In this document: piece by piece, positions 1 to 64,000 of the stretch | How the letters are laid out: each line of letters starts with the position of its first letter | Numbering within the stretch: the first letter of the stretch is position 1 | Assembly: GCA_037447655.1 (NCBI GenBank) | Contig: JBBHKE010000026.1 | Coordinates: 301,297 to 365,296, forward strand | From: Zygnema cylindricum | Taxonomy: Eukaryota; Streptophyta; Zygnematophyceae; Zygnematales; Zygnemataceae | Direction of reading: 5' to 3' | DNA: 64,000 bases | Notes under the pieces: generated by a model | Seen by the model: the letters and a program-made list of their open reading frames with translations, nothing else | What the model was told of the DNA's origin: nothing | The model's database searches: none | Position numbers and translations under genes: made by a program

Positions 1-1679
1 CAAGATAGGTGTGGTCCCCCCAAATTGTCATCATTTCCAACCTAACATCTTCCTTGCACAAGCTTTTGTTACCTACTTACCAAAAATACCCTTAAAACCT
101 CTATATGTAGACAACTGAACATGGCCCTCAGCTTAGTCCTCCACATTTGGTTACATCCTTTGAAGCATTTTCGGGAAACTTTCCATTACTGTCGCATTTG
201 AATGTTTCCTTTATGTAACACTTTGGTACTGCGGATCGAGTAGAAAGCCGCTCACATACATAGGGCTAGGTGTCATGTCCCACCTAGCCATCCAAGATGT
301 CTTCAGCTCCTCCAAAATCTGCATGCCTTCGTAATTTCTTTCTCCTCCATCGCAAGACAACTTTCACGTGCTCCCACTCTATTCCACGAGTTCTAGGTAG
401 GGATGCTCGTGGCAAGTTTTGCCTATGCTTCAACATCAACTTCAATAGCAGCTTCAATAGCCTGTTACATGGCATCATTAATGGCGACTTCCTTGTAGAG
501 GCTCTTCAATGGCGGTTTCCCTATAGAGGAGGATAGTCCTAAAGAAATTCAAAATTCGCGCATTCAAATGGTGCAACGTCTCTTTTTGAAAAAATCTGTA
601 TAGTTTTCCTTTTAGCGAAAAACCATAGTTGTTGAAATCGCATGATTTTTTCAATTTTTCCGATTAAAACGTATCGTGACTTTTGAAAAAATCGCAAAAA
701 AACGGCTACACTAAATTGTAACTGTAAATTTACGGAAACTTATAAACAAATTACAGTAATTGTACATTTTTTACGGATATGTAGGAAATTCTAGGAAAAG
801 ATACGTCGTAGTTATTGGTACTTTCTGTTCAATGAACTTAACAAAAATATCACGGAAAATGTACATTATTTTATTGAAAATGTTTGGACATTTTCGAAAA
901 GAGACGTTGAACGTCACACTAATTTCGCGCGGTAAGTTTGATAATTTTTTGTGCGTCTTCTTTATTTTTTTTTAAAAGATGCCGCCATAGAATATTGAAA
1001 ATTTATGCTTGTTAGATAAGCAAATACAGACGAAATTTGATAAAAGTTTACCTTTGAGGACGTTTGAACCCGGGTTGTTAAATATGTGTTGTAGCCTATT
1101 TTAGACGTCTCCACTACCAGTTGATGAAAGAATTCCGATACCGACATGGAGTGTGATATGTATTTAAACATTTTTGTATTTTGGCGCTAATTTAACGTGA
1201 AAGACTTGGAAAACTGCGCTATATGTATAAGTTTTTTTTTTTTAATGTACGGAATAATATGGAAGGAAATTCATTAACGATTTTTAACGATTTGTTTAAA
1301 AGGTTCTTTGCGTTCGCTACGTATAATTCGTCTCGATTGGTACATACGCACTAATCCCCATGAACAACTATGGCGAAAACTAATCGAAATTTTTGAAAAG
1401 TATGAAATTAACAAATAACAGGTAAAAATCGGAAAAAGTAAAAATTCGCACGAATTCAACAACTGTTGCTACAAAACATTAACGCGCTACAGTAATGTAG
1501 TTTTGTTTTTGACCTTTTTAACGAAATAAGCCTTAACGCGCCGCCCATTTGTATAGTAAAACACTCATTCCAAGGGTGTCAGTGGCTCTTGTACAGTTTT
1601 AAACTGCATCTTCTCAATCAGTACTTATTTTTTTTAACCATATGCTTAATAACTACAATACAATTACACGTTTTTCTTA
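1..1679. other. intergenic sequence without a recognisable gene
   Basis: No ORF here has a recognisable domain or splice pattern. Two short stretches recur elsewhere: a segment with GACGTTGAACGTCAC near 903-917 matches one near 8925-8940, and the sequence around 1500-1560 (with the core CTTAACGCGCCG) resembles 8945-9010. They are probably pieces of an old dispersed repeat. Confidence 0.5.
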
Positions 1680-2183
1680 ATGTTGATAATATGGAAGCCC
1701 ATTGGAAATGTGTAATTCTGTGACCTCCATTGGTCCACAAAATGTTAGCTTATATGAAGCCTTTAGGATAATATTTAATAACGTCCATTCAAATTCAATG
1801 TCTTTTTGTTTTATTATATGTTAAATGAAGTATGTAAACTGTTTATATGTTTAAATACTGATCACACCCCATGTATGTAGCGCTTCATCAAGACTTAATG
1901 GATAAGGGGCACGGCTATGTCGTACGGCGGTCATCCCCTAGGACCTAGGATAAAATCCTGGTTTCGGAACATAACTTTTGCAAGGGGTTGTGCATCCTGC
2001 TCCCTTAGCTTGTCTCCTCGTCTACCTAAGGCACCCATGGTTGTGTGCCAGTCCTCAACTTGTCTCCTCGTTTGCCTAAAGCACCCATGGTTGTGTGCTT
2101 GTCCTCAGTGACTACGACAAGTATAAGGGCTGTAGTAAGACCATAGACTGACAAAAAGATAGAAGATAAAATACCTTTTTCAA
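1680..2183 (-). mobile_element. degenerate copia LTR copy (solo LTR-like)
   Basis: Read on the minus strand this begins TGTTGAAAAAGG and ends ATCAACA. It is collinear, with one large length difference of about 500 bp, with the 3' LTR of the plus-strand copia element at 15657-16684. Shared blocks include the stretch around CTTCATCAAGACTTAATGG and the stretch around CCTCAGTGACTACGACAAG. An internal tandem duplication of about 55 bp is visible at 2008-2103. No target-site duplication is evident at the ends, so this may be a truncated rather than a clean solo LTR. Confidence 0.6.
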
Positions 2184-3042
2184 CAAAATGATGTACAAGA
2201 GGAAACATATACATTTGAACGACCTCTCAATCTTGCATGAAATTATTGAAATGTTTTTACAAAAAAAGAAACGCTTAAAAATTTGGAACAAGTTTGCTTG
2301 CATAACAAGCAATAATTTCAAAGAGCGCCGCAACCGCAAACGGTAATTTGGACTTGTGTAATCAATCAATTGCACAATACATGGAGGAATAGAAGGTTAC
2401 TCTAACTTTCTCGCTATTGAGCTCCAATGTGAGAGCGCAAGTGAGCATTTACCTTAACCGCAAAATTGGATAATAATCGCAAAGTGTTACGTTAAACATA
2501 CACGCAAATTAAAAGACGACGTGATATGGATAAATTAACTCGCACGAAACGAAATAAACTTCGTACATGATAACAAAACGGACCCGCGTATTAATATCGA
2601 TGAAACTAAATGATAAAAACGAGCGTCTTCATGCGCGACCAAATTAAGCCAAAAAGTGCATGCGCGCAACACTTTTATTTTTATGTGGTTGCTGCAGTTT
2701 TGCTACCGTAAACCTTTGTCGGCCGTGTGAATTGTTGATTTTTTTATGACGGTCGACGTTCGCAAGCGCGACAATTTTTTAACCGGTTGTTACTATATTT
2801 CGCAAGTCAAAGTTGTTCATCGGATTGACCGTCAAATCTAAATCAACGGTCCGTAACTTGTACTAATCTGTACTTCAAATCTACAGTTTTTGACAAGCTG
2901 AGGGAACTACATGTGCGCAGCAGAAATTGTTACTGCAATTAGCAATTCCCATTATATATTATATTGTATTCTGATCCGCACATAGAGCGAGTCTACAAAA
3001 TAATGAACCACAACTGCATGTATCTTTAGTTTTTTACATTAA
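2184..3042. other. non-coding stretch
   Basis: No gene, RNA or clear transposon boundary seen. It is moderately CpG-containing with many lone TACG and CGAA words, like much of the intergenic DNA in this window. Confidence 0.4.
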
Positions 3043-3747
3043 GGGTCAAGTTCCATCAGTCGAAAAGTGGGGTAGTTTACAGAATCTGCGACTATGCGTA
3101 CCAAACGGTACCGCTTATTTTGTTTTTATACGCGAAACAACATTACAAAGAATCTTGCCAATACTCTCCGAAGGTCTTGGAGGTAATGCTGACTGTTGGA
3201 TGTTCAGCCACGAGGCGTTCACTTCATTTTTCTCTGTAGGTGCCAACGTACTTGTAGGAGGTGGGTTGGCAGATACAGAAAAAAATTAACCGTGACACGC
3301 TGGACGAATAAGCTACGTGTCACGATGTAAAACCAACGAAAATTAATGAAATTTGCACATGGTATGTTCTTTTAAAAATACAACTGAAAATTAAAAAAGT
3401 AATCTCGAAACGGTCCTTCGTCGCGCAATTTCTTTCGTCACACTATTTTCGACAAAGGATTTTCGTTATGTTCGAAAATAGGAACCCAAAAAAATGAGCC
3501 GGCGTAAAAGACTGGCGTATGGAAAAAGTTCAAATGTTCTGTCGTATTATGCGCAAGTGAAGATTTAAAGTGAAATTTGTTGGTGTGAAGATTCTTAAAG
3601 GATATTAAATATCCGGTCAAAACCCATTTGGTGCCCTCAATGTATAACAAGTGACTTACAGACTCTTCATGATGGAACATCGACTCAATTAACCCGGCCC
3701 ATAGAGTTGGCCGTACAATTACAGAAACGACTGATGGAACTTGACCC
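3043..3747. mobile_element. Harbinger-like MITE with perfect 20-bp terminal inverted repeats
   Basis: The left end at 3043-3062 (GGGTCAAGTTCCATCAGTCG) and the right end at 3728-3747 are perfect inverted repeats of 20 bp. They are flanked by a TAA direct duplication at 3040-3042 and 3748-3750. A 3-bp TWA target-site duplication and a GGG-initial inverted repeat are hallmarks of PIF/Harbinger elements. At 705 bp with no transposase ORF it would be non-autonomous. Confidence 0.85.
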
Positions 3748-3956
3748 TAAGTTGCCGAATGAACATTTTGCCTCAAAAATAAAAAGTGTATGAAGGAAAT
3801 TAATGGTAATGGGCTCTCTGGCGGTGCCTTTTTTTCGATTAGAAAGGGGTTTTTACTTTTAAGGGCAAAAAAAATGGAGCGGCTTTTTACCCGTTAGTAA
3901 CGGTTATACGGATTGAGCTGTTTTCACTCGTGGGAAGAGTTGAAAAAGGCGAAAGC

Positions 3957-4449
3957 TACACCGTGAATCGCTATTAGCGTACATGACGCTAATTGGGGTA
4001 CCCCTTTTTTTGGGGCAAATTCTCAAATAGAATAAAGTACGCTAAATGTTTTTGCACGTTATTTGAGGTACCCCGCTCAATACGGTTCATAACTGTAATT
4101 TAGTGTCCTTTTAAATAGTGTGGTGTACGGACTGCCATATCTGTACTATTCCGTACCTTTTACAACTTAAAATTACATAAAATATAATAATATATAATTG
4201 CGTAAATATTTTCCGGCATACACAGATGTCAAAAAAACGCGACGGCGTACGATTTGAACAATTTCGTACATATACATGTTTTAGTGTGGACATATTATGT
4301 GCCGAAAATTTTTACAAAGCAGTTTACAAATTAGAGTACATGATAAATTAGTATCATGGTGTACCCGAAAAAACACAATTTACCGTAAAGTACGCTAATT
4401 GTTTCATTACGCTATATTTTTTATTACGCTAAAAGCGATTCACGGTGTA
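3957..4449. mobile_element. terminal-inverted-repeat element with subterminal TACGCTAA repeats, abutting the assembly gap
   Basis: TACACCGTGAATCGCT at 3957-3972 is repeated inverted at 4434-4449, and the match continues imperfectly for about 25 bp (TTAGCGTA). Words of the type TACGCTAA or its complement recur inside both ends. If the terminal TA is the duplicated target, the element is Tc1/mariner-like (TA target), about 490 bp and non-autonomous. The right flank is lost in the run of Ns, so the duplication cannot be confirmed. Confidence 0.7.
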
Positions 4450-4459
4450 NNNNNNNNNN
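4450..4459. other. assembly gap (Ns)
   Basis: About ten undetermined bases lie directly at the right end of the inverted-repeat element. The true gap length may differ. Confidence 0.95.
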
Positions 4460-4963
4460 TAAAAAAAAATAAAGAAAAAAACACGTAGTTACCTTCAGTG
4501 ACTACAACAAGTATGGGAGCTAGAGAGCGAGGTGGAGGCAGGCTGTCCGTCCTTTTTCCTTTTATTAAAACATATTTAAACCTAGAAAATACTATAGAAA
4601 TCTATAGATTTCAACATCCCCAACCACACTAGCTACGATGTTGGGTCAATTCCCTTATTCCCCACTCTCCTTCCTCTCCCCTCGTTTCCTCCCACTCTCC
4701 TCCTTTCACCCTTCCCCTCGCCTTTTACCTCTACTAAACTTGAGTCGTGAATCAATTTCATAAATTTTGGAAGATTTTAGTATTTTGCTTACGTTTTCTT
4801 GTAAAGGATTTTCCACCTACAATAGATCTTTAGAATTTGATGCACAAAAAAAGAAATAAAAAAAAATTGTCCCAACACAATTATGGTCATTAGGCACCAT
4901 TTTCAATGAAAAATTATCCTAATTTAGAAACAACAATTGGCTTTGAGTAAAATTTAGTCTTAC
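4460..4963. other. short LTR fragment and intron-like pyrimidine tract
   Basis: 4485-4525 matches part of the LTR family seen at 1680-2183 and 15657-16684 (core TCAGTGACTACAACAAGTA). 4649-4735 is a C/T-rich tract like those that follow LRR exons in the other cassettes. With the LRR exon at 4964-5035 this looks like the downstream intron of a minus-strand LRR gene. Confidence 0.5.
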
Positions 4964-5035
4964 ATGTATATGAGTTTTGACAGTCGACCGATGGATGATG
5001 GAATGCTTCCACTCAACTGGTTGTAGTGTAGATAT
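4964..5035 (-). CDS. LRR exon (72 nt) of a second minus-strand LRR gene
   Basis: An AG acceptor and a GTAAGA donor flank exactly 72 nt. The reading frame gives a plant-type LRR with the core YNQLSGSIPSSIGRLSKL, entering with one base and leaving with two (phase 2), the same as the LRR exons at 53-57 kb. The intron that precedes it in the transcript (5036 upward) is related to those of the 53-57 kb cassettes. It lies 2.9 kb downstream of the signal-peptide exon at 7907-7997, so both may belong to one gene; no LRRNT exon was found between them. Confidence 0.8.
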
Positions 5036-5629
5036 CTGTACCACTCAACCCATCAAACCCCCCCTCGTTTATATTGTATTCTAGGTTCCTTTGACCGAAA
5101 AATAAAAAACTTGAATCAAGATGAGGATGATCTCTTGTCAAGCCAATGAAAAACCATGTTTATGCTGAATTTTCGATTGTAAATGGACTGGACACTCCCC
5201 CATCCCCCTCTTTTACAAACTGAAATGTATAACATGTTAGGTTCGCTGTGGAAATTATTCACGTCTAGCGTTATGTTTCCAGGTACAGTTTTGGTCTTGG
5301 TCTCAGTTCAATGTTTGGTTTCAGTTTGGCGTCGTGTGGATTGTTTTGTTTCGTCGTTCGTCCGTTGCGTGTTGTCCGGTAGGGTGTTTGTGCGACGTAC
5401 TTGTTACGTTCGTTTCAGTGCGCGTCATTCAGTTTCGGCACACACTGTCTGATTAGGCGCTCGTTCCCCTTCCTTTTGTCACGTCGTAATTTGCGGTTTT
5501 ACCAGTAAGTGATAGTGGTAGTTTTAGGTCGGTTAGGCAAAAGTATTTTAGTGAGGAGAGTTGTGTAGTTTGATATCAGAAAGAGAAGGAAGAAAATATG
5601 TTGTAAGAAAGGATCTCCAATTAAATATA

Positions 5630-5710
5630 TATCTTTGGTTGGAGAAATCTGTGGGCTCCTATCATGATCTGAATGCTTCCGCAATCATGAATGCTTCCGC
5701 ATGTGTACTG
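5630..5710 (-). pseudogene. decayed LRR exon
   Basis: On the minus strand a short open stretch reads CGSIHDCGSIQIMIG, keeping the GSI-x-x-x-IG spacing of the neighbouring LRR cassettes but with the core duplicated and no clean 72-nt exon. Probably a broken LRR cassette. The surrounding 5036-5850 sequence is otherwise intron-like and resembles 53.45-53.70 kb. Confidence 0.4.
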
Positions 5711-5849
5711 AAATAATGTGATGTTCTGTAAAGTTTTCAGCCGTGCTCCATTTCTATCATAACACAAGCGTATGTGACATGTTTCATCTTTGTCAACTAA
5801 AGTATATAATGAAATTTGAAAAATAAAATTTAATTTGTTGAATGTTAAG

Positions 5850-6750
5850 TAAATTGTGATGGTTTCCTCTTGAAGAAAACAACCTTTTACCGACCCGTCA
5901 ACACTCCCGCCCGCTTCCACCTCTCATAAACCTTTGTCCACTTTTGTCCATCATATTACAAAGCAAATAATACAAAAATTCCCAGTTTTTTGTTTAATTT
6001 TTGCATGGTTTTTTCAAATCAAGGGGACACATATGATAAACAATTCGCCTTTTTCCACTACCCCCTCCATTTTTACGACGAAAAACATAAAAAAACGAAA
6101 TAAATAGTCAAAATGAGCATTTCCAATATTTATTCATTGTCCATTTGCTCTGCTTTTCTTTTTCCCATATAATATGTAATACATCTTCTCTTTTACTGTT
6201 CACTTACAAGTATCCTAGTACTGTGAGGTTGCCAATCTCCGCTGCAATGCTCCCCCTCAGTCCTTTATTTCTTAAATCTCTGCATGCCCCTCCCATTTAT
6301 CGTCGGATGAAGTGTTTCTTCCTCCTCCCCCTTACATTATTTGTTAAACGACTCCCTTTATTCCTCACACGAACGCCACAACTTTAGACCACCCTGAATG
6401 GTCGTTGAATAACTTCATTCAATCATCACCATTTCCCCCAACCCACACCCACTCCCCCCTTACCCGCCCCCCTACCGTATTTACATTTATCTATACTCCC
6501 AACGAGTCCCTTTATTCCTCCTCCATAACCTGCAACACTGCACCCCCTTTCCATTGGTCGTTGATTCCTTCACTCCACTCCCCCTCGTAACCCCTCTCCC
6601 AATACACCTTTTCTAATCCACTAAGTCCTCAATTTCCACTCACTCTCACCGCCTCCCCTCCTCTCCCCCCTTCTCTGCCCCCACCTTCCCAAACCCCTCC
6701 CCTCCCGCCCCCACAGCCCTCAAGCCTCACCACGCCCAAGCCTCCCCCTG
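5850..6750. repeat. dispersed intron repeat plus pyrimidine tract (copy 1)
   Basis: The stretch starting near TCCTCTTGAAGAAAACAACC, with the following TTTGTCCA and TTTTTCAAATCAAGGGGA blocks, recurs near 49270-49960 and 57960-58750. The remainder (about 6240-6745) is C/T-rich, mostly CCCCTCC and CTCCC words. This places it in the LRR-cassette family rather than as independent coding sequence. Confidence 0.65.
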
Positions 6751-6756
6751 AAAGCG

Positions 6757-7655
6757 CATCGCAGCAGAGAATCCAGCCAGCCTGCGAGTACTAATTTAGT
6801 GCGGTTTTCAGTGCGAAATTTAGTGCGGATTCATCCCAGCATAGAATCCAACCAGCCTGCGAGTACTAATTCAGTGCGGTTTTCAGCGCAAAATTCAGTG
6901 CGGATTCATCGCAGCAGAGAATCCAGTCAGCCATAAGTACTAATTTAGTGCGATTTTTAGTGCGAAATTCAGTGCGAATTCATCGCACGAGAGAATCCAG
7001 TCAGCCTGCGAAGTGCGAATTCATCGGAGCAGAGAGTCTAGCCAGCCTGCGAGTACTAATTTAGTGCGGTTTTCAGTGTGAAATTCAGTGCGAATTCATC
7101 CCAGCAAAGAATCCTGTCAGCCTGCGAGTACTAATTTAGTGCGGTTTTCAGTGCGAATTTATCGCAGCAGAGAATCCAGTCAGCCTGCAAGTAATAATTT
7201 AGTGCGATTTTCAGTGCGAAATTCAGTGCGGATTCATCCCAGCAAAGAATCCTGTCATCCTGCGAGTACTAATTTAGTACGGTTTTCAGTGCGAATTCAT
7301 CGCAGCAGAGAGTCCAGCCAGCCTGCGAGTACTAATTTAGTGCGGTTTTCAGTGCGAAATTCAGTGCGAATTTATCGCAGCAGAGAATCCAGTCAGCCAT
7401 TAGTACTAATTAAGTGCGATTTTCAGTGCGAATTCATCGCAGCAGAGAGTCCAGCCAGCCTGCGAGCACTAATTCAGTGCGGTTTTCAGTGCGAAATTCC
7501 GTACGAATTCATCGTAGCAATTCAGTGCGGTTTTCAGTGCGAAATTCTGTGCGAATTCATCGTAGCAGAGAATCCATCCAGTCTGCGAGTACTAATTCAG
7601 TGCGGTTTTCAGTGCGAAATTCAGTGCGGATTCATCGCAGGAGAGAGTGCACGCA
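6757..7655. repeat. minisatellite, about 13-14 units, full unit 75 bp
   Basis: The unit runs from CATCGCAGCAGAGAATCC through GCCTGCGAGTACTAATT to AGTGCGGTTTTCAGTGCGAA. Starts are visible near 6757, 6832, 6907, 6980, 7022, 7097, 7158, 7234, 7298, 7372, 7434, 7509, 7557 and 7631. Most steps are 75, 63, 48 or 42 bp, and the short versions drop blocks such as a 12-bp AAATTCAGTGCG-type piece. Many length changes are multiples of three, which keeps one plus-strand frame open from 7088 past the end of the array. It lies in what I infer is the first intron of the minus-strand gene starting at 7997. Confidence 0.9.
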
Positions 7656-7699
7656 GCGATAATCACTCACACGTGAGTCACGCGACCGGAATTATCGCA

Positions 7700-8110
7700 T
7701 TTCAAATTTCCTCCGTCGCATTCGATCGCCGGGAAGCTCTCCTTGTTCTCGACGGCCCCCCTCACCGCCTCCAGCGCCGCCCCTGCAGCCGCCGCACCGA
7801 CAGAGGCCGCAAGGGACCAATCAGAGAGACCGCTCGCACGTGCGAAGGTACAGACGCGGAGAGCGAGCTGGGGGGGAAAGGGTGGGGAGAGAGGGGCGGA
7901 ACTTACGGTCTCGTGGATCCATGGTTTGTCCCCGGGTGAGTGCCACGTGGAAGACGAAAAGCAGCAAGGTAATCATTATGGACCGTACGGCCGCCATGGC
8001 TGCGCACTCGCCACGTCAGAAGGTTTTTTCGAAAAAAGACACGTGGCAGTTTCTTTTACTAATGGCGGTTTCGGTAGAGCGATTAGGGATTTGATTTTAG
8101 GAAACCATTT
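7700..8110 (-). promoter_or_regulatory. GC-rich island with promoter-type motifs upstream of the signal-peptide exon
   Basis: This is the most G+C- and CpG-rich stretch near the left end, in contrast to the AT-rich flanks. Just upstream of the minus-strand ATG at 7997 lie a G-box (CACGTG at 8040-8045) and an ACGT-core hexamer (CCACGTCA at 8011-8018), both known plant transcription-factor sites. I do not see an obvious TATA box. Promoter activity is inferred from position and composition. Confidence 0.5.
7907..7997 (-). CDS. first exon: signal peptide of a second modular secreted-protein gene
   Basis: On the minus strand an ATG in a good context (GCAGCCATGGCGG) opens 30 codons reading MAAVRSIMITLLLFVFHVAL, then TRGQ and a short tail. 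The layout is that of a secretory signal: basic start, 12-15 hydrophobic residues, then a small/polar cleavage region. The frame stops at a strong GTAAGT donor after one base of the next codon (phase 1). Phase 1 is the entry phase of the LRRNT_2 exon at 45 kb, so this exon type would splice cleanly onto such a module. Downstream on the same strand lies an LRR exon (4964-5035). I infer the 5' end of a paralogue of the 33-57 kb gene, mostly outside the window or degraded. Confidence 0.65.
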
Positions 8111-8119
8111 TTTTTTTTA

Positions 8120-8535
8120 ATGTACGGAGAAGATAAAAAGGTCGTAAGAAAAAGGGAAAAAAAAAAGGGGAAAAAGGGAAAAAGGGGAAAAAAAGGGAAA
8201 AAAGGGGAAAAAAGGGGGAAAAAGGAAAAATGGTGATACGAAGGGAAACAAGTGAAAAAATAAAGGGAAAAAGGGGGATAAAAAGGGGAAAATATTGGGA
8301 AAAATGGGGAAAGAAAGGAAAAAAGGGGAAAAAGGGGAAGAAGGGGAAGAAAAGGGGGAAAGGGAGAAAAAGTGAAAAAATGGGAGGGGGGAAGCGAGGA
8401 AAAGGGGGGAAAAGGGAGGGAAAGGGAAAAATTGGAAAGAATTAGAAAAAAGAGGGAGAAGTAGGGAAAAGATGAAATAGGGATGAAATAGAAGTAGGGA
8501 TAAAATGGGAGGGAAACAGGGAGAAACGAGAACTA
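8120..8535. repeat. long G/A simple-sequence tract
   Basis: About 400 bp made almost only of A and G on the plus strand (AAAAGGGG, GGGAAAAA and variants). The ORF through it encodes only Lys, Gly, Glu and Arg and is a by-product of composition. Such homopurine tracts can form triplex DNA; here it lies just upstream of the inferred promoter at 7998-8110. Confidence 0.9.
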
Positions 8536-9787
8536 AGTGAGAATTAGGAACGAATCAGGCGATCTTACTGATAGCATTTTTGTAAAATTCGTAAAATACG
8601 GTCCAGGTACATTTGTCGGTTTGTGCAATCCTGGTCACCTCGATTTCGTACGATACAATGATACCGGCCAATGTTATTTGTCGTTTTGTATGTTTTCCGT
8701 ACATGCATTTTGTTTCGACGTCAATCCAACGGTAAGGGACCAAACGTGAACAGTGACGTGTCGGTGTACTTATTTTTTGTCATTTGTGGAAGGATTGTAG
8801 TAAATCCTTTGGCAAATGCCCATTGTAACAGAATTATAGACGACGAAAAATAAATAAATAAATAAAAGAAAAATAAGAAAATAAAATATAATAAATAAAA
8901 TATAAAAATATTTTAATTATGACGTTGAACGTCACGTGCTGGTCTTTGTTTTTTTCGATATGAGCCTTGACGCGCCGACTAGCTGTACGGCATTCGAAGC
9001 TTTCCATTCCGGGCAAATGTGTTGCTTATTTTGTAGTGTTGTGTATCGGGGAAAAACTAGGGTTGTGTATCGGTAAGGATTTGCCGATAACCGATATGGG
9101 CATTTTTTCGAGTTGCCGATACTCGATATATTGGTACGATATATCGTTATTGATGTTATCGCCGATAATTAACCGATAATATCGGTTGTTTATCGGCGAT
9201 AACACCGATATCGTTAACTATCGGCGATAACTGTACGGACCGTACAGATAAACGTACGGCCAGTACACTATACAGTACGTGTTATATTGTAATTAAGTCG
9301 ACATTCCACTATGTTATTGAACCACTATGTTTAGTTAGTTCTTTCATGTTGATTAAGTCCTAAAACACTAAGTCTTAAGTATACCGCTTTAATTAGTGTT
9401 CATGTACTTGTTGTACCTTCTTTGTACGTAATGTTTTTACATAGAAATATTCCCACTAACTTTTGGAATCTTTCTAACGAGTTCTAATTCCTCTTCTAGA
9501 TATACCTAATATAGTTCCACTTATCGGATGTATCTACATTAGTTGTACTCCACTTTTGTATACTGCGTCTTACACGTTTGAGTTCAAGTATAAACCTCAA
9601 ACGTCTCACTGTCTTATTTATTCAATTAAAACATTGAACTTAAGTTCACCACAGTCTCATTTGTCCTTGCTATCTTTTCCCTTTTGTCCCCTTTATGTAC
9701 TTTGTACCCTTTCCTTTTCCTTTTCTTTAAATATTTATCTCGGTTATGGTCGCTAACTTATTACGTTATGGGGCCAAAGCTTTGGTC
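8536..9787. other. intergenic DNA and probable remnant 5' side of the plus-strand copia element
   Basis: No gene recognised. 8920-9010 resembles 900-930 and 1500-1560. The sequence before the gag start at 9788 should be the copia 5' LTR but has no visible match to the 3' LTR at 15657-16684. The bases just before gag (around 9766-9782, TTATGGGGCCAAAGC) are a plausible but imperfect primer-binding region. Confidence 0.4.
9065..9240. repeat. cluster of TATCG/CGATA inverted words
   Basis: I count about 17 occurrences of TATCG or its complement CGATA in roughly 170 bp, several as back-to-back palindromic arrangements such as TATCGGCGATA and CCGATATCG. Surrounding sequence does not show this density. 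It could be the subterminal region of a DNA transposon or a protein-binding array. Confidence 0.7.
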
Positions 9788-10659
9788 ATGTCAAACTCAG
9801 TTCATAAATTTAAAGGACATGATTTTTACAACTGTAATTTTTTTATCTAGCATCTATTTAGTTTTGAAAAATTGTGGGGCCACGTCAAAGGATATGTCAT
9901 TATTCCAATTTCGCCAGCTAAGGATGATGATGATTTGCGGCCGACCAGCTTGCAGTCATTGCCTGGAGTGAAAAGGACTCCGTCGCCTTGTCTAAACTTA
10001 ATCTATCGTTGGATGGAACAATTGTGAATCTCGTACGAAGCGCCACGACCGCTAACGAAGCGTGGCGACTTTTATGCACCCCGTATGACACGGCCACGTG
10101 GCTGCATCGCTTAGCTCTTCGACGAGAATTTATTCTCGTTCAAAAGGATAAGTCTAAAGATATGTTGTCGTTTATACAAAAAGTACAATCATATGCTAGT
10201 CGTTTAAAGTGTAACAACTATCCTATGAGTCATGAAGATGTCATTAACGTCAATTTGACAGGATTGCTGCCCAATTTTGAGTCTTTTGTTAGTTCGGTTG
10301 ACAAAAATCTTGCGAATGTCACCTTATCTATATTAACAAATCAGTCGTTTATAAAATATTGTAGACCAAATTTAAAAAAACATATGACACCATCTAACGC
10401 CACAACGCTAACTACTTTTGTTTCAAAAAAATCTTCTACAGGTGTTGCACGATGTTGTACTTTTTCCAAATACTGTAAAGAGAAAGACCATCTCATCGAC
10501 ACGTGTCTAGTTCTCGCCCGCAAACGTAAACGTGCACCAGGCGGCGGCGGCGACAATCCTAACAAAAACCATGCCCCAAATCCAAGATCGCCACCCTATA
10601 TGCCAGTTGCGTACAATTCATTTGGACACGCGGCTACACCATTTGCGACCCATTCGTAG
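9788..10659 (+). pseudogene. copia gag remnant
   Basis: The start near 9788 (MSNSVHKFKGHDFYN) fits the usual copia gag opening. It is followed after breaks by the ORF from 9988, with NEAWRLLCTPYDTATWLHRL and SFIQKVQSYASRL matching the gag core (the NEAW-x-x-L and LHRL-type motifs). The nucleocapsid end has a damaged zinc knuckle: the last C-x4-H-x4-C part (CKEKDHLIDTC) is kept but the first cysteine spacing is altered. Stops lie between 9840 and 9990. Confidence 0.8.
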
Positions 10660-10859
10660 GGTCTTTATGGGCCTCCTCCCTTTTGGTACAACTTGTCGCC
10701 TCATTTTAATTTGCGTGAACTATACCTCTGCCACTCCTTTAATCTGACGCAACGAATCCAGACGCGCCTCTTATCAACCTCACCAATTTCGTACCTACTC
10801 CCTTCCCTCCAATGGATTATGGGTATGCTTTCAATGCATCAGATAATAATTATAATTAG

Positions 10860-11174
10860 TTGATAGATTCTGGTGCTTCGCACCACATGTTATGTTCCAA
10901 ATCCATCATGACAAATCTTATAATACTTTTTGCTCCTTTACGTATTTTTCTTGGAAATAATTTTGTCCCAGCGTGGAATATGGTTGGACAGGTGGCCATA
11001 AAGCCGAATATCTCCGAACCACTCATTTTGGGGAGCGTTTATTACGTTCCTAAACTCAAGAAAAATCTCTTCTCTGTGGGTACGGCGCTCAAAAATGGTA
11101 GTTGCCGAGTCATTTCCGAAACCGACTTCCATTTTTTCTCGTCAAACCACATTTCCTTTGGAAAGGGGATTTAA
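10860..11174 (+). pseudogene. copia aspartic protease
   Basis: The catalytic signature appears as IDSGASHHM near the start, and the later part YYVPKLKKNLFSVGTALKNG is the typical end of the copia protease domain. The ORF is open for 104 codons, so this part is comparatively intact. It ends shortly before the integrase region. Confidence 0.85.
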
Positions 11175-11340
11175 TGTGGTAATCTCTATGTTTTACAATA
11201 TTTTAGAGATTTAGCGCATGCAAATGTAGCAAATTCCTCTCCTTCCTCTTTTTTTCACAAATGGCATTTACGATATGGCCATTTAAATAGACAAAGTTTA
11301 GCATCTCTTAGTTAAGGCATTGTTTTAGGCTTAGATTCAT

Positions 11341-11950
11341 TTGATGCAAAAAATCTTGATTTTTGCCATGGATGTATTATTGGCAATGCTTCGATTACCT
11401 TTTCCAAAAAGCTTTTTTGAATCAAATTCTCCTCTTGATTTAATTTACAGTGACGTGTGTGGACCTATGAGGGTACCAAATTTGAGTGGTTTTGTGTATT
11501 TCATTACTTTTATTGATGATTACTCACGATTTCCTCACGTATATCTCATGAAAAATAAGTCCGAGGCTTTTACTCATTTTAAAACCTTGAAGTCCCTTGT
11601 TGAAAATCAATTCTCCTCTCGGATTAAAATGCTAAGAAGTGATAATGGGGGGGAATATATGTCGCATGAATTCTCGGATTTTTTAGCATCATGTGGCATA
11701 ATCCATGAATTGTCGGCCCCACATACTACCTCAACAAAATTGGGATGCTGAAAGAGTTAACCGAACCTTTGCTGATATGGCTCTGTCAATGGTACATTTT
11801 GCCTCCTTGCCTCAATCTTTTTGGGCCGAAGCTTTACTAACGGCTTGTTATGTCTGTAATAGGTCACCCACATCGGCTCTCAAAAACAAAACTCCCTTTG
11901 AGGCATGGCATAAAAAGAAGCCAAATGTTTCTCACTTTCGCATTTTTTGA
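11341..11950 (+). pseudogene. copia integrase core, one frameshift
   Basis: The rve-type core shows its acidic residues: DVCGPM, then RSDNGGEYMS, and after a frame change near 11745 AERVNRTFADMALSM. The frame changes from the 11341-11751 ORF to the 11705-11950 ORF inside the segment that normally reads QQNG-x-AER, so a one-base indel has broken it. The tail (NKTPFEAWHKKKPNVSHFR) is standard for copia integrase. Confidence 0.88.
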
Positions 11951-12810
11951 AGTGAGGCCTACTACAAAAACCATACAAATACTAATGGAAATGGGGTGTA
12001 AAGGCCATAAAAGGTACATTTGTTGGTTACACCCCCCCATTCCAAGGCGTATCGCATATATTGCCTTAAAACGCATCGTATTATTATTTAACGTGACGTG
12101 ATTCTAATGAGGACCCCCTTATTCGCCACCCAGTCACACCTCTAACCGTCGATTTCCCTTCAGAATTATCATCAACTGATTCTCTAATCCCTCCTTTTTC
12201 TCCTCCTAACAATCCAACGGCCACATTGACAGAATCAGAGAACTTTGTTCTTCCAAATTTTGTGAGATTGGGAAATTTGTTGAGCGCGGAACCTGCCGGG
12301 ATATCCGCGCCCATTTTATAGACGCAAATCATTACAAACGACAACTCTTCACATGGTCTCCAATCCGCACCGACAAATCTTGAGCAAATCACCGTTGGCC
12401 CGCCGACCAGCAATGAGGAAAGTACGCCTCAGGACCAAAATTTACGTGCGCCGACCAGCAATGCGAAAAGTACGCTTCGGGACCAGCATTCACTTGCGAC
12501 AAATCAATTACAGTTGTCGTCATTATTACGGGCGGACGGTGGATGGCCAAAATCAACCTATGTTCAAACAAATCTAACGAATTCTTTGGCGCAATCGTTC
12601 GCGCAAACTTTGGGGAATCCACTTGCGGAATCCTCCACGACAAATCCTTTGACCGGTGCTCCTACTCAGCAAACTGTACGGCGCACTACTATTGACCGGT
12701 GCTCCTACTCAGCAAATTGTACGGCGCATTACTCGACCTGTACGTCCTACCTGGAAGGTGACCCAAAACCTTGCTCACGCCAATCTTCCTGATGTTAGAG
12801 ATCCACCACT
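11951..12810 (+). pseudogene. copia integrase C-terminal region and linker, with small tandem duplications
   Basis: The frame is broken but the Pro/Ser/Thr-rich linker between integrase and reverse transcriptase is recognisable. Two internal duplications are visible: about 46 bp around 12392-12490 (core CGCCGACCAGCAATG) and about 45 bp around 12652-12740 (core GACCGGTGCTCCTACTCAGC). The linker runs to DPPL at 12810, where the solo LTR is inserted, and resumes in frame at 14801-14806. Confidence 0.7.
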
Positions 12811-14800
12811 TGTTGTCTTAAAAAGTTAGTTTCGTACGCACGCGACGTTCGCGTGCGTAATTGATTAATGGAATTAATGTGGTGGTACGAATGGAGGATC
12901 GAATGGATTTGTGGATTGGGGGAGTAATTGTAAGATTGAAATTAAAGGGACGTGAGGGACTAACTGAGTGGCGCGGAATGAGTTGAGAAATGGACGGCGG
13001 ATCGTGAAGGGATCCGATTCCAAATATTTGAAATGTTGAAAAAGTATGCCGCCTGTACGAAACATAATGCTGTACAAAACATAATGCTGCGGCAGGCGCA
13101 TTTATGGAAAAAGGACGTCGCAGGTACGGAGAAGTCTTATCTGGCAAGTGGACGTGAAATATGTCAACGGCATTTTATGGCAAATGACGCGGTTTAGGAT
13201 TTGGGAGGCACAAGATCATTTCGGCAAGTGGTTTGTGTTACACTTGGAGGGCGGACGGCGCCCGCCGATATTTTTGAAGGTTCACAATATTTTAAGGGCA
13301 TGATATCGAGGGGACCGTACGTGTATGATGTCGGTTCGCTCCGTGGACTTATCACCAAGTGACAAAGCGAACTATCGCTTAGTACGCGGATTTTACGGAG
13401 GAGTCGGTGCAAATATTTGGTTGAATAATGATCTGTCTTTTTGTTAATTAGTTATTAGTGTAGATTTACTCATTCTGATATATCTCGAAGTATTCGGGTA
13501 TACTAACATTAATAGAGGTAGCTGGTAGATAACGTACCACTGGTATGCCTCCGGACATTCAATAGTGAGCTCTAGTGTATATCTGTAGGACTTAGGGTAT
13601 GTCCCCATGTGCATAAGTAAGGGTTTTTTTCTGTCGTTTTCCTATAAAACTTAGCGCCGTACTGCCTAAGTTGCAACCGTACGAAGGAATAAATTTGCAG
13701 AGTACAATTCGCATCATCCTCGAATCTAAGATGTATGCAAATTTGTCGTCTTGTGTTTTTCGACCCACTTCCACGACAAAAAACGTCATCTTCAACCTTA
13801 CGTTTAAAACACATGCGCAATGTGTTTTGAAACTAGATATTTTCGATAAACAAATACGAACATATATTCGCACGTGCCGTAGTTTTTGAAAATATGCATA
13901 CGATTTCCAAGGACAAAGAAAAGTATAGTTTGCGTTCGAATACGACGAAGAGAATTACACAATTTGTTTGGTTTTGTCAGTTTTCGTCCAGTACGGATTT
14001 CTTTTTTACAGGGGTCTTCAAATTCCAATGCCATTTCACGTCGACCAGATAGGAGACGCAAAGGCAAACCGCCTCGTCTTCAACCGTGAAACTGCACAGG
14101 CTGGAAGGCGGTACGTCTACAATGTCACGGTAAGACATGCAACGTCACAAGCAATTCCAAAAAATAACGTGCGACCACAGATTGTAGACGTTGACAACCG
14201 TCACAAGTATTGTCGACGTATACAATCGTCACAAGCGTAAGTTACGATTCGTCCTTACAAACATAGGGACACTTGAAAACCAGGCCAGGCGTATCCGCGC
14301 AAAATACAAAGTAAGTTCGCTAAGTTACAAGTACATGGGGACATACCCTTAATCATTTTTGGTCTAAAGAACTTTCTGTACCAAATCTGTTTATGGTCAT
14401 TTTTGGTAATTTTATCTGAGAATTGTTCTTAGATATATTGGCAGAATTATCTAAAAATTTGCACGTGTGTTCCTCCCTATATATTTTATATTGTCCAGAT
14501 TTTCAGGCTTAATGTGTGCCTGATCTATTTCTACGTCACAGTGAAGTTGTTCAAATTTATCAAAGTTATGGCATATTGTTTTTTCTGCAACTTTGACTGA
14601 AAGATGTGATAATTCTATTTTGTAATTTTATATGAAAATTTGTGAGAATACTTAATGACTTAAAATATAATTGTTTATGTAGTTTCAGCCTGTTTTGTTA
14701 TTTTTATAGAATTCTGTTTGGATTCAGTGTAGGCTATTTTTGGGGTAGTCTATGGTGCTTCCAAGTATAAACCCATGGCTGAAAATGGCTATGGACAATA
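12811..14800. mobile_element. solo LTR inserted in the copia element (TSD CCACT)
   Basis: The insert starts TGTTGTCTTAAAAAG and ends CTATGGACAATA. It is flanked by the 5-bp duplication CCACT at 12806-12810 and 14801-14805. Removing it restores the copia polyprotein in frame (DPPL continuing into TLKSYLKCPDAHKWY). It is homologous to 27246-28340 apart from an internal 754-bp MITE and small indels. No retroviral domains lie inside, so it is a solo LTR left by LTR-LTR recombination. Confidence 0.92.
13595..14348. mobile_element. Harbinger-like MITE inside the solo LTR (TSD TTA)
   Basis: The ends are perfect 16-bp inverted repeats, GGGTATGTCCCCATGT at 13595-13610 and its complement at 14333-14348, flanked by TTA at 13592-13594 and 14349-14351. 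The related solo LTR at 27246-28340 has the uninterrupted site (GTAGGACTTA, then sequence like that after 14351), so the insertion and the 3-bp target duplication are directly demonstrated. 754 bp, no transposase. Confidence 0.93.
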
Positions 14801-15640
14801 CCACTCACATTAAAATCTTATCTAAAGTGTCCAGATGCACACAAGTGGTATTTGGCAGCCAATGAGGAATATCAAGCTCTAATGACGAATCAGACTTGGA
14901 CGCTTTGCAAGCTGCCACCTAATCGACGTGCCATTAGTTCCAAATGGGTTTTTATAGTTAAAAAAATTGTAAATAGATTTGTTGAACGCTACAAGGCACG
15001 TCTCGTGGTGAATGGGCAATCGTAGACAGAAAGGATTTATTACAACGAGACTTTCGCAACTGTTGCGAAATTTGAATCTATTTGTAAAATTTTCTCCTTG
15101 GCGGCGATCCACGATTGGGAGCTTCAACAACTTGACTTCAAAACTTTCTTTTTGCACGGAAAACTTAGGAGGACATTTGCATGGAACAGACTCCTCGATA
15201 CATTGTAGATGGACAAGAAACTTTAGTTTGTCGCTTGAATTAATCCATTTACGGTCTGAAACAGGCGCCACGTATGTGGCATAAAACGCTTGTCTCTACT
15301 TTATTAAAAGATGAGATTAAAGGAATTAGCGCAGATCCTAGTATTTACATTAAAGGTACAGGTGACGGTTAGGTAACCATTATAATTTACGTTGATGATT
15401 TAATTTTGGTTAGTCCTAGTAAAAAGAAAATTAACAAGGTCAAAGTCATGCTAGCTTCTCATTGGCTAATGATTGATTTGGATGACCTTGATTATTGTTC
15501 GAGAGAAAATTGAGAATAAAATCATATGTTTGGAACATAGACCGGATGGAGAGATGGTAGCAGATATGATGACCAAACCAGTGCCTGTTCCCAAATTCGG
15601 TTTTTGTAGGAAGAAGTGTGAACTGAAGCAAAAGATAGAT
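14801..15640 (+). pseudogene. copia reverse transcriptase and truncated RNase H
   Basis: Recognisable reverse transcriptase blocks are NQTWTLCKLPPNRRAISSKW, the LDFKTFFLHG block, SIYGLKQAPRMWH and the catalytic IIYVDDLILV near 15385-15415. Stops and frame changes interrupt it. Directly after the YVDD region the frame jumps to the C-terminal end of RNase H (EMVADMMTKPVPVPKF, about 15550-15600), so almost all of RNase H is deleted. Confidence 0.88.
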
Positions 15641-15656
15641 TATAAAATAAGGGCAG

Positions 15657-16684
15657 TGTTGAAAAAGGTATTTTCTATTTTTAATTATAAAATAAGGGCA
15701 GTGTTGAAAAAGGTATTTTCTATTTTTAATATTTTGTCTGTCTATGAAGGTTCTGAAGTCGTCACACTTGTTGTAGTCATTGAGGACTTAAAGACGGTCA
15801 TGGCTGCCTTAGGCAGTAAAGAAGATTGACTTACGTAGGAGGAGGCACAGCTTTTAGCAAAACTTAGGCAACCAGACCAGGATTTAATCTAGGTCCTACA
15901 ATATGACCACGGTACAATGTACCCGTCCCCATTATCCATTAAGTCTTGATAAAGCGTTAAGTACATAGGGTGTGAGTATTTTATAAAGATGTACCTTTTT
16001 ACATACTTTATTTAACGAATCACAAAAACAACGGCACACACGAAACGACATTATATTTGAATGGACACGTTTGATTGCAGAGTTCAGATCAGACGGCTCA
16101 TAGTAGAGTGGACGCACCATAGTGGTCATTTGGCGGTTTGTGAGCTAATGTCGGCAGATGACACGTGGCAAGCCATGAGTGGACAGCGAATATAACGGGA
16201 AGAGCGACCATGGCTTAGAAAGTGAAAGGCGTCAACAAGACGGCCATACTGTACCATGGCCTTACATAAAGTACCGCGACAGCTTTACCTCTTGTACTTT
16301 ACAGTTTTGTGATTAGTTGAGTACAATTGTAGTAGAGGGTTTAGAGAGGGAATTAAGATTTAGACATTTTGAAGGCAGCTCTCTTTGAGAGACCTTTTGT
16401 ATTTATAGGCTATCTTTGGCCTCCATAACTTATTGCTCAGGGGAGCAAATGCAAGAATTATTTTTGCGTTTGATTGAAAGAAGTCGAGCCTTGACCCGCG
16501 CCTAACTTAAGGGAGTTGGGCCTTTACAAGGGTGAAGTTGGTTAGAACTCTGGTTTGACGGTGTGTCTTTTATTTAATCTGAATTTCATAGGGGCAAATA
16601 TTATCATATAGGCTTCATATAAGCTAAACATTCTGTGGGGTGATTGAGGTCACAAAATTACAAGATGTTTAGGGTATTATAACA
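15657..16684 (+). mobile_element. 3' LTR of the plus-strand copia element
   Basis: It follows the purine tract AAAATAAGGGCAG and begins TGTTGAAAAAGG; the probable end is GGGTATTATAACA at 16684. The first 45 bp including the purine tract are duplicated in tandem (boundary words at 15657 and 15702). Its reverse complement is collinear with 1680-2183. Confidence 0.75.
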
Positions 16685-17374
16685 TAGCAAAGTTATGCTA
16701 CCTTGTAACGTCATTAATACGCAAACTTTTCGCTATGGATTTCCGATATCTTTTTTTTTCTTTAATCATTCGATATGCCATGAAACTATGACCAAAAATA
16801 TTGAAAAAAAAGAAAAAAATATATCTTTCATTTGATACTATTATTGTTCCATTTCATTTAGAGAAGAGAGAAAGATGTGAGGTTGTTGAGTGAAAAGAGA
16901 GGGAGAGACGAGGACGACATAAACTTTTGCAGAGGACCTGCAGAGGACCCATGAATAAAAGTAAAGGACTAAGACCCTAACAAATTTTTTTATGTACATG
17001 CTTGTCATTTTCGTATAGACATGCGGGTGAGGAGCATGGCATAAAATAGTGTGTACTTTCTCCGGTGCCTAAAAAATTGAAAATGTTTGACGCTTGCAAT
17101 CTGGGTTTTCTATTCGTCAATAGAGTATTATTTAAATTTAAATCACGCCTCAATTTCATTCCAAGACAAGTGTGAAGATGAGCTGGCGTGACGTGTGACT
17201 AGGTCGCGATGATAATAACGCCAAATTGACCTTCCTTGTAAGTTCCAAGATGATGCAAAATGTAATTTGGTTTTGCCCATTTTTCGAATGGCGTAATATT
17301 TTCTCGTTCCTAGAACCATTTTCTATAAAAAAGATGGATAAAAACCCTTACTTGAACACATGGGCACACACCGT
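16685..17374. other. non-coding DNA with a MITE-related end
   Basis: 16685-17160 has no feature I can support. The sequence ending at 17374, read on the minus strand, starts GGTGTGTGCCCATGTGTTCA, then AAGTAAGGGTTTTT, and is clearly related to the left end of the MITE at 13595. It abuts the broken copia RNase H, so a MITE of the same family probably inserted there and lost its other end. Confidence 0.5.
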
Positions 17375-17399
17375 AACATTGTCTCTCATGTGCTTTGCT

Positions 17400-18247
17400 A
17401 TAAAGTGATGTTTTGGGTTTGTTACAATTGGAATTGCAACTTTATTATCACAAAATATTTTTTGCACCCCATTTTAATAAGCCCAAGTTTTTTAAGCAAT
17501 GATTTCACCCACATCAATTCTTTCATAGTTGAACAAAAGGCCATATACTCAGCCTCTATGGTGGACTGAGCAATCACCTTTTATTGCTTGCTGCTCTAAC
17601 AGCAAGCCTGTTCTTAATATACAACACATACCCTGAAGTATATATCTTCATCAGAGCATCTCAATAACTAACGTCTATCCAAGTGGTAATGTCAATATTA
17701 TTTCCTCCTAAATGTAACCACAGATCTCTCGTTCCTATCAAGTACCAGATGACTGTCTTGGCCGCTTCCCAATCTTTCTTCTTATGATCATTCTGACTCC
17801 TAGTTAATATTCGTACAACTGCTGCTATACCAAGACGGGTAAAGTTCATAAAATAGATTAAACTACCGAAAACATGTGTGTATGGAATATTTTGCATAAA
17901 CTTTCTTTCCTTAGGTCATAATTTATCATCTAAGACCACAACTCCCCCTTTTGAGCTCCCCCCAATTCCCTTTTTTAAATTCATTGTAGTCGTAGAACAA
18001 TTTTCCTTAACTATTTGAAATTTTTCAAGCATGTTTCCGATTGCTTTCTTTTGAGTTAGTCTAATTATTTTCTTCTCTCTATCGCTCTATATTTGGATTT
18101 TTAAAATATATTTTGCTTCCCCTAAGTATTTCATTTGAAATCTACCCTTTAGATCCCTTTTTTGTCTATTAATTTTCTCCATTAAATTACTCAAAACAAA
18201 CAAATCATCAACATACATGGAAATGAAAATTATACCTTCCTTGTCCT
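17400..18247 (-). pseudogene. copia reverse transcriptase 3' part and RNase H
   Basis: Downstream of the nested insert the frame continues IIFISMYVDDLFVLSN (catalytic YVDD, near 18200), then the MKYLGEAKYILK block. The ORF at 17661-17897 carries the PYTHVFGSLIYFM and DWEAAKTVIWYLIGTRD blocks. The end of RNase H is visible as STIEAEYMAFCSTMKELMWV near 17510-17575. The protein is broken by stops and ends at the MITE-like border near 17374. Confidence 0.85.
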
Positions 18248-18883
18248 TGTTGATTTTGGATGATCTCGGCCGATATTATGTACGGAAATCGGATCCTCGA
18301 TATTGTACGGACGGTAGGATCGAATCATACTGAATCGAGGGACAATTCCACGACATACATTTTTTGGCGAAAATAATGACGCATCTTTGGGCGCGGCCAT
18401 TGACGAGTGACATTGCATATTTTTGGCGTGTAGTTATTGAACCACACGGGTGCACATTCATTATTGGATAGGAGTGCACACATGTACAAATAGTGATTAT
18501 TTCACAAAAAAAGATCTATCTCTCTCACACACCACATCAGAGGATAACAAATTGTTTAGATAATGATGTTTAGTATTTTTCACATAGAAAAACATTCTAC
18601 AAAGAGATCACAAAGATCATAGAGATCATAAAGATTAGAGGAATAGTCATAATAGGAGAAATCTATCTTTTAGTAGAGGAATGTCCCTAAGACAAGTGTA
18701 ATTTCTATTTCTATAAATCCTTTTAAAGCTGCCTTAAACTTGCCTCATCTATTCTTTACATCTATTACTTCTCCCAACTCTAAACCCTTGTGAGGCACAT
18801 AACGTCATCCCTTTTAGTGTATGTTCCAGGTTTATATACCCTTACTCTCGGCCAAGGGCTAGGGTTAGCGCCTAAAACTAATA
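18248..18883 (+). repeat. left LTR of the nested element
   Basis: Begins TGTTGATTTTGG and ends CCTAAAACTAATA. Pairs over its full 636 bp with 23336-23971. It contains the conserved block GACGCATCTTTGGGCG and, later, CTATAAATCC, which could be a TATA-type signal. Confidence 0.9.
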
Positions 18884-18912
18884 GGTTATCAGCCCACTTC
18901 GAGTGGTGCCCC

Positions 18913-19144
18913 ATGAGTCTTCAAAAGGTCTCTAGAGTAGAGGAGTCGAGGGCACGCGAATCCAAGCTGTGAGTCTACAGCGACGTCACCATTGATACCT
19001 ATAGAAATGCAAAGGTAGAAAACAATGAGTTTAGTCTTCAAAAGGTCTTTAGAGTAGAGGAGTCGAGGGCACGCGAATCCAAGCTGTGAGTCTACAACTA
19101 CGTCACCATCGATACCAATAGAACTGCAAAGGTCGAAAACGATG
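18913..19144 (+). repeat. tandem duplication of about 115 bp in the leader
   Basis: The stretch TCTTCAAAAGGTCTCTAGAG through GCAAAGGTAGAAAAC is repeated directly from about 19032 to 19144 with a few changes. It lies between the primer-site-like sequence and the first ORF of the nested element. Confidence 0.85.
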
Positions 19145-19790
19145 AGCAATCATAGTGGTTTCATCGGAAACCAAACCCGAAGGGAAAAGGCCAAACATAT
19201 TGTCTTGAGAAGGATCATGAGAGACCATGTCAAAGATGCGACAAGGTCAACTTCGATAAAGGAGATATCAAAGACAGCAGCAAAGAGTTCTAGAAGTGCG
19301 AGAGACGACCACAACACTCACTCAAGAAGTGGGAAAGACGACCACAACTTAGTCAAAAGCATAAAAGAGCAAATCACACTTACATGGTCTAAGAGGACCA
19401 AGCTAACCACGAATATCCTTCAAACATCCTATCAAGATGGAACATCCATTGAAGTATACATCACTGTTTTTTTCACTATATTAGACAAAGCAGAAAAAGT
19501 ACGCCTAAAGTTCTCAGTGGCCACGCAGATCTGCTAGCTAATCATTTCACAACTAAAAGAATTTTTAGATGTCCTCAATTGGTTGGAGGAGCGAAATTTG
19601 GAAAAGTGGGAGTGGAGCGAAGTGGTGGAGGTGCTGCTGGAAATTGAATCCAATACCAAAAACGTGTCCGAAGTCGACACAAACTCTGATGGCTCTTACA
19701 ATTCACGTGCAAGTGGAACAAAAGGAGAAGACATGGTCAGTCTGTCACATTCAGGTGACAATGACAGAAGGAGGAGGCAAAAACCGAATA
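19142..19790 (+). CDS. gag-like ORFs of the nested element (hypothetical)
   Basis: An ORF of 131 codons from 19142 is rich in Lys, Arg and Ser, then shows TSYQDGTSIEVYITVFFTIL and DKAEKVRLKFSVATQIC. After a stop it can be followed into FLDVLNWLEERNLEKWEWSE and an acidic stretch. A basic N-terminus followed by a helical region with W and long aliphatic spacing is compatible with a retrotransposon gag, but I see no zinc knuckle and do not recognise the family. It is broken by at least one stop. Confidence 0.35.
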
Positions 19791-20959
19791 CAAGGAGGAG
19801 TCTAACTTCATGCAGGCACAAAGCTTACACACACACATAGGAGATAGCGAAGGATTCAAGCAAGCCGTGTAGGGCAAATCCAAACCAAAACTGGAACCTA
19901 CAACAATGGGAGGCAGTTGCGACGGAAACGCCACAAAACAGATCACGATAGATTCTAAAGGGATGGCTTACCAAACAATGGGTGCAGGAACTCGCCAAGG
20001 AGTAGCAAAAGGATAGAAGATCGTCCACGGCACCAAGGCCACAACGAAGTACACCTCTAATAGAGTCAAACGGGTATAGTCGAGAAATCTGCTGAACAAC
20101 AGCAGAATAATTAGCACCGAACAGATATTGATGGACGACAACCCAAGGCATTCATTTCAAAGCAAAATTGGAACAGCAAACACTCAGCCATTAAATAAGC
20201 CATTAAAAAAAGAGCAGAGAAGCAAATTTCATGCTTAGATCTAACCAACTGTAGGTACATCAAAACACTGTAGGAGATCAGAAAAGTTGGAGGGGCATGG
20301 AAAGAGGAGAGACTGGGAGACACTCATATAGGAATAGCCGAGTGATCAGCAACGCGCAGATCCACCGATTCCGAAGTCGCAAACCGATCTGATCTCTTAA
20401 ACTCCACCTCCACATTCATATTCTAGCGAGGAATTAAGACTCACGAGCGGATCCGAACTTAACAACTTGTGAAAAGAAAGGTCAAGCCAAAGTAAGCAAA
20501 AGACCAACGAGGGAACACAAAAATTCAAAACAGACTTTGGACTGATCGACATTAGGGGCAAAGTTGGCAGATGTTGGTATAGAGTTAGATCCCAAACCAA
20601 AGATTGCAAGGAGACCCTCACAGGCAAAAGCGTGGAAACTTACCAATTTGTTGGTAGCGAAGTTCGCGAAAGTGTGGGGAGCCTGGAAATTAGATGCATT
20701 TAAAAGGCCACAGTAATCGGTCAAGCAGTCATTAAAAAGAATTGGATAGACCACGGAAGATCTATTGATCTGCAAATCAAAATCTGACAAGGTTAGAAAA
20801 CATATGTAGCTAATAAGGTAAAGAATGGGAGCACATGGAGGGGCAAAGAGGGAAGAAGGGAGGATAGGGTGCAATTATTAGTATTACAAGGCTAAATATC
20901 CACACGTGTAGCAAGCACGACAAATCTAGCAGACCTAGATGCTAAAAGAATCATAGGCA

Positions 20960-21865
20960 AATATGGGAGCAGAAAAAAAAAGAGCAATGGGGACAACGAA
21001 GTCAAATCCTTACAAAAGATGGGATTCTGAAGGAACGCTCCACGGATCGAGTACCATCCTCACCAAACACAATTTTCAAGCCCACATCACCACTCGCCAT
21101 CACAAACCCCATAGGCGAAGAGGACCCGAGAGTCGAAAAAGACGAATATCCTGCAAAACCATACAGAGAAATGTTAGAATTTCCTAAGATAGTAATTAAG
21201 ATACAATTGGGAGAAGTGTTAAAGCTTACTTAAATTGAAACTATCACAAAGGCATTCAGATTTGAGGCTAACACACAAAGATGTAGATCAAAATCGCCAA
21301 AAGTAAGAGAAAATATGAATTAAATTCAAATGTTGACCGCTCAATGACTATCAAACATAGACAGTCGAGTGGGGCAAAGGAGGGGACAGATGAGAACTCA
21401 CCATCGAAGAAATCGAGCGAGGAGGAACCAAGATGCGAGTCGAACGCCGGAGCACTCACATTGTCGGTTGAGACCTCCAGCAAGGAAGACATCGCACGTT
21501 TTCAAGCTAGTGCAAATGCACGGAAATCTGTAAACAAAAGAGGAGAAAATGAGGAGTTAGAAATTGTCATTAGATAAGCTAGAGGAGAGAAAACATTTGC
21601 AAGAAAGAAAGGAACTTTAGCAAAAAGAACACCACCAATACTGCAAAAAATGACATTGACACTCAGAACTCTTCTAGGCATCTCTGGAGAAAAAGAATGC
21701 CAGCAGAAATTGGACAATTTCACTGGAACTCACCAAGAGGGAGCTGAGAATTCGGCAAAAGTGGGAGTGCACAAAGAGCGGAACCCACAGGTCGAGTCTA
21801 ATCCATCAAAGAAAGCGGCCAAATATTTCGAGGAAGACAACATGTCAGAAAACTCAGACTAAGGT
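20960..21865 (+). CDS. charged ORFs of unknown function in the nested element
   Basis: Three short plus-strand ORFs (20963-21187, 21344-21577, 21650-21862) are strongly charged (Lys/Glu/Ser/Asn-rich) and contain no motif I can name. They may be parts of one decayed gag-like or accessory reading frame. The 21865-22690 stretch after them holds nothing I can support, and 22690-22900 has two loose copies of a CACATTCGAGCGAC-type block. Confidence 0.2.
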
Positions 21866-23335
21866 AACTCCAAAGACCTACAATGAGGTATTGCTATCCC
21901 TAAACAACAATATAGCAGGAAGTGGAAAGATCCAAGGGAGGGAGAAAGGAGACTTAGCGAAACTTGGAAGGACGATTAGCCTTGCCAAGTCTCCATCCTA
22001 GAGCATTCGGGAAGCGGCCGAAGTTCAACTCACCATGCAGCCCATAGAAGAGAACGTACAAAGAAAAATCGCAGTGGAAGGCGTGAGTGGGTTAAGAGGA
22101 GTTCACAAAGAAAAACTAACATGTGTGTTTGAAGTTGTACCCTCCAGGACCCACCAAATTGCAGGAGCAGAAGTAGCTGCATAAAACACCATCTCTTTTA
22201 AGGCACCAACTAAAGGAGAAATGGAGATCAGAAGCTTAACCATTGAACCTTATCAAGGAGCAAGAAAGTCAATCTTACCTCATATATCCGCAAGACGAGA
22301 AGGGAGAAGCCTCCGGTCTCCACAAGAGGAAGGCCACCACCTAGGATGCACAACAGAAGGTGTGGTAGGGAGAAAAGGGAACAAGTTATAAAACCCTAAG
22401 TCCCTTAGCGAACTTATATTTGAAGGATAAAAAAGGGAAGAAAATTTGGCAGACAGCTTTGAGGGAAAACAAAGCCTAATTTAAGAAAATACTCTAAGTC
22501 ATGATAGTCTAAAAGATAGAGGAAGTCTAAATTATAACATCCTACACTATGACAAAAGAGCAAGGGACTTAGAAGAATTCAAGAAAACAAAAGGGATACC
22601 TAAATGTACAGAGTTGTTAGAGAGCCTCCCACTATATGGATGCGACAAAGGCGCCGGTACAGGTACCATTGTGAGTGAGTGATGATGGCGAAAACAAAAA
22701 GTATAGTCGCACATTCGAGCGACGTCATCACGGCCACACGTTCGAGCATTGAACGATCGAAATTAGTCAAGCGACAACAATTTCATCAACGACGCTTCGT
22801 AAACGAAAAATACAATCGCACACTTCGAGCGACTTCGTCGCGACCAAAGTTTTAAGCAACGAACGATCATAATTGATCGCGCGACGACAATTTGATCGTA
22901 CAATACTCTGCGACATTGAAATCAAATGAATTTGCGAGAGTGAAATCGATGGCGAGGGTTCACCAAAAATTACACGAATCTTGGATTTGGAAGATCACAC
23001 GAACGGAGAGGATTACATGTCAAGTAATCAGACCGAGGAGTTAGTAACAAAAGACAAGTTCACCAGCAGTGCAATCCTTTGTACGGCACACGACTCATTT
23101 CGATCCACGTACGACTAGACTAGATTTTAAAAACCACAAGTGGTCCCAACGGATAGATATATTTCGTGGAAAAAAATCTGCTAATTACTAACTAAATCCC
23201 AGATTTTAATGATTTACCAGGGTACAGATTGTACGGAAATGATTACCTAGGTACAATACCACGGAAGCGCCAAGCAATTACTGATTCGACAAAATCGTGG
23301 AGCGCGACAAATATTGACACAAGCTCGAGTGGGAG

Positions 23336-23971
23336 TGTTGATTTTAGACGATTTCGGTTGACATTATGTAAGGCAAACGGATCGCGGATATTGTATGGAC
23401 GGTAGGATCGAATCGTACGGAATCGAGGGACGATTCCACAACATATATTTTTTGGCGGAAATATTGACGCATCTTTGGGCGCCGCCACCGATGGGTGACA
23501 TTGCATATTTTTGGCGTGTAGTTATTTGACCACACGATTGCACATTCATTATTCGATAGGATTGCACACATGTACAAATAGTGATTATTCCATAGGAAGA
23601 GATCTATCTCTCTCATACACCACATCAGAAGATAGAAAATTGTTTAGACAATGATGTTTAGTATTATTCACATAGAAACACATTGAACCTAGAGATCACA
23701 AAGATCATAGAGATCATAAATATTAGAGGAATAGTCATAAGAGGATAAATCCAACTTTTATTAGAGGAATGTCCTTGAGATAATTGTAATTCCTATTTCT
23801 ATAAATCCATTTAAAGTTGCCTTAAACCTGCCTCATCTATTTTCTACATCTATTACTTCTCCCAACTCTAAACTCTTGTGAGGAACATAACGACACCCCT
23901 TTTAGTGTATGTTTCAGGTTTATCTACCCTAACCCTCGGCAAGGGGCTAGGGTGAGGGCCTAAAACTATTA
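23336..23971 (+). repeat. right LTR of the nested element
   Basis: Begins TGTTGATTTTAG directly after the purine stretch GAGTGGGAG and ends CCTAAAACTATTA before the GTCCT duplication. Same length as the left LTR. Confidence 0.9.
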
Positions 23972-23976
23972 GTCCT

Positions 23977-24571
23977 CATATAGATAGATAGAGTGATCCG
24001 AGCTGATTCGGATATATCCCAAACTTGTTAAAAACTCGTCCAACTTCTTGTTCAATTGGCATGGAGCTTGCTTTAGTCCATAAAGGGACTATATTAATAT
24101 GTATACCTTACTTTATTCTCGTTTTTCCACAAACCCTTTCGACTGTCGCATAAAGATCTTTTCTTCTAATTCTTCGTGTAAGAAAGCGGTTTTGATGTCC
24201 ATTTGGGGCACTTCCATGTCTTCCGCTGCCCCTAGACTACGTCAAATCCAGACGGGGGGAAATCTAACAACCGGAGAGAAGGTCTCCTTATAATCGATCC
24301 TTTCGTTGTGTGTGTACCCTTTGGCCACTAATTTGGCCATGTACCACTCGATAGTGTTATCTGGGTTGAATTCAACTTGGGACACCCATTTGAATCTAAT
24401 CGCCATTGTGTCCAGGGGACAATCCACTAGCTCCGATGTGTTTGCTTCCATAATGGAAGCCATCTTATCATTAATGGCTATCATCCACCAACACCGTTCC
24501 AAACTATTAATTGCTTCCAAATAAAGTTCGCATTCACTCAAATATGACAGCTTATTTACCTTGTTTTTCAC
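23977..24571 (-). pseudogene. copia reverse transcriptase 5' part
   Basis: The ORF at 24242-24571 has FKWVSQVEFNPDNTIEWYMA and GYTHNERIDYKETFSPVV, the first two conserved reverse transcriptase blocks. The frame continues with SLYGLKQAPCQLNKKLDEF (24030-24090) and stops at the nested insertion just after YLYED. The rest of the domain resumes at 18247. Confidence 0.88.
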
Positions 24572-25139
24572 TTGTCTTTCTTGAAATCTGTTGTTGCTTC
24601 TCCTCCCTCCTTCAAAACCCGAAGCTGGAATGGAGGGTAATCTCTCATTTCTCTGAATGACTTCATCTTCTCCCCCTATCTATGGAGTTCATCTCTGGTT
24701 ATTGATCATCCATTTTTGGTTTTTCCTTGAACTATTCCTCGGTTTGAAGTGGAAACTATGGCTCCAAGAGAGAGTCATTCTTGGTCAGATTTTTCTCTTC
24801 ATCTGCAAAGTTCGGCTCAACTGAATTTCAGTTAAAAGTATCCGAATCTAACTCACTTTCAGATTCAATTCTAATTCTGACGGGTTTAGTATATTTAAAG
24901 GGATATACTGACTTTTTTTCATTCCTAACTACCAAATGTTTCACTAGGATGATATCTTCTTTCCCGAGATCATAAACTATATATCATTTACATTTGTATC
25001 AAATATAAGTATGTACCTTGGCTTTCCTCTTGCATCTAACTTTGAGTCAGATTTTTCTCTGTTTAGACTAAAAACTTGACTTCGGAACACCTGTAAGTGT
25101 GAGATATCTCGTTTTCTCCTTGTCCATCTTTCAAAAAGA

Positions 25140-25622
25140 GTTTAACCTTCCACTACCAAGGTAAGGACTCCATTCTTATGGTAATTAGCACAATTCATAG
25201 CTTTCTGATCAGAAGCGTTTTCTTATCTTTTTATCCAATAGTACACTATGGGCATTATCACTTTATGTCCGATTTAGTCTCTCGGCTACTCTTTTTGTTG
25301 TGGATTATTGGGAACATTCTTTTTGTGTTAAACCCTTTCCTCTTTCAAAAAATCCTCAAAGTGATTAGAGGTGTATTCCCCACCATTATCACTCTCTTTA
25401 TAGGTGTCTACTGAGGTTCACACTCCACGCTTTATACTCTTTAAAATAAGCAGGTGCCTCGAATTCATTTTTCAAGAAATAGACTCTAGAATATCTAGAC
25501 CAATCATTGGTAATAGTAATCATAAATCTTTTCCCTCCAACCGACAGTACTTTGGCCGGTCATCTAAGGTCTCATTATCTCCAAAATGAATTCCCTCAAC
25601 CACTCCTATTTTTTTATTTCTT
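25140..25622 (-). pseudogene. copia integrase remnant
   Basis: On the minus strand, in pieces across frames: YSRVYFLKNEFEAPAYFKEY, SDNGGEYTSNHFEDFLKEE and QQKRVAERLNR, the conserved second acidic residue and the third-acid region of the rve core. Several stops and frameshifts. 24572-25139 holds weaker remains of the integrase tail and linker. Confidence 0.75.
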
Positions 25623-26132
25623 TCAATCTATCATGTCACTTACACCGGCATAGTAAACCCATGTCTTTCCATTACTCAAACTCAATTTAAAAATTCTTTG
25701 GTTACCCTTTTTAGCTGTGAAATATTCTTCATCCTCATAGCTAGCAACAAAGACTCTTCTCTTAGTACTAGTCTCAAAACCCTTATCATCTAAGACCGAG
25801 GTAGAGATAAGATTCTTGTTCAACACTGCAATAAAAAGGACATTAGAGAAAGCGACTATGGATGTATTATCTTTAACTAAGACTTTTAGATCCACAAATC
25901 CCAGTAACCTAGTGGTGGCTATTCTCCCATCTCTATAGTTTATCTCTTCAGTAGGGATCTTTGTCATTTTGGTAAACATATGTTTCTCTCTACACATATG
26001 CATAGAGGCACCTGAGTGAATGATCCAATCTTCTTCGAGAGCTTCTTTCGCTCCGCCGAAGGCACACTTCTGCTTCTTTTGAATCTCCGGCTCAGTTTTC
26101 ACCTCCAACCTTGTTGAGAAGGAGTTCTCCAT
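25623..26132 (-). pseudogene. copia protease with lost catalytic Asp
   Basis: An open frame of 169 codons contains DWIIHSGASMHMC, where the family motif is D-SGA. The first position is His here, so the catalytic aspartate is lost. The later VLNKNLISTSVLDDKGFE is the usual end of the domain. The frame is open despite the active-site change. Confidence 0.85.
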
Positions 26133-26149
26133 CGTCCTCTCCTGAATTC

Positions 26150-26890
26150 TATCTCGTTACTTGTGTTGCTACAAGTGCCTTCTTCTTTTCGTTGGCCAAT
26201 CTAACGGTTTGCCTCCTTAAATCTCATCTCTGTCAACTTTGTACACTCCACCATATAGTGTCCCGGCTTCTTACAAAAATGGCAAAGGCTCTTTGGATGC
26301 CTATATCCGGATCCATCTGATTAATTTTCTCTCCCTCCTCCTTCAAATTTATATAAAGTTTTTTGGAATCATGATTCGTCAAATCAGTTCCAACAACCAA
26401 GGCTTGACCACTCTTTCCTCCTTTTCGAATCTCAATTGTGCTTTCCCGAACCAAAATCATCCCAACAACCGAGTTCCAAATCTATTAATTATTTGGCAAA
26501 TCTTAAACCTTGTTAATGATGTTCTTATGATCAGCTGGCAGTTCTTTAGCAAAGTATTCACCTTTTCTTTCTTTGTCTCCTATTTTATAGCACTCGCCAA
26601 CTCCAAAAACAATCCACACAAGTCATTGCAAAAATCAAGCATTTTTCCTCCTTTTAAAACATATGTTTGCACCTTCTAAACAACAAGCTTCTACGGTTGA
26701 ATCGTACCACTCTTGTCAATATTTAGAAGAGCCTCCCATAGATAAGCCGCCTTGTCTACAAAAAGGTGAGGTGTAACAAATGCTATAGTGAGACGCTCGA
26801 GAAAAAAATGAGTTGCCACTCTGTTGTTGATGTCCCACATTTCAGTATCATTTGCCTCCGTTTTGTGAACAGCCACTATCATTATTGATT
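26150..26890 (-). pseudogene. copia gag with zinc knuckle
   Basis: On the minus strand the CCHC knuckle is seen as CHFCKKPGHYMVEC (about 26245-26290), with C-x2-C-x4-H-x4-C spacing intact. The ORF at 26691-26882 represents an upstream piece of gag. Stops lie between these parts. Confidence 0.75.
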
Positions 26891-27245
26891 GACTAGCTAT
26901 TAGTGTAGCTCATTCTAGAGGCGTGTGTTAATGGCCAATAAACGTCCATATTCTCACGTCGGCCTGATTACTAGTAATTTTTCGCCACTTTAAACATATT
27001 TTTTGTATACGCACTTGTTCGATTTTCACAAGGAGGCCGCCAATGAGAAGGTGAGAATATTGGCTTTCAATTGCTACCTTCGAATATATAATCCGTCAAG
27101 TGTTGATGGAGAAAGGATGTTTTTAAGTGGCAAAAATAAAGTTATGAGTCGGCATTGAAGCTGACAACTCATCAAGCCTAATAAGTGTCAGTGTTGTCTC
27201 ATTGTTGGAGATCAACGGTATGTATTCCAACATCGATATTGAATT

Positions 27246-28340
27246 TGTTGTTTTGAAAACTTAGTTTCGTGCGTACGCGACTTTTTGTACGCTTGAGACG
27301 TTTCGTGCGTATATTATTAATGTGGAGGTTTGAATGGATTCACGGATTGGGGGAGCAAACGTACGGATAAAACTAAAGTGAAGTAAGGGAGTTATTGAGT
27401 GGCGTGACTACGCAGTAAGAAATTGACGGCGGATCGTGAAGCGATCCGATTTGAAATGTACGAAACGTTGAAATATGCGCCGCCAGTACGGCCCATCTAT
27501 TTGAGACAAGTGAACTTTAAATAAGACAACACAGCTGCTACGAAGCTGCGGTTATTTTTGGACATATTTTTGGATTTGTCCAGGTACGTGACAATGCAGC
27601 TGCGACGAAGCTTACAACGCAGCTGCTATTGATATGAACCAAGTCGGTGGACGAGATTCATACGAAGATCTTAAGTGACAGAGCAAGTTGACTTTTCGGA
27701 GATGTCGGTGTAAATATTTGGTTGAACAGTGTTTTGTCCTTTTGAAATTAGTTTATTAGTATAGATTAATTCATTCTGACATACATCCAATTATTCGGGT
27801 ATACTCGTAGTAATTTAGGTAGGTGGTAGATAATGTACGGCTGGTATGCCTCCGTACATACATTAGTGAACTCTTTGAGCATAACTTGTAGGACTTAGAT
27901 TATTGTGATCATCACAATCAAGTTTATCAAAGCAACGGCAAACTATTTTCTGCATCTTTGACCTGTTGGTGTGATCACCTTGTTTCGTATTTTCATGTGA
28001 AACCTATTCAAGTTATTCTGTGATATAGAATCTATATGTGTGTGCAGTTTAATTATATTCTGTTTTTTTCTGTAAGATTCTGTGAGAAGTCTAAGTGGTT
28101 AGTTTGTGAAGTTGTCAGCTGTTTTTGGGAAACTCTGGAGCTTATATCTTCTAGATTACTCGGTGGATTAAGCTGTAACTTTTGGAGTTTACATTTTCTG
28201 GAAAACATTGCACATTATTTTACTTTGAGGTGATTTTGTTCATTTTGGAGTAATCTGTGCTATCTGATTCATTGTTGTTTTTGAGGTAGTTTGTGGTGCT
28301 TCTGAGTGTAGTCCATGGCTGAAATAGGCTATGGACAACA
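27246..28340. mobile_element. solo LTR, same family as 12811-14800 (TSD GAATT)
   Basis: Starts TGTTGTTTTGAAAAC and ends CTATGGACAACA, with GAATT duplicated at 27241-27245 and 28341-28345. It has no coding content. It matches 12811-14800 over its length and supplies the empty site for the MITE there. Confidence 0.92.
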
Positions 28341-29085
28341 GAATTCGTACAGATTTTCACTCTTTTACTATTTTTACATAGTTTTCTTTACTTTCATACT
28401 TTTTGTAAATTTCGTCAAAAGTACGGACATATACGGACACTGTACGAAAACGTACAGAAAATAGACGGCAGCAGTACTGAAATATTAGGACACAGTACGT
28501 GAATGTACGGTAACATACGGATACATAGTCGGGTACTCATTTTATCGACTTTTTTGAAATCGATAAATGTGAATCGTACGTATTATTCGTGCGTTCGTTT
28601 CGTGTCTAATATGCAATTTGAATAGCTATGCATTCCATACAAGAATTCATATCCTGCGGACCAATAACTTTTGCACAAGAAACCACTTGGTTACGAATGT
28701 TTCCCATGTTCAATTATCGAATGATTTTGCTTCGTATACTTCTTTTGGTACTGCATATTAATACGTTGGATGCACATGTGAGCTTAGAAATGTGAACGTT
28801 ATTGGAAGAGTTAAAGACTAAATTTAAGTTTCTGTGAAAGATAATTATACATTCTAGACTCGAAAAAAGTATACTTAAACAAATATCATAGAAGTGAAAA
28901 TGTTTACCCATGTATCATGAGAACCAAGAATGGTAAAGAAAAATAAAGGGATAAAATCAAACTTAATCGTAAAGATGTAAAAACAAAAAAGGAAAATTGG
29001 CAATGTGTATTAAGCCATTAAATGGAGTACCCGTTCTTGTATGAGATTGTTATATACATATTCACACATTTATACATGTATATAT
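28341..29085. other. intergenic stretch with TACGG-type words
   Basis: No gene. 28420-28540 has a dense set of TACGGA/GTACGG-type words in a short space. After that the sequence is AT-rich up to the start of the tandem duplication. Confidence 0.5.
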
Positions 29086-31310
29086 CTGCACACAGTGAAA
29101 AGAATAAGCACTAATGTTTTCGGTACTTCTTCGTCCAAGAATAAATGAAGACTTCGACAAATTTATATAATATCCGTGTGGTATAAATTTTAGCAAATGT
29201 TTTTTTAAATGTTTGTCGTTGGCACACAAATGGACAAATGGATTCATAGAAACAAAAGTGCGCAAGGCTGCGCAACCTTCCAAATTGAAGCCAATTGAGA
29301 TTTGATTATTGAACGAAGACACAACAAATATTATTGACTGAATTCAACAAATTCAAGCAAGTTTAAAAATACTTCGTTTAGTGGGGTGTTTTTTGGGGAT
29401 GTAATAACCAACTTGAGTTGTCATATGCACTGTATGGTTTAAACAAGACATTCGGAAAATTGATTTTCCATTCACACTAGGATTTGATAATAACAACAGA
29501 TAAGCGTTGAACTTTGTCTTTTTATGCAATATAATTGGTCTTTTTAGTCGGGACACTATGGTAAACTAAAGTTCATGTTGTGTCATTTCTGATCGACGAA
29601 TGTCACCACTGACAAGTTTTCAGAAGGAACAAAACGTTTTAAAATAGATAAACCTGAGAAAATTATTCAATATGTTTTTGAATATTAAGAAATGAATTTG
29701 AGATCAATTTTTTTGTTTATTCACTTCATGACGGAAAGATTATGTAATCAATTGCAAACCTATGTGACACAAGAATCATTTAGCATACTTGAAGCTGTTT
29801 AAACTTGCAGTAATTCTGCAGTTTTCTTTAAATATTTTTTAGAATATTTTCATCAATTCACTAAACATGTGCAAAGAAACAACCGTACCACAAAAATGAT
29901 CGGCTTTTCCTTTCAAATGCACTATTTATGGGGAAAGAGATATCATAAAAAACCAAAATAACATGACAAAATATATTTTTAAAGAAAGAAAAATGAGAAG
30001 GATTCCATAAAATTGGTTCTCGAGAGTGTTTGCAATCCATCATTAAGTTTTGTTTTCCCAAATCACGTTCCAGAATTTCCAAAACTTTCCCACATGCCAT
30101 TTGTAGAATTCAAAAAGTGTGCAATCGGCGAAAAGTGCAAATTTTCCTTGTATCTCTAGAATGAGTATGGTTTCTTTGACTTGTGGCATTCCCAATAAAT
30201 CCAATTTTTTTTTGGGTCATTAACCTTGATGTGAACTATTCCATATCATAAAACGTGAACAGTGACTCATAGCTGTACTTGTCCTCTTTTTGAATTTGAA
30301 CTCGAATCTGGTACAAGCCTCCCGTTGAGCTTAGCTACATTTATGAGTCATTTACATTCACTCCACTCCCAAATTTCCAAAAGGTTTTTCATTTGCACTT
30401 GCTCGCATCTGGAACGCAAATTGTTTTTCTAGTCGCCCACACTTTTTGAAGTGCAGCTCGTGTGCACGCAAACTTGTTCAATTTTTTAAACGTTTCCTTT
30501 TTTGTAAAACATTTCGACAGGCTGACGCAAGAGTCAGTAGCCTTCATGGTGTACACGTTTCCTTTTAGACATGCTTTCGAATTGGCTCCCATATCATCCG
30601 CACCGAGACAAACCTGCGATTGCAGTGTTGTTGTTAAGCTTATGGTTAGCAAAAACATTAGTGATAAAAAAAAGGCAATTGAATATAAGATCAGGTCTTC
30701 ATGAGAACTTTCGATGGTTAGAAGACAAGAAGATATGAGATTTTCCCTTTGTATTGGAATTGTACATTTAACCTGATTTAATATTCTTTTCCATAATAGG
30801 ACGAGTTGCATAAGACGTAATTATTGGAACAATACTCGTAACATTATCCTTCTCAATGACAAAATCGGATTTACATCAATATTGTTGGTTTATATACCAT
30901 GGAATTAGTTGTGACATATAGAGTCAGGTATTCAAAGTAAGAAGTAAATGACATGTATCATAATTACAGGAATTATAATAAAATTGGATTAGTTTATATG
31001 GTGTTAAACACAAACTACATGTTTTAATGTAATGCCGACGATCAGGTAAACAGTGCCTGATTTAACATTTTGACCTTTAGGCTAAAAGATAAAACATTGA
31101 TTGTAGTTTAGTTAGTTAAATCAATAAATTGACACGATCTTTTTTTGTTTGAAAATTATTTAAAAAAAGAAAACCTAATTTATAAGTGCTTGGTTTATGG
31201 AAACATTGACACAATTTTTTGAAACGGAAGCAAACGAAATTTCATGGCAAAGATGCGTAAATGAAGTTGTACAAAAAAAGTGTTGTAAACAAGAAAGACC
31301 ACGCTATACA
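29085..31310. repeat. tandem duplication, unit 1 (about 2.2 kb)
   Basis: Collinear with 31330-33530 along its whole length, from AGAATAAGCAC near 29102 and ATGTTTTCGGTACTTCTTCG to GTACAAAAAAAGTGTTGTAAAC near 31290. Differences are scattered substitutions and small indels. Each unit carries one LysM-like ORF on the minus strand. Exact borders are approximate. Confidence 0.9.
30389..30811 (-). CDS. small secreted Cys-rich LysM-like protein, copy 1
   Basis: Single open frame of up to 140 codons. The middle has a hydrophobic stretch (LILYSIAFFLSLMFLLTISL) that would act as a signal peptide or anchor. After it come about 65 residues with seven Cys and a LysM-like pattern: NVYTMKATDSCVSLSKCF, then FKKLNKFAC and TICVP, comparable with Y-x-V-x-x-G-D-S-C and the N-x-x-x-C positions of LysM modules. 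The start is uncertain: the first Met gives a 45-residue lead before the hydrophobic stretch, while MFLLT gives a short signal peptide. A near-identical copy lies 2.2 kb away and the LysM-bearing peptidase gene follows on the same strand. Chitin or glycan binding is inferred, not shown. Confidence 0.6.
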   Translation of the reverse strand: MQLVLLWKRILNQVKCTIPIQRENLISSCLLTIESSHEDLILYSIAFFLSLMFLLTISLTTTLQSQVCLGADDMGANSKACLKGNVYTMKATDSCVSLSKCFTKKETFKKLNKFACTRAALQKVWATRKTICVPDASKCK

Positions 31311-31329
31311 CCTCTGACTGAGACTGAGA

Positions 31330-33530
31330 TATATTTGCACACAACGAAAGAATAAGCACAATGTTTTCGGTACTTCTTCGTACAAGAACAAACTAAGACT
31401 TCGACAAATTTATAAAATTTTCGTGTGGTATAGATTTAAGCAAATGTTTTTTTGAATATTTGTCTTCGGCACACTAATGGATAAATGGATTTATAGAAAC
31501 AAAAGTGTGCAACCTTCCAAATTGAAACCAATTGAGATTTAATTATTGAACGAAGACACAACAAATATTATCGACTGAATTCAACAAATTCAAGCAAGTT
31601 TACCAATACTTCATTTAGTGGGGTGTTTTTTGGGATGCAATAACTAAATTGAGTTGTCATATGTACTGTATGGTTTAATAAAGACATTTGGAAAATTTAC
31701 TTTCCATTCACACTAGGATTTGATAATAACAACACAGATAAACGTTAAACTTTATAGTTTTATGAAATGTTATTGGTCTTTTCAGTCGGGAAACTATGTT
31801 AAATTAAATTTCATGTTGTGTCATTTAAGATCGACGAATGTCACCGCTGACAAGTTTTCAGAAGGAACTAAACGTTTAAAAATAGGTAAACATGAGAAAT
31901 TATTCCATATGTTTTTCAATAATAAAAAATGAATTTGCCATTAAATTTATTCACTTCATGACGGAAAGATTATGTAATCAATTGCAAACGTATTCGACAC
32001 AAGAATCATTTAGCATACTTGAAGCTGTTTAAACTTGCAGTACTTCCGCAGTTTTCTTTAAATATTTCTTAGAAGATGTTCATCATTTAGTAAACATATG
32101 CAAAGAAAAAACCATACCACAAAAAATGACAAACTTTTCCTTTCGAATGCACTATCAATGGGGAAAAAGATATCACAAAAAACCAAAATAGCATGACAAC
32201 ATATCTTTTCAAAGAAAGAAAAATGATAAGGATTCCATATAATTGGTTCTCGAGAGTGTTTGCAATCCATCATTAAATTTTGTTTTCCCAAGTAAGCCTT
32301 TCCCTCATGCCATTTGTAGAATTCAAAAAGTGTGCAATCGGCGAGAAGTGCAATTTTTTCTTGTATCTCTGATATGATTATGTTTTCCCTGACTTGTGGC
32401 ATTCCCAATAAATCCATTTTTTTTTGGTGTCGTTAACCTTGATATGAACGATTCCATATCATAAGACGTGAACAGTGACTCATAGTTGTAGTTGTCCTCT
32501 TTTTTGATTTGAACTCGAATCTGGTACAAGCCTCGTGTTAGCTTAGCTACATTTATGAGTCATTTACATTCACTCCACACCCGAATTTCAAGAGGTTTTT
32601 CATTTGCACTTGCTCGAATCTGGAACGCAAATTGTTTTTCCAGTCGACCACACTTTTCGAAGTGCAGCTCGTGTGCACGCAAACTTGTTCAATTTTTTAA
32701 ACTTTTCCTTTTTTGTAAAACATTTCGACAGGCTGACGCAAGAGTCAGTAGCCTTCAAAGTGTACATGTTTCCTTTTAGACATGCTTTTGAATTGGCTCC
32801 CATATCATCCGCACCCAGACAAACCTGCGATTGCAGTGTTGTTGTTAAGCATATGGTTAGCAAAAACATTAGTGATAAAAAAAAAGCAATTGAATATAAG
32901 ATCAGGTCTTCATGAGTCGGACTTTTGATGGTTAGAAGACAAGAAGATATGAGATTTTCCCTTTGTATTGGAATGGTACATTTAACCTGATTTAATATTC
33001 TTTTCCATAATAGGACAAGTTGCATAAGACGTGATTATTGGAACAATATCCTTCTCAATGAAAAAATCGGATTTACATCAATATTGTTGGTTTATATACC
33101 ATGGAATTGGTTGTGACATATAGAGTCAGGTATTCAGCGGTAAGAAGTAAATGACATGTATCATAATTCTAGGAATTATAATAAAATTGGATTAGTTTAT
33201 ATGGTGTAAAACACAAACTACATGTTTTAATGTAATGCCGACGATCAGGTAAACAGTGCATGATTTAACATTTTGACCTCTTGGCTAAAAGATAAAACAT
33301 TGATTGTAGTTTAGTTAGTTAAATCAATAAATTGACACGATCTTTTTTTGTTTTTAAAATTATTTAAAAAAAGAAAACCTAATTTATAAGTGCTTGGTTT
33401 ATGGAAACATTGACACATTTTTTTAAAACGGAAGCAGACGAAATTTCATGGCAAAGATGCGTAAATGAAGTTGTACAAAAAAAGTGTTGTAAACATAAGT
33501 ATACGAGGAAGAAAGACCACGCTAAACACT
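31330..33530. repeat. tandem duplication, unit 2 (about 2.2 kb)
   Basis: Second unit of the direct duplication, ending next to the last exon of the peptidase gene. A minus-strand ORF at 32058-32417 in this unit has a frame-broken counterpart in unit 1. Its short shared part (ADCTLFEFYKWH) is conserved but has no function I recognise. Confidence 0.88.
32600..33025 (-). CDS. small secreted Cys-rich LysM-like protein, copy 2
   Basis: 141 codons, almost identical to the ORF at 30389-30811, with one in-frame codon insertion before HEDLIL and about a dozen substitutions. All seven cysteines after the hydrophobic stretch are kept, and so is the LysM-like stretch MYTLKATDSCVSLSKCF. Both copies staying open despite indels elsewhere in the duplicated unit suggests that the ORF is under selection. 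It lies 0.55 kb beyond the stop of the LysM exon at 33579-33833 and could have come from a LysM exon of that gene. Confidence 0.6.
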   Translation of the reverse strand: MQLVLLWKRILNQVKCTIPIQRENLISSCLLTIKSPTHEDLILYSIAFFLSLMFLLTICLTTTLQSQVCLGADDMGANSKACLKGNMYTLKATDSCVSLSKCFTKKEKFKKLNKFACTRAALRKVWSTGKTICVPDSSKCK

Positions 33531-33578
33531 TCACTTATCTTTATGCGTGATTTCCTCTACATTCAAAAATCGCAAAAT

Positions 33579-33833
33579 TCATTTGATGGTTAAGTAATCT
33601 TCACAACAGTTCGACTGGGTGTCAAAAAAACACACCTGCTGTCCAATGTTCCCGATTCCGCTAGAAATAAAGAGCAGTCGTCCACAGTAAACTCCAGGAT
33701 TTAAGGTATAGAAGAGACGAATATCGCCATCCAATTGGCTGCTGATAATGGAGAGACACGATTCGTCCTCTTTCACTTCGTATGGCCACGTGCAAGGTCC
33801 GAAGGAGGGGAGTGGCCCCCTTTCTATGCACAC
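33579..33833 (-). CDS. last exon: LysM module 3 and C-terminus
   Basis: Phase-0 entry after TTTTCAG; 84 codons and a TGA stop. It completes module 2 with VCIERG, then has a LysM module starting CTWPYEVKEDESCLSI and ending in YTLNPGVYCGRLLF and QQVCF, the Y-x-V, D-x-C, N-P-x-V-x-C and final V-C positions of LysM. The tail NCCEDYLTIK has a Cys pair and no membrane anchor. Confidence 0.82.
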   Translation of the reverse strand: MCIERGPLPSFGPCTWPYEVKEDESCLSIISSQLDGDIRLFYTLNPGVYCGRLLFISSGIGNIGQQVCFFDTQSNCCEDYLTIK

Positions 33834-36800
33834 CTGAAAATTGTTACACCGTCAACCAGACATAGTGCGACTGGACTGAGACACCTTAAAAATTTAAACT
33901 TTGGGCCATATCATGTCCGCAGAAAATGTGTAAACAGGGCCTTTGTGGACCATTGCAAATTTAACGAGCGTAATCACATAGGTCATTTCTAATTTTTGTA
34001 AAAGTCAACAAACTAGCTTCTGCGGCCTTTGTGAATAATGGTGCTCATTGAGAGACCTCTCATATTTAAAATGATTGTGAAAAGATTTAAGAAATTTAAT
34101 TAGTTCACAGGAATGAAAAAAAAATCAAATGGGGAACTACAATGCATCTCCCAAAAAAAGACAGGGGACATCACCTCTGATTTTTATAACATGTTACTTG
34201 AAGAGACAAAACATAGACATATAGAATTCTGTTGAACAAAGGAATTCGAAAGAATTTCGTGTAAGAAGAGTATTTTTGTTTTTTGGTTGACGAAACTTAT
34301 GATTACCGTTTCGTATATTGTTAGAATGAAATTTTTAGTTACGGAAGGACGCACCTGCTGAAACGGCCTAAGTTGAAAGCAGTCTAAGTCAACATTAGGA
34401 GAATTTGGTCCCGAAAGTGAATCGATCTCAAACATACTGGCGATTGTGGCACACGTGTCACCCTGAAACAAACCAAAAAAGCACGATGTACAGACCATCA
34501 TACGATTCAATTGATGCAATAGAAAGCTTAGCCGAAGGCAACTATCATTAAAATGGAAAAACTGAAAAAATTAAATCACTTAATGACCTCCACGTTGTAG
34601 TCAACAGCACAGTATACTGAAAAAGCAAAAAAACATTTTTTCATTTTTTTTTCATTAATGAACTTTTAATTGGGAAGGGAAAGTGTATCAAAACCTCATT
34701 GACGGCATAGAGGAGAGAACAGTTGTTGGAGGTTGTCACATTGACTCTCGTGTTAGGAAATAGTGGAACAGAGCAGTCAATACCCTGTCACAGAATTGAG
34801 TAAACTGGCATTACACGAGGAAGTAATCTGACAGAGATAACGACTGCAGAAAAGAAAACAACGTATTTATTTTATCCAAAAAAAAAATAACGTGATTAGC
34901 ACCAAATAAAACTCAGTATAGTTATTAAGCAGAAAAATCAATAAAAAAGTGAATGTACGGTGGTAAAGATGTCAATCATGACGCAGTACAGTATGCATTG
35001 GCTGACCATCACCTTATTCTGTGTCAAAAACACATCCTTGTTGATGCCGTAAATGAGATAAATGTCATAACAGGTCACGTTCACTCCACTTGGCACCACG
35101 AAGTACTTCAGGGCACTCCCAATGGTACCATCTGGCCATTGTGAAAACCATTCATTATTATTTTTAGCAGTCATGTTCGCAAATGTATCATGAAATTAAA
35201 CAAAATAGTTAAGCAACTTTATGGATCTTTGCAAAGGTAGTTTTATGTCCACAACTAGTATGTACATCTTCTAGATTTTTACCTGCTACGCAAGTGAGCG
35301 TGCCACTTGGAGAGTCCAACACATAGCCGGGCGGGCAAATGCACACATAAGTTCCGGGTGGAAAAGAAGAGTCCAAGCAGGTGCCCACTCCACATGGATT
35401 TTGCGGACTGAAGGTACACGGGGAAGCTGCCACGTGGTCAAGATCATAAAGCATCAAAACTAGGACAAAGTAAGCTTAAAATCAATACAACATATACCAA
35501 CATTATGCAGTCCATTACCACTAACAAGCCACTAACAAGAATAGAGCTGCTCGATTTTGCACCTGGAGCGCAGGTCTGCGAGCCGTCCGTATTATTGACA
35601 GCCACAAATGTATCCGTACATTGGCAAAGATTGGTGCTTCCCATTGGAATGCATACACCATTTCCGCATGGGTTGGAGCGTCCTGGGCCGTATTCTGTTT
35701 TTAAAACTTTTTTTGCAAAGTTGACGGTGTTGCAAGGATCATTGGCTGGAAAGATACATCATTTCCCAACATTCCCACCATTTCCTAGCATGACATAAGT
35801 CCCATGTAGTTGATTTACGGTTATTATATTTGCTAAGGACAAGAGAATTGTAATGGTATGCACTTAATCTAAGAGAAAAATCAAAACCTAGTTTGGAATA
35901 GGATGAAAAATACAAATTTAATTTCTGCAACTCAGGGTGGATTATTGATCGCAAACTCTGTGGTTTTGGTCCATCCACTTGGTTTTCAAAAACACTCTAG
36001 AAATAGTCTTATATCTAAAATACTCGCTCTCTCTTGTACATGTTAAGGAGAAACGTCTTGACAAAATAGTGTTTGAAAAACTAAGTAGATCACGGTTACT
36101 TTTTCAAGAGTAAATCGTTTTTTTCTTCAACGCATATGATTCAACACATAATATGCAAAAATACTTTTGAACTGCGTGATTGTAGGTGCTAGATGAGTTG
36201 CTACCGAGGCTTAAACAAAAGCCATAAAGGAAAATTCTGTGGTGTTCAATGATGTGTAAGAACATAGTTCAATGACGAGCGCTTACAAGGGGATTGTATT
36301 ATCGGCACAAGTGCCGGAAGGCTATTTATTCCACAGATTCCAAGTCCTCCAGTAATCTTGATTCGCATGTAGCCATTTTCTCCCCAATTGGTTCCCCACG
36401 AGTTACGAAGGACCCAACAAGGTGGTGAAGATGTGAGGTCGTACCCGACAACGACCACACTATGGTCCACACCGCTTGAGAAGCACTCATCATCATCAAA
36501 TATTCCCTTCACAACATCAAGCAAATCAATATTTTCCCATTCATTTCCTTGCCTATTGCCAAGGCACATTTCTAAAAATAGTAGTACGTTGTTTTTGAGA
36601 AAGGTTTTGACTAAGAAGCAATCAAATAAAAATTATGGGGCAAATTTAGAAGACCTCATCCCCTTGAACACTATGCTTGGGTCCAAGCATTGGTCCTTGA
36701 AAACCACGAATGCCTCCAAATACGCTAAAGTTTTGCTCTTAAATGAAACCCGTCAATTCAATGAAACATCTTCACCTGTTATCAACAACATGCTTCTCAT

Positions 36801-39800
36801 GCTGCAAATGGATGCTTAGAAATTCAAACACATTTCTTTTAGGTTCTTACACCATATCAATAATATTAGCGACTACTTCACAAACTCACATTTTTGTAAT
36901 TTTTGAAATTGTATTCAATGTTGACGATAGCGGGTTGCTGTTGAAGCGCTAAAAGGAGACCAATCCAACCGTGGGACTGAACTTCCTCAAAAGAGAGAAT
37001 ATGTGTGCTGCTGGTGGGCTGCAACAAATCAAAATGGAAGAATATATTTTAAGAACGAGATGTTAAATTTTGTTGAAAAAGCCTGGATGTCTTTATAAGC
37101 TTATTGCATGAAATTTAATTGCACACTACTCCATAAGAGTTGAGTTAAATCTACAACATTTTTGACCCAAAGTAGCAAAGATTTTTTTTGCGGTTTTTAT
37201 CAGCCTGTTTTAAACCAAACATTAATTTGCCCATGTTTTCAGTTTGTTGTCATCCATTATGTTTACTAATGTGAATGTGTGGGAAAAATGGAAAGGTAAT
37301 TTTTGAACCTAGACATGGCAAAAAGCTATTTTAAAAATGAAGTAACTCAAACATAAAGCAACCTTTTTTAATGAGGCAACGTCAATTCGGACAGGGCCAA
37401 CTTTCAATATTTTGGCTGAAATTAATGTACTTTTATGGGGCTAGGCATTCAAAGAAGATTATTGCATATATTTCTCTTTACTAAATATAGAAGTATAATT
37501 TCTCAACATTCTCTTTTACTTTCAAGTAAAGACGCAATAGGAACTTGCGGAACTTGTTCCAAGATAATTATATCACCTGGCAATATGAGAGAGATCATTT
37601 TTTCCATTTGAAAGTTGACATACAACTATAGCATATGAAGCTCATGTTTGTGCTTCCACAAAAAGATTTTGATTTGTGTTTTATTTCTTCATAACTTAGA
37701 AGATTTCTGGGAACAACTTGAAGAATATGGTACTGTTTTATGGTTTTCTTTGACCTTTTTGAAAGTTTCTATTCCATTAATTTTCAACTTTGTAGCCATC
37801 ATTTTTTTCCGAAAATCAGGGAATAGAATTTTCGTCTATGCCTAGTGTAGGTTCATTCTAATGTTCGCTGAATGAGGTACATCACTCTATAGAAATAGTA
37901 TTCCTAAAGTTCCAAAACTAGCTGGAGAACAAAGAGTATCTATAAAACCGTATCACACCTTGAAGTTATAACAATTATTTGAGCAGTCCAATAGTACCTC
38001 ACCAATCATATTGTGATTCTAATTTTTCCGACCTTTAGTGCCTTTGTTAATTAGTAAATAAACAGATAGATATTCAGGAAAAGGCATCAACATACTTTTA
38101 TCCTCAAAACTTATCACTGTAAAGACATCATACCTTGGGACCAACGCAACTGTTCGGACCCACATAAGATTCCTTGAAAATGAGGTTGTTGGCCGCAGCA
38201 TAATCAAGGGCGTCTGCTGGTGAACCACCATCGCCACAACTTTTATTTTTTCCGGAACAAACAAGAAATTGTTCTTCTGGGATACTCGGAACTGGTGCTT
38301 GGCCAGCATTTGCAATGAAGAAAGCGCTTTCAATGGCTGAAGTTGTAGAAAACACCCAGCAAGTATCTATATGGAAACAAAAGTAGAGATAAAGGGACGA
38401 TGGTTAAATACCCAGGTCGTTTACGCAATCAGTCTATCTATTCTACACTGCAAATCAACGGTGGTGTTTACAACCGTATGGTTAGTCACCTAAACTAGGT
38501 GATTTTTCTTAAGCTCTTGGATTATGAAGCGATGAACCTGAAATTACAAATTATCAATATGTGTGTACATATATATATATCATTTTATAATCTATGATGG
38601 GAAGCAGAGTTTGGGGTTATAGGTTCAGGCTAATCTTTTTCTTGTTGAATAAACTGAGGTTTCCACATTTTATCTCCAGCCGGTGTTCAGGAACCAACTA
38701 TAAGTCTTGAGCTAGCAGCAAACAAACAGTGAATTACACCTGGGGAATATATGTGCCAAATCAAGACTTACTTACATAGTCAGTAACTTAGGGTTAATTA
38801 GATATACTAAAAATCAGAACAATCCACATTTGTCTTAAAGTTTCCACTATCATGTAGCCGTATATACATAAACCATACAGATCCGTCCTGTTTAATTTCT
38901 TTGAGGAAGCTTTTTTATTTAGCATATGTTTCTAGACTGTACTATGGTTAACATCCGTGATTAGAAAATTGGAACGTTTAACATGCCACTTGCAAAAGTA
39001 AATATGTGAATTGTCAACAGATAATTACTTGAGAAACATCCAAATGATATTGTTGTTACAGCATGTTTTACTGACAATTGTATAAGGTTTAAACAAATGA
39101 CCACAAGATCTAGGATAAAAAAAAATAACCTTTGACGATTGCATGTTGGTGTGTATGCACTCTTTGTATGCAATTTATAATTTATGCAGCTTTGGGTTTG
39201 CAAACCCCTCCCAAATTACAGGCTGACTTAAATGCGAAAAATTCTATTAAACCCAATTCGTGTTGACATACTGCACGTTTCCTGATCTCTTATCGCTTGC
39301 AACGCCTTGGCGTTGACCCATTTCCAGCTGGTAGCAACCATCCAAGAAGGAGTCGTCTCTTCGTTCAAGTACAAAAATCCTGCACTCAAATAACGGAAGT
39401 ACTTATTTTTCCTTGATGGCGCAGACGATTGAGCGTCAATATATCCAAGGCCTCGGTTTCCTGCATCCAAAAACACAGAACATGCAGGTTAACAATTAGA
39501 AATGTGGTTGCAAAGAGAAACTGGTTACGAGTATAATTTTTTTTTTCTATTACTTTTTGGAGAGTATGGACAACGAATTGAAGACGGCAGTTTTTTGCAT
39601 ACTAGAAAAGAATAATGAAAATACTGAATATTTTTACAATAAAACTTTGATGCATAGATACACAACTAGACATTTATAGGGATTTCTATTTTGGGAAACA
39701 TCAATTTATGCAAAAAATAGAATGAACGCAAAGCTCAACACCAAAGTCCATGTTTTCTTTCGGCTAAAGGCTTCATCATAGTGCCTCACGTGCATGTATT

Positions 39801-42800
39801 CAAATGATAAGAGCACGGGCCACCTGAACAGTAATTTGTCTAAATTCCCCAATTTCATAAATCATCAATACAGTTGATATGTGAAAATGACAGGGAGATG
39901 AAAAGAGTTTAGAATATACAGATGCATTAAAGAGAAAGCGGAAGGTAGATAACAGGAATATTTACTGCAGAGAAGGTAAGGGAATGGAATGGGATGTACA
40001 ATACACAAAACCTGCAATGCTAAAAATAATGTGGAAAGAGTAAATTAGCGAAAAAGGGAACCGTTTCACAAAAAAAAAATATATCAGAAAGAAAAATGAA
40101 GAGGAAGGTAAAAGAAAGCGATGAAGACACATCTCACCAAAGCTACAGGTGCTTAAATCCTCATTGCTATTGTATCCTAGATCGCATACGCAAGTTAAGT
40201 TACTATCACAAATTCCATGGCCTCCACATGCTCCCATTGGTTGCTTAGCATTGCAAAAGCCAAGACAGTCCATGGGGTCCTTTTGGTCTTCCTTCTCGCA
40301 ACCAAACTGGGGGGATTCCAAATCGAAACAATTTGACCCCAATGAGGTTTCATTACATGCTTTCATTCCATTGATGGTGATTGATGGCGTTCCGGACAAG
40401 AAATTGTACGAGAGGTCCACTCCAGGCTTTAAAAGCGTGGTAAAGTGGAGATTAACCATGCCTGTGAAAAAGTTATCATTTAATTTCCTGAAAAAGGAAA
40501 TAAGGTTTTATTTTTAGGAAAGGAGACAAAGAAATTAATGTTATATCTAACAAATGAGATGAATAATAATCTACAAAGAGGTGATTAGCAGCTATCTAAA
40601 CACTCCATATCATAATTTCAATCTCCCATGTTAGGTAGGGTATGACAATTGACGCCACATTGTGTAACAACTCTGATGTTGTAACAAGAAGGAGATGGAA
40701 AAATGTGTTGCCAAAAAGATGCATATTGGTTATGAATGGGATGAAATTTCATTCCTGAAGTGTTTCAAAGGGGTTGAGAGACGAACAAATTGGAAAGAGT
40801 ACGTATATTTGCCAGCGACGCAGGTATATTTCCTCTGAATTGATTTTTGTAGAGGTACCTGTCACACCCATGTCATATTCCAAAAGTGCAAAAAAAGTCC
40901 ATCCAGAATACGTTAATCACGAATGTTACCACTCAAGGACATTTGTGCCTTCATTCAACAAGCATAAAAGGGTGTAATTTTTGGGCGAAGAACCAACAAG
41001 GTCTCAATCAATAATTTGGTTTTCCACAACAACCGTTGTGCTCTTTTCGTCATGCATGATGGAAAGGATAAAAGATACTAGTTGAAAACAGTGGCAATTT
41101 CATGTCCCCACAGAAAGGAAACTTTCTAGTGGTGGATAAATTCTCTGCCCGAATATATATGCACATAAGAGTTGTGATTCGTACAAGATAAGAGACTTAA
41201 GAGGCTATTGCTGAATTGATGTTCTTGTCGGTACTTTGATGTTTAACATGTTTTATCTGAATGAGTCATGATCGCGTGGGCTTCAGTACATTTTGTAAAA
41301 TTTTGAGTTCATTTACGCTGAGTGATCCATGAACGATGTGCACGAAATTTTACTTATCATGGTCCCAACGCGTAAGCAGGTATGAAAAATGCCCATTACT
41401 TGGACCTTATTTGACACGAAACTTGATTGGTGTTAAGGAGAGAACATACATCTGTCGAAGACTACGCAAATTTGCAACACTTTCGGGAATGCTTACAAGT
41501 TTATTCCTATCCAAGAACCTGCAAAACACGTCCCAAAAGAAGAATTTGATGGGTTATATTAGTTGATTAAAATCAACAATTGCTAGCCTGTAGCTTCCTA
41601 GGGAATTTATCATCTTAAGATACCAGAATCAAATATATTTATCTGCTTTGCCTAAATACCTCCATCACTTGCACATTACAGATCTAGATGAAAATCATGC
41701 AATGTCTAGCTGAAAAGAATTAGCCAATGGCTTACGTCACATAAATGTGAAAGTGAAAAAAATTACCGACATACAAAAAAATTCAGATAATAGAGGAAAA
41801 AAAACTAATTTGCCTTAGAATATCCACAAAATAAATCCTCAAAATTAGTTAACTGTACTTAAAGTCTTGGGAAATAATTGAAAAAGGCATGGAAAACGCA
41901 AAATTAAAAAGGAACGCTATCCCTTGCATTTGATGGCTGAGATGATAGAGTGTCGCACATACAAAACATTGAAGCAATAGAGCTGCGAAGAGTGGTCATT
42001 TTGACTATGGGACACTCACAATTCCTGGAGGATAAAAAGATTTCCAATGCTGGCGGGAATGGCACCAGTCAATTGATTGGATGATAATATCCTACAAGTC
42101 CCAAATTAGTAAATTAGAAGCAGCAAAGGTGTCCAAATTCGTAGGCTTAAACAGAAAATCATAAAATCGCAAGAATGATTTAGTGTTAAAAAAAAAGAGG
42201 CAAATTGGTACGATTCCATTTCGCCCGAATGGAAATATCAAACTTATGCCAATACGATGATCTTTAGTGTATTCATCATTTAAATGTTTTGACATGGACA
42301 GTAATATGAATATGGATAAATGGAAGCTAAAAATAACTTAATTTATCGAGACTATGGAAAGAAACTCCTCACAAATTTTGGAGCCTTGTGCAATTTCCAA
42401 TGGAAAAGGGAATGCTGCCATTCAACTGGTTTCTTGACAAATCTCTGAAAGCGCAAAACCAAACACAAAAGCGTTCTACGTTAGTTCCCGGGTGAAATCC
42501 AAGACATGACGTTCCTCAATAATCGTGGAATTATCTCTGGGCAGCTCACAAAGTAGGCTAAATAAAAAACAATAGCCAGCAAGGGTGACAAATCTTGTTT
42601 CCAACAAAAAAGAGAGACATCGTGGAAGAGGCTCTTTAATTGTGGAAAACTGATACATTCAAATGTTAATCACATGCAGGTTGGCCTTGTCTCGTGAAAG
42701 AACTAAATCACTTGAAGAAGAGTGCAGTTAATACATTTTTTGCAGATAGACAATACTATGAAGTTTAACCCCTACTAGGTATAAGGTGTAACTTGCAACA

Positions 42801-45800
42801 TGAATACTAACTTTGTGTCGTAGGTGGCATTTAATAGTCCTAAAACATTTGGAGGAATCAACGCTATCACTAGGGCATAAATATTGCCGTGTAGCCATCC
42901 TACTGGGAGACGCATTCAGTTATCCCGTGCCATGATTTTGATTTTGTTCATATTTTTAAGGTGTTTAATTTGGGGAACAAGAAAGTTAAATTAATCACAG
43001 ACAAACGAAAAAAAATTGGCTGACATTAGAACACAAGTCACAGTCAATTTGAAAATGATATAATAATCATCCTTTTTTATCTTCAAAAAAAGTTGAATAG
43101 CCGAATAAAAAATTCCTTGTATGCAGTCAAATTGGTCATATTGTAAACTTTAAGTTCTTTTAGACTTTAAAATGTATCACCAGGTGTAGTTTAAAAAAGG
43201 CCACAATATTATTAGGATATGTGTTTCAAGCAGTTTCACGAAATATGAAATTTCTCGAAAAGGAAGGGGAGGGAGGAGGAAGGTATGCAAGGGAGGAAAG
43301 GGGTGAGAGGGGAGAAAAGATGGAAAAGTGGGAGAGAGAAAAAGATCAGGAGTGTAGAAATAAAAAAAAACCCACAAGAATGATTTAATCTGGTGTGAAT
43401 ATTCCGATATTTTGTTTGTTTTTTTTTTTTTTGTACTTTTTTATGTCATCTCACCAAAACTTGAATTTTACCCATAAAATTGGCGAGAATGGATCAAGTG
43501 GCCTTTTAAAATAGTTTCAATATTGAAAATTTATAAAAAGATGATCCATTTTGAATGTGCAAACTAGTGCAAACATACAACCAGAAGAGACAAAAGTAAT
43601 CCTGTAAGAAAAAAATGACCAAAGGGAAAGGCAAGATGTGTTAAAAAAAATCAATAGGTTTGAAGCCAATGTGAACTCAGATTATGTCCATCATCCTATT
43701 TAGATGTAAAGCTCTCTGTTGCATTGAAAAACGCTGAACAGTGAGCATTTGTAGAACTGCAAATAAAAACAAGCATAAAGAATGAATCTCACAACTTCTC
43801 GAGATTTTTGAGGTTTCCAATGGAAGACGGTATGTTCCCCGTAAAAATATTGCTCGCTAAGTTCCTGAAAAAGAAAAAAAACAAGCCATAACATAAAAAT
43901 GACATGCCATGATTTAGTCTTCACTTTCAGATTTTTTGGAACGCCAACACTTCATTGCTTTCTTAGGAGCCTAAAGTTTCAAACTTCGTTGCCCAGTTTG
44001 TTGTTTTTGTATGAGCGAAGTGTTTTTAGTCTGTTTGAGAAAAAAACGTGATTGATGAGGATTTCTCCATGATTACTCTAAATATCCTCACTCTTCCAAT
44101 CAGCTCTGCACATTTCTTCAAGCGAACTGAACATTTTCGAACATGATTATTGTCAATGATGATTCGTGCAGTTGAAATAATTTGTTTGCTTCCTGCCAAC
44201 AATAGACACATAGGGTACCTTTTCTAATCAAAAACACTGAAGTTATGACCGTCAGATGGCCAGCATCCAAACTGAATTCAAACTTTAAACAAACAAACCA
44301 TCCAAATATTTACTATATAATCCTTTGCATACAAGCGTGTCTATGAGCGAGACAACCATTACTTTGGTAAGCCTTGTGCCGACCGAGCAAAAGGATCAAG
44401 TGCAATGTAGCCTTTCACACATCTACAACTAAGCCCACATACAGAAGACAAGATCGTCATCCAGATCTATAAGGACATGCAGATAAAGATGAAGCCCTCA
44501 CAATTCTTGAAGGCTTGTGAGGAGTCCTATAGAAGGGGAAATGGTCCCGATAAGGTCCAGTCCAACCAATGAACTGCGTCAACGATTACTTTTTTGTTAA
44601 AATTTTGCATGAACTTAAAAAAAAAAACACAACGTTATCATTATACCCCTAGATATCATAATCTAAGCAGGAGAAACAAGCCCACAAGTTAAAAAGGACA
44701 TTGTCTTATTTACATTAGGTCATGTTTACAAAATCGCGGCGTGTTGAAGCAAAAAAACCTAAATAGTTGTGATGGTTGTCCTTGGTGTTGTTTATCCCGT
44801 TTACAAGAAAGAATATTTAACATTCTAGCTTTTAGGAAAAAGAATAGGATTAAGGATTAAAAAAATCAGCTTTAAGCTCACATTCTTTTCACTTGAAACC
44901 TGTCGTTGCATCGTATACCATCCCACCCACAAAAGCTTGATCCATTCTTCCATCTTGCCAAAAACCTCGTTGGATCGCTTGTGATGGCAGCTTTTACATC
45001 TAGGAGGATGAGACCTGTGTTTAAAGTGAATAAAGTATAGCACCAAAGACATCATAAACCCACGCGCAGAGTATTAATGATGTTATAAATTTTAACACAA
45101 GGAATTCATAACAAGGTGCTTTTATAGACTAAAAAAACCGCAATCTGAGTTGAATTCCCCAACCTCTGTAGCAAAATATAATGAAGAAAGTCTTCGGTTT
45201 TTTGATTGAAAAAAATGCCGAGGTCATTCGCTCATTACGGTGGAAGCATTTTACGCTAACATTACATCTAAGTTGCAAGGTCAATTGAAGAGTGCCTGTT
45301 TTCTGCTTTGGATAATATAGGGAAGTCAAGATATAAACTCAATATGAAAGAGTCGTCATACATAGCCATTTATTTCTTATCCACGCATATTATTGTCAAT
45401 TGATCGACAGACAAGGTTATATCATGCTAACAGTGTTTCGTTTTGTCACGATTTGCATTTAAACACCAATTTAACCTTTCGGTTATAAAAGAAAAGAACA
45501 TATGTTTATGTTATAGTGATTTTTAACGTGGTTTCTAGATTTTGAAAGTTTATGTTGGTGGTTACCGATCAAATTTTATGAAATCAGTGTACCTGTATAA
45601 AACTGTACAAAATCCCTGTCACTTCACATGTGAGCAACACATTTGAAGTTTAATGATGATGGGAATTAAAAAGAAAAATGAAAAAAAAAAACGAGTAGTG
45701 TATCCATGCTTGCATTAAGCTTTTATTTCTCCATTGTGTATAAAATCATCGCATTGTTGTAAGGTGAAAGAAAATTGCATAAAAATAAACATGTTCAAGT

Positions 45801-48800
45801 CTTTTTTTTTAAATATAAAGACCATTTAGATCATTTTCTGAATGCTCAAAACTATCGACCCAAAACCAGCTCTTTATTGCAAAAATCTGAAAACAAATCG
45901 TTCGGGTGTACATAGTCCTTTCTAAGAAATGGTTTTGACGATTTTTTTTTTTTTTTTTTTCCAGATTTCGTAATTACACGCTAATAATAGTGTAAGGTGG
46001 TTAACAAGGGACCTAATCTGATTAACTCTAGATTTTGCAAACCCTAATTGTTGTTTGGGCTTCACCTTCAGATATGGGAGGACTTGGTGGCGTTGGGTTG
46101 GGTGCAATAGGTGACGGAGGAAGTGAAGGCAGGGGAGGTGGAGGGAAAGGAGGTGGGAGAGGAAAAGGTGGGAGAACGGGGGGTGGAGGAGGGGGTGAAC
46201 GAAGGAGTGGGGGAGGGGATGAAGGAGGTGGTAGGGTGTGAGCGAAAGGTGGAGGGTGGAAGAGAGTGGGGGGTGGAGCGATGGAGGTGGTGAAGGATTT
46301 CAATGGAGGTGGATGGAAGGTGGAAGGAGGAGAGAGGGAAGGAGGAGAGAGAAGGAGGGGATAGAGGGAGAAGTGGAAAGGAATGGAATGTTTCGATGGT
46401 GAATGGAAAGGAAGAGGTGAACTCAGTGGAGGTAGTGGATATAATGCTGGAAACGAAAACATGTGGCTTTTTAGTATTCAAACAGCATTGTTTTTTAATG
46501 CCTTATATCCCTTTTTTAGGTTAACCATATTGCTCAAAAATAAACCAATTATGATATTTTTTCATCATCTTCCATTGGTTGCCAAAATCAAAATCCTTAC
46601 CAAAATCTTAGCAAATTTGTGCGATGAAATAGAGATGCTTAAATATCAGGTCCCAATTAAAAACAATTAATTTGAGACAAATACACTTATGCATATATCA
46701 TCACAATCCATTTTTGCCACAAGAAGACTTACATTTGCAAGTGTATTTGCTTGCTATATTACTGTAGCCTTGGTTGCAAGCACATGTACGTGTCGTCCCA
46801 TCTGTGCTATTGGAGCAAATACCACTCCCCCCACAAGGCCCTCCGGCTTGGGTCGCATTGCAAAACCCTTCACAATCACTTCTATTGCGTTGATCGTTGG
46901 ATTTGCATCCGGATGGGAGACTCGAGGCAAAAAGGCAATTTGCAACCAATTCCCCACATGATGGATGTCCGCTGACTTTTATAATGGGCCCAGTAAAATA
47001 ATTGTTGGAAATGTTACTGTTTTATAAAATCGTCAATGGAAATAAAAAAAAGGTTAGTTACATTTTACTATGCGGCAATTTTTACACTCTTTAATTGGAT
47101 GAAGGAAGTGAAAAGAAGGAAATAAATTCTAGTTTTTATAGTTTACTCCTTTATGTTTAGCAATGGGTGGGAGGATATGGTGCCAAAAGGGGGAAGGGAA
47201 GTGGCGCTTATATGGTCCACACATCTTTTATTTAGGAAAAAAAAGTGTATTTGCGGACTCTTAGAATATGAGGGCATTAAGGAAGATCCTTTTATTAGTG
47301 GCTCTTCCCTTTTAAAACGTGGCAAGGGTCAATATTACTATTTTTTTTATTTGGAAAGCCTTCTAGTTTATATGACTCTAAACAAGACAAATTATTTAAA
47401 AAAAAGTCAAAAAGTCAATCAATATTAAATAAAAGCAAATGTAAAACATAAATTTATATTTAACTTTAGAAATGGGATTCAAAACAACGATTAAACAGGT
47501 AGTATAAGTTGGAAATGTGAGCGGGCGAGTGAGAGGTTGAAGCTCCCTATTTTATTATTTGTATTTTCTATATTTTTGGCTTCGTGTTTCATTTTTTTTT
47601 TTTAAGTTGGAGGATATTCTATGATGTAAATTCACAAAATTTTAAAATTTGGCGCTCCTTTCTTTTACCACAATAATTTTTTTCAGTTCTGTTTTTTTAC
47701 AAAAGAACAAACTTCCGGATTTTTTTAATATCTTGCTATAACCTTAGCACTTAACGTGAATTTCTATTTTTTTTTTGTAATCTTGAAAGAAAATCGTACA
47801 CCGTACACCTTACTTGTTTCTTATATATTTGAAATTTTACCCTCTTTATTACTCACCCTGTTCTCCACCCTACTTTTGCTCTCCCTTCCTTTCTCTTCTC
47901 TTCCCCGCTCCCTACCTCCTCTTCCTCCCTCCATTCACCGCTTCCCTCCGCTCCCCATACCTCCCCCCTTTTCTTGCAATCTCCACTTCCCCCCTCTTCC
48001 CTCCCCACTTTTCCCCTCCGTTCCCCTCCCCTCCTCTCCCCTCCCCTCATCTCCCCTCCCCTCCCCTCTCCTCCAGTCCCCTCTTCCCTTCCCTCACCTC
48101 TCTTTTCTTTCCCCTCAACGCTACTCCTCTATCCTCCCCTCACCCCTCCTATTCCTCCCCTTCCACGAGCCTCCTCTCCCCTTTCTTCCCTTCCCTCATA
48201 TTCCTTTCTTTTCATTGACATTCCTCACTCCAGTCTGTTAGCATTCCGCCTTCAAAAGAAAGAAATGGAGAAAAAAATTGTAGAGGTGAGAGGCTCTACA
48301 TCTCCCTCTTCCTCGCGCTCTCTCTCCTCCTCCCTCTCCCTTTCCCTATCTTTTTCCCTCTCCCTCTTCCTCCCCCTACCTTCTCTCTTTTTCTATCTTT
48401 ATCCCTTTCCCTCTCCCTCTCTCTCACGCTCTCCCTTTCCTCTCCCCTCCCTCTCCCCCTCCCTTTCCACCTTCCTCTCCCTCTCTTTCCCTCCCTCACC
48501 TCTAACCCTCCCTCTCCCTCTCCCTCTACTTCTTCCTTATCTTCCTTCCCCCTCACTTTGTTTCGTTCTCTCTTTCCTTATCTCTATCTATCTCTTCCTC
48601 TCTCCTCTCTTTCTCTCTCCCTCTCTCTCGTTGTCTCTCCCATTTTTTATTTTTTTTGTTTTTCAATTTCTCTACCTTTTTTTTGTTTTTTTTAAATTAT
48701 CTAGTTGTTACACCAATTTTTAATTATGTCTACCTTGTGACGGGACCCTGCCCCTCTTCCTCTTCCCTGCTCTACACCCTTTCCTCCCCCCCTCTTATAC

Positions 48801-51800
48801 TCTCTTCCCTCACTCACCCTCTACCTCCCTCCTGGCCAACTCCTCTATTCCCCCCTTCACCACTCTGCCTTGCCCCGTCCCCCCTGCCACGTCCTCCTTC
48901 TACCCCCTCGTCCCCCCTCCCCTCCCCCCCATTCACCCCACTACTCCCCATCCCTCCCCTTTCGCCTTCTCCTTCTAACTCTATCACTCCCTCTCGCTCA
49001 TTGTCCTCTAACCGCCATTCTCTCTCCCCTCCTCAAAGGCACAATTTTCTTCCTCTCTGGCTATCACTTCGCGTCACACGTAAAAATAGAAAACCATAAT
49101 AAATGGTGAATTTTATTTTTTAATGATGCAATTGACACCCCTCCACTTCCCTTTCTTTCAAATTGAAAAAGGAAAAACGAGCTTACGTCGCATGCATTTT
49201 CTTCGAACACTTAACTACCTAATGAGTTTTGAGAAAATAACTTTTCTTTTAGTGAATTTATAAGAAATTGTTAAGGTTTCATCTTGAAGGCAAAACCCAT
49301 TTAACTTCTACCCCAATATCCCCTTCCCCCCCCCCCCTCGTTCTGAATACGCCTTAGTCCTCTTTTTGTCCATCATCAGAAGAAGAGATATAATACCTAA
49401 CATCCCAATTTTTTTCTACTTTGAAAGGTTTTTTCAAATGAAGAGGACAGCCTGATACTTATCTAAAATAGTAGGATAAGATCGTTTGCAACCTCCATTA
49501 CTATCCCCCTCTTTCGCTCTCCTCTATTCCCTCTCTCCCCCTCTGCTCCTTTTCGCCTTTCCCTATCTCCTTCTCTCCCCGTCTTCCTCTCTCTGTCAAT
49601 TTGCCAATCTTTCCCTCTACCCTATTTCTCCTTTCCCTCTCTCTTTCTCGCCTCTCCCTCTCTCTCTCTCTACGCCTATCCCCCACTTTCCCTATCTGAA
49701 CCCTTTTCCTTCTTACCCCCTCCTTTGACAATAGGCCTGGTAAAACATCTGTTTAAAATGTAACTAGTTAAAAGATACATCATTGAAAAAGAAAACACTC
49801 CTAGCCCATGGTATTTCATGAAAACCCATGAACCAAAAAAAAAAAATTATAAGTCATCGGGCTTAAACAACGTCAAATTGTAAGAAAATATGTGGAAGTC
49901 GAATTTAACTTCATGTATGTTTCGTGATTTTAAAGAAACTTTCAGTCCCTAATAATGCGTTAGGCGTCCGAACCACCGCAAAGAAAAGAAACGAAAAAAG
50001 AAAAGGAAAAAAAAAGAGAAAAAAAAAGAATAGGGAAACATTGAAGAAAAACGAATTGACATCATCAAAACAGAATCACCTCAATTCAAAAGGAGTTCAA
50101 TAACAGGACAAAATTTGTAATGGAGAAACAATGAGACAAGGAAATATAGTTTTTGTACAGAAAAATATAGAGGTTTTCTACATTAAAAAATAAAGATTTT
50201 CTACACAAAAAAATAGAGGTTTTGTACACAAAAAAGTAAAGGTTTTTACAAAAAAAATTAGAGGCTTTCCACTAAAAAAATAGAGGCATTGTACACAAAA
50301 AAATAAAGGTTCTCTCATATAAAAAAAGTACTTCTTACCTGCCCGAGATACCGAACCAGTATATTTGCCCCCAGGGACCACCCGGCGGCATAAAGACGAG
50401 CTTCTGGCCGAGCTTTTCCGACTCTTTTTATAACTTGTCGAAGATCCTCTGTGTAGGAGGCAGAATAAAACTAAGGAAAAGAAAAAAAATGAACAAGCGA
50501 AGGTTCCATTTGAAATGGCTCATTTTAGTTAAAAAGTAATTCAATTGGTCGAAAATTGCACTCGGTAGGGCAGTTCTGTCGAAGACGAAAAAAAAAATAA
50601 AAAAGAAACTATGGGCGCATTCTTACTTTTTTTTTTACCTTTCCTTATTTCTTTGGGCTCTGATCAAATGGGCGGAAAAAGGTGAATCCTCCTGTCAAGG
50701 GGAAAAAAAAAGAAAAAAAAAAAAAAAAAAAAAAAAAAGCAAAAAAAACAAAAGAAACAAAAAAAAAATGAAAACAACAATTAATACGCAGAAAGAAAAG
50801 ACTTCGGTGTCATCACTATTTCTTGTCGATCCAAGCTATGTATATAAATATTTTCCTCCCACGAATTTCAAAACCCACACTAAATTCTGTATGAAAAAGC
50901 GACGACAGAAAGACACACCCTCACTTACCAAGAAAAGAAAAGAAAAGAAAAGAGGCATCCTTGGATAAATGGTTGTTTCCAGAAAAAAAATAACACTACA
51001 TTACTGATCAATAAGATAAGAAAAGGGGCATCCTCGGGTAATAATTGTTTCCATAAAACAAAATAACACTCTATCACTCACCAATAGGATAAGAAAAGGA
51101 GCATCCTCGGGTAATGATTGTTTCCATAATTCCACATCATCTCCCAACACCGGCCAATCGAGAGCCACGGTTCCACCGTCAGCCATTCGAAGACATTCTC
51201 GTCGAAAAGTTACTTTCGGTCTTGTTCGAAAAACAGCCGCAAAAATGGTTTCAAAATGTCGATTTTGCATCCCCAAGGCAGGCCTACCATCACCGACAAC
51301 CGGAAAAGGAGCAATAAAAAAAGAAGGGAAAAAGGTAAGGAGGAGGAGGAGGAGGAGGAGGAGGGGGGAGGAGGAGGAGGAGTACATTCACATTTTCCAA
51401 GGCTGGCATTGCTAACCATGGAAAAAATAAATGAAGTTATTTGGTCTTGTTTGAAATATGGAACAAAAATGGTTTCTAAGTGTAGATTTTCCATCCCCAA
51501 AGCAGGCCTGCCATACCATCACCGACAACCGAAAAAAGGACAACATTTCCATTTTTCTGAGGCTAAAATTGCACACAAAAGCGGAAACGAATTAGACATA
51601 TTGCAGTTTAATACAACGAGAGAACGATAACCAGAATTGAAGCGCTAGAATTCATTTCCAAGAATCTGAAACACAAGCTATTTGGAATTTAAAGGAAACA
51701 CAAATTTCTTCATCGTTTCAAACCTCGAAAAAAAATGAAAATTTGATCACATAAGTTCAGCAATCCTTGGGAAACACGAAGGTCCAAATAAAATCTAAGG

Positions 51801-54800
51801 TCTGAATAAAACTAACTTGAGCAAAAATGCTGATTATAATAAAAAAAGACTTACTAAAACAAATCCTGGCTTGAGTCAAATGTCGCAAGCCTCTGGCATC
51901 ATTTCGCATTGCAATAGTGACATTAACAAAAAATAAAAATGTGTTTGCTACATATCTCAAGAACTACCCTAGTTGAATATGAAATATATCTCAATAATCC
52001 ATATCCACTCCCCAGATTAATGAGAAAGAATGCCAAATCTATGCATTTGCAAGACAAGGGATTCAGAGAAAAGTAAGAATGAATTGAAGGTTGAAGTAAA
52101 CTCTTAATCTTTGAGTTTCAGCCTTGTAAAAGAGGAGATAAAACTCAGAAGGAGTTCTATCTAAGCATTTCCTAGCCATATGTAACTTAGAGTGCTAAGA
52201 GAGTACCTTTGGCCTAATCACAAGCCTCACAACGAATCCAACGAATGGGGATATATCTCAATAACTATTCCAATCAAACATGGAATTCTCCTAAGACGAG
52301 GTTGCATTGCAGCACACTTACTTTGATTCACAACACCTCACATTTTTTTCTCTTCCTTCTATTTTCAAAAAAAAAAGACAAACTATCTGTCCATCACAGA
52401 TTAATGACGAAGGGCAGCTAGGCTTGACCATTTATGGAAAATTTGACTTTTTGTAAAAGTTGAATTTGCAATGGATATGAATTGTTTCAAAATTGTAATA
52501 TATTTTTTTTTGATTCAGAATAACATCCTTATTTTTTTTTCGTTTTTTTTTTGTTTTGTTTTGCACCCCCATTCGGAAAATATAATTGCTCATAACGACA
52601 AAGTAGATCAGATTATCAAATACCTTTTTTTTTTAATACAATAACTTATTCATAAATAAAAATTCTTTCCAGGAGGCAAACAGCAATTAAAAACTTGAAA
52701 AATGTCTATTCCTCAAATCCAATTCACAAAATGTGTACTGTTGAAAATTTTCCTTCAATTGCATTCCAAAATCTTCCAATAAAGCTTCTGATTTCTCTCT
52801 CTCTCCCTTTCGTTCCCTCCCTCCCTCCCCTCCCCTTCCCTCCTCTCCCTTCCCCTCCAATCCCCTCCCCTCCCATCCCCTCCCTTCCCCTCCCCTCCCC
52901 TCTCCCACATTCCCTCCCCTCCCTTGCCTTTTTCCGCGAGAAATGGGGAGTGTTTGAAAAAATGGGAGAAAAATGAGAGGGTTAGACGGAGGGGTGGGCG
53001 ATTGGGGGCTGGCAGGGTAGTCTAGAGGCAACAAAAAGGGTCGGGAAAAAATTTCGTAAGAGGCATTCAAGACGGGGAAAGGGGGGGCGGGGGGACGTGG
53101 GGGGAAAGGAGGGAAGGGCAAATACAAGTATTTTTTTGGTTTTCTTTTCGATTATTATTGTGGTTAATTCGAGTTTTTTTTTTTTTTGGGTACGGTATTT
53201 TTTCTGTATTTTATAAGCAAACAAGGGGTAAAAGTCTACAATTCTCTAAACTCTCTCCCCGATACACCCCTCCTTTGTTTTCTCTCTATTAGATTGTTTT
53301 CAAATAAGTTTTATGTGCCACCAACAAATTTTCATAATTTGACGTGCATGTTTTTATAGTAATGGCCTTACAACGATTGGAGTTTTTTGAGTTGACCGAT
53401 GGACGATGGAATGCTTCCACTCAACTGGTTGTTAGCCAGATTTCTGTAACGCCATCCAGCACATCAACCCCCCCCCTCTTCTAAATGCCTTCTAGTTTTC
53501 TTTACCGAGGTGTAAAAAACTACAAAGAAAACAATGATTGTGTACTCTTGTTAGGTACATTTATAAGGCTCTAATCCAACGTCACCTTGACGTAATGACC
53601 ATAATCTTTGATGAATTTTCAATTGTTAACAATGGGCTTGACACCCTCACACCCTTTTTTTTTCTATAAATGAAAATGTGGAACACAAGTTTGCGTGATA
53701 GGTTTCTCGGTGGCTAATGTTTTCATTTTGAGCGAGGTTCATTTACATCCTTTATTTAATGTTTTTGTGTTTAAATTCCATTCATTTATCCAGCGATATT
53801 CCTCACTTATTGTTTTTTACTTTCTAAAAAACAATTTTAAAGCTGAAAGATACACAATGTGCTATCAAATTTTCAGAAAACAAAACTTCTTTGTTGCTTA
53901 AATTTTCTTTATTTAGTGTTTCAACTTTCTAATGATTTATTTTGGCGATTATATTAAATAAATTAAAAGTTGTCATTGTTTTGGGTCCGTATTGTCCGCA
54001 TTGGGGTGTTTTAGAAAATAGTGGGTTTCCATAATTTTTTCTTTTCGGGTGTTACTTTTGTAGGTTAAGTATTGGTTTGGCGGAGAGGGAGGAATACGTG
54101 GGCAGTGCTTGGGGCAAAGGGACAAAATGATCAACTCCTCAACCACTCTAAATAAGGTGCTGAATCAACCCTTCCCCTCTCTCCACTTGACCTCCTCTTT
54201 CCCCCGTTTCCATCCCACTTTCCCTCTTTTTTCCCCTCATCCTCCCCTTGGATTTAAATTGTGCTGTATATTATAGAAAAGTCGAGCATTGTATTTTTGT
54301 TTGCGTATGGATTATCTACCTCCAACAAATTTTTATGATTTAATCTGCAATTTTTCGTATAATTTAGTCTTACAAGTCTTTGAGGTTTGTGAGTTGACCG
54401 ATGGACGATGGAATGCTTCCACTCAACTGGTTGTTATATAGCCATCTGTAACACCAACAAACACATCAACCCCCTGTCTCTTAATGCCTTCTAGTTTTGT
54501 GGACCGAGATATACTAAACTTAAGAAGAAAATGATTATGTAATCTTGGTATGTATATGTTTACGGCTCTAATCCACCATCGCTTTCTTAAGGACGGATAA
54601 CCATAATTTATGATGAATTTCCACTTGTAAATTATAGACTTGATGCCTGTAAACCCTTTTTTTTACAAATCGAAATATAAAATCCAAGCCTAGTGAAAGG
54701 TTTCGAGGTGCTTAATGTTCGCATGTTTTAACGAAGTTTATTGAATTCCTTTTATTTTGGTCCAAATTAAATTTCATTTATTTTTCTAAAATATTTTGAG

Positions 54801-57644
54801 CTTTTGTCACTTTGTGATAATATAAAGAATCAAAAATATCCAACATCATCCTTCGGGTATTTTCCAAGATTTTTTAAAACACAAAATAAATCCATAGAGA
54901 TATACAATCTGTTTTTACAGTATGGGAAAACGAAACACCTTTTCTATATAATTTTGTTTATTTAGTGCTTCAACTATTTGATGATATCTTTTAGCAAGTT
55001 TATTTGATCAATTTAAAAATTTCAACATTGTTTTGTTAACAATTTGATTATTACACAAAGTGGAGAGCTATATATTACCCAAACCCCCATCTTTTTGTTT
55101 CCCCTTGCTTGTCATCCCTCTATTCTCCCCTCTGAATTCCTCCATCTTCGACCATCATGCTTTCCCTTGCCCTGTACTACCCTCCTTTCCCCTCCCCTCC
55201 CCCCTCTCCCTCCCCTCCCCGAATTTTACCGTTATCCTTTACCCTCGTCTCCGTTCCCATTTCCTCCCCTCCCCACCACTCCCCTCGCCTCGCCTTCCTT
55301 CCCTCCCCTCCCCTCCTATAACCTCCCTTTCTCTCCCACCTCCTCTGGCCTCCTCTTTTACCATCCCATCCATTCCCCTCCATCCTACCCCGGCCCTCCC
55401 CTCCTCTCCCCTCTCCTCTCTTTCCCTTCCCTTTCACCCCCTCCTCCCTTTTCTTTACCCTCTCATCCCCTCCCCTCCCCCCTATACGGAAGACTAGCGG
55501 GCAACTTTCTGTCATAAAAAAAATAACCGTAACAATAACTAATAATAAAATGATAGAGACGGAGAGAGAGGCGTGGGCGGGACAAATGGGGAAGTAGAGT
55601 GTGAGTGTAAAATTGGGGGTTTGAAGGGAGTCGGGTGGCAACTACGGTGGTCCAAATATTGGTTCGTGAGGGGCGTTTGGAGGAGTTCAAGGGGGGAGTG
55701 GATGGTACGATACAAGTCTTTTTTTGGTTTTTCTTTTTCAATGATTATTGTGGTTTATCCTAGTTATTTTTTTTTTCCTTTTGTGATTTTGAAAGGTATT
55801 TTTCTTATGTATTGGAAGTTTAAGGAGGAGTGGAAATTGGGCGGTTTTTTGCTGCTTTCCATGCCCCATCACCCAATTTTTTTGTAATTTTTTTAATTTT
55901 CTGCTCAAGCTGTTTTTTTGTCTTTCTTTTCTTATTTTTAAGGAGCCGGGTGTTCTATTTTCATTATACTCCACTTCATTTGTATTTTTGGCTAATTTTT
56001 GATAATATTTTTCCCTTTGGGTTATTTTGAAAGATAGTGGATTTTCATAACTTTTTTCTTTTCAGGTGTTACTTTTGAATTTGTATTTTTTGTAATTTTT
56101 TTATGTGTTTTTCATTATAAAGATAAATAAAGGGAGGGAAGGGAGGGTGAGAGGGGAGGGGAGGGATATAGAATTGTTGCTAGGTCATGTTTTGGGAATT
56201 TACCACACTTCATAGTTTCAAAGGTAGGGGTGAGGGTAAGCTTTCTTGCCACACTAGGTATGGTATAGGGGAGGAGAAGAATGTGAGGAGAGCGGAGGGT
56301 GTGGTGTTAAGCTCCGCAGCCACACTATAGTGCTGGCGTCAGTTTCCCCCTTCCTGTCTTCCCCACTTCCCCTCCCCCCCCACCCATTCTCTCCCACTTT
56401 CCCCTCCCCGTCTCCCCCACTTCCCCTCCCTCCCTTTCCCTCCTCTCCCCCTTTCCCTCCCTTTGCTCCTCCCTCTCTCTTTCTCCCTGCCTCTCGAGTT
56501 ACATTTCTTCAATACGTTATGGACGACTTAAACATTGTGATATTGTTTTTCCATCTACAAAAGATCTTCAAAACTTATGTGCAAGCTTTTAAAACTTGTG
56601 CCAACATCTTCATTGTTGTTGAGAATCATAATTGATGACATTCTACCCCATTGTAAAATGACAATCTGCTTTTGTGTAGAACTTATTCTTACAAGATTTG
56701 GAGTCTTGTCATTTGACCGATGGAAGATGGAATGCTTCCATTCAACTGGAAGTCAGATAAGTCTCTGTAACACCATCCAACACATTAACCCCTCAGCCTC
56801 TAAAGTTTTCTACACCGGAAGGTAACAAACTTACAAAAGAAAATGATTACAGACACTAATTGAGTACATATATCAGGCCCTAATTCAACTTCGCGTTCGT
56901 GAAAATGGATAACCATAACGATAAAATTTCTGATGGAGGTCATATCCCTCCACCCCTGTTTTTCACAAATAGAAATTTGGAACACAAGCTTACATAACAA
57001 GTTTTTAGATGCTTAACATTTCCATGTGTTAGCGACGACCATTGACTTTTATTTATTTTTAGTTTTTGTTTTGTTACAACTAGATTTCTTTTTTGATAGC
57101 ATTTTGAGCTTTTGTCACTTCGTGAGAGAGAGAAATATCAAAAACAACAAAAAACGGATTTAATGTGTATTTAGAAATTAAAAAAAAACACCTTTTTGCT
57201 TAATTTTAGTTTATTTAGTGCTTTCATCTTTTAATTGTTACTATTTGTAGATTTATGTGTTAAATTATGGTTTTCCACCATTTATATTTTGATTTTTTTT
57301 TATATTTTGAAACCCCCATCTTATGTTTTTTGCAAAACATACAAAATTTGATCTTCTTTATCACCCCTACGGTCTACCCCCTCCACTTTTCTCCCTTGAC
57401 CGTCAGATTTTCCATTCCCCTCCCTTCCATCCCATCCCTTCCCCTCCCCTCCCTTTCCCTCCTCCTCCCCATTGTGCGAACATATTGGTTGCCTTGCAAC
57501 ACTATTTTTGAGGATATCCTACCTCACTCTAGGTAATAATAAAAATTGGCTTTGTGTGAAATTTAGCCTTACAAGGATGTGAGCTTAGTCAATTGACCGA
57601 TGGAAGATGGAATGCCTCCACTGAACCGGTTGCTAGTTATCCAT
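33579..57644 (-). CDS. modular secreted protein gene: LRR-EGF-LRRNT-LRR-EGF-papain-like peptidase-EGF-EGF-LysM x3
   Basis: Exons in transcript order: 57573-57644, 56693-56764, 54374-54445, 53372-53443 (LRR); 46733-47016 (LRR cap+EGF); 44882-45014 (LRRNT_2); 44502-44573, 43793-43864, 42373-42444, 42020-42091, 41450-41518, 40787-40858 (LRR); 40138-40487 (cap+EGF); 39272-39460, 38134-38366, 36886-37018, 36287-36571 (C1 peptidase); 35563-35745, 35283-35426 (EGF); 35013-35131, 34695-34784, 34355-34462, 33579-33833 (LysM). Splice phases agree throughout, and from 45014 to the stop the coding length divides by three (about 883 residues). No transmembrane segment or kinase follows, so I infer an extracellular, wall-associated protein. 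The 5' end lies beyond 57644 or is a separate signal-peptide exon not found. Whether 57.6-46.7 kb and 45.0-33.6 kb are one transcript or two genes is open. Confidence 0.75.
34355..34462 (-). CDS. LysM module 2, second exon
   Basis: 108 nt, phase 0 on both sides, GTGCGT donor. Begins GDTCATIASMFEIDSL, the diagnostic G-D-T-C of LysM, and ends DCFQLRPFQQ. Joined to the exon at 34695-34784 it gives YAVNEGDTCATIASMF, which is the module's Y-x-V-x-x-G-D-T-C start. Confidence 0.85.
34695..34784 (-). CDS. end of LysM module 1 and start of module 2
   Basis: 90 nt, phase 0 on both sides. GIDCSVPLFPNTRVNV closes module 1 and NNCSLLYAVNE opens module 2. The donor is GTTTTG, weaker than others in the gene, but the join to GDTC is clean. 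Confidence 0.78.
35013..35131 (-). CDS. LysM module 1, first exon
   Basis: 119 nt, phase 1 entry and phase 0 exit. KYFVVPSGVNVTCYDIYLIY followed by GINKDVFLTQNK has the Y-x-V-x-x-G-x-x-C-x-x-I and L-x-x-x-N spacing of LysM, split from its second half by an intron. Confidence 0.82.
35283..35426 (-). CDS. EGF-like module 3 (after the peptidase)
   Basis: 144 nt, phase 1-1. Six cysteines in EGF order: SPC, NPC, GTC, then YVCICPPGYVLDSPSG and LTC. The C-x-C-x-x-G-Y core is typical. The phase-1 boundaries make it a removable single-domain exon. Confidence 0.85.
35563..35745 (-). CDS. EGF-like module 2 (after the peptidase)
   Basis: 183 nt, phase 1-1. Cysteines: NDPC, a spacer, SNPCGNGVCIP, TNLCQCTDTF and SQTC. 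The C-x-C core is present but the usual Gly-Tyr after it is replaced. Joins the peptidase C-terminus as QSPSNDPC. Confidence 0.82.
36287..36571 (-). CDS. C1 peptidase exon 4 (catalytic His and Asn)
   Basis: 285 nt, phase 1-1. VDHSVVVVGYD carries the catalytic His and WVLRNSWGTNWGENGYMRI carries the Asn and the conserved Trp of papain-like peptidases. An insert rich in acidic residues (IFDDDEC) precedes the His. The domain ends GLGICGINSLPALVPI, the usual C1 C-terminal strand. Confidence 0.92.
36886..37018 (-). CDS. C1 peptidase exon 3
   Basis: Reads FEEVQSHGWIGLLLALQQQP, then AIVNIEYNFKNYKN, the conserved segment before the active-site His (papain-type A-x-x-x-Q-P-V-x-V-x-I). The strong GTGAGT donor after 36890 would shift the frame against exon 4. 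A GT four bases on (GTGA|GTTTGT, exon end 36886) keeps it. I use the latter; the choice needs RNA evidence. Confidence 0.75.
38134..38366 (-). CDS. C1 peptidase exon 2 (catalytic Cys)
   Basis: 233 nt, phase 1 entry and phase 0 exit. Starts TCWVFSTTSAIESAFFI with the catalytic Cys followed by Trp. It then has IPEEQFLVCSGKNKSCGDGG (family S-E-Q-x-L-V-x-C and C-x-G-G) and ALDYAAANNLIFKESY. The paired cysteines needed for the papain fold are present. Confidence 0.92.
39272..39460 (-). CDS. C1 peptidase exon 1 (oxyanion-hole Gln)
   Basis: 189 nt, phase 1-1. Ends LQAIRDQETC, so the join to exon 2 reads RDQETCNTCW, equivalent to papain K-x-Q-G-x-C-G-S-C-W with the oxyanion Gln present and the two Gly replaced. 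Only about 45 residues separate it from the EGF module, and they show no ERFNIN or GNFD motif of the I29 inhibitor prodomain. Confidence 0.85.
40138..40487 (-). CDS. LRR cap plus EGF-like module 1b
   Basis: 350 nt, phase 2 in and phase 1 out. First KLNDNFFTGMVNLHFTTLL and DLSYNFLSGTPS, the last LRRs; then NCFDLESPQFGCEKEDQKD; then an EGF-type region CLGFCNA, GACGGHGICDSNLTCVCDLG and LSTC. The same layout occurs at 46733-47016. Confidence 0.88.
40787..40858 (-). CDS. LRR exon (72 nt)
   Basis: YLYKNQFRGNIPASLANIRT with LSNL after it. GTACC start after an AG acceptor; the donor GTTCGT is non-ideal. Phase 2-2. Confidence 0.82.
41450..41518 (-). CDS. LRR exon (69 nt)
   Basis: FLDRNKLVSIPESVANLRSL. 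It is one codon shorter than its neighbours because the Gly of the N-x-L-x-G-x-I-P core is missing. GTATGT donor, phase 2-2. Confidence 0.82.
42020..42091 (-). CDS. LRR exon (72 nt)
   Basis: ILSSNQLTGAIPASIGNLF, then ILQEL. TAG acceptor, GTGAGT donor, phase 2-2. Confidence 0.88.
42373..42444 (-). CDS. LRR exon (72 nt)
   Basis: DLSRNQLNGSIPFSIGNCTR, then LQNL. CAG acceptor, GTGAGG donor, phase 2-2. Confidence 0.88.
43793..43864 (-). CDS. LRR exon (72 nt)
   Basis: NLASNIFTGNIPSSIGNLKN, then LEKL. CAG acceptor, GTGAGA donor, phase 2-2. Confidence 0.88.
44502..44573 (-). CDS. first LRR exon after the LRRNT cap (72 nt)
   Basis: SLVGLDLIGTISPSIGLLTS, then LQEL, the usual first repeat behind an LRRNT_2 cap. 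Phase 2-2; joins the cap exon as VKRISLVGLDL. Confidence 0.88.
44882..45014 (-). CDS. LRRNT_2 N-terminal LRR cap
   Basis: 133 nt, phase 1 in and phase 2 out. LILLDVKAAITSDPTRFLAR, then WKNGSSFCGWDGIRCNDR: the L-x-x-x-K-x-x-I start and W-x-x-x-x-x-x-C-x-W-x-G-I-x-C Cys pair of plant LRRNT_2 domains. No signal peptide precedes it in the same exon. The phase-1 acceptor fits either a signal-peptide exon of the 7907-7997 type or the EGF exon at 46733. Confidence 0.9.
45015..46732 (-). other. intron or intergenic interval between EGF module 1a and the LRRNT cap
   Basis: No convincing signal-peptide exon, TATA box or other coding exon found on the minus strand. 46075-46405 is a G/A-rich tract on the plus strand (GGAGGTGGAGGG-type), which opens a Pro-rich minus-strand frame that I treat as composition only. 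Confidence 0.5.
46733..47016 (-). CDS. LRR cap plus EGF-like module 1a
   Basis: 284 nt, phase 2 in and phase 1 out with a GTAAGT donor. NISNNYFTGPIIKVSG closes an LRR array, CGELVANCLF resembles the cap of the 40-kb exon, and the EGF-type part reads GFCNATQAGGPCGGSGICSN, RTCACNQGYSN and YTC. It pairs in layout with 40138-40487 and is the expected terminus of the LRR exons at 53-57 kb. Confidence 0.88.
47017..50338 (-). other. long intron with pyrimidine tracts
   Basis: Nothing coding is supported. C/T-rich tracts lie at about 47850-48235, 48290-48640, 48745-49045 and 49500-49735. The long open frames through them are Pro/Ser/Leu repeats produced by composition. 49270-49960 is a copy of a dispersed intron repeat. 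Confidence 0.6.
49270..49960. repeat. dispersed intron repeat (copy 2)
   Basis: Blocks TTTCATCTTGAAGGCAAAA, GGTTTTTTCAAATGAAGAGG, TTTCATGAAAACCCATGAAC and TATGTGGAAGTCGAATTTAA recur in order at 57960-58750, and the first two also at 5850-6040. A pyrimidine tract sits in the middle of all three. Confidence 0.8.
50339..50448 (-). pseudogene. EMB8-like alpha/beta hydrolase exon with nucleophile elbow
   Basis: 110 nt between a CAG acceptor and a GTAAGA donor. Reads DLRQVIKRVGKARPEARLYA followed by AGWSLGANILVRYLGQ. G-W-S-L-G is the nucleophile elbow of alpha/beta hydrolases, and the wording matches the plant EMB8/ABHD1-3 family. The exon expected just before it (with P-G-L-T-G-G and the R-G-C segment) is not found between here and 51082, and no later exons are seen, so this is probably a gene fragment held in an intron. 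Confidence 0.7.
50925..51081 (-). repeat. two extra partial copies of the hydrolase exon end
   Basis: Near 50945-50990 and 51000-51060 the last about 60 bp of the exon at 51082-51283 (core GGCATCCTCGGGTAAT on the plus strand) recur in tandem with substitutions. They contain no acceptor-linked frame and look like micro-duplications. Confidence 0.8.
51082..51283 (-). pseudogene. EMB8-like alpha/beta hydrolase exon, N-terminal part
   Basis: 202 nt ending in a GTGAGT donor. Reads QNRHFETIFAAVFRTRP, VTFRRECLRMADGGTVALDW and EDAPFLILL, matching the conserved N-terminal part of plant EMB8-like hydrolases (N-R-H-x-E-T-I-F-A and R-R-E-C-L-R-x-x-D-x-G-x-x-A-L-D-W). It lies on the same strand as the LRR exons either side, inside what would be their intron. 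Confidence 0.72.
51420..51545 (-). pseudogene. degenerate duplicate of the hydrolase exon
   Basis: MENLHLETIFVPYFKQDQI corresponds to MQNRHFETIFAAVFRTRPK of the exon above, followed by frame decay. It is separated from it by a GGA/GAG repeat at 51338-51385. Confidence 0.7.
51546..53371 (-). other. intron sequence
   Basis: No exon found. A C/T-rich tract lies at 52795-52930 and a G-rich stretch at 52980-53115, adjacent and complementary in character. Confidence 0.5.
53372..53443 (-). CDS. LRR exon (72 nt), cassette family
   Basis: NLANNQLSGSIPSSIGQLKK, then LQSL. Acceptor GTTACAG, donor GTAAGG, phase 2-2. The neighbouring intron (53444-53700) is similar to those of the exons at 4964, 54374, 56693 and 57573. 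Confidence 0.88.
54374..54445 (-). CDS. LRR exon (72 nt), cassette family
   Basis: WLYNNQLSGSIPSSIGQLTN, then LKDL. Acceptor TTACAG, donor GTAAGA, phase 2-2. A pyrimidine tract lies at 54165-54245. Confidence 0.88.
54446..56692 (-). other. intron with pyrimidine tracts
   Basis: No exon seen. C/T tracts at 55170-55490 and 56345-56500. An LRR exon of the cassette family might be expected near 55.5-55.9 kb by spacing, but none is present. Confidence 0.5.
56693..56764 (-). CDS. LRR exon (72 nt), cassette family
   Basis: DLSDFQLNGSIPSSIGQMTR, then LQIL. The Asn of the N-x-L core is replaced by Phe (DFQL). Donor GTAAGA, phase 2-2. Confidence 0.86.
57573..57644 (-). CDS. LRR exon (72 nt), cassette family; most 5' exon found
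   Basis: WITSNRFSGGIPSSIGQLTK, then LTSL. TAG acceptor, GTAAGG donor, phase 2-2. No LRRNT or signal exon is found between here and the copia element at 59 kb, so the gene start lies beyond it or the gene is truncated. Confidence 0.86.
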
Positions 57645-59060
57645 CTACAACGCCATCCAACCCAGCACCCACCCCACCACCACTAAATGTCTTACAGTTT
57701 TTTTGTACTGAAATCTAATAAATCTAAAAAAATAAAAGACTATGGATTCTTGTTATATGCGTTTGTCGGGCTCTAATCTAAGTTCACACTCGTCAAAATG
57801 GACAACGGCAGTTTATGATGGATTATTAATTTTAAATCATGGATTTGGCATCCCTCTACGCCCCTTGGTTACAAGTTAAAATGTGAAACACAGATTGTCC
57901 TAACATGTTTTATATCCCCAAACCCAGCTACATAAAAATACATTTCATTTGTACAGAAGGTTTAATAAATTGATAAAGGTTCCTCTTGAAGACAACAACC
58001 TTCTACCTCTGCCCAAAAATCCTTTCCCTCTAACCCCCGCCCGACAAGCGCATTTGTCCTCTATTGTCCAATATAATAAAGAGGAATATAAAGAGAACAT
58101 CACATTCTTTTTACTTTATGCATAATTTTTCAAATCAAGGGGATGGCATGGTGCTTATTTACGACAAACAATTCAAAAAAGTCATGCATAGGATAAATAC
58201 CTCCCCCACCGCTACCACTAGCCCACTCCACTCTCCCCCTCTCCCTCTCACACTCGCTCCCTATCTCCCCCGCTTCTTCTCTCCCCTTCTTCTTCACTCG
58301 TTTTCTCCCCTTCCCTCTGCCACTTTTTCCATTTCTCCATCTACCCTATTCCCCCTCCCCTCTCTCACTCTCGCCCCCTCCCTCCCTCTCTCCCTCTCCC
58401 TTTCAAATTTCCCACTTACCCCCACTCCGCCCTTCTCTTCCTCCCCCCTCTTTCACACCGTCCTCATCTTCCCCGCTCTAACTATTAACATGGAGACAGT
58501 CCATTGCCTCGGACAACGGTTGTGCTGGCGTTTAAAATATTACTTTTTGTGAGATCTATCAATGGGATACTAGAAACTCTCAGCCCATAATATTTTATGA
58601 AAACTCATAAACAAAACCAAAAGATTTATATGCCATGAACCATAAACAACGTTAAAGTAAAAGAAATCATGTGGAAGTCAAATTTGAATTCATGCATAAT
58701 TTTATATTTTCGGAAGAATTTCAATCCCCTCTAATGCGGTAAACGCAAACTTTGAAACACAAATAAAGATAGCTTGTCACACATTTACAAACACTGTTAT
58801 AATTATTCTTCAAATAGTTATTCAAAAATTTTAAACATACACAGACATTTTAGGCATGCGACATGTGAATTTTATTTTAGTCTGTTGTTACCTTCTAGGT
58901 TGTGGTCTCTAGTGTTTTTAATTCTTTTTGTACTCAGAATACTTGTTTGTCAAAATAGAGGCACTGTGATCTCTTTAGGCATTGATAAAAAAATATAACA
59001 ATGGTGAAAGCTCCCTAGCCTCACTAACCATGGTGTTGAGGTTCGGCAGCTCTCACCCTA
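57645..59060. other. intron or upstream region with dispersed repeat (copy 3)
   Basis: 57960-58750 is the third copy of the intron repeat described at 49270 and 5850, including a C/T tract at 58205-58450. 59000-59050 resembles 56220-56330 (GGTGTTGAGGTTCGGCAGCT-type). No exon recognised. Confidence 0.6.
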
Positions 59061-59575
59061 CCTCCCGCTCTCTCTTATTACTGGTGAAGCCATGGTGACA
59101 AATAGAGTGGAAAGAAAGGGACAGAAAAGTTTCATTTTTAATAAAAAGAAAACTGGTACAAAACAAGAAGTAGAGACAAGCTAAATAGAGAATGGGAAAA
59201 TTCTCGAGAGTTACCTCTCGAGAACAAAGGTACTTTCCTATCTTGAAAAGACACTTCATCTTTCTGCCAAGAGTCACAGTCAAGATTTATAAATATATCT
59301 AGACTGGATTCTGATCACATAGAAAAGCACTGACCGTACAAAAACAGAGAGGACTGAAATACTGAAATGCTAGATTCTTCTTCTACAGACTACACTCTCC
59401 GTACACAAACAGAGAAGGACTAAAATACTAAAATGCTAAAATGCTAGATCCTTCTACAGATTACACAGAGTGCAAAAGTCTAAATATCGAAATCCTAGAT
59501 AACATAATAACGAAATTAAAAATTTCAATATTCTGAAATAGGTATTGGACTTCTATCAAAGACTATTTTTCTAAC
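59061..59575 (-). mobile_element. probable 3' LTR of the minus-strand copia element
   Basis: Read on the minus strand it follows a purine stretch (CAAAGAGGGGCG) just after the RNase H stop and begins GTTAGAAAAATAGTC, like plant copia LTRs that start TGTTAG. The end is not certain; a CA near 59090 is possible. The 5' LTR lies beyond the window. Confidence 0.5.
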
Positions 59576-59609
59576 GCCCCTCTTTGAAAAAATTAAGACC
59601 GGCAAAAGC

Positions 59610-60137
59610 TCAATGAAGTTCGAACTGAGGTCGATGGTGAGGCTTGGTGAGGAAGTCTGCCAGTTGGAGGGAGGTCTTCATGACTGCGATAGTTCCCGAG
59701 TGAAATGAAACAGAATGTCGATGTGCTTTGATCGTCAGTAATGAACAAGGTTGCTCATGAGAGCGAGGGCGCTATAGGTTGCTCATGAGAGCAAGGGCGC
59801 CATAGATTGCTCATGAGAGCGAGGGCGCCATAGGAGTCACTGAATATTGGAGTTGGGGAAGTTTGAGGAAATTTCAGATTGGAAATGAGGGATCGGAGCC
59901 GAATGGCTTCCTTGGTAGCATGTTTGCTATTATATACTTAGCTTCCATAGAGGACAAAGCAACGCTGGGCTGCTTTTTGGTGGCCGACAAGACTAGAGCT
60001 CCTCCAAAAGAGAAGCACACACCAGAAGAGGAGCGGTGGGTGTCGAGGTCTCCCTTCCCAGTTGGCATCGCAAAAGCAAAGGAGTTTAGGAAAAGCGCAA
60101 CGGAGAAGGTAAGGCGGAGAGATTTAGTGCCTTGCAC
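59610..60137 (-). pseudogene. copia RNase H with a 33-bp triplication
   Basis: DTHRSSSGVCFSFGGAL and KKQPSVALSSMEAKYIIANM mark the domain, and LQLADFLTKPHH its end. At 59747-59835 a 33-bp unit (GTTGCTCATGAGAGCGAGGG core) is present three times in tandem; 33 bp is a multiple of three. Confidence 0.85.
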
Positions 60138-60375
60138 ATAGCAGAGGACCCGCTTTGCCGCAACGAATTACTCAGGGTTTGGGTTAGAAAAAAATTGACT
60201 AAGTTGCCCAATTGCAACAACAATATCTGGCCGAGTGCCACTCATTGCACATGGATCTATATAAGTCATGAATGTCTCCGTGGACTGGCCCACCGGAGTT
60301 TGCAATCAGTTTGGTGTTCCATCTAGTGGAGTGGTGACAAGAGTGCATTTAGACATAGAGAATCTCTTTAAGACC

Positions 60376-61176
60376 TCAAAGACATATTTTTCTTAAGAGA
60401 GGTAGAGGGTCTTGAGAGAGGTAAAGGGTTTTTGCTGGACGCTCACGGGTGACCGAAATGCCGAAACAATACTCTAGCTCTCCTAGGTTTGTCATGGCTA
60501 AATGGGAACTCAACATAGTTTTGACTTGGAGAATTGCAGAGAGGGAAGGGCTAGAGAGGACAAGATCGTCAACGTAAATGATGATAATGGAAAAGGATTC
60601 GCTTTTACCTTTGAAGAATATGCCAAAATCTGCTGGAAGTTTGAAGAATCCCTCACATAGAAAAATGGCTCCGAGGTATTGACTCCGAGGTATTGACTCC
60701 AAACGCAGGGAAGCTTGCTTCAGGCCGTAGAGGGATTTTAGGAGGTGACATACGAGGTGCTCTGTGCCCACGGAAAAGTTTCTTTCAGGCTGGCGAACAA
60801 TGATTTCTTTCTTGAAGGCAACATAGAGGAAAGTAGTTTGAAGGTTCATTTGATGGACATGCCAATCTTGAGAGGCCCCAATGGAGAAGAGAATGCGAAT
60901 GGAGGCAAATTTGGCTACAAGTGCTTATGTCTCAGTAAAGTCAAACACTTTTTATTGAAGGAATTTTTTTGCAACGAAACTGGACTTGAATCAATCTTGG
61001 GTGTTGTCAGATTTCGTCTTTACCCTGAAGACCCATTTGGAGCCAATGACATTTCGACCATGGGGAAGGGTTGTAAGTTCCCAAGTTCTATTATTTTGAG
61101 GAGACGGGAATTTCGCATTAGTAGCCGAGGAGACGGGAATTTTGCATTCGTAGCCGGTTTTCAATCTGTGGCACAA
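60376..61176 (-). pseudogene. copia reverse transcriptase
   Basis: The ORF at 60376-60849 holds KSLYGLKQASLRLES and the catalytic IIIIYVDDLVLSS, and HLAMTNLGELEYCFGISV after it. The N-terminal block NRTWELTTLPHGRNVIGSKW is at 61030-61120 in another frame. Confidence 0.88.
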
Positions 61177-62526
61177 GGATCAGCCATGGCAGCAACAAAA
61201 GACTAAGGTACATTAAAGGTTGTGATGTTGGCGACGCCAAGGGCTGCGCGTCGAGCTTTAATTCTGGCGCTTTTTTGGAGGCACGTGTTTGTATGGGCAT
61301 AGAGGCCTCCAGAAGTGCACGCGGAACGGCGAAAGGGTGTGCCTCTGGACAAATGGGAGAGAGGGAGTAGGGATAGGAGACCGCTTGTTGAGAGGTAAAG
61401 AATTTGATGGAAGGGAAAGGCTAGATGTGGTTCGGGCAAGAGTAGAGGAGGGAAGTGCAAGATTGTAGGCAATACGAATTTCAAGATGTGTGGGGGGAAG
61501 GACAAAGATGGGAGCTGAGAGTAAATGGCAGATTTGGGCGAGAGAGGGAGGAGAAGGAGGAGGAGGGTATAAGAGTTTGCTAAGGAGAAGGGTTTTCTCA
61601 AATGTGATATCGCGGATAAGTTTCACTCGTCGTTTTTGAACGTGTCAAATTCGGTATGCCTTATATTCGGTTAGATTCAAATACCTAACCAAATAGTCGA
61701 ATTTTGTGCGGCTACTCTATTTCCCGCTTGGTGTAAGATCTTTCATCTATGTAACGCTTCCAAATATTATAAGGTGGTCAGTATTTGGTTTGGTTCTAGT
61801 CCAAGCCTCGTAAGGTGTGAGGTTTCGAAGACTTGAAGTGGGACAGAGATTCTGTAAATCGTTGGTCGTCGTAGAAAGATAGTTGAGAGGCTGGCAGAGT
61901 GTAACATGGGCCGTGTTCATAACAGTACGGTTGTACCGTCAGCGACACGATTTTGTGGCTTTGTCGTTTGGTGAGTGATTCCACGGACAGCGAGAAACGC
62001 GGCGAACTCGGTGGAGTGTAATTCTCCTCTGTTGACCGTACGTTTTGGAATCGTGGAAGTTTTCAACTTTTGCTAAAAATTGTTTGGATGTAGCAAAAGT
62101 CTCAATTTTTTGACGAATCAGGTAGATATGACAGTAACGGGTTGCATCGTCAATAAAATATATGAAGTATTGGAGCCACTATGGTTGGAGACATGAGAGT
62201 AACGGGTTGCACCGTTAATAAAATTTATGAAGTATTGGAGCCATTATGGTTGGAGACAGACATCGGTTTACATAGATCAGAGTTGATTCGTCTTAGTGGT
62301 CTTTAATGGTTCGTTTGGATTTGGACGTACTTGAAAGAAATGACAGTCGAGGGAATTTTCCTTCAACCAAACCAGAACAAAACGGTAGTTTTTGATAAAC
62401 CAAAAATTATAGTCCTGTTACAATGCCTTTGGTTATGTCATGAAGACTGGAGCCACCTAGGTGACCAAATCGAAGGAACCATTTGGAGAAGGTGATATTT
62501 GATAAAGTGATGGCCACATTAGCCGA
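61177..62526 (-). pseudogene. copia integrase and linker, with a 63-bp duplication
   Basis: Integrase is visible as FIDDATRYCHIYLIRQKIE near 62070-62160 and LTPYEAWTRTKP near 61795-61830, in separate frames. 62135-62255 carries two tandem copies of a 63-bp stretch (core ATGAAGTATTGGAGCCA). 61200-61630 is the Pro/Leu-rich linker. Confidence 0.75.
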
Positions 62527-64000
62527 TCAAATAAAAAAAAATGACGAGAGGAATCGCATAATTAACACCGAATCTAACCGTAGTATTTTTTGGACATAAA
62601 AAACCAACGTTATTGGAAGAAAAATGGTCGTCGCACCATACTTCAAGACCGCGCCGTCGGAAAATACATTTTTCCGTAGAACAAGTACAATAAAGACGTT
62701 GGAGAGAATGATGATGGTTTTTTGCTTGGAGTTGCAAGGCCGATAATCGATATGAGTGACCGTGAGAGTACCGTTGTTGCCACGTACGATTGGCATTGGT
62801 GGAGAGAGTGAGACAAGGAAGAGAACCAATAAGCGCAAGATGATAAGTGCTGAAATGCTTTAGACTTTACAATCTAAATGGAGTCAAGGATGGTGGATGT
62901 TGGTGGTGTCGTGGAGGGCAACACGAATCCATAATCGGATTGAGTTACAAATAAGGTGTGGTTGAGTGGTCAGATGGAGGTATAGAGTAAAGTGGAGTGT
63001 ATCCAGGATTTTGCGGAGAGGAGTTATCCGCCAAGTGAGTGTGACCGTATAGATATGGTTGAGATAGTACGAAAGGATTGTTCGAGGAGGATTCCGTATT
63101 TCTAAGAGAAATGAGACTTTTAGCCGATAAGGCTTGACCCTGGTATGTTCCACATCCTCCATAATGACCTCGTCCACCCGTATGGCTACATCCACCTTAT
63201 CGGTCATGTTTTTGTTTTAGTGCAGGGCACAGATCAATATTGTGATCCAACACTCGACAATAGCGACAGGTGGTGGAAGAAGATTTTGGCAGCGTGGGTT
63301 GGGTGAAAAGGTGGCCAAAGCGACTCCTAAGTTGGTTTAATATAACTCTTTTATCTTTTCGTGGACAAGTCAAGCTGTTACAATTGGAAAAGTGAGCGAC
63401 TCTTCGGTTGTTTTGATATGACTGTTTTATCTTCTCATGGAAAAGTCGAGCTGTTACGATCGAAATAGTAAAAGGAATCGGGGAGTTATCAAGGGAGGAA
63501 ATGAGAGAGAAATAATGATCTGGTTAGCCTTCAAAGATTGCTAAAATTAGATCGTTATAAAAATTGGTGAAATTGATGCTTTTGAGTTGTCCAGCCACCG
63601 ACTTGAGATTCTGGACATAGGTCTAATGGAATCTGTTTGCAACTTTTCATAAGTGTTGAGCTGCCTCTTGAAGAAGAGTTTTTTTGACCAAGACTAATTC
63701 TCATATGCGGAAGTCAATAATGACCACGAATTGTGAGTGGAATCAGTAAGCAACTTTCCATCAGTGTTGAGCTGCCATTTGAGGAAGAGTTTGTGACCAA
63801 GTCTAATTCTCATATGCGGAGATCAATAATAACCAGGAATTGTGAGCAAAAACTGCGTCGCAATAATGCCAATTTGTGAGAGCTCAAGGGCAAGGAGAAG
63901 TCGAGAGTGAGCATCCTCGTTTAAAGCAAGCAAGGCTATTTTGGCAGTAGCTTCGGTTGGTTCAAGTTCACTAACAATAATGATTGACCAAAGTTTTCCA
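62527..64000 (-). pseudogene. copia protease and gag
   Basis: 62527-62838 holds the protease end (NGTLTVTHIDY, then SNVFIVLVLRKNVFS). A CCHC knuckle is intact: CRYCRVLDHNIDLC near 63200-63260. Further up, LEPTEATAKIALLALNEDAH fits gag. Tandem duplications lie at about 63330-63470 (80 bp unit) and 63640-63850 (about 110 bp unit). Confidence 0.75.

Follow-up and report, generated by a model that had tools for sequence, protein, structure and literature searches.

A papain-like cysteine protease joined to LRR, EGF and LysM modules in Zygnema cylindricum, and the gene family to which it belongs

The minus strand of a 64,000-nucleotide stretch of the Zygnema cylindricum genome (contig JBBHKE010000026.1; hereafter the window) encodes leucine-rich repeats (LRR), EGF-like domains, a papain-like peptidase and LysM modules one after the other. 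Do these modules belong to a single protein, where does its gene begin, and what might such a protein do?

Exons and domains of the reading frame

Between positions 45014 and 32600 we assembled 19 minus-strand exons, spliced in phase, into a frame of 915 codons with the order LRRNT, LRR7, EGF, papain-like peptidase, EGF, EGF and LysM4. The introns are all GT-AG and their phases agree. With these domains found, the first-pass annotation, which had read LRRNT/LRR, EGF, papain-like peptidase, two EGF domains and LysM on the minus strand in this order, was right in outline. The LRRNT exon (44882..45014, acceptor phase 1) is followed by LRR exons at 44502..44573, 43793..43864, 42373..42444, 42020..42091, 41450..41518 and 40787..40858, the last with the weak donor GTTCGT, and by an exon for LRR, cap and EGF-like domain (40138..40487). 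Most LRR repeats are encoded by 72-nt phase-2 exons. Exon 39272..39460 encodes the pre-protease segment (KYFRYLSAGF, which fits the conserved FRxxSxGF) and the beginning of the papain domain, including the oxyanion-hole Gln; the catalytic Cys (CNTCW) lies in 38134..38366, the middle of the domain in 36890..37018 and the catalytic His (VDHSVVVVGY) and Asn (RNSWG) in 36287..36506. Two EGF-like exons (35563..35745 and 35283..35426) lead to the LysM part, in which 35013..35131 encodes the first part of LysM 1, 34695..34784 (weak donor GTTTTG) its end and the start of LysM 2, 34355..34462 LysM 2, 33636..33833 LysM 3 and 32600..32824 LysM 4 with the stop codon. This final module is the counterpart of the C-terminal LysM of the relative P0002. 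The last exon is tandemly duplicated at this locus.

The stop near 33579, which had been taken to close about 883 codons with three LysM modules, proved to be intronic; the frame runs on into exon 32824-32600 and thereby reaches 915 codons and four LysM modules. Within the protease, a candidate exon 37418-37363 broke the phase, and joining 38134 directly to 37018 fits papain better. An acceptor at 36577 likewise broke the phase, and 36506 fits.

In Pfam searches the peptidase is unambiguous (Peptidase_C1, 136.3 bits against a cut-off of 20.7, E = 2.1e-39, profile positions 3-215 of 220). LRRNT_2 (PF08263) scored 30.0 bits (E = 6.5e-7), LRR_8 54.8 bits (E = 7.9e-15) and EGF 20.3 bits (E = 7e-4), slightly below its cut-off of 21.5. 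The tail, searched alone, matched LysM in two stretches (35.6 bits, cut-off 20.9, E = 9e-9); two LysM modules are thus given by Pfam and the remaining two were assigned from their likeness to relatives. The equivalents of Gln19, Cys25, His159 and Asn175 are all present (RDQETCNTCW, VDHSVVVVGY, RNSWG), and at the level of the sequence the catalytic set is intact. The I29 propeptide (PF08246) found no match in the window protein at E <= 1. It is also absent from the scanned relatives (sets of 6 and 8, plus P0021) at E <= 0.01 or 0.001, and it was found in 20 of the 21 non-family proteins among the matches listed. Granulin (PF00396) had no Pfam match in the window protein, and no kinase family matched the 915-codon protein or the extended model described below. 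In a hydropathy scan the top 19-residue value outside the first 35 residues is 1.67.

The catalytic domain with its Gln-Cys-His-Asn set is that of the C1A papain-like proteases, and the nearest solved sequences are actinidin, ervatamin and ficin. Unlike in these enzymes, no I29 was found, LRR-EGF stands before the protease and EGF-EGF-LysM4 after it, and there is no granulin, the domain which C1A proteases of the RD21 type carry at their C-terminus. The LRRNT_2 cap and the plant-type repeats are those of plant LRR receptor kinases and receptor-like proteins of the GSO1 and FLS2 type, and plant LRR receptor kinases are also the best solved LRR matches. Here, however, the kinase is missing, the output would be a protease, and by hydropathy no stretch beyond the signal peptide clearly qualifies as membrane-spanning. 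Tandem Cys-containing LysM modules are shared with the chitinase LysM and LysM receptors, but here they are joined C-terminally to a protease via two EGF domains.

Where the gene begins

The gene had been thought to start at 45014. This position is a splice acceptor, and the open frame preceding it has no ATG. Most likely the gene includes an added LRR-EGF block (block 1) and has its true start outside the window, at 66677 in window numbering. The extended model has 28 exons and about 1221 residues, with all exons in phase and the sole stop at the end, and reads signal peptide, LRRNT-LRR6-EGF, LRRNT-LRR7-EGF, papain-like peptidase, EGF, EGF, LysM4. Past the window end, in locus L029, lie the minus-strand exons for the signal peptide (66677-66587), the LRRNT (66462-66351; assigned by eye, with no Pfam match) and the first two LRR exons (65685-65614 and 64959-64888). 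The block continues on the same strand inside the window with LRR exons at 57573..57644, 56693..56764, 54374..54445 and 53375..53443, the latter modelled with 69 nt where an alternative of 72 nt to 53372 has the better donor, and is completed by an exon for an LRR cap and an EGF-like domain (46733..47016). This exon has the phase-1 donor GTAAGT and is most likely spliced onto the LRRNT exon at 45014.

The alternative is that block 1, from the signal peptide to the EGF at 46733, and the part from 45014 to 32600 are two genes, the latter with an unrecognised first exon of its own. The relatives P0002, P0003 and P0020 indeed carry a single LRR-EGF block ahead of the protease, and such a first exon could escape detection because signal peptides diverge fast. 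Yet the interval from 46740 to 45014 holds no candidate (0) for a signal-peptide exon, that is, a hydrophobic ATG exon with a phase-1 donor. The sister loci C20a and C20b repeat the two-block layout. C20a has an in-frame ATG directly 5′ of its second LRRNT exon, as two genes would allow, which is absent from the window gene and from C20b; in addition, the 12 kb fetched upstream of the block 1 EGF exon of C20b contain no signal exon. On the other hand, the first-exon candidates in C20a (8) and C20b (4) are unlike each other. The phase-1 donor of the block 1 EGF exon is common to all three copies, and therefore this exon is not a last exon. A head duplication of the same kind is found in P0021, which has two legume lectins. 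At three places on C20 a signal-peptide exon with a GTAAGT donor is followed by a similar LRRNT exon; the GC content over 500 bases from these three starts is 0.54-0.59, and at 45014 it is 0.37. All in all we regard two genes as unlikely, though worth keeping in mind, and continue with the single 28-exon gene.

Sister loci, selective constraint and relatives

The fusion is not a one-off but belongs to a large family with many copies in this genome. By eye we counted about 106 of 150 scored genome places that match the His/Asn protease exon at E <= 2.9e-19, and the copies from this genome form a clade of their own in the tree (support 97/99). Some family places have stops inside the match, part of which may be due to reading past exon ends.

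The EGF-protease-EGF-EGF exon order is kept in all ten fetched sister loci, and the Cys-Trp of the active site is read in all ten. LysM exons then follow in nine. Those of C20a, which are LysM-like, lie further downstream (C20:266547 and 264654). Compared with C20b, the most complete sister, dN/dS over 902 codons, block 1 left out, is 0.28 (0.21-0.35) against 1.27 and 1.25 in frame-shift controls. The value is 0.31 (0.19-0.48) for the LRR part, 0.15 (0.07-0.29) for the protease, 0.05 (0.01-0.12) for the EGF pair and 0.50 (0.29-0.78) for LysM. For the EGF ahead of the peptidase (0.49, 0.16-1.84) and for the pre-protease segment (0.29, 0.05-1.14), the sequence is too short for constraint to be established. 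Judged from its codon substitutions, the gene is under selective constraint. Given the exon order in ten of ten sister loci and the in-frame ratio of 0.28 against 1.27 and 1.25, the fusion goes beyond chance. That unrelated neighbour genes or a decayed copy were read as one frame is very improbable and largely refuted, for although the last exon is duplicated here and stops occur at some family places, 28 in-phase exons end in a single stop, the shifted frames give ratios above 1 and transcripts marked complete carry the same order.

These EukProt transcripts, P0002, P0020 and P0022, share the domain order of the fusion. Together with the conserved sister loci they make a split into separate genes unlikely, and the earlier proposal of one protein with LRR, EGF, an active-site-complete papain domain and LysM is well supported. 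P0002, P0003, P0020, P0022 and P0024 (EukProt, Mesotaenium, Closterium) belong to the same family with the order LRR-(EGF)-C1-EGF-EGF-LysM, but have one LRR-EGF block where two are modelled here. Among the matches listed, the full core is confined to relatives from Closterium, Mesotaenium and EukProt transcriptomes; the Closterium relative P0001 is distant (37% identity over 71%). The heads of the relatives vary and consist of LRR, legume lectin, both or none. In 24 of the 85 family rows examined the catalytic Cys is replaced by Ser, which is its sole replacement. Thus, proteolysis seems to be dispensable in some members.

A 2019 lectin survey covering algae and plants already mentions the pairing of a C1A peptidase and LysM, which, according to the accessible part of that survey, is not retained in vascular plants (PMC6362431). 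The same part does not describe the LRR-EGF and legume-lectin heads, the EGF pair, the family size or the change from Cys to Ser. The literature searched, mostly outside subscription journals, holds no paper on an LRR-EGF-protease-EGF-EGF-LysM family, so the remark that no described protein has such an order stands for that literature, although unnamed database proteins do have it. The family is apparently undescribed; the C1A-LysM pairing itself was already known.

Possible role of the protein

The first-pass annotation had conjectured a wall-localised or apoplastic protease aimed at or triggered by glycans, possibly for immunity or wall remodelling. We suggest that the protein could act as follows. 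It is probably secreted, as the signal peptide indicates, and would be exported to the extracellular matrix. There the LysM tail would hold it on GlcNAc-containing glycans, and the LRR head, or the legume-lectin head of some relatives, would bind a peptide or glycan. Once bound, the head may position or gate the peptidase, which would then cut nearby proteins. Glycan binding, proteolysis and gating by the head are what we infer from the modules. An AlphaFold model computed for P0002 is confident in the LRR part alone (pLDDT 56.1 on average, about 25 in the protease) and was therefore set aside for the question of gating. As role we propose a recognition-guided defence against microbes or parasites with chitin or peptidoglycan, and next to it conjugation or wall remodelling. 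The complete reading, namely one gene for a secreted, LRR-guided and LysM-anchored multi-module cysteine protease with about 100 related loci and defence as its most likely role, is one that we believe about as strongly as we doubt it.

On the LRR concave residues positive selection was not seen, omega being 0.25 there and 0.41 for the remainder. LysM evolves faster than the protease in three of the four sister pairs having LysM data, but in the pair C1414/C1786 it is no faster (0.16, protease 0.23). These values therefore do not establish diversifying recognition. The LRR cap has a non-significant dN/dS of 1.96 in C1414/C1786 (interval 0.72-7.88).

Conjugation requires recognition and wall lysis, and the protein might link the recognition of species or mating type with a locally confined lysis of the conjugating cells' wall or matrix. 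The recognition heads are diverse, and the family members of named source are, among the matches listed, all from conjugating algae. A protease, however, cuts proteins, whereas the walls of conjugating algae are mostly polysaccharide, and about 100 related loci seem more than a mating system needs; we consider this role rather unlikely. It is doubtful, too, that the protein simply digests extracellular material or turns over the matrix in a general way, LRR and LysM being no more than wall anchors, for which LRR-extensins offer an analogy. The strong constraint on protease and EGF pair would agree with it, as would the concave face free of positive selection, but the exchange of LRR and legume lectin, the doubled heads and the recurrent change from Cys to Ser suggest more than plain digestion.

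Returning to the guided protease, we consider, as a tentative and less probable reading, that conjugating algae evolved a system outside the cell, large and combinatorial, whose papain-type core carries the heads that land plants place on kinases (LRR, legume lectin, LysM). Heads would be swapped or duplicated, and the change from Cys to Ser would yield active enzymes next to Ser-bearing partners or decoys, possibly as an immune or mating recognition repertoire that signals or acts by proteolysis. Conjugating algae are closely related to land plants. If proteases bear receptor-type ectodomains in these algae, with about 100 related loci in a single genome, then combining LRR, lectin and LysM heads with kinases would not be the only route of the plant lineage. 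The family provides a concrete and testable gene set for studying immunity, conjugation or the matrix in algae, and the recurrent change from Cys to Ser a natural experiment on the roles of enzyme and pseudoenzyme. As to the tail, the LysM part of the relative P0003 is nearest to the LysM of chitinase A.

The gene model and its 5′ end

Rebuilt from the sequence, the window gene comprises 19 minus-strand exons from 45014 to 32600, which join in phase to 915 codons and a stop. The introns are GT-AG throughout, two donors being weak (GTTCGT and GTTTTG). Each domain named in the first-pass annotation, that is LRRNT/LRR, EGF, papain-like peptidase, EGFs and LysM, was found in this gene. Its limits, however, had to be moved at both ends. 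The stop previously placed near 33579, which gave about 883 codons and three LysM modules, is intronic and lies downstream of exon 33833-33636; the frame continues into exon 32824-32600 (minus strand), which carries a fourth LysM and the stop codon. Position 45014, formerly the gene boundary, is a splice acceptor, and the N-terminus was absent from the earlier model. The last exon (LysM4) is duplicated in tandem together with its flanks (29465-31314 against 31701-33532; 1872 bp aligned, 90.3% identical). The extra LysM4-type exon, at about 30612-30390, has an open frame and might be used as an alternative last exon.

A scan upstream of 45014 revealed a second LRR-EGF block on the same strand, with LRR exons starting at 57644, 56764, 54445 and 53443; its EGF exon (47016-46733) ends in the phase-1 donor GTAAGT. 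Between this EGF exon and 45014 no candidate first exon with a hydrophobic start was found. Past the end of the window, at C20:367973 (window coordinate 66677), the contig has an exon that looks like a textbook signal peptide; an LRRNT-like exon and two more LRR exons come after it. Splicing all these exons together gives a 28-exon model that runs from an ATG to a TGA without an internal stop and encodes 1221 residues (1222 if the donor at 53372 is used instead). We infer that the upstream block is spliced to the LRRNT-LRR-EGF block from 45014 in one gene, because the phase fits, no other start was found and the two-block layout is repeated in three copies. Two observations count against the join: no signal-peptide exon of this type was found in the 12 kb before the upstream EGF exon of the sister copy C20b, and the tandem sister C20a has an in-frame ATG immediately before its second LRRNT exon, one that neither the window gene nor C20b has.

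Similar signal-peptide and LRRNT exons are present at C20:309293 and C20:295337, both upstream of C20a. Over 500 bases from the three signal-peptide starts the GC content is 0.54-0.59, compared with 0.37 at 45014. The start at C20:309293 (window 7997-7907, minus strand, plus LRRNT and an LRR exon at 5035-4964) falls between the window gene and the neighbouring sister copy; it could belong to an additional gene or be a 5′ end copied by duplication. Open frames that, judged by eye, resemble pieces of Copia-type retrotransposons occur at 9934-10659 (plus), 25623-26156 (minus) and 60376-60924 (minus), the last within an intron of the upstream block. Long polypyrimidine/polypurine stretches occur at 47.8-49.1 kb, with strong GC skew, and at 55.0-55.6 kb.

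Relatives, their heads and the catalytic residue

Protein searches returned 18 proteins with the window protein as query, 16 with its relative P0002 and 698 with a profile; in all three, scoring covered a fraction of the candidates or a restricted set of words. Among the best 120 of the 698, the precomputed Pfam list shows no I29 propeptide for 99, of which by name 82 are from Closterium, 11 from Mesotaenium and 6 are EukProt transcripts (counted by eye). The other 21, land plants and Chlamydomonas among them, cover about one third of the query, and 20 carry I29 (by eye). No named member with the full core from land plants or other algae was present in these best 120. Three EukProt entries flagged as complete ORFs, P0002, P0020 and P0022, combine LRR, EGF, protease, EGF pair and LysM in a single mRNA and begin, judged by eye, with a signal-peptide-like start. 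Their identity of about 40% and the tree suggest that they come from species other than that of the window. For the window genome itself, the nearest relatives suggest the class Zygnematophyceae.

The family shares the protease-EGF-EGF core under variable heads: LRR-EGF in P0002, P0003 and P0020, one legume lectin in P0019 and two in P0021, LRR plus legume lectin in P0025-P0027, and no head in P0004, P0007 and P0008. Closterium P0009 and P0030 have C-terminal calcium-binding EF-hands, which may be true fusions or joins made in gene prediction.

The catalytic position varies as well. For a quick tree we used 88 protease domains, namely 84 of the 111 family proteins (the remaining 27 were too incomplete), the window gene and three ordinary plant proteases. 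In the 85 family rows this position is Cys in 61 and Ser in 24, with no other residue; 12 rows overlooked by the automatic pattern were checked by eye and all have Cys. Serine is found in Closterium and Mesotaenium relatives (e.g. P0001, P0004, P0027, P0037, P0112), and at least seven changes between the two residues are needed on the tree, whose branches are long, whose forks are partly open and whose input includes Closterium gene models that may have errors. In the window genome the window gene and all 10 sister copies examined have Cys. A smaller, careful tree (36 rows) unites these 11 copies in a single clade (97/99). Thus, as far as sampled, the expansion belongs to the window genome itself.

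The combination of C1A peptidase and LysM already appears in a survey of plant lectins, described there as not retained in vascular plants (PMC6362431). The Zygnema genome paper reports 209 domain combinations unique to Zygnematophyceae, and the words "LysM" and "papain" are absent from its main text (PMC11096116). Our literature search found no paper on an LRR- or lectin-headed protease family.

Selective constraint and possible role

We compared 10 sister loci of the window genome. The LRR-cap/EGF exon, four protease exons and two further EGF exons have the same order in all of them. LysM exons follow clearly in eight within the stretches examined; those of C20a lie further downstream, and in C2140 none was found in the 3 kb past the last EGF exon. 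A fourth LysM is seen in C20b, C845, C1505 and C1662. An LRRNT exon is recognizable in C20a, C20b, C2140, C1958 and C845; in the other five it was not found within the stretch examined, and the LRR exons are more dispersed.

Against C20b, dN/dS is 0.28 (0.21-0.35; 902 codons of the 19 exons from 45014 to 32600). By part it is 0.31 for the LRRs, 0.15 for the protease, 0.05 for the EGF pair and 0.50 for LysM, every interval lying below 1. The intervals span 1 for two short stretches: the EGF that precedes the protease (0.49; 0.16-1.84) and, with 0.29 (0.05-1.14), the pre-protease segment. With the reading frame shifted by one or two bases, the same exons give 1.27 and 1.25, and three further pairs give 0.25-0.31 in frame versus 0.98-1.80 out of frame.

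The papain domain has a complete catalytic set and, among solved sequences, comes nearest to plant papain-type enzymes. No I29 propeptide precedes it, and in 45 of the 111 family proteins an FRxxSxGF segment stands directly before the protease (a rough pattern with at least one false match). We propose that the head together with this segment could replace the I29 propeptide in controlling the enzyme. The protein is probably secreted, judging from the signal peptide; the 28-exon model contains 62 Cys and 16 N-glycosylation sequons, and it lacks a second strong hydrophobic stretch. Its LRRs are similar to plant receptor ectodomains, with inflated E-values for these repeats. The LysM tail of P0003, used as query in place of that of the window gene, is closest to the LysM of chitinase A.

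LysM modules target chitin and peptidoglycan. Defence would be our first choice for a role, because these targets are signatures of microbes and because, in three of four sister pairs, the LysM part diverges faster than the protease. However, the fourth pair does not follow this pattern, and the concave LRR residues have no excess of amino-acid change.

Copies in the genome

With an EGF-LysM query 52 places match the first EGF exon (115 of 725 candidates scored). From a Peptidase_C1 search (150 of 303 candidates scored) we chose by eye 136 matches to the protease His/Asn exon, and 59 of them have an EGF or LysM match nearby. This is a lower bound, because all three unpaired loci sampled have EGF-like exons after the protease (by eye, two are divergent and one is apparently decaying) and because C1380:89903 and C1505, though scored as unpaired, are family members on direct comparison. 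A search with the His/Asn exon found 106 places at E ≤ 2.9e-19 and at least 51% identity (by eye; 150 of 162 candidates scored). Working genes are fewer, since some pairs (C364/C825, for example) may represent two haplotypes of one locus and stops interrupt several places. In the divergent loci L040 and L041 the protease is followed by EGF-like exons, and in L040 by a proline-rich stretch too, which suggests further subfamilies.
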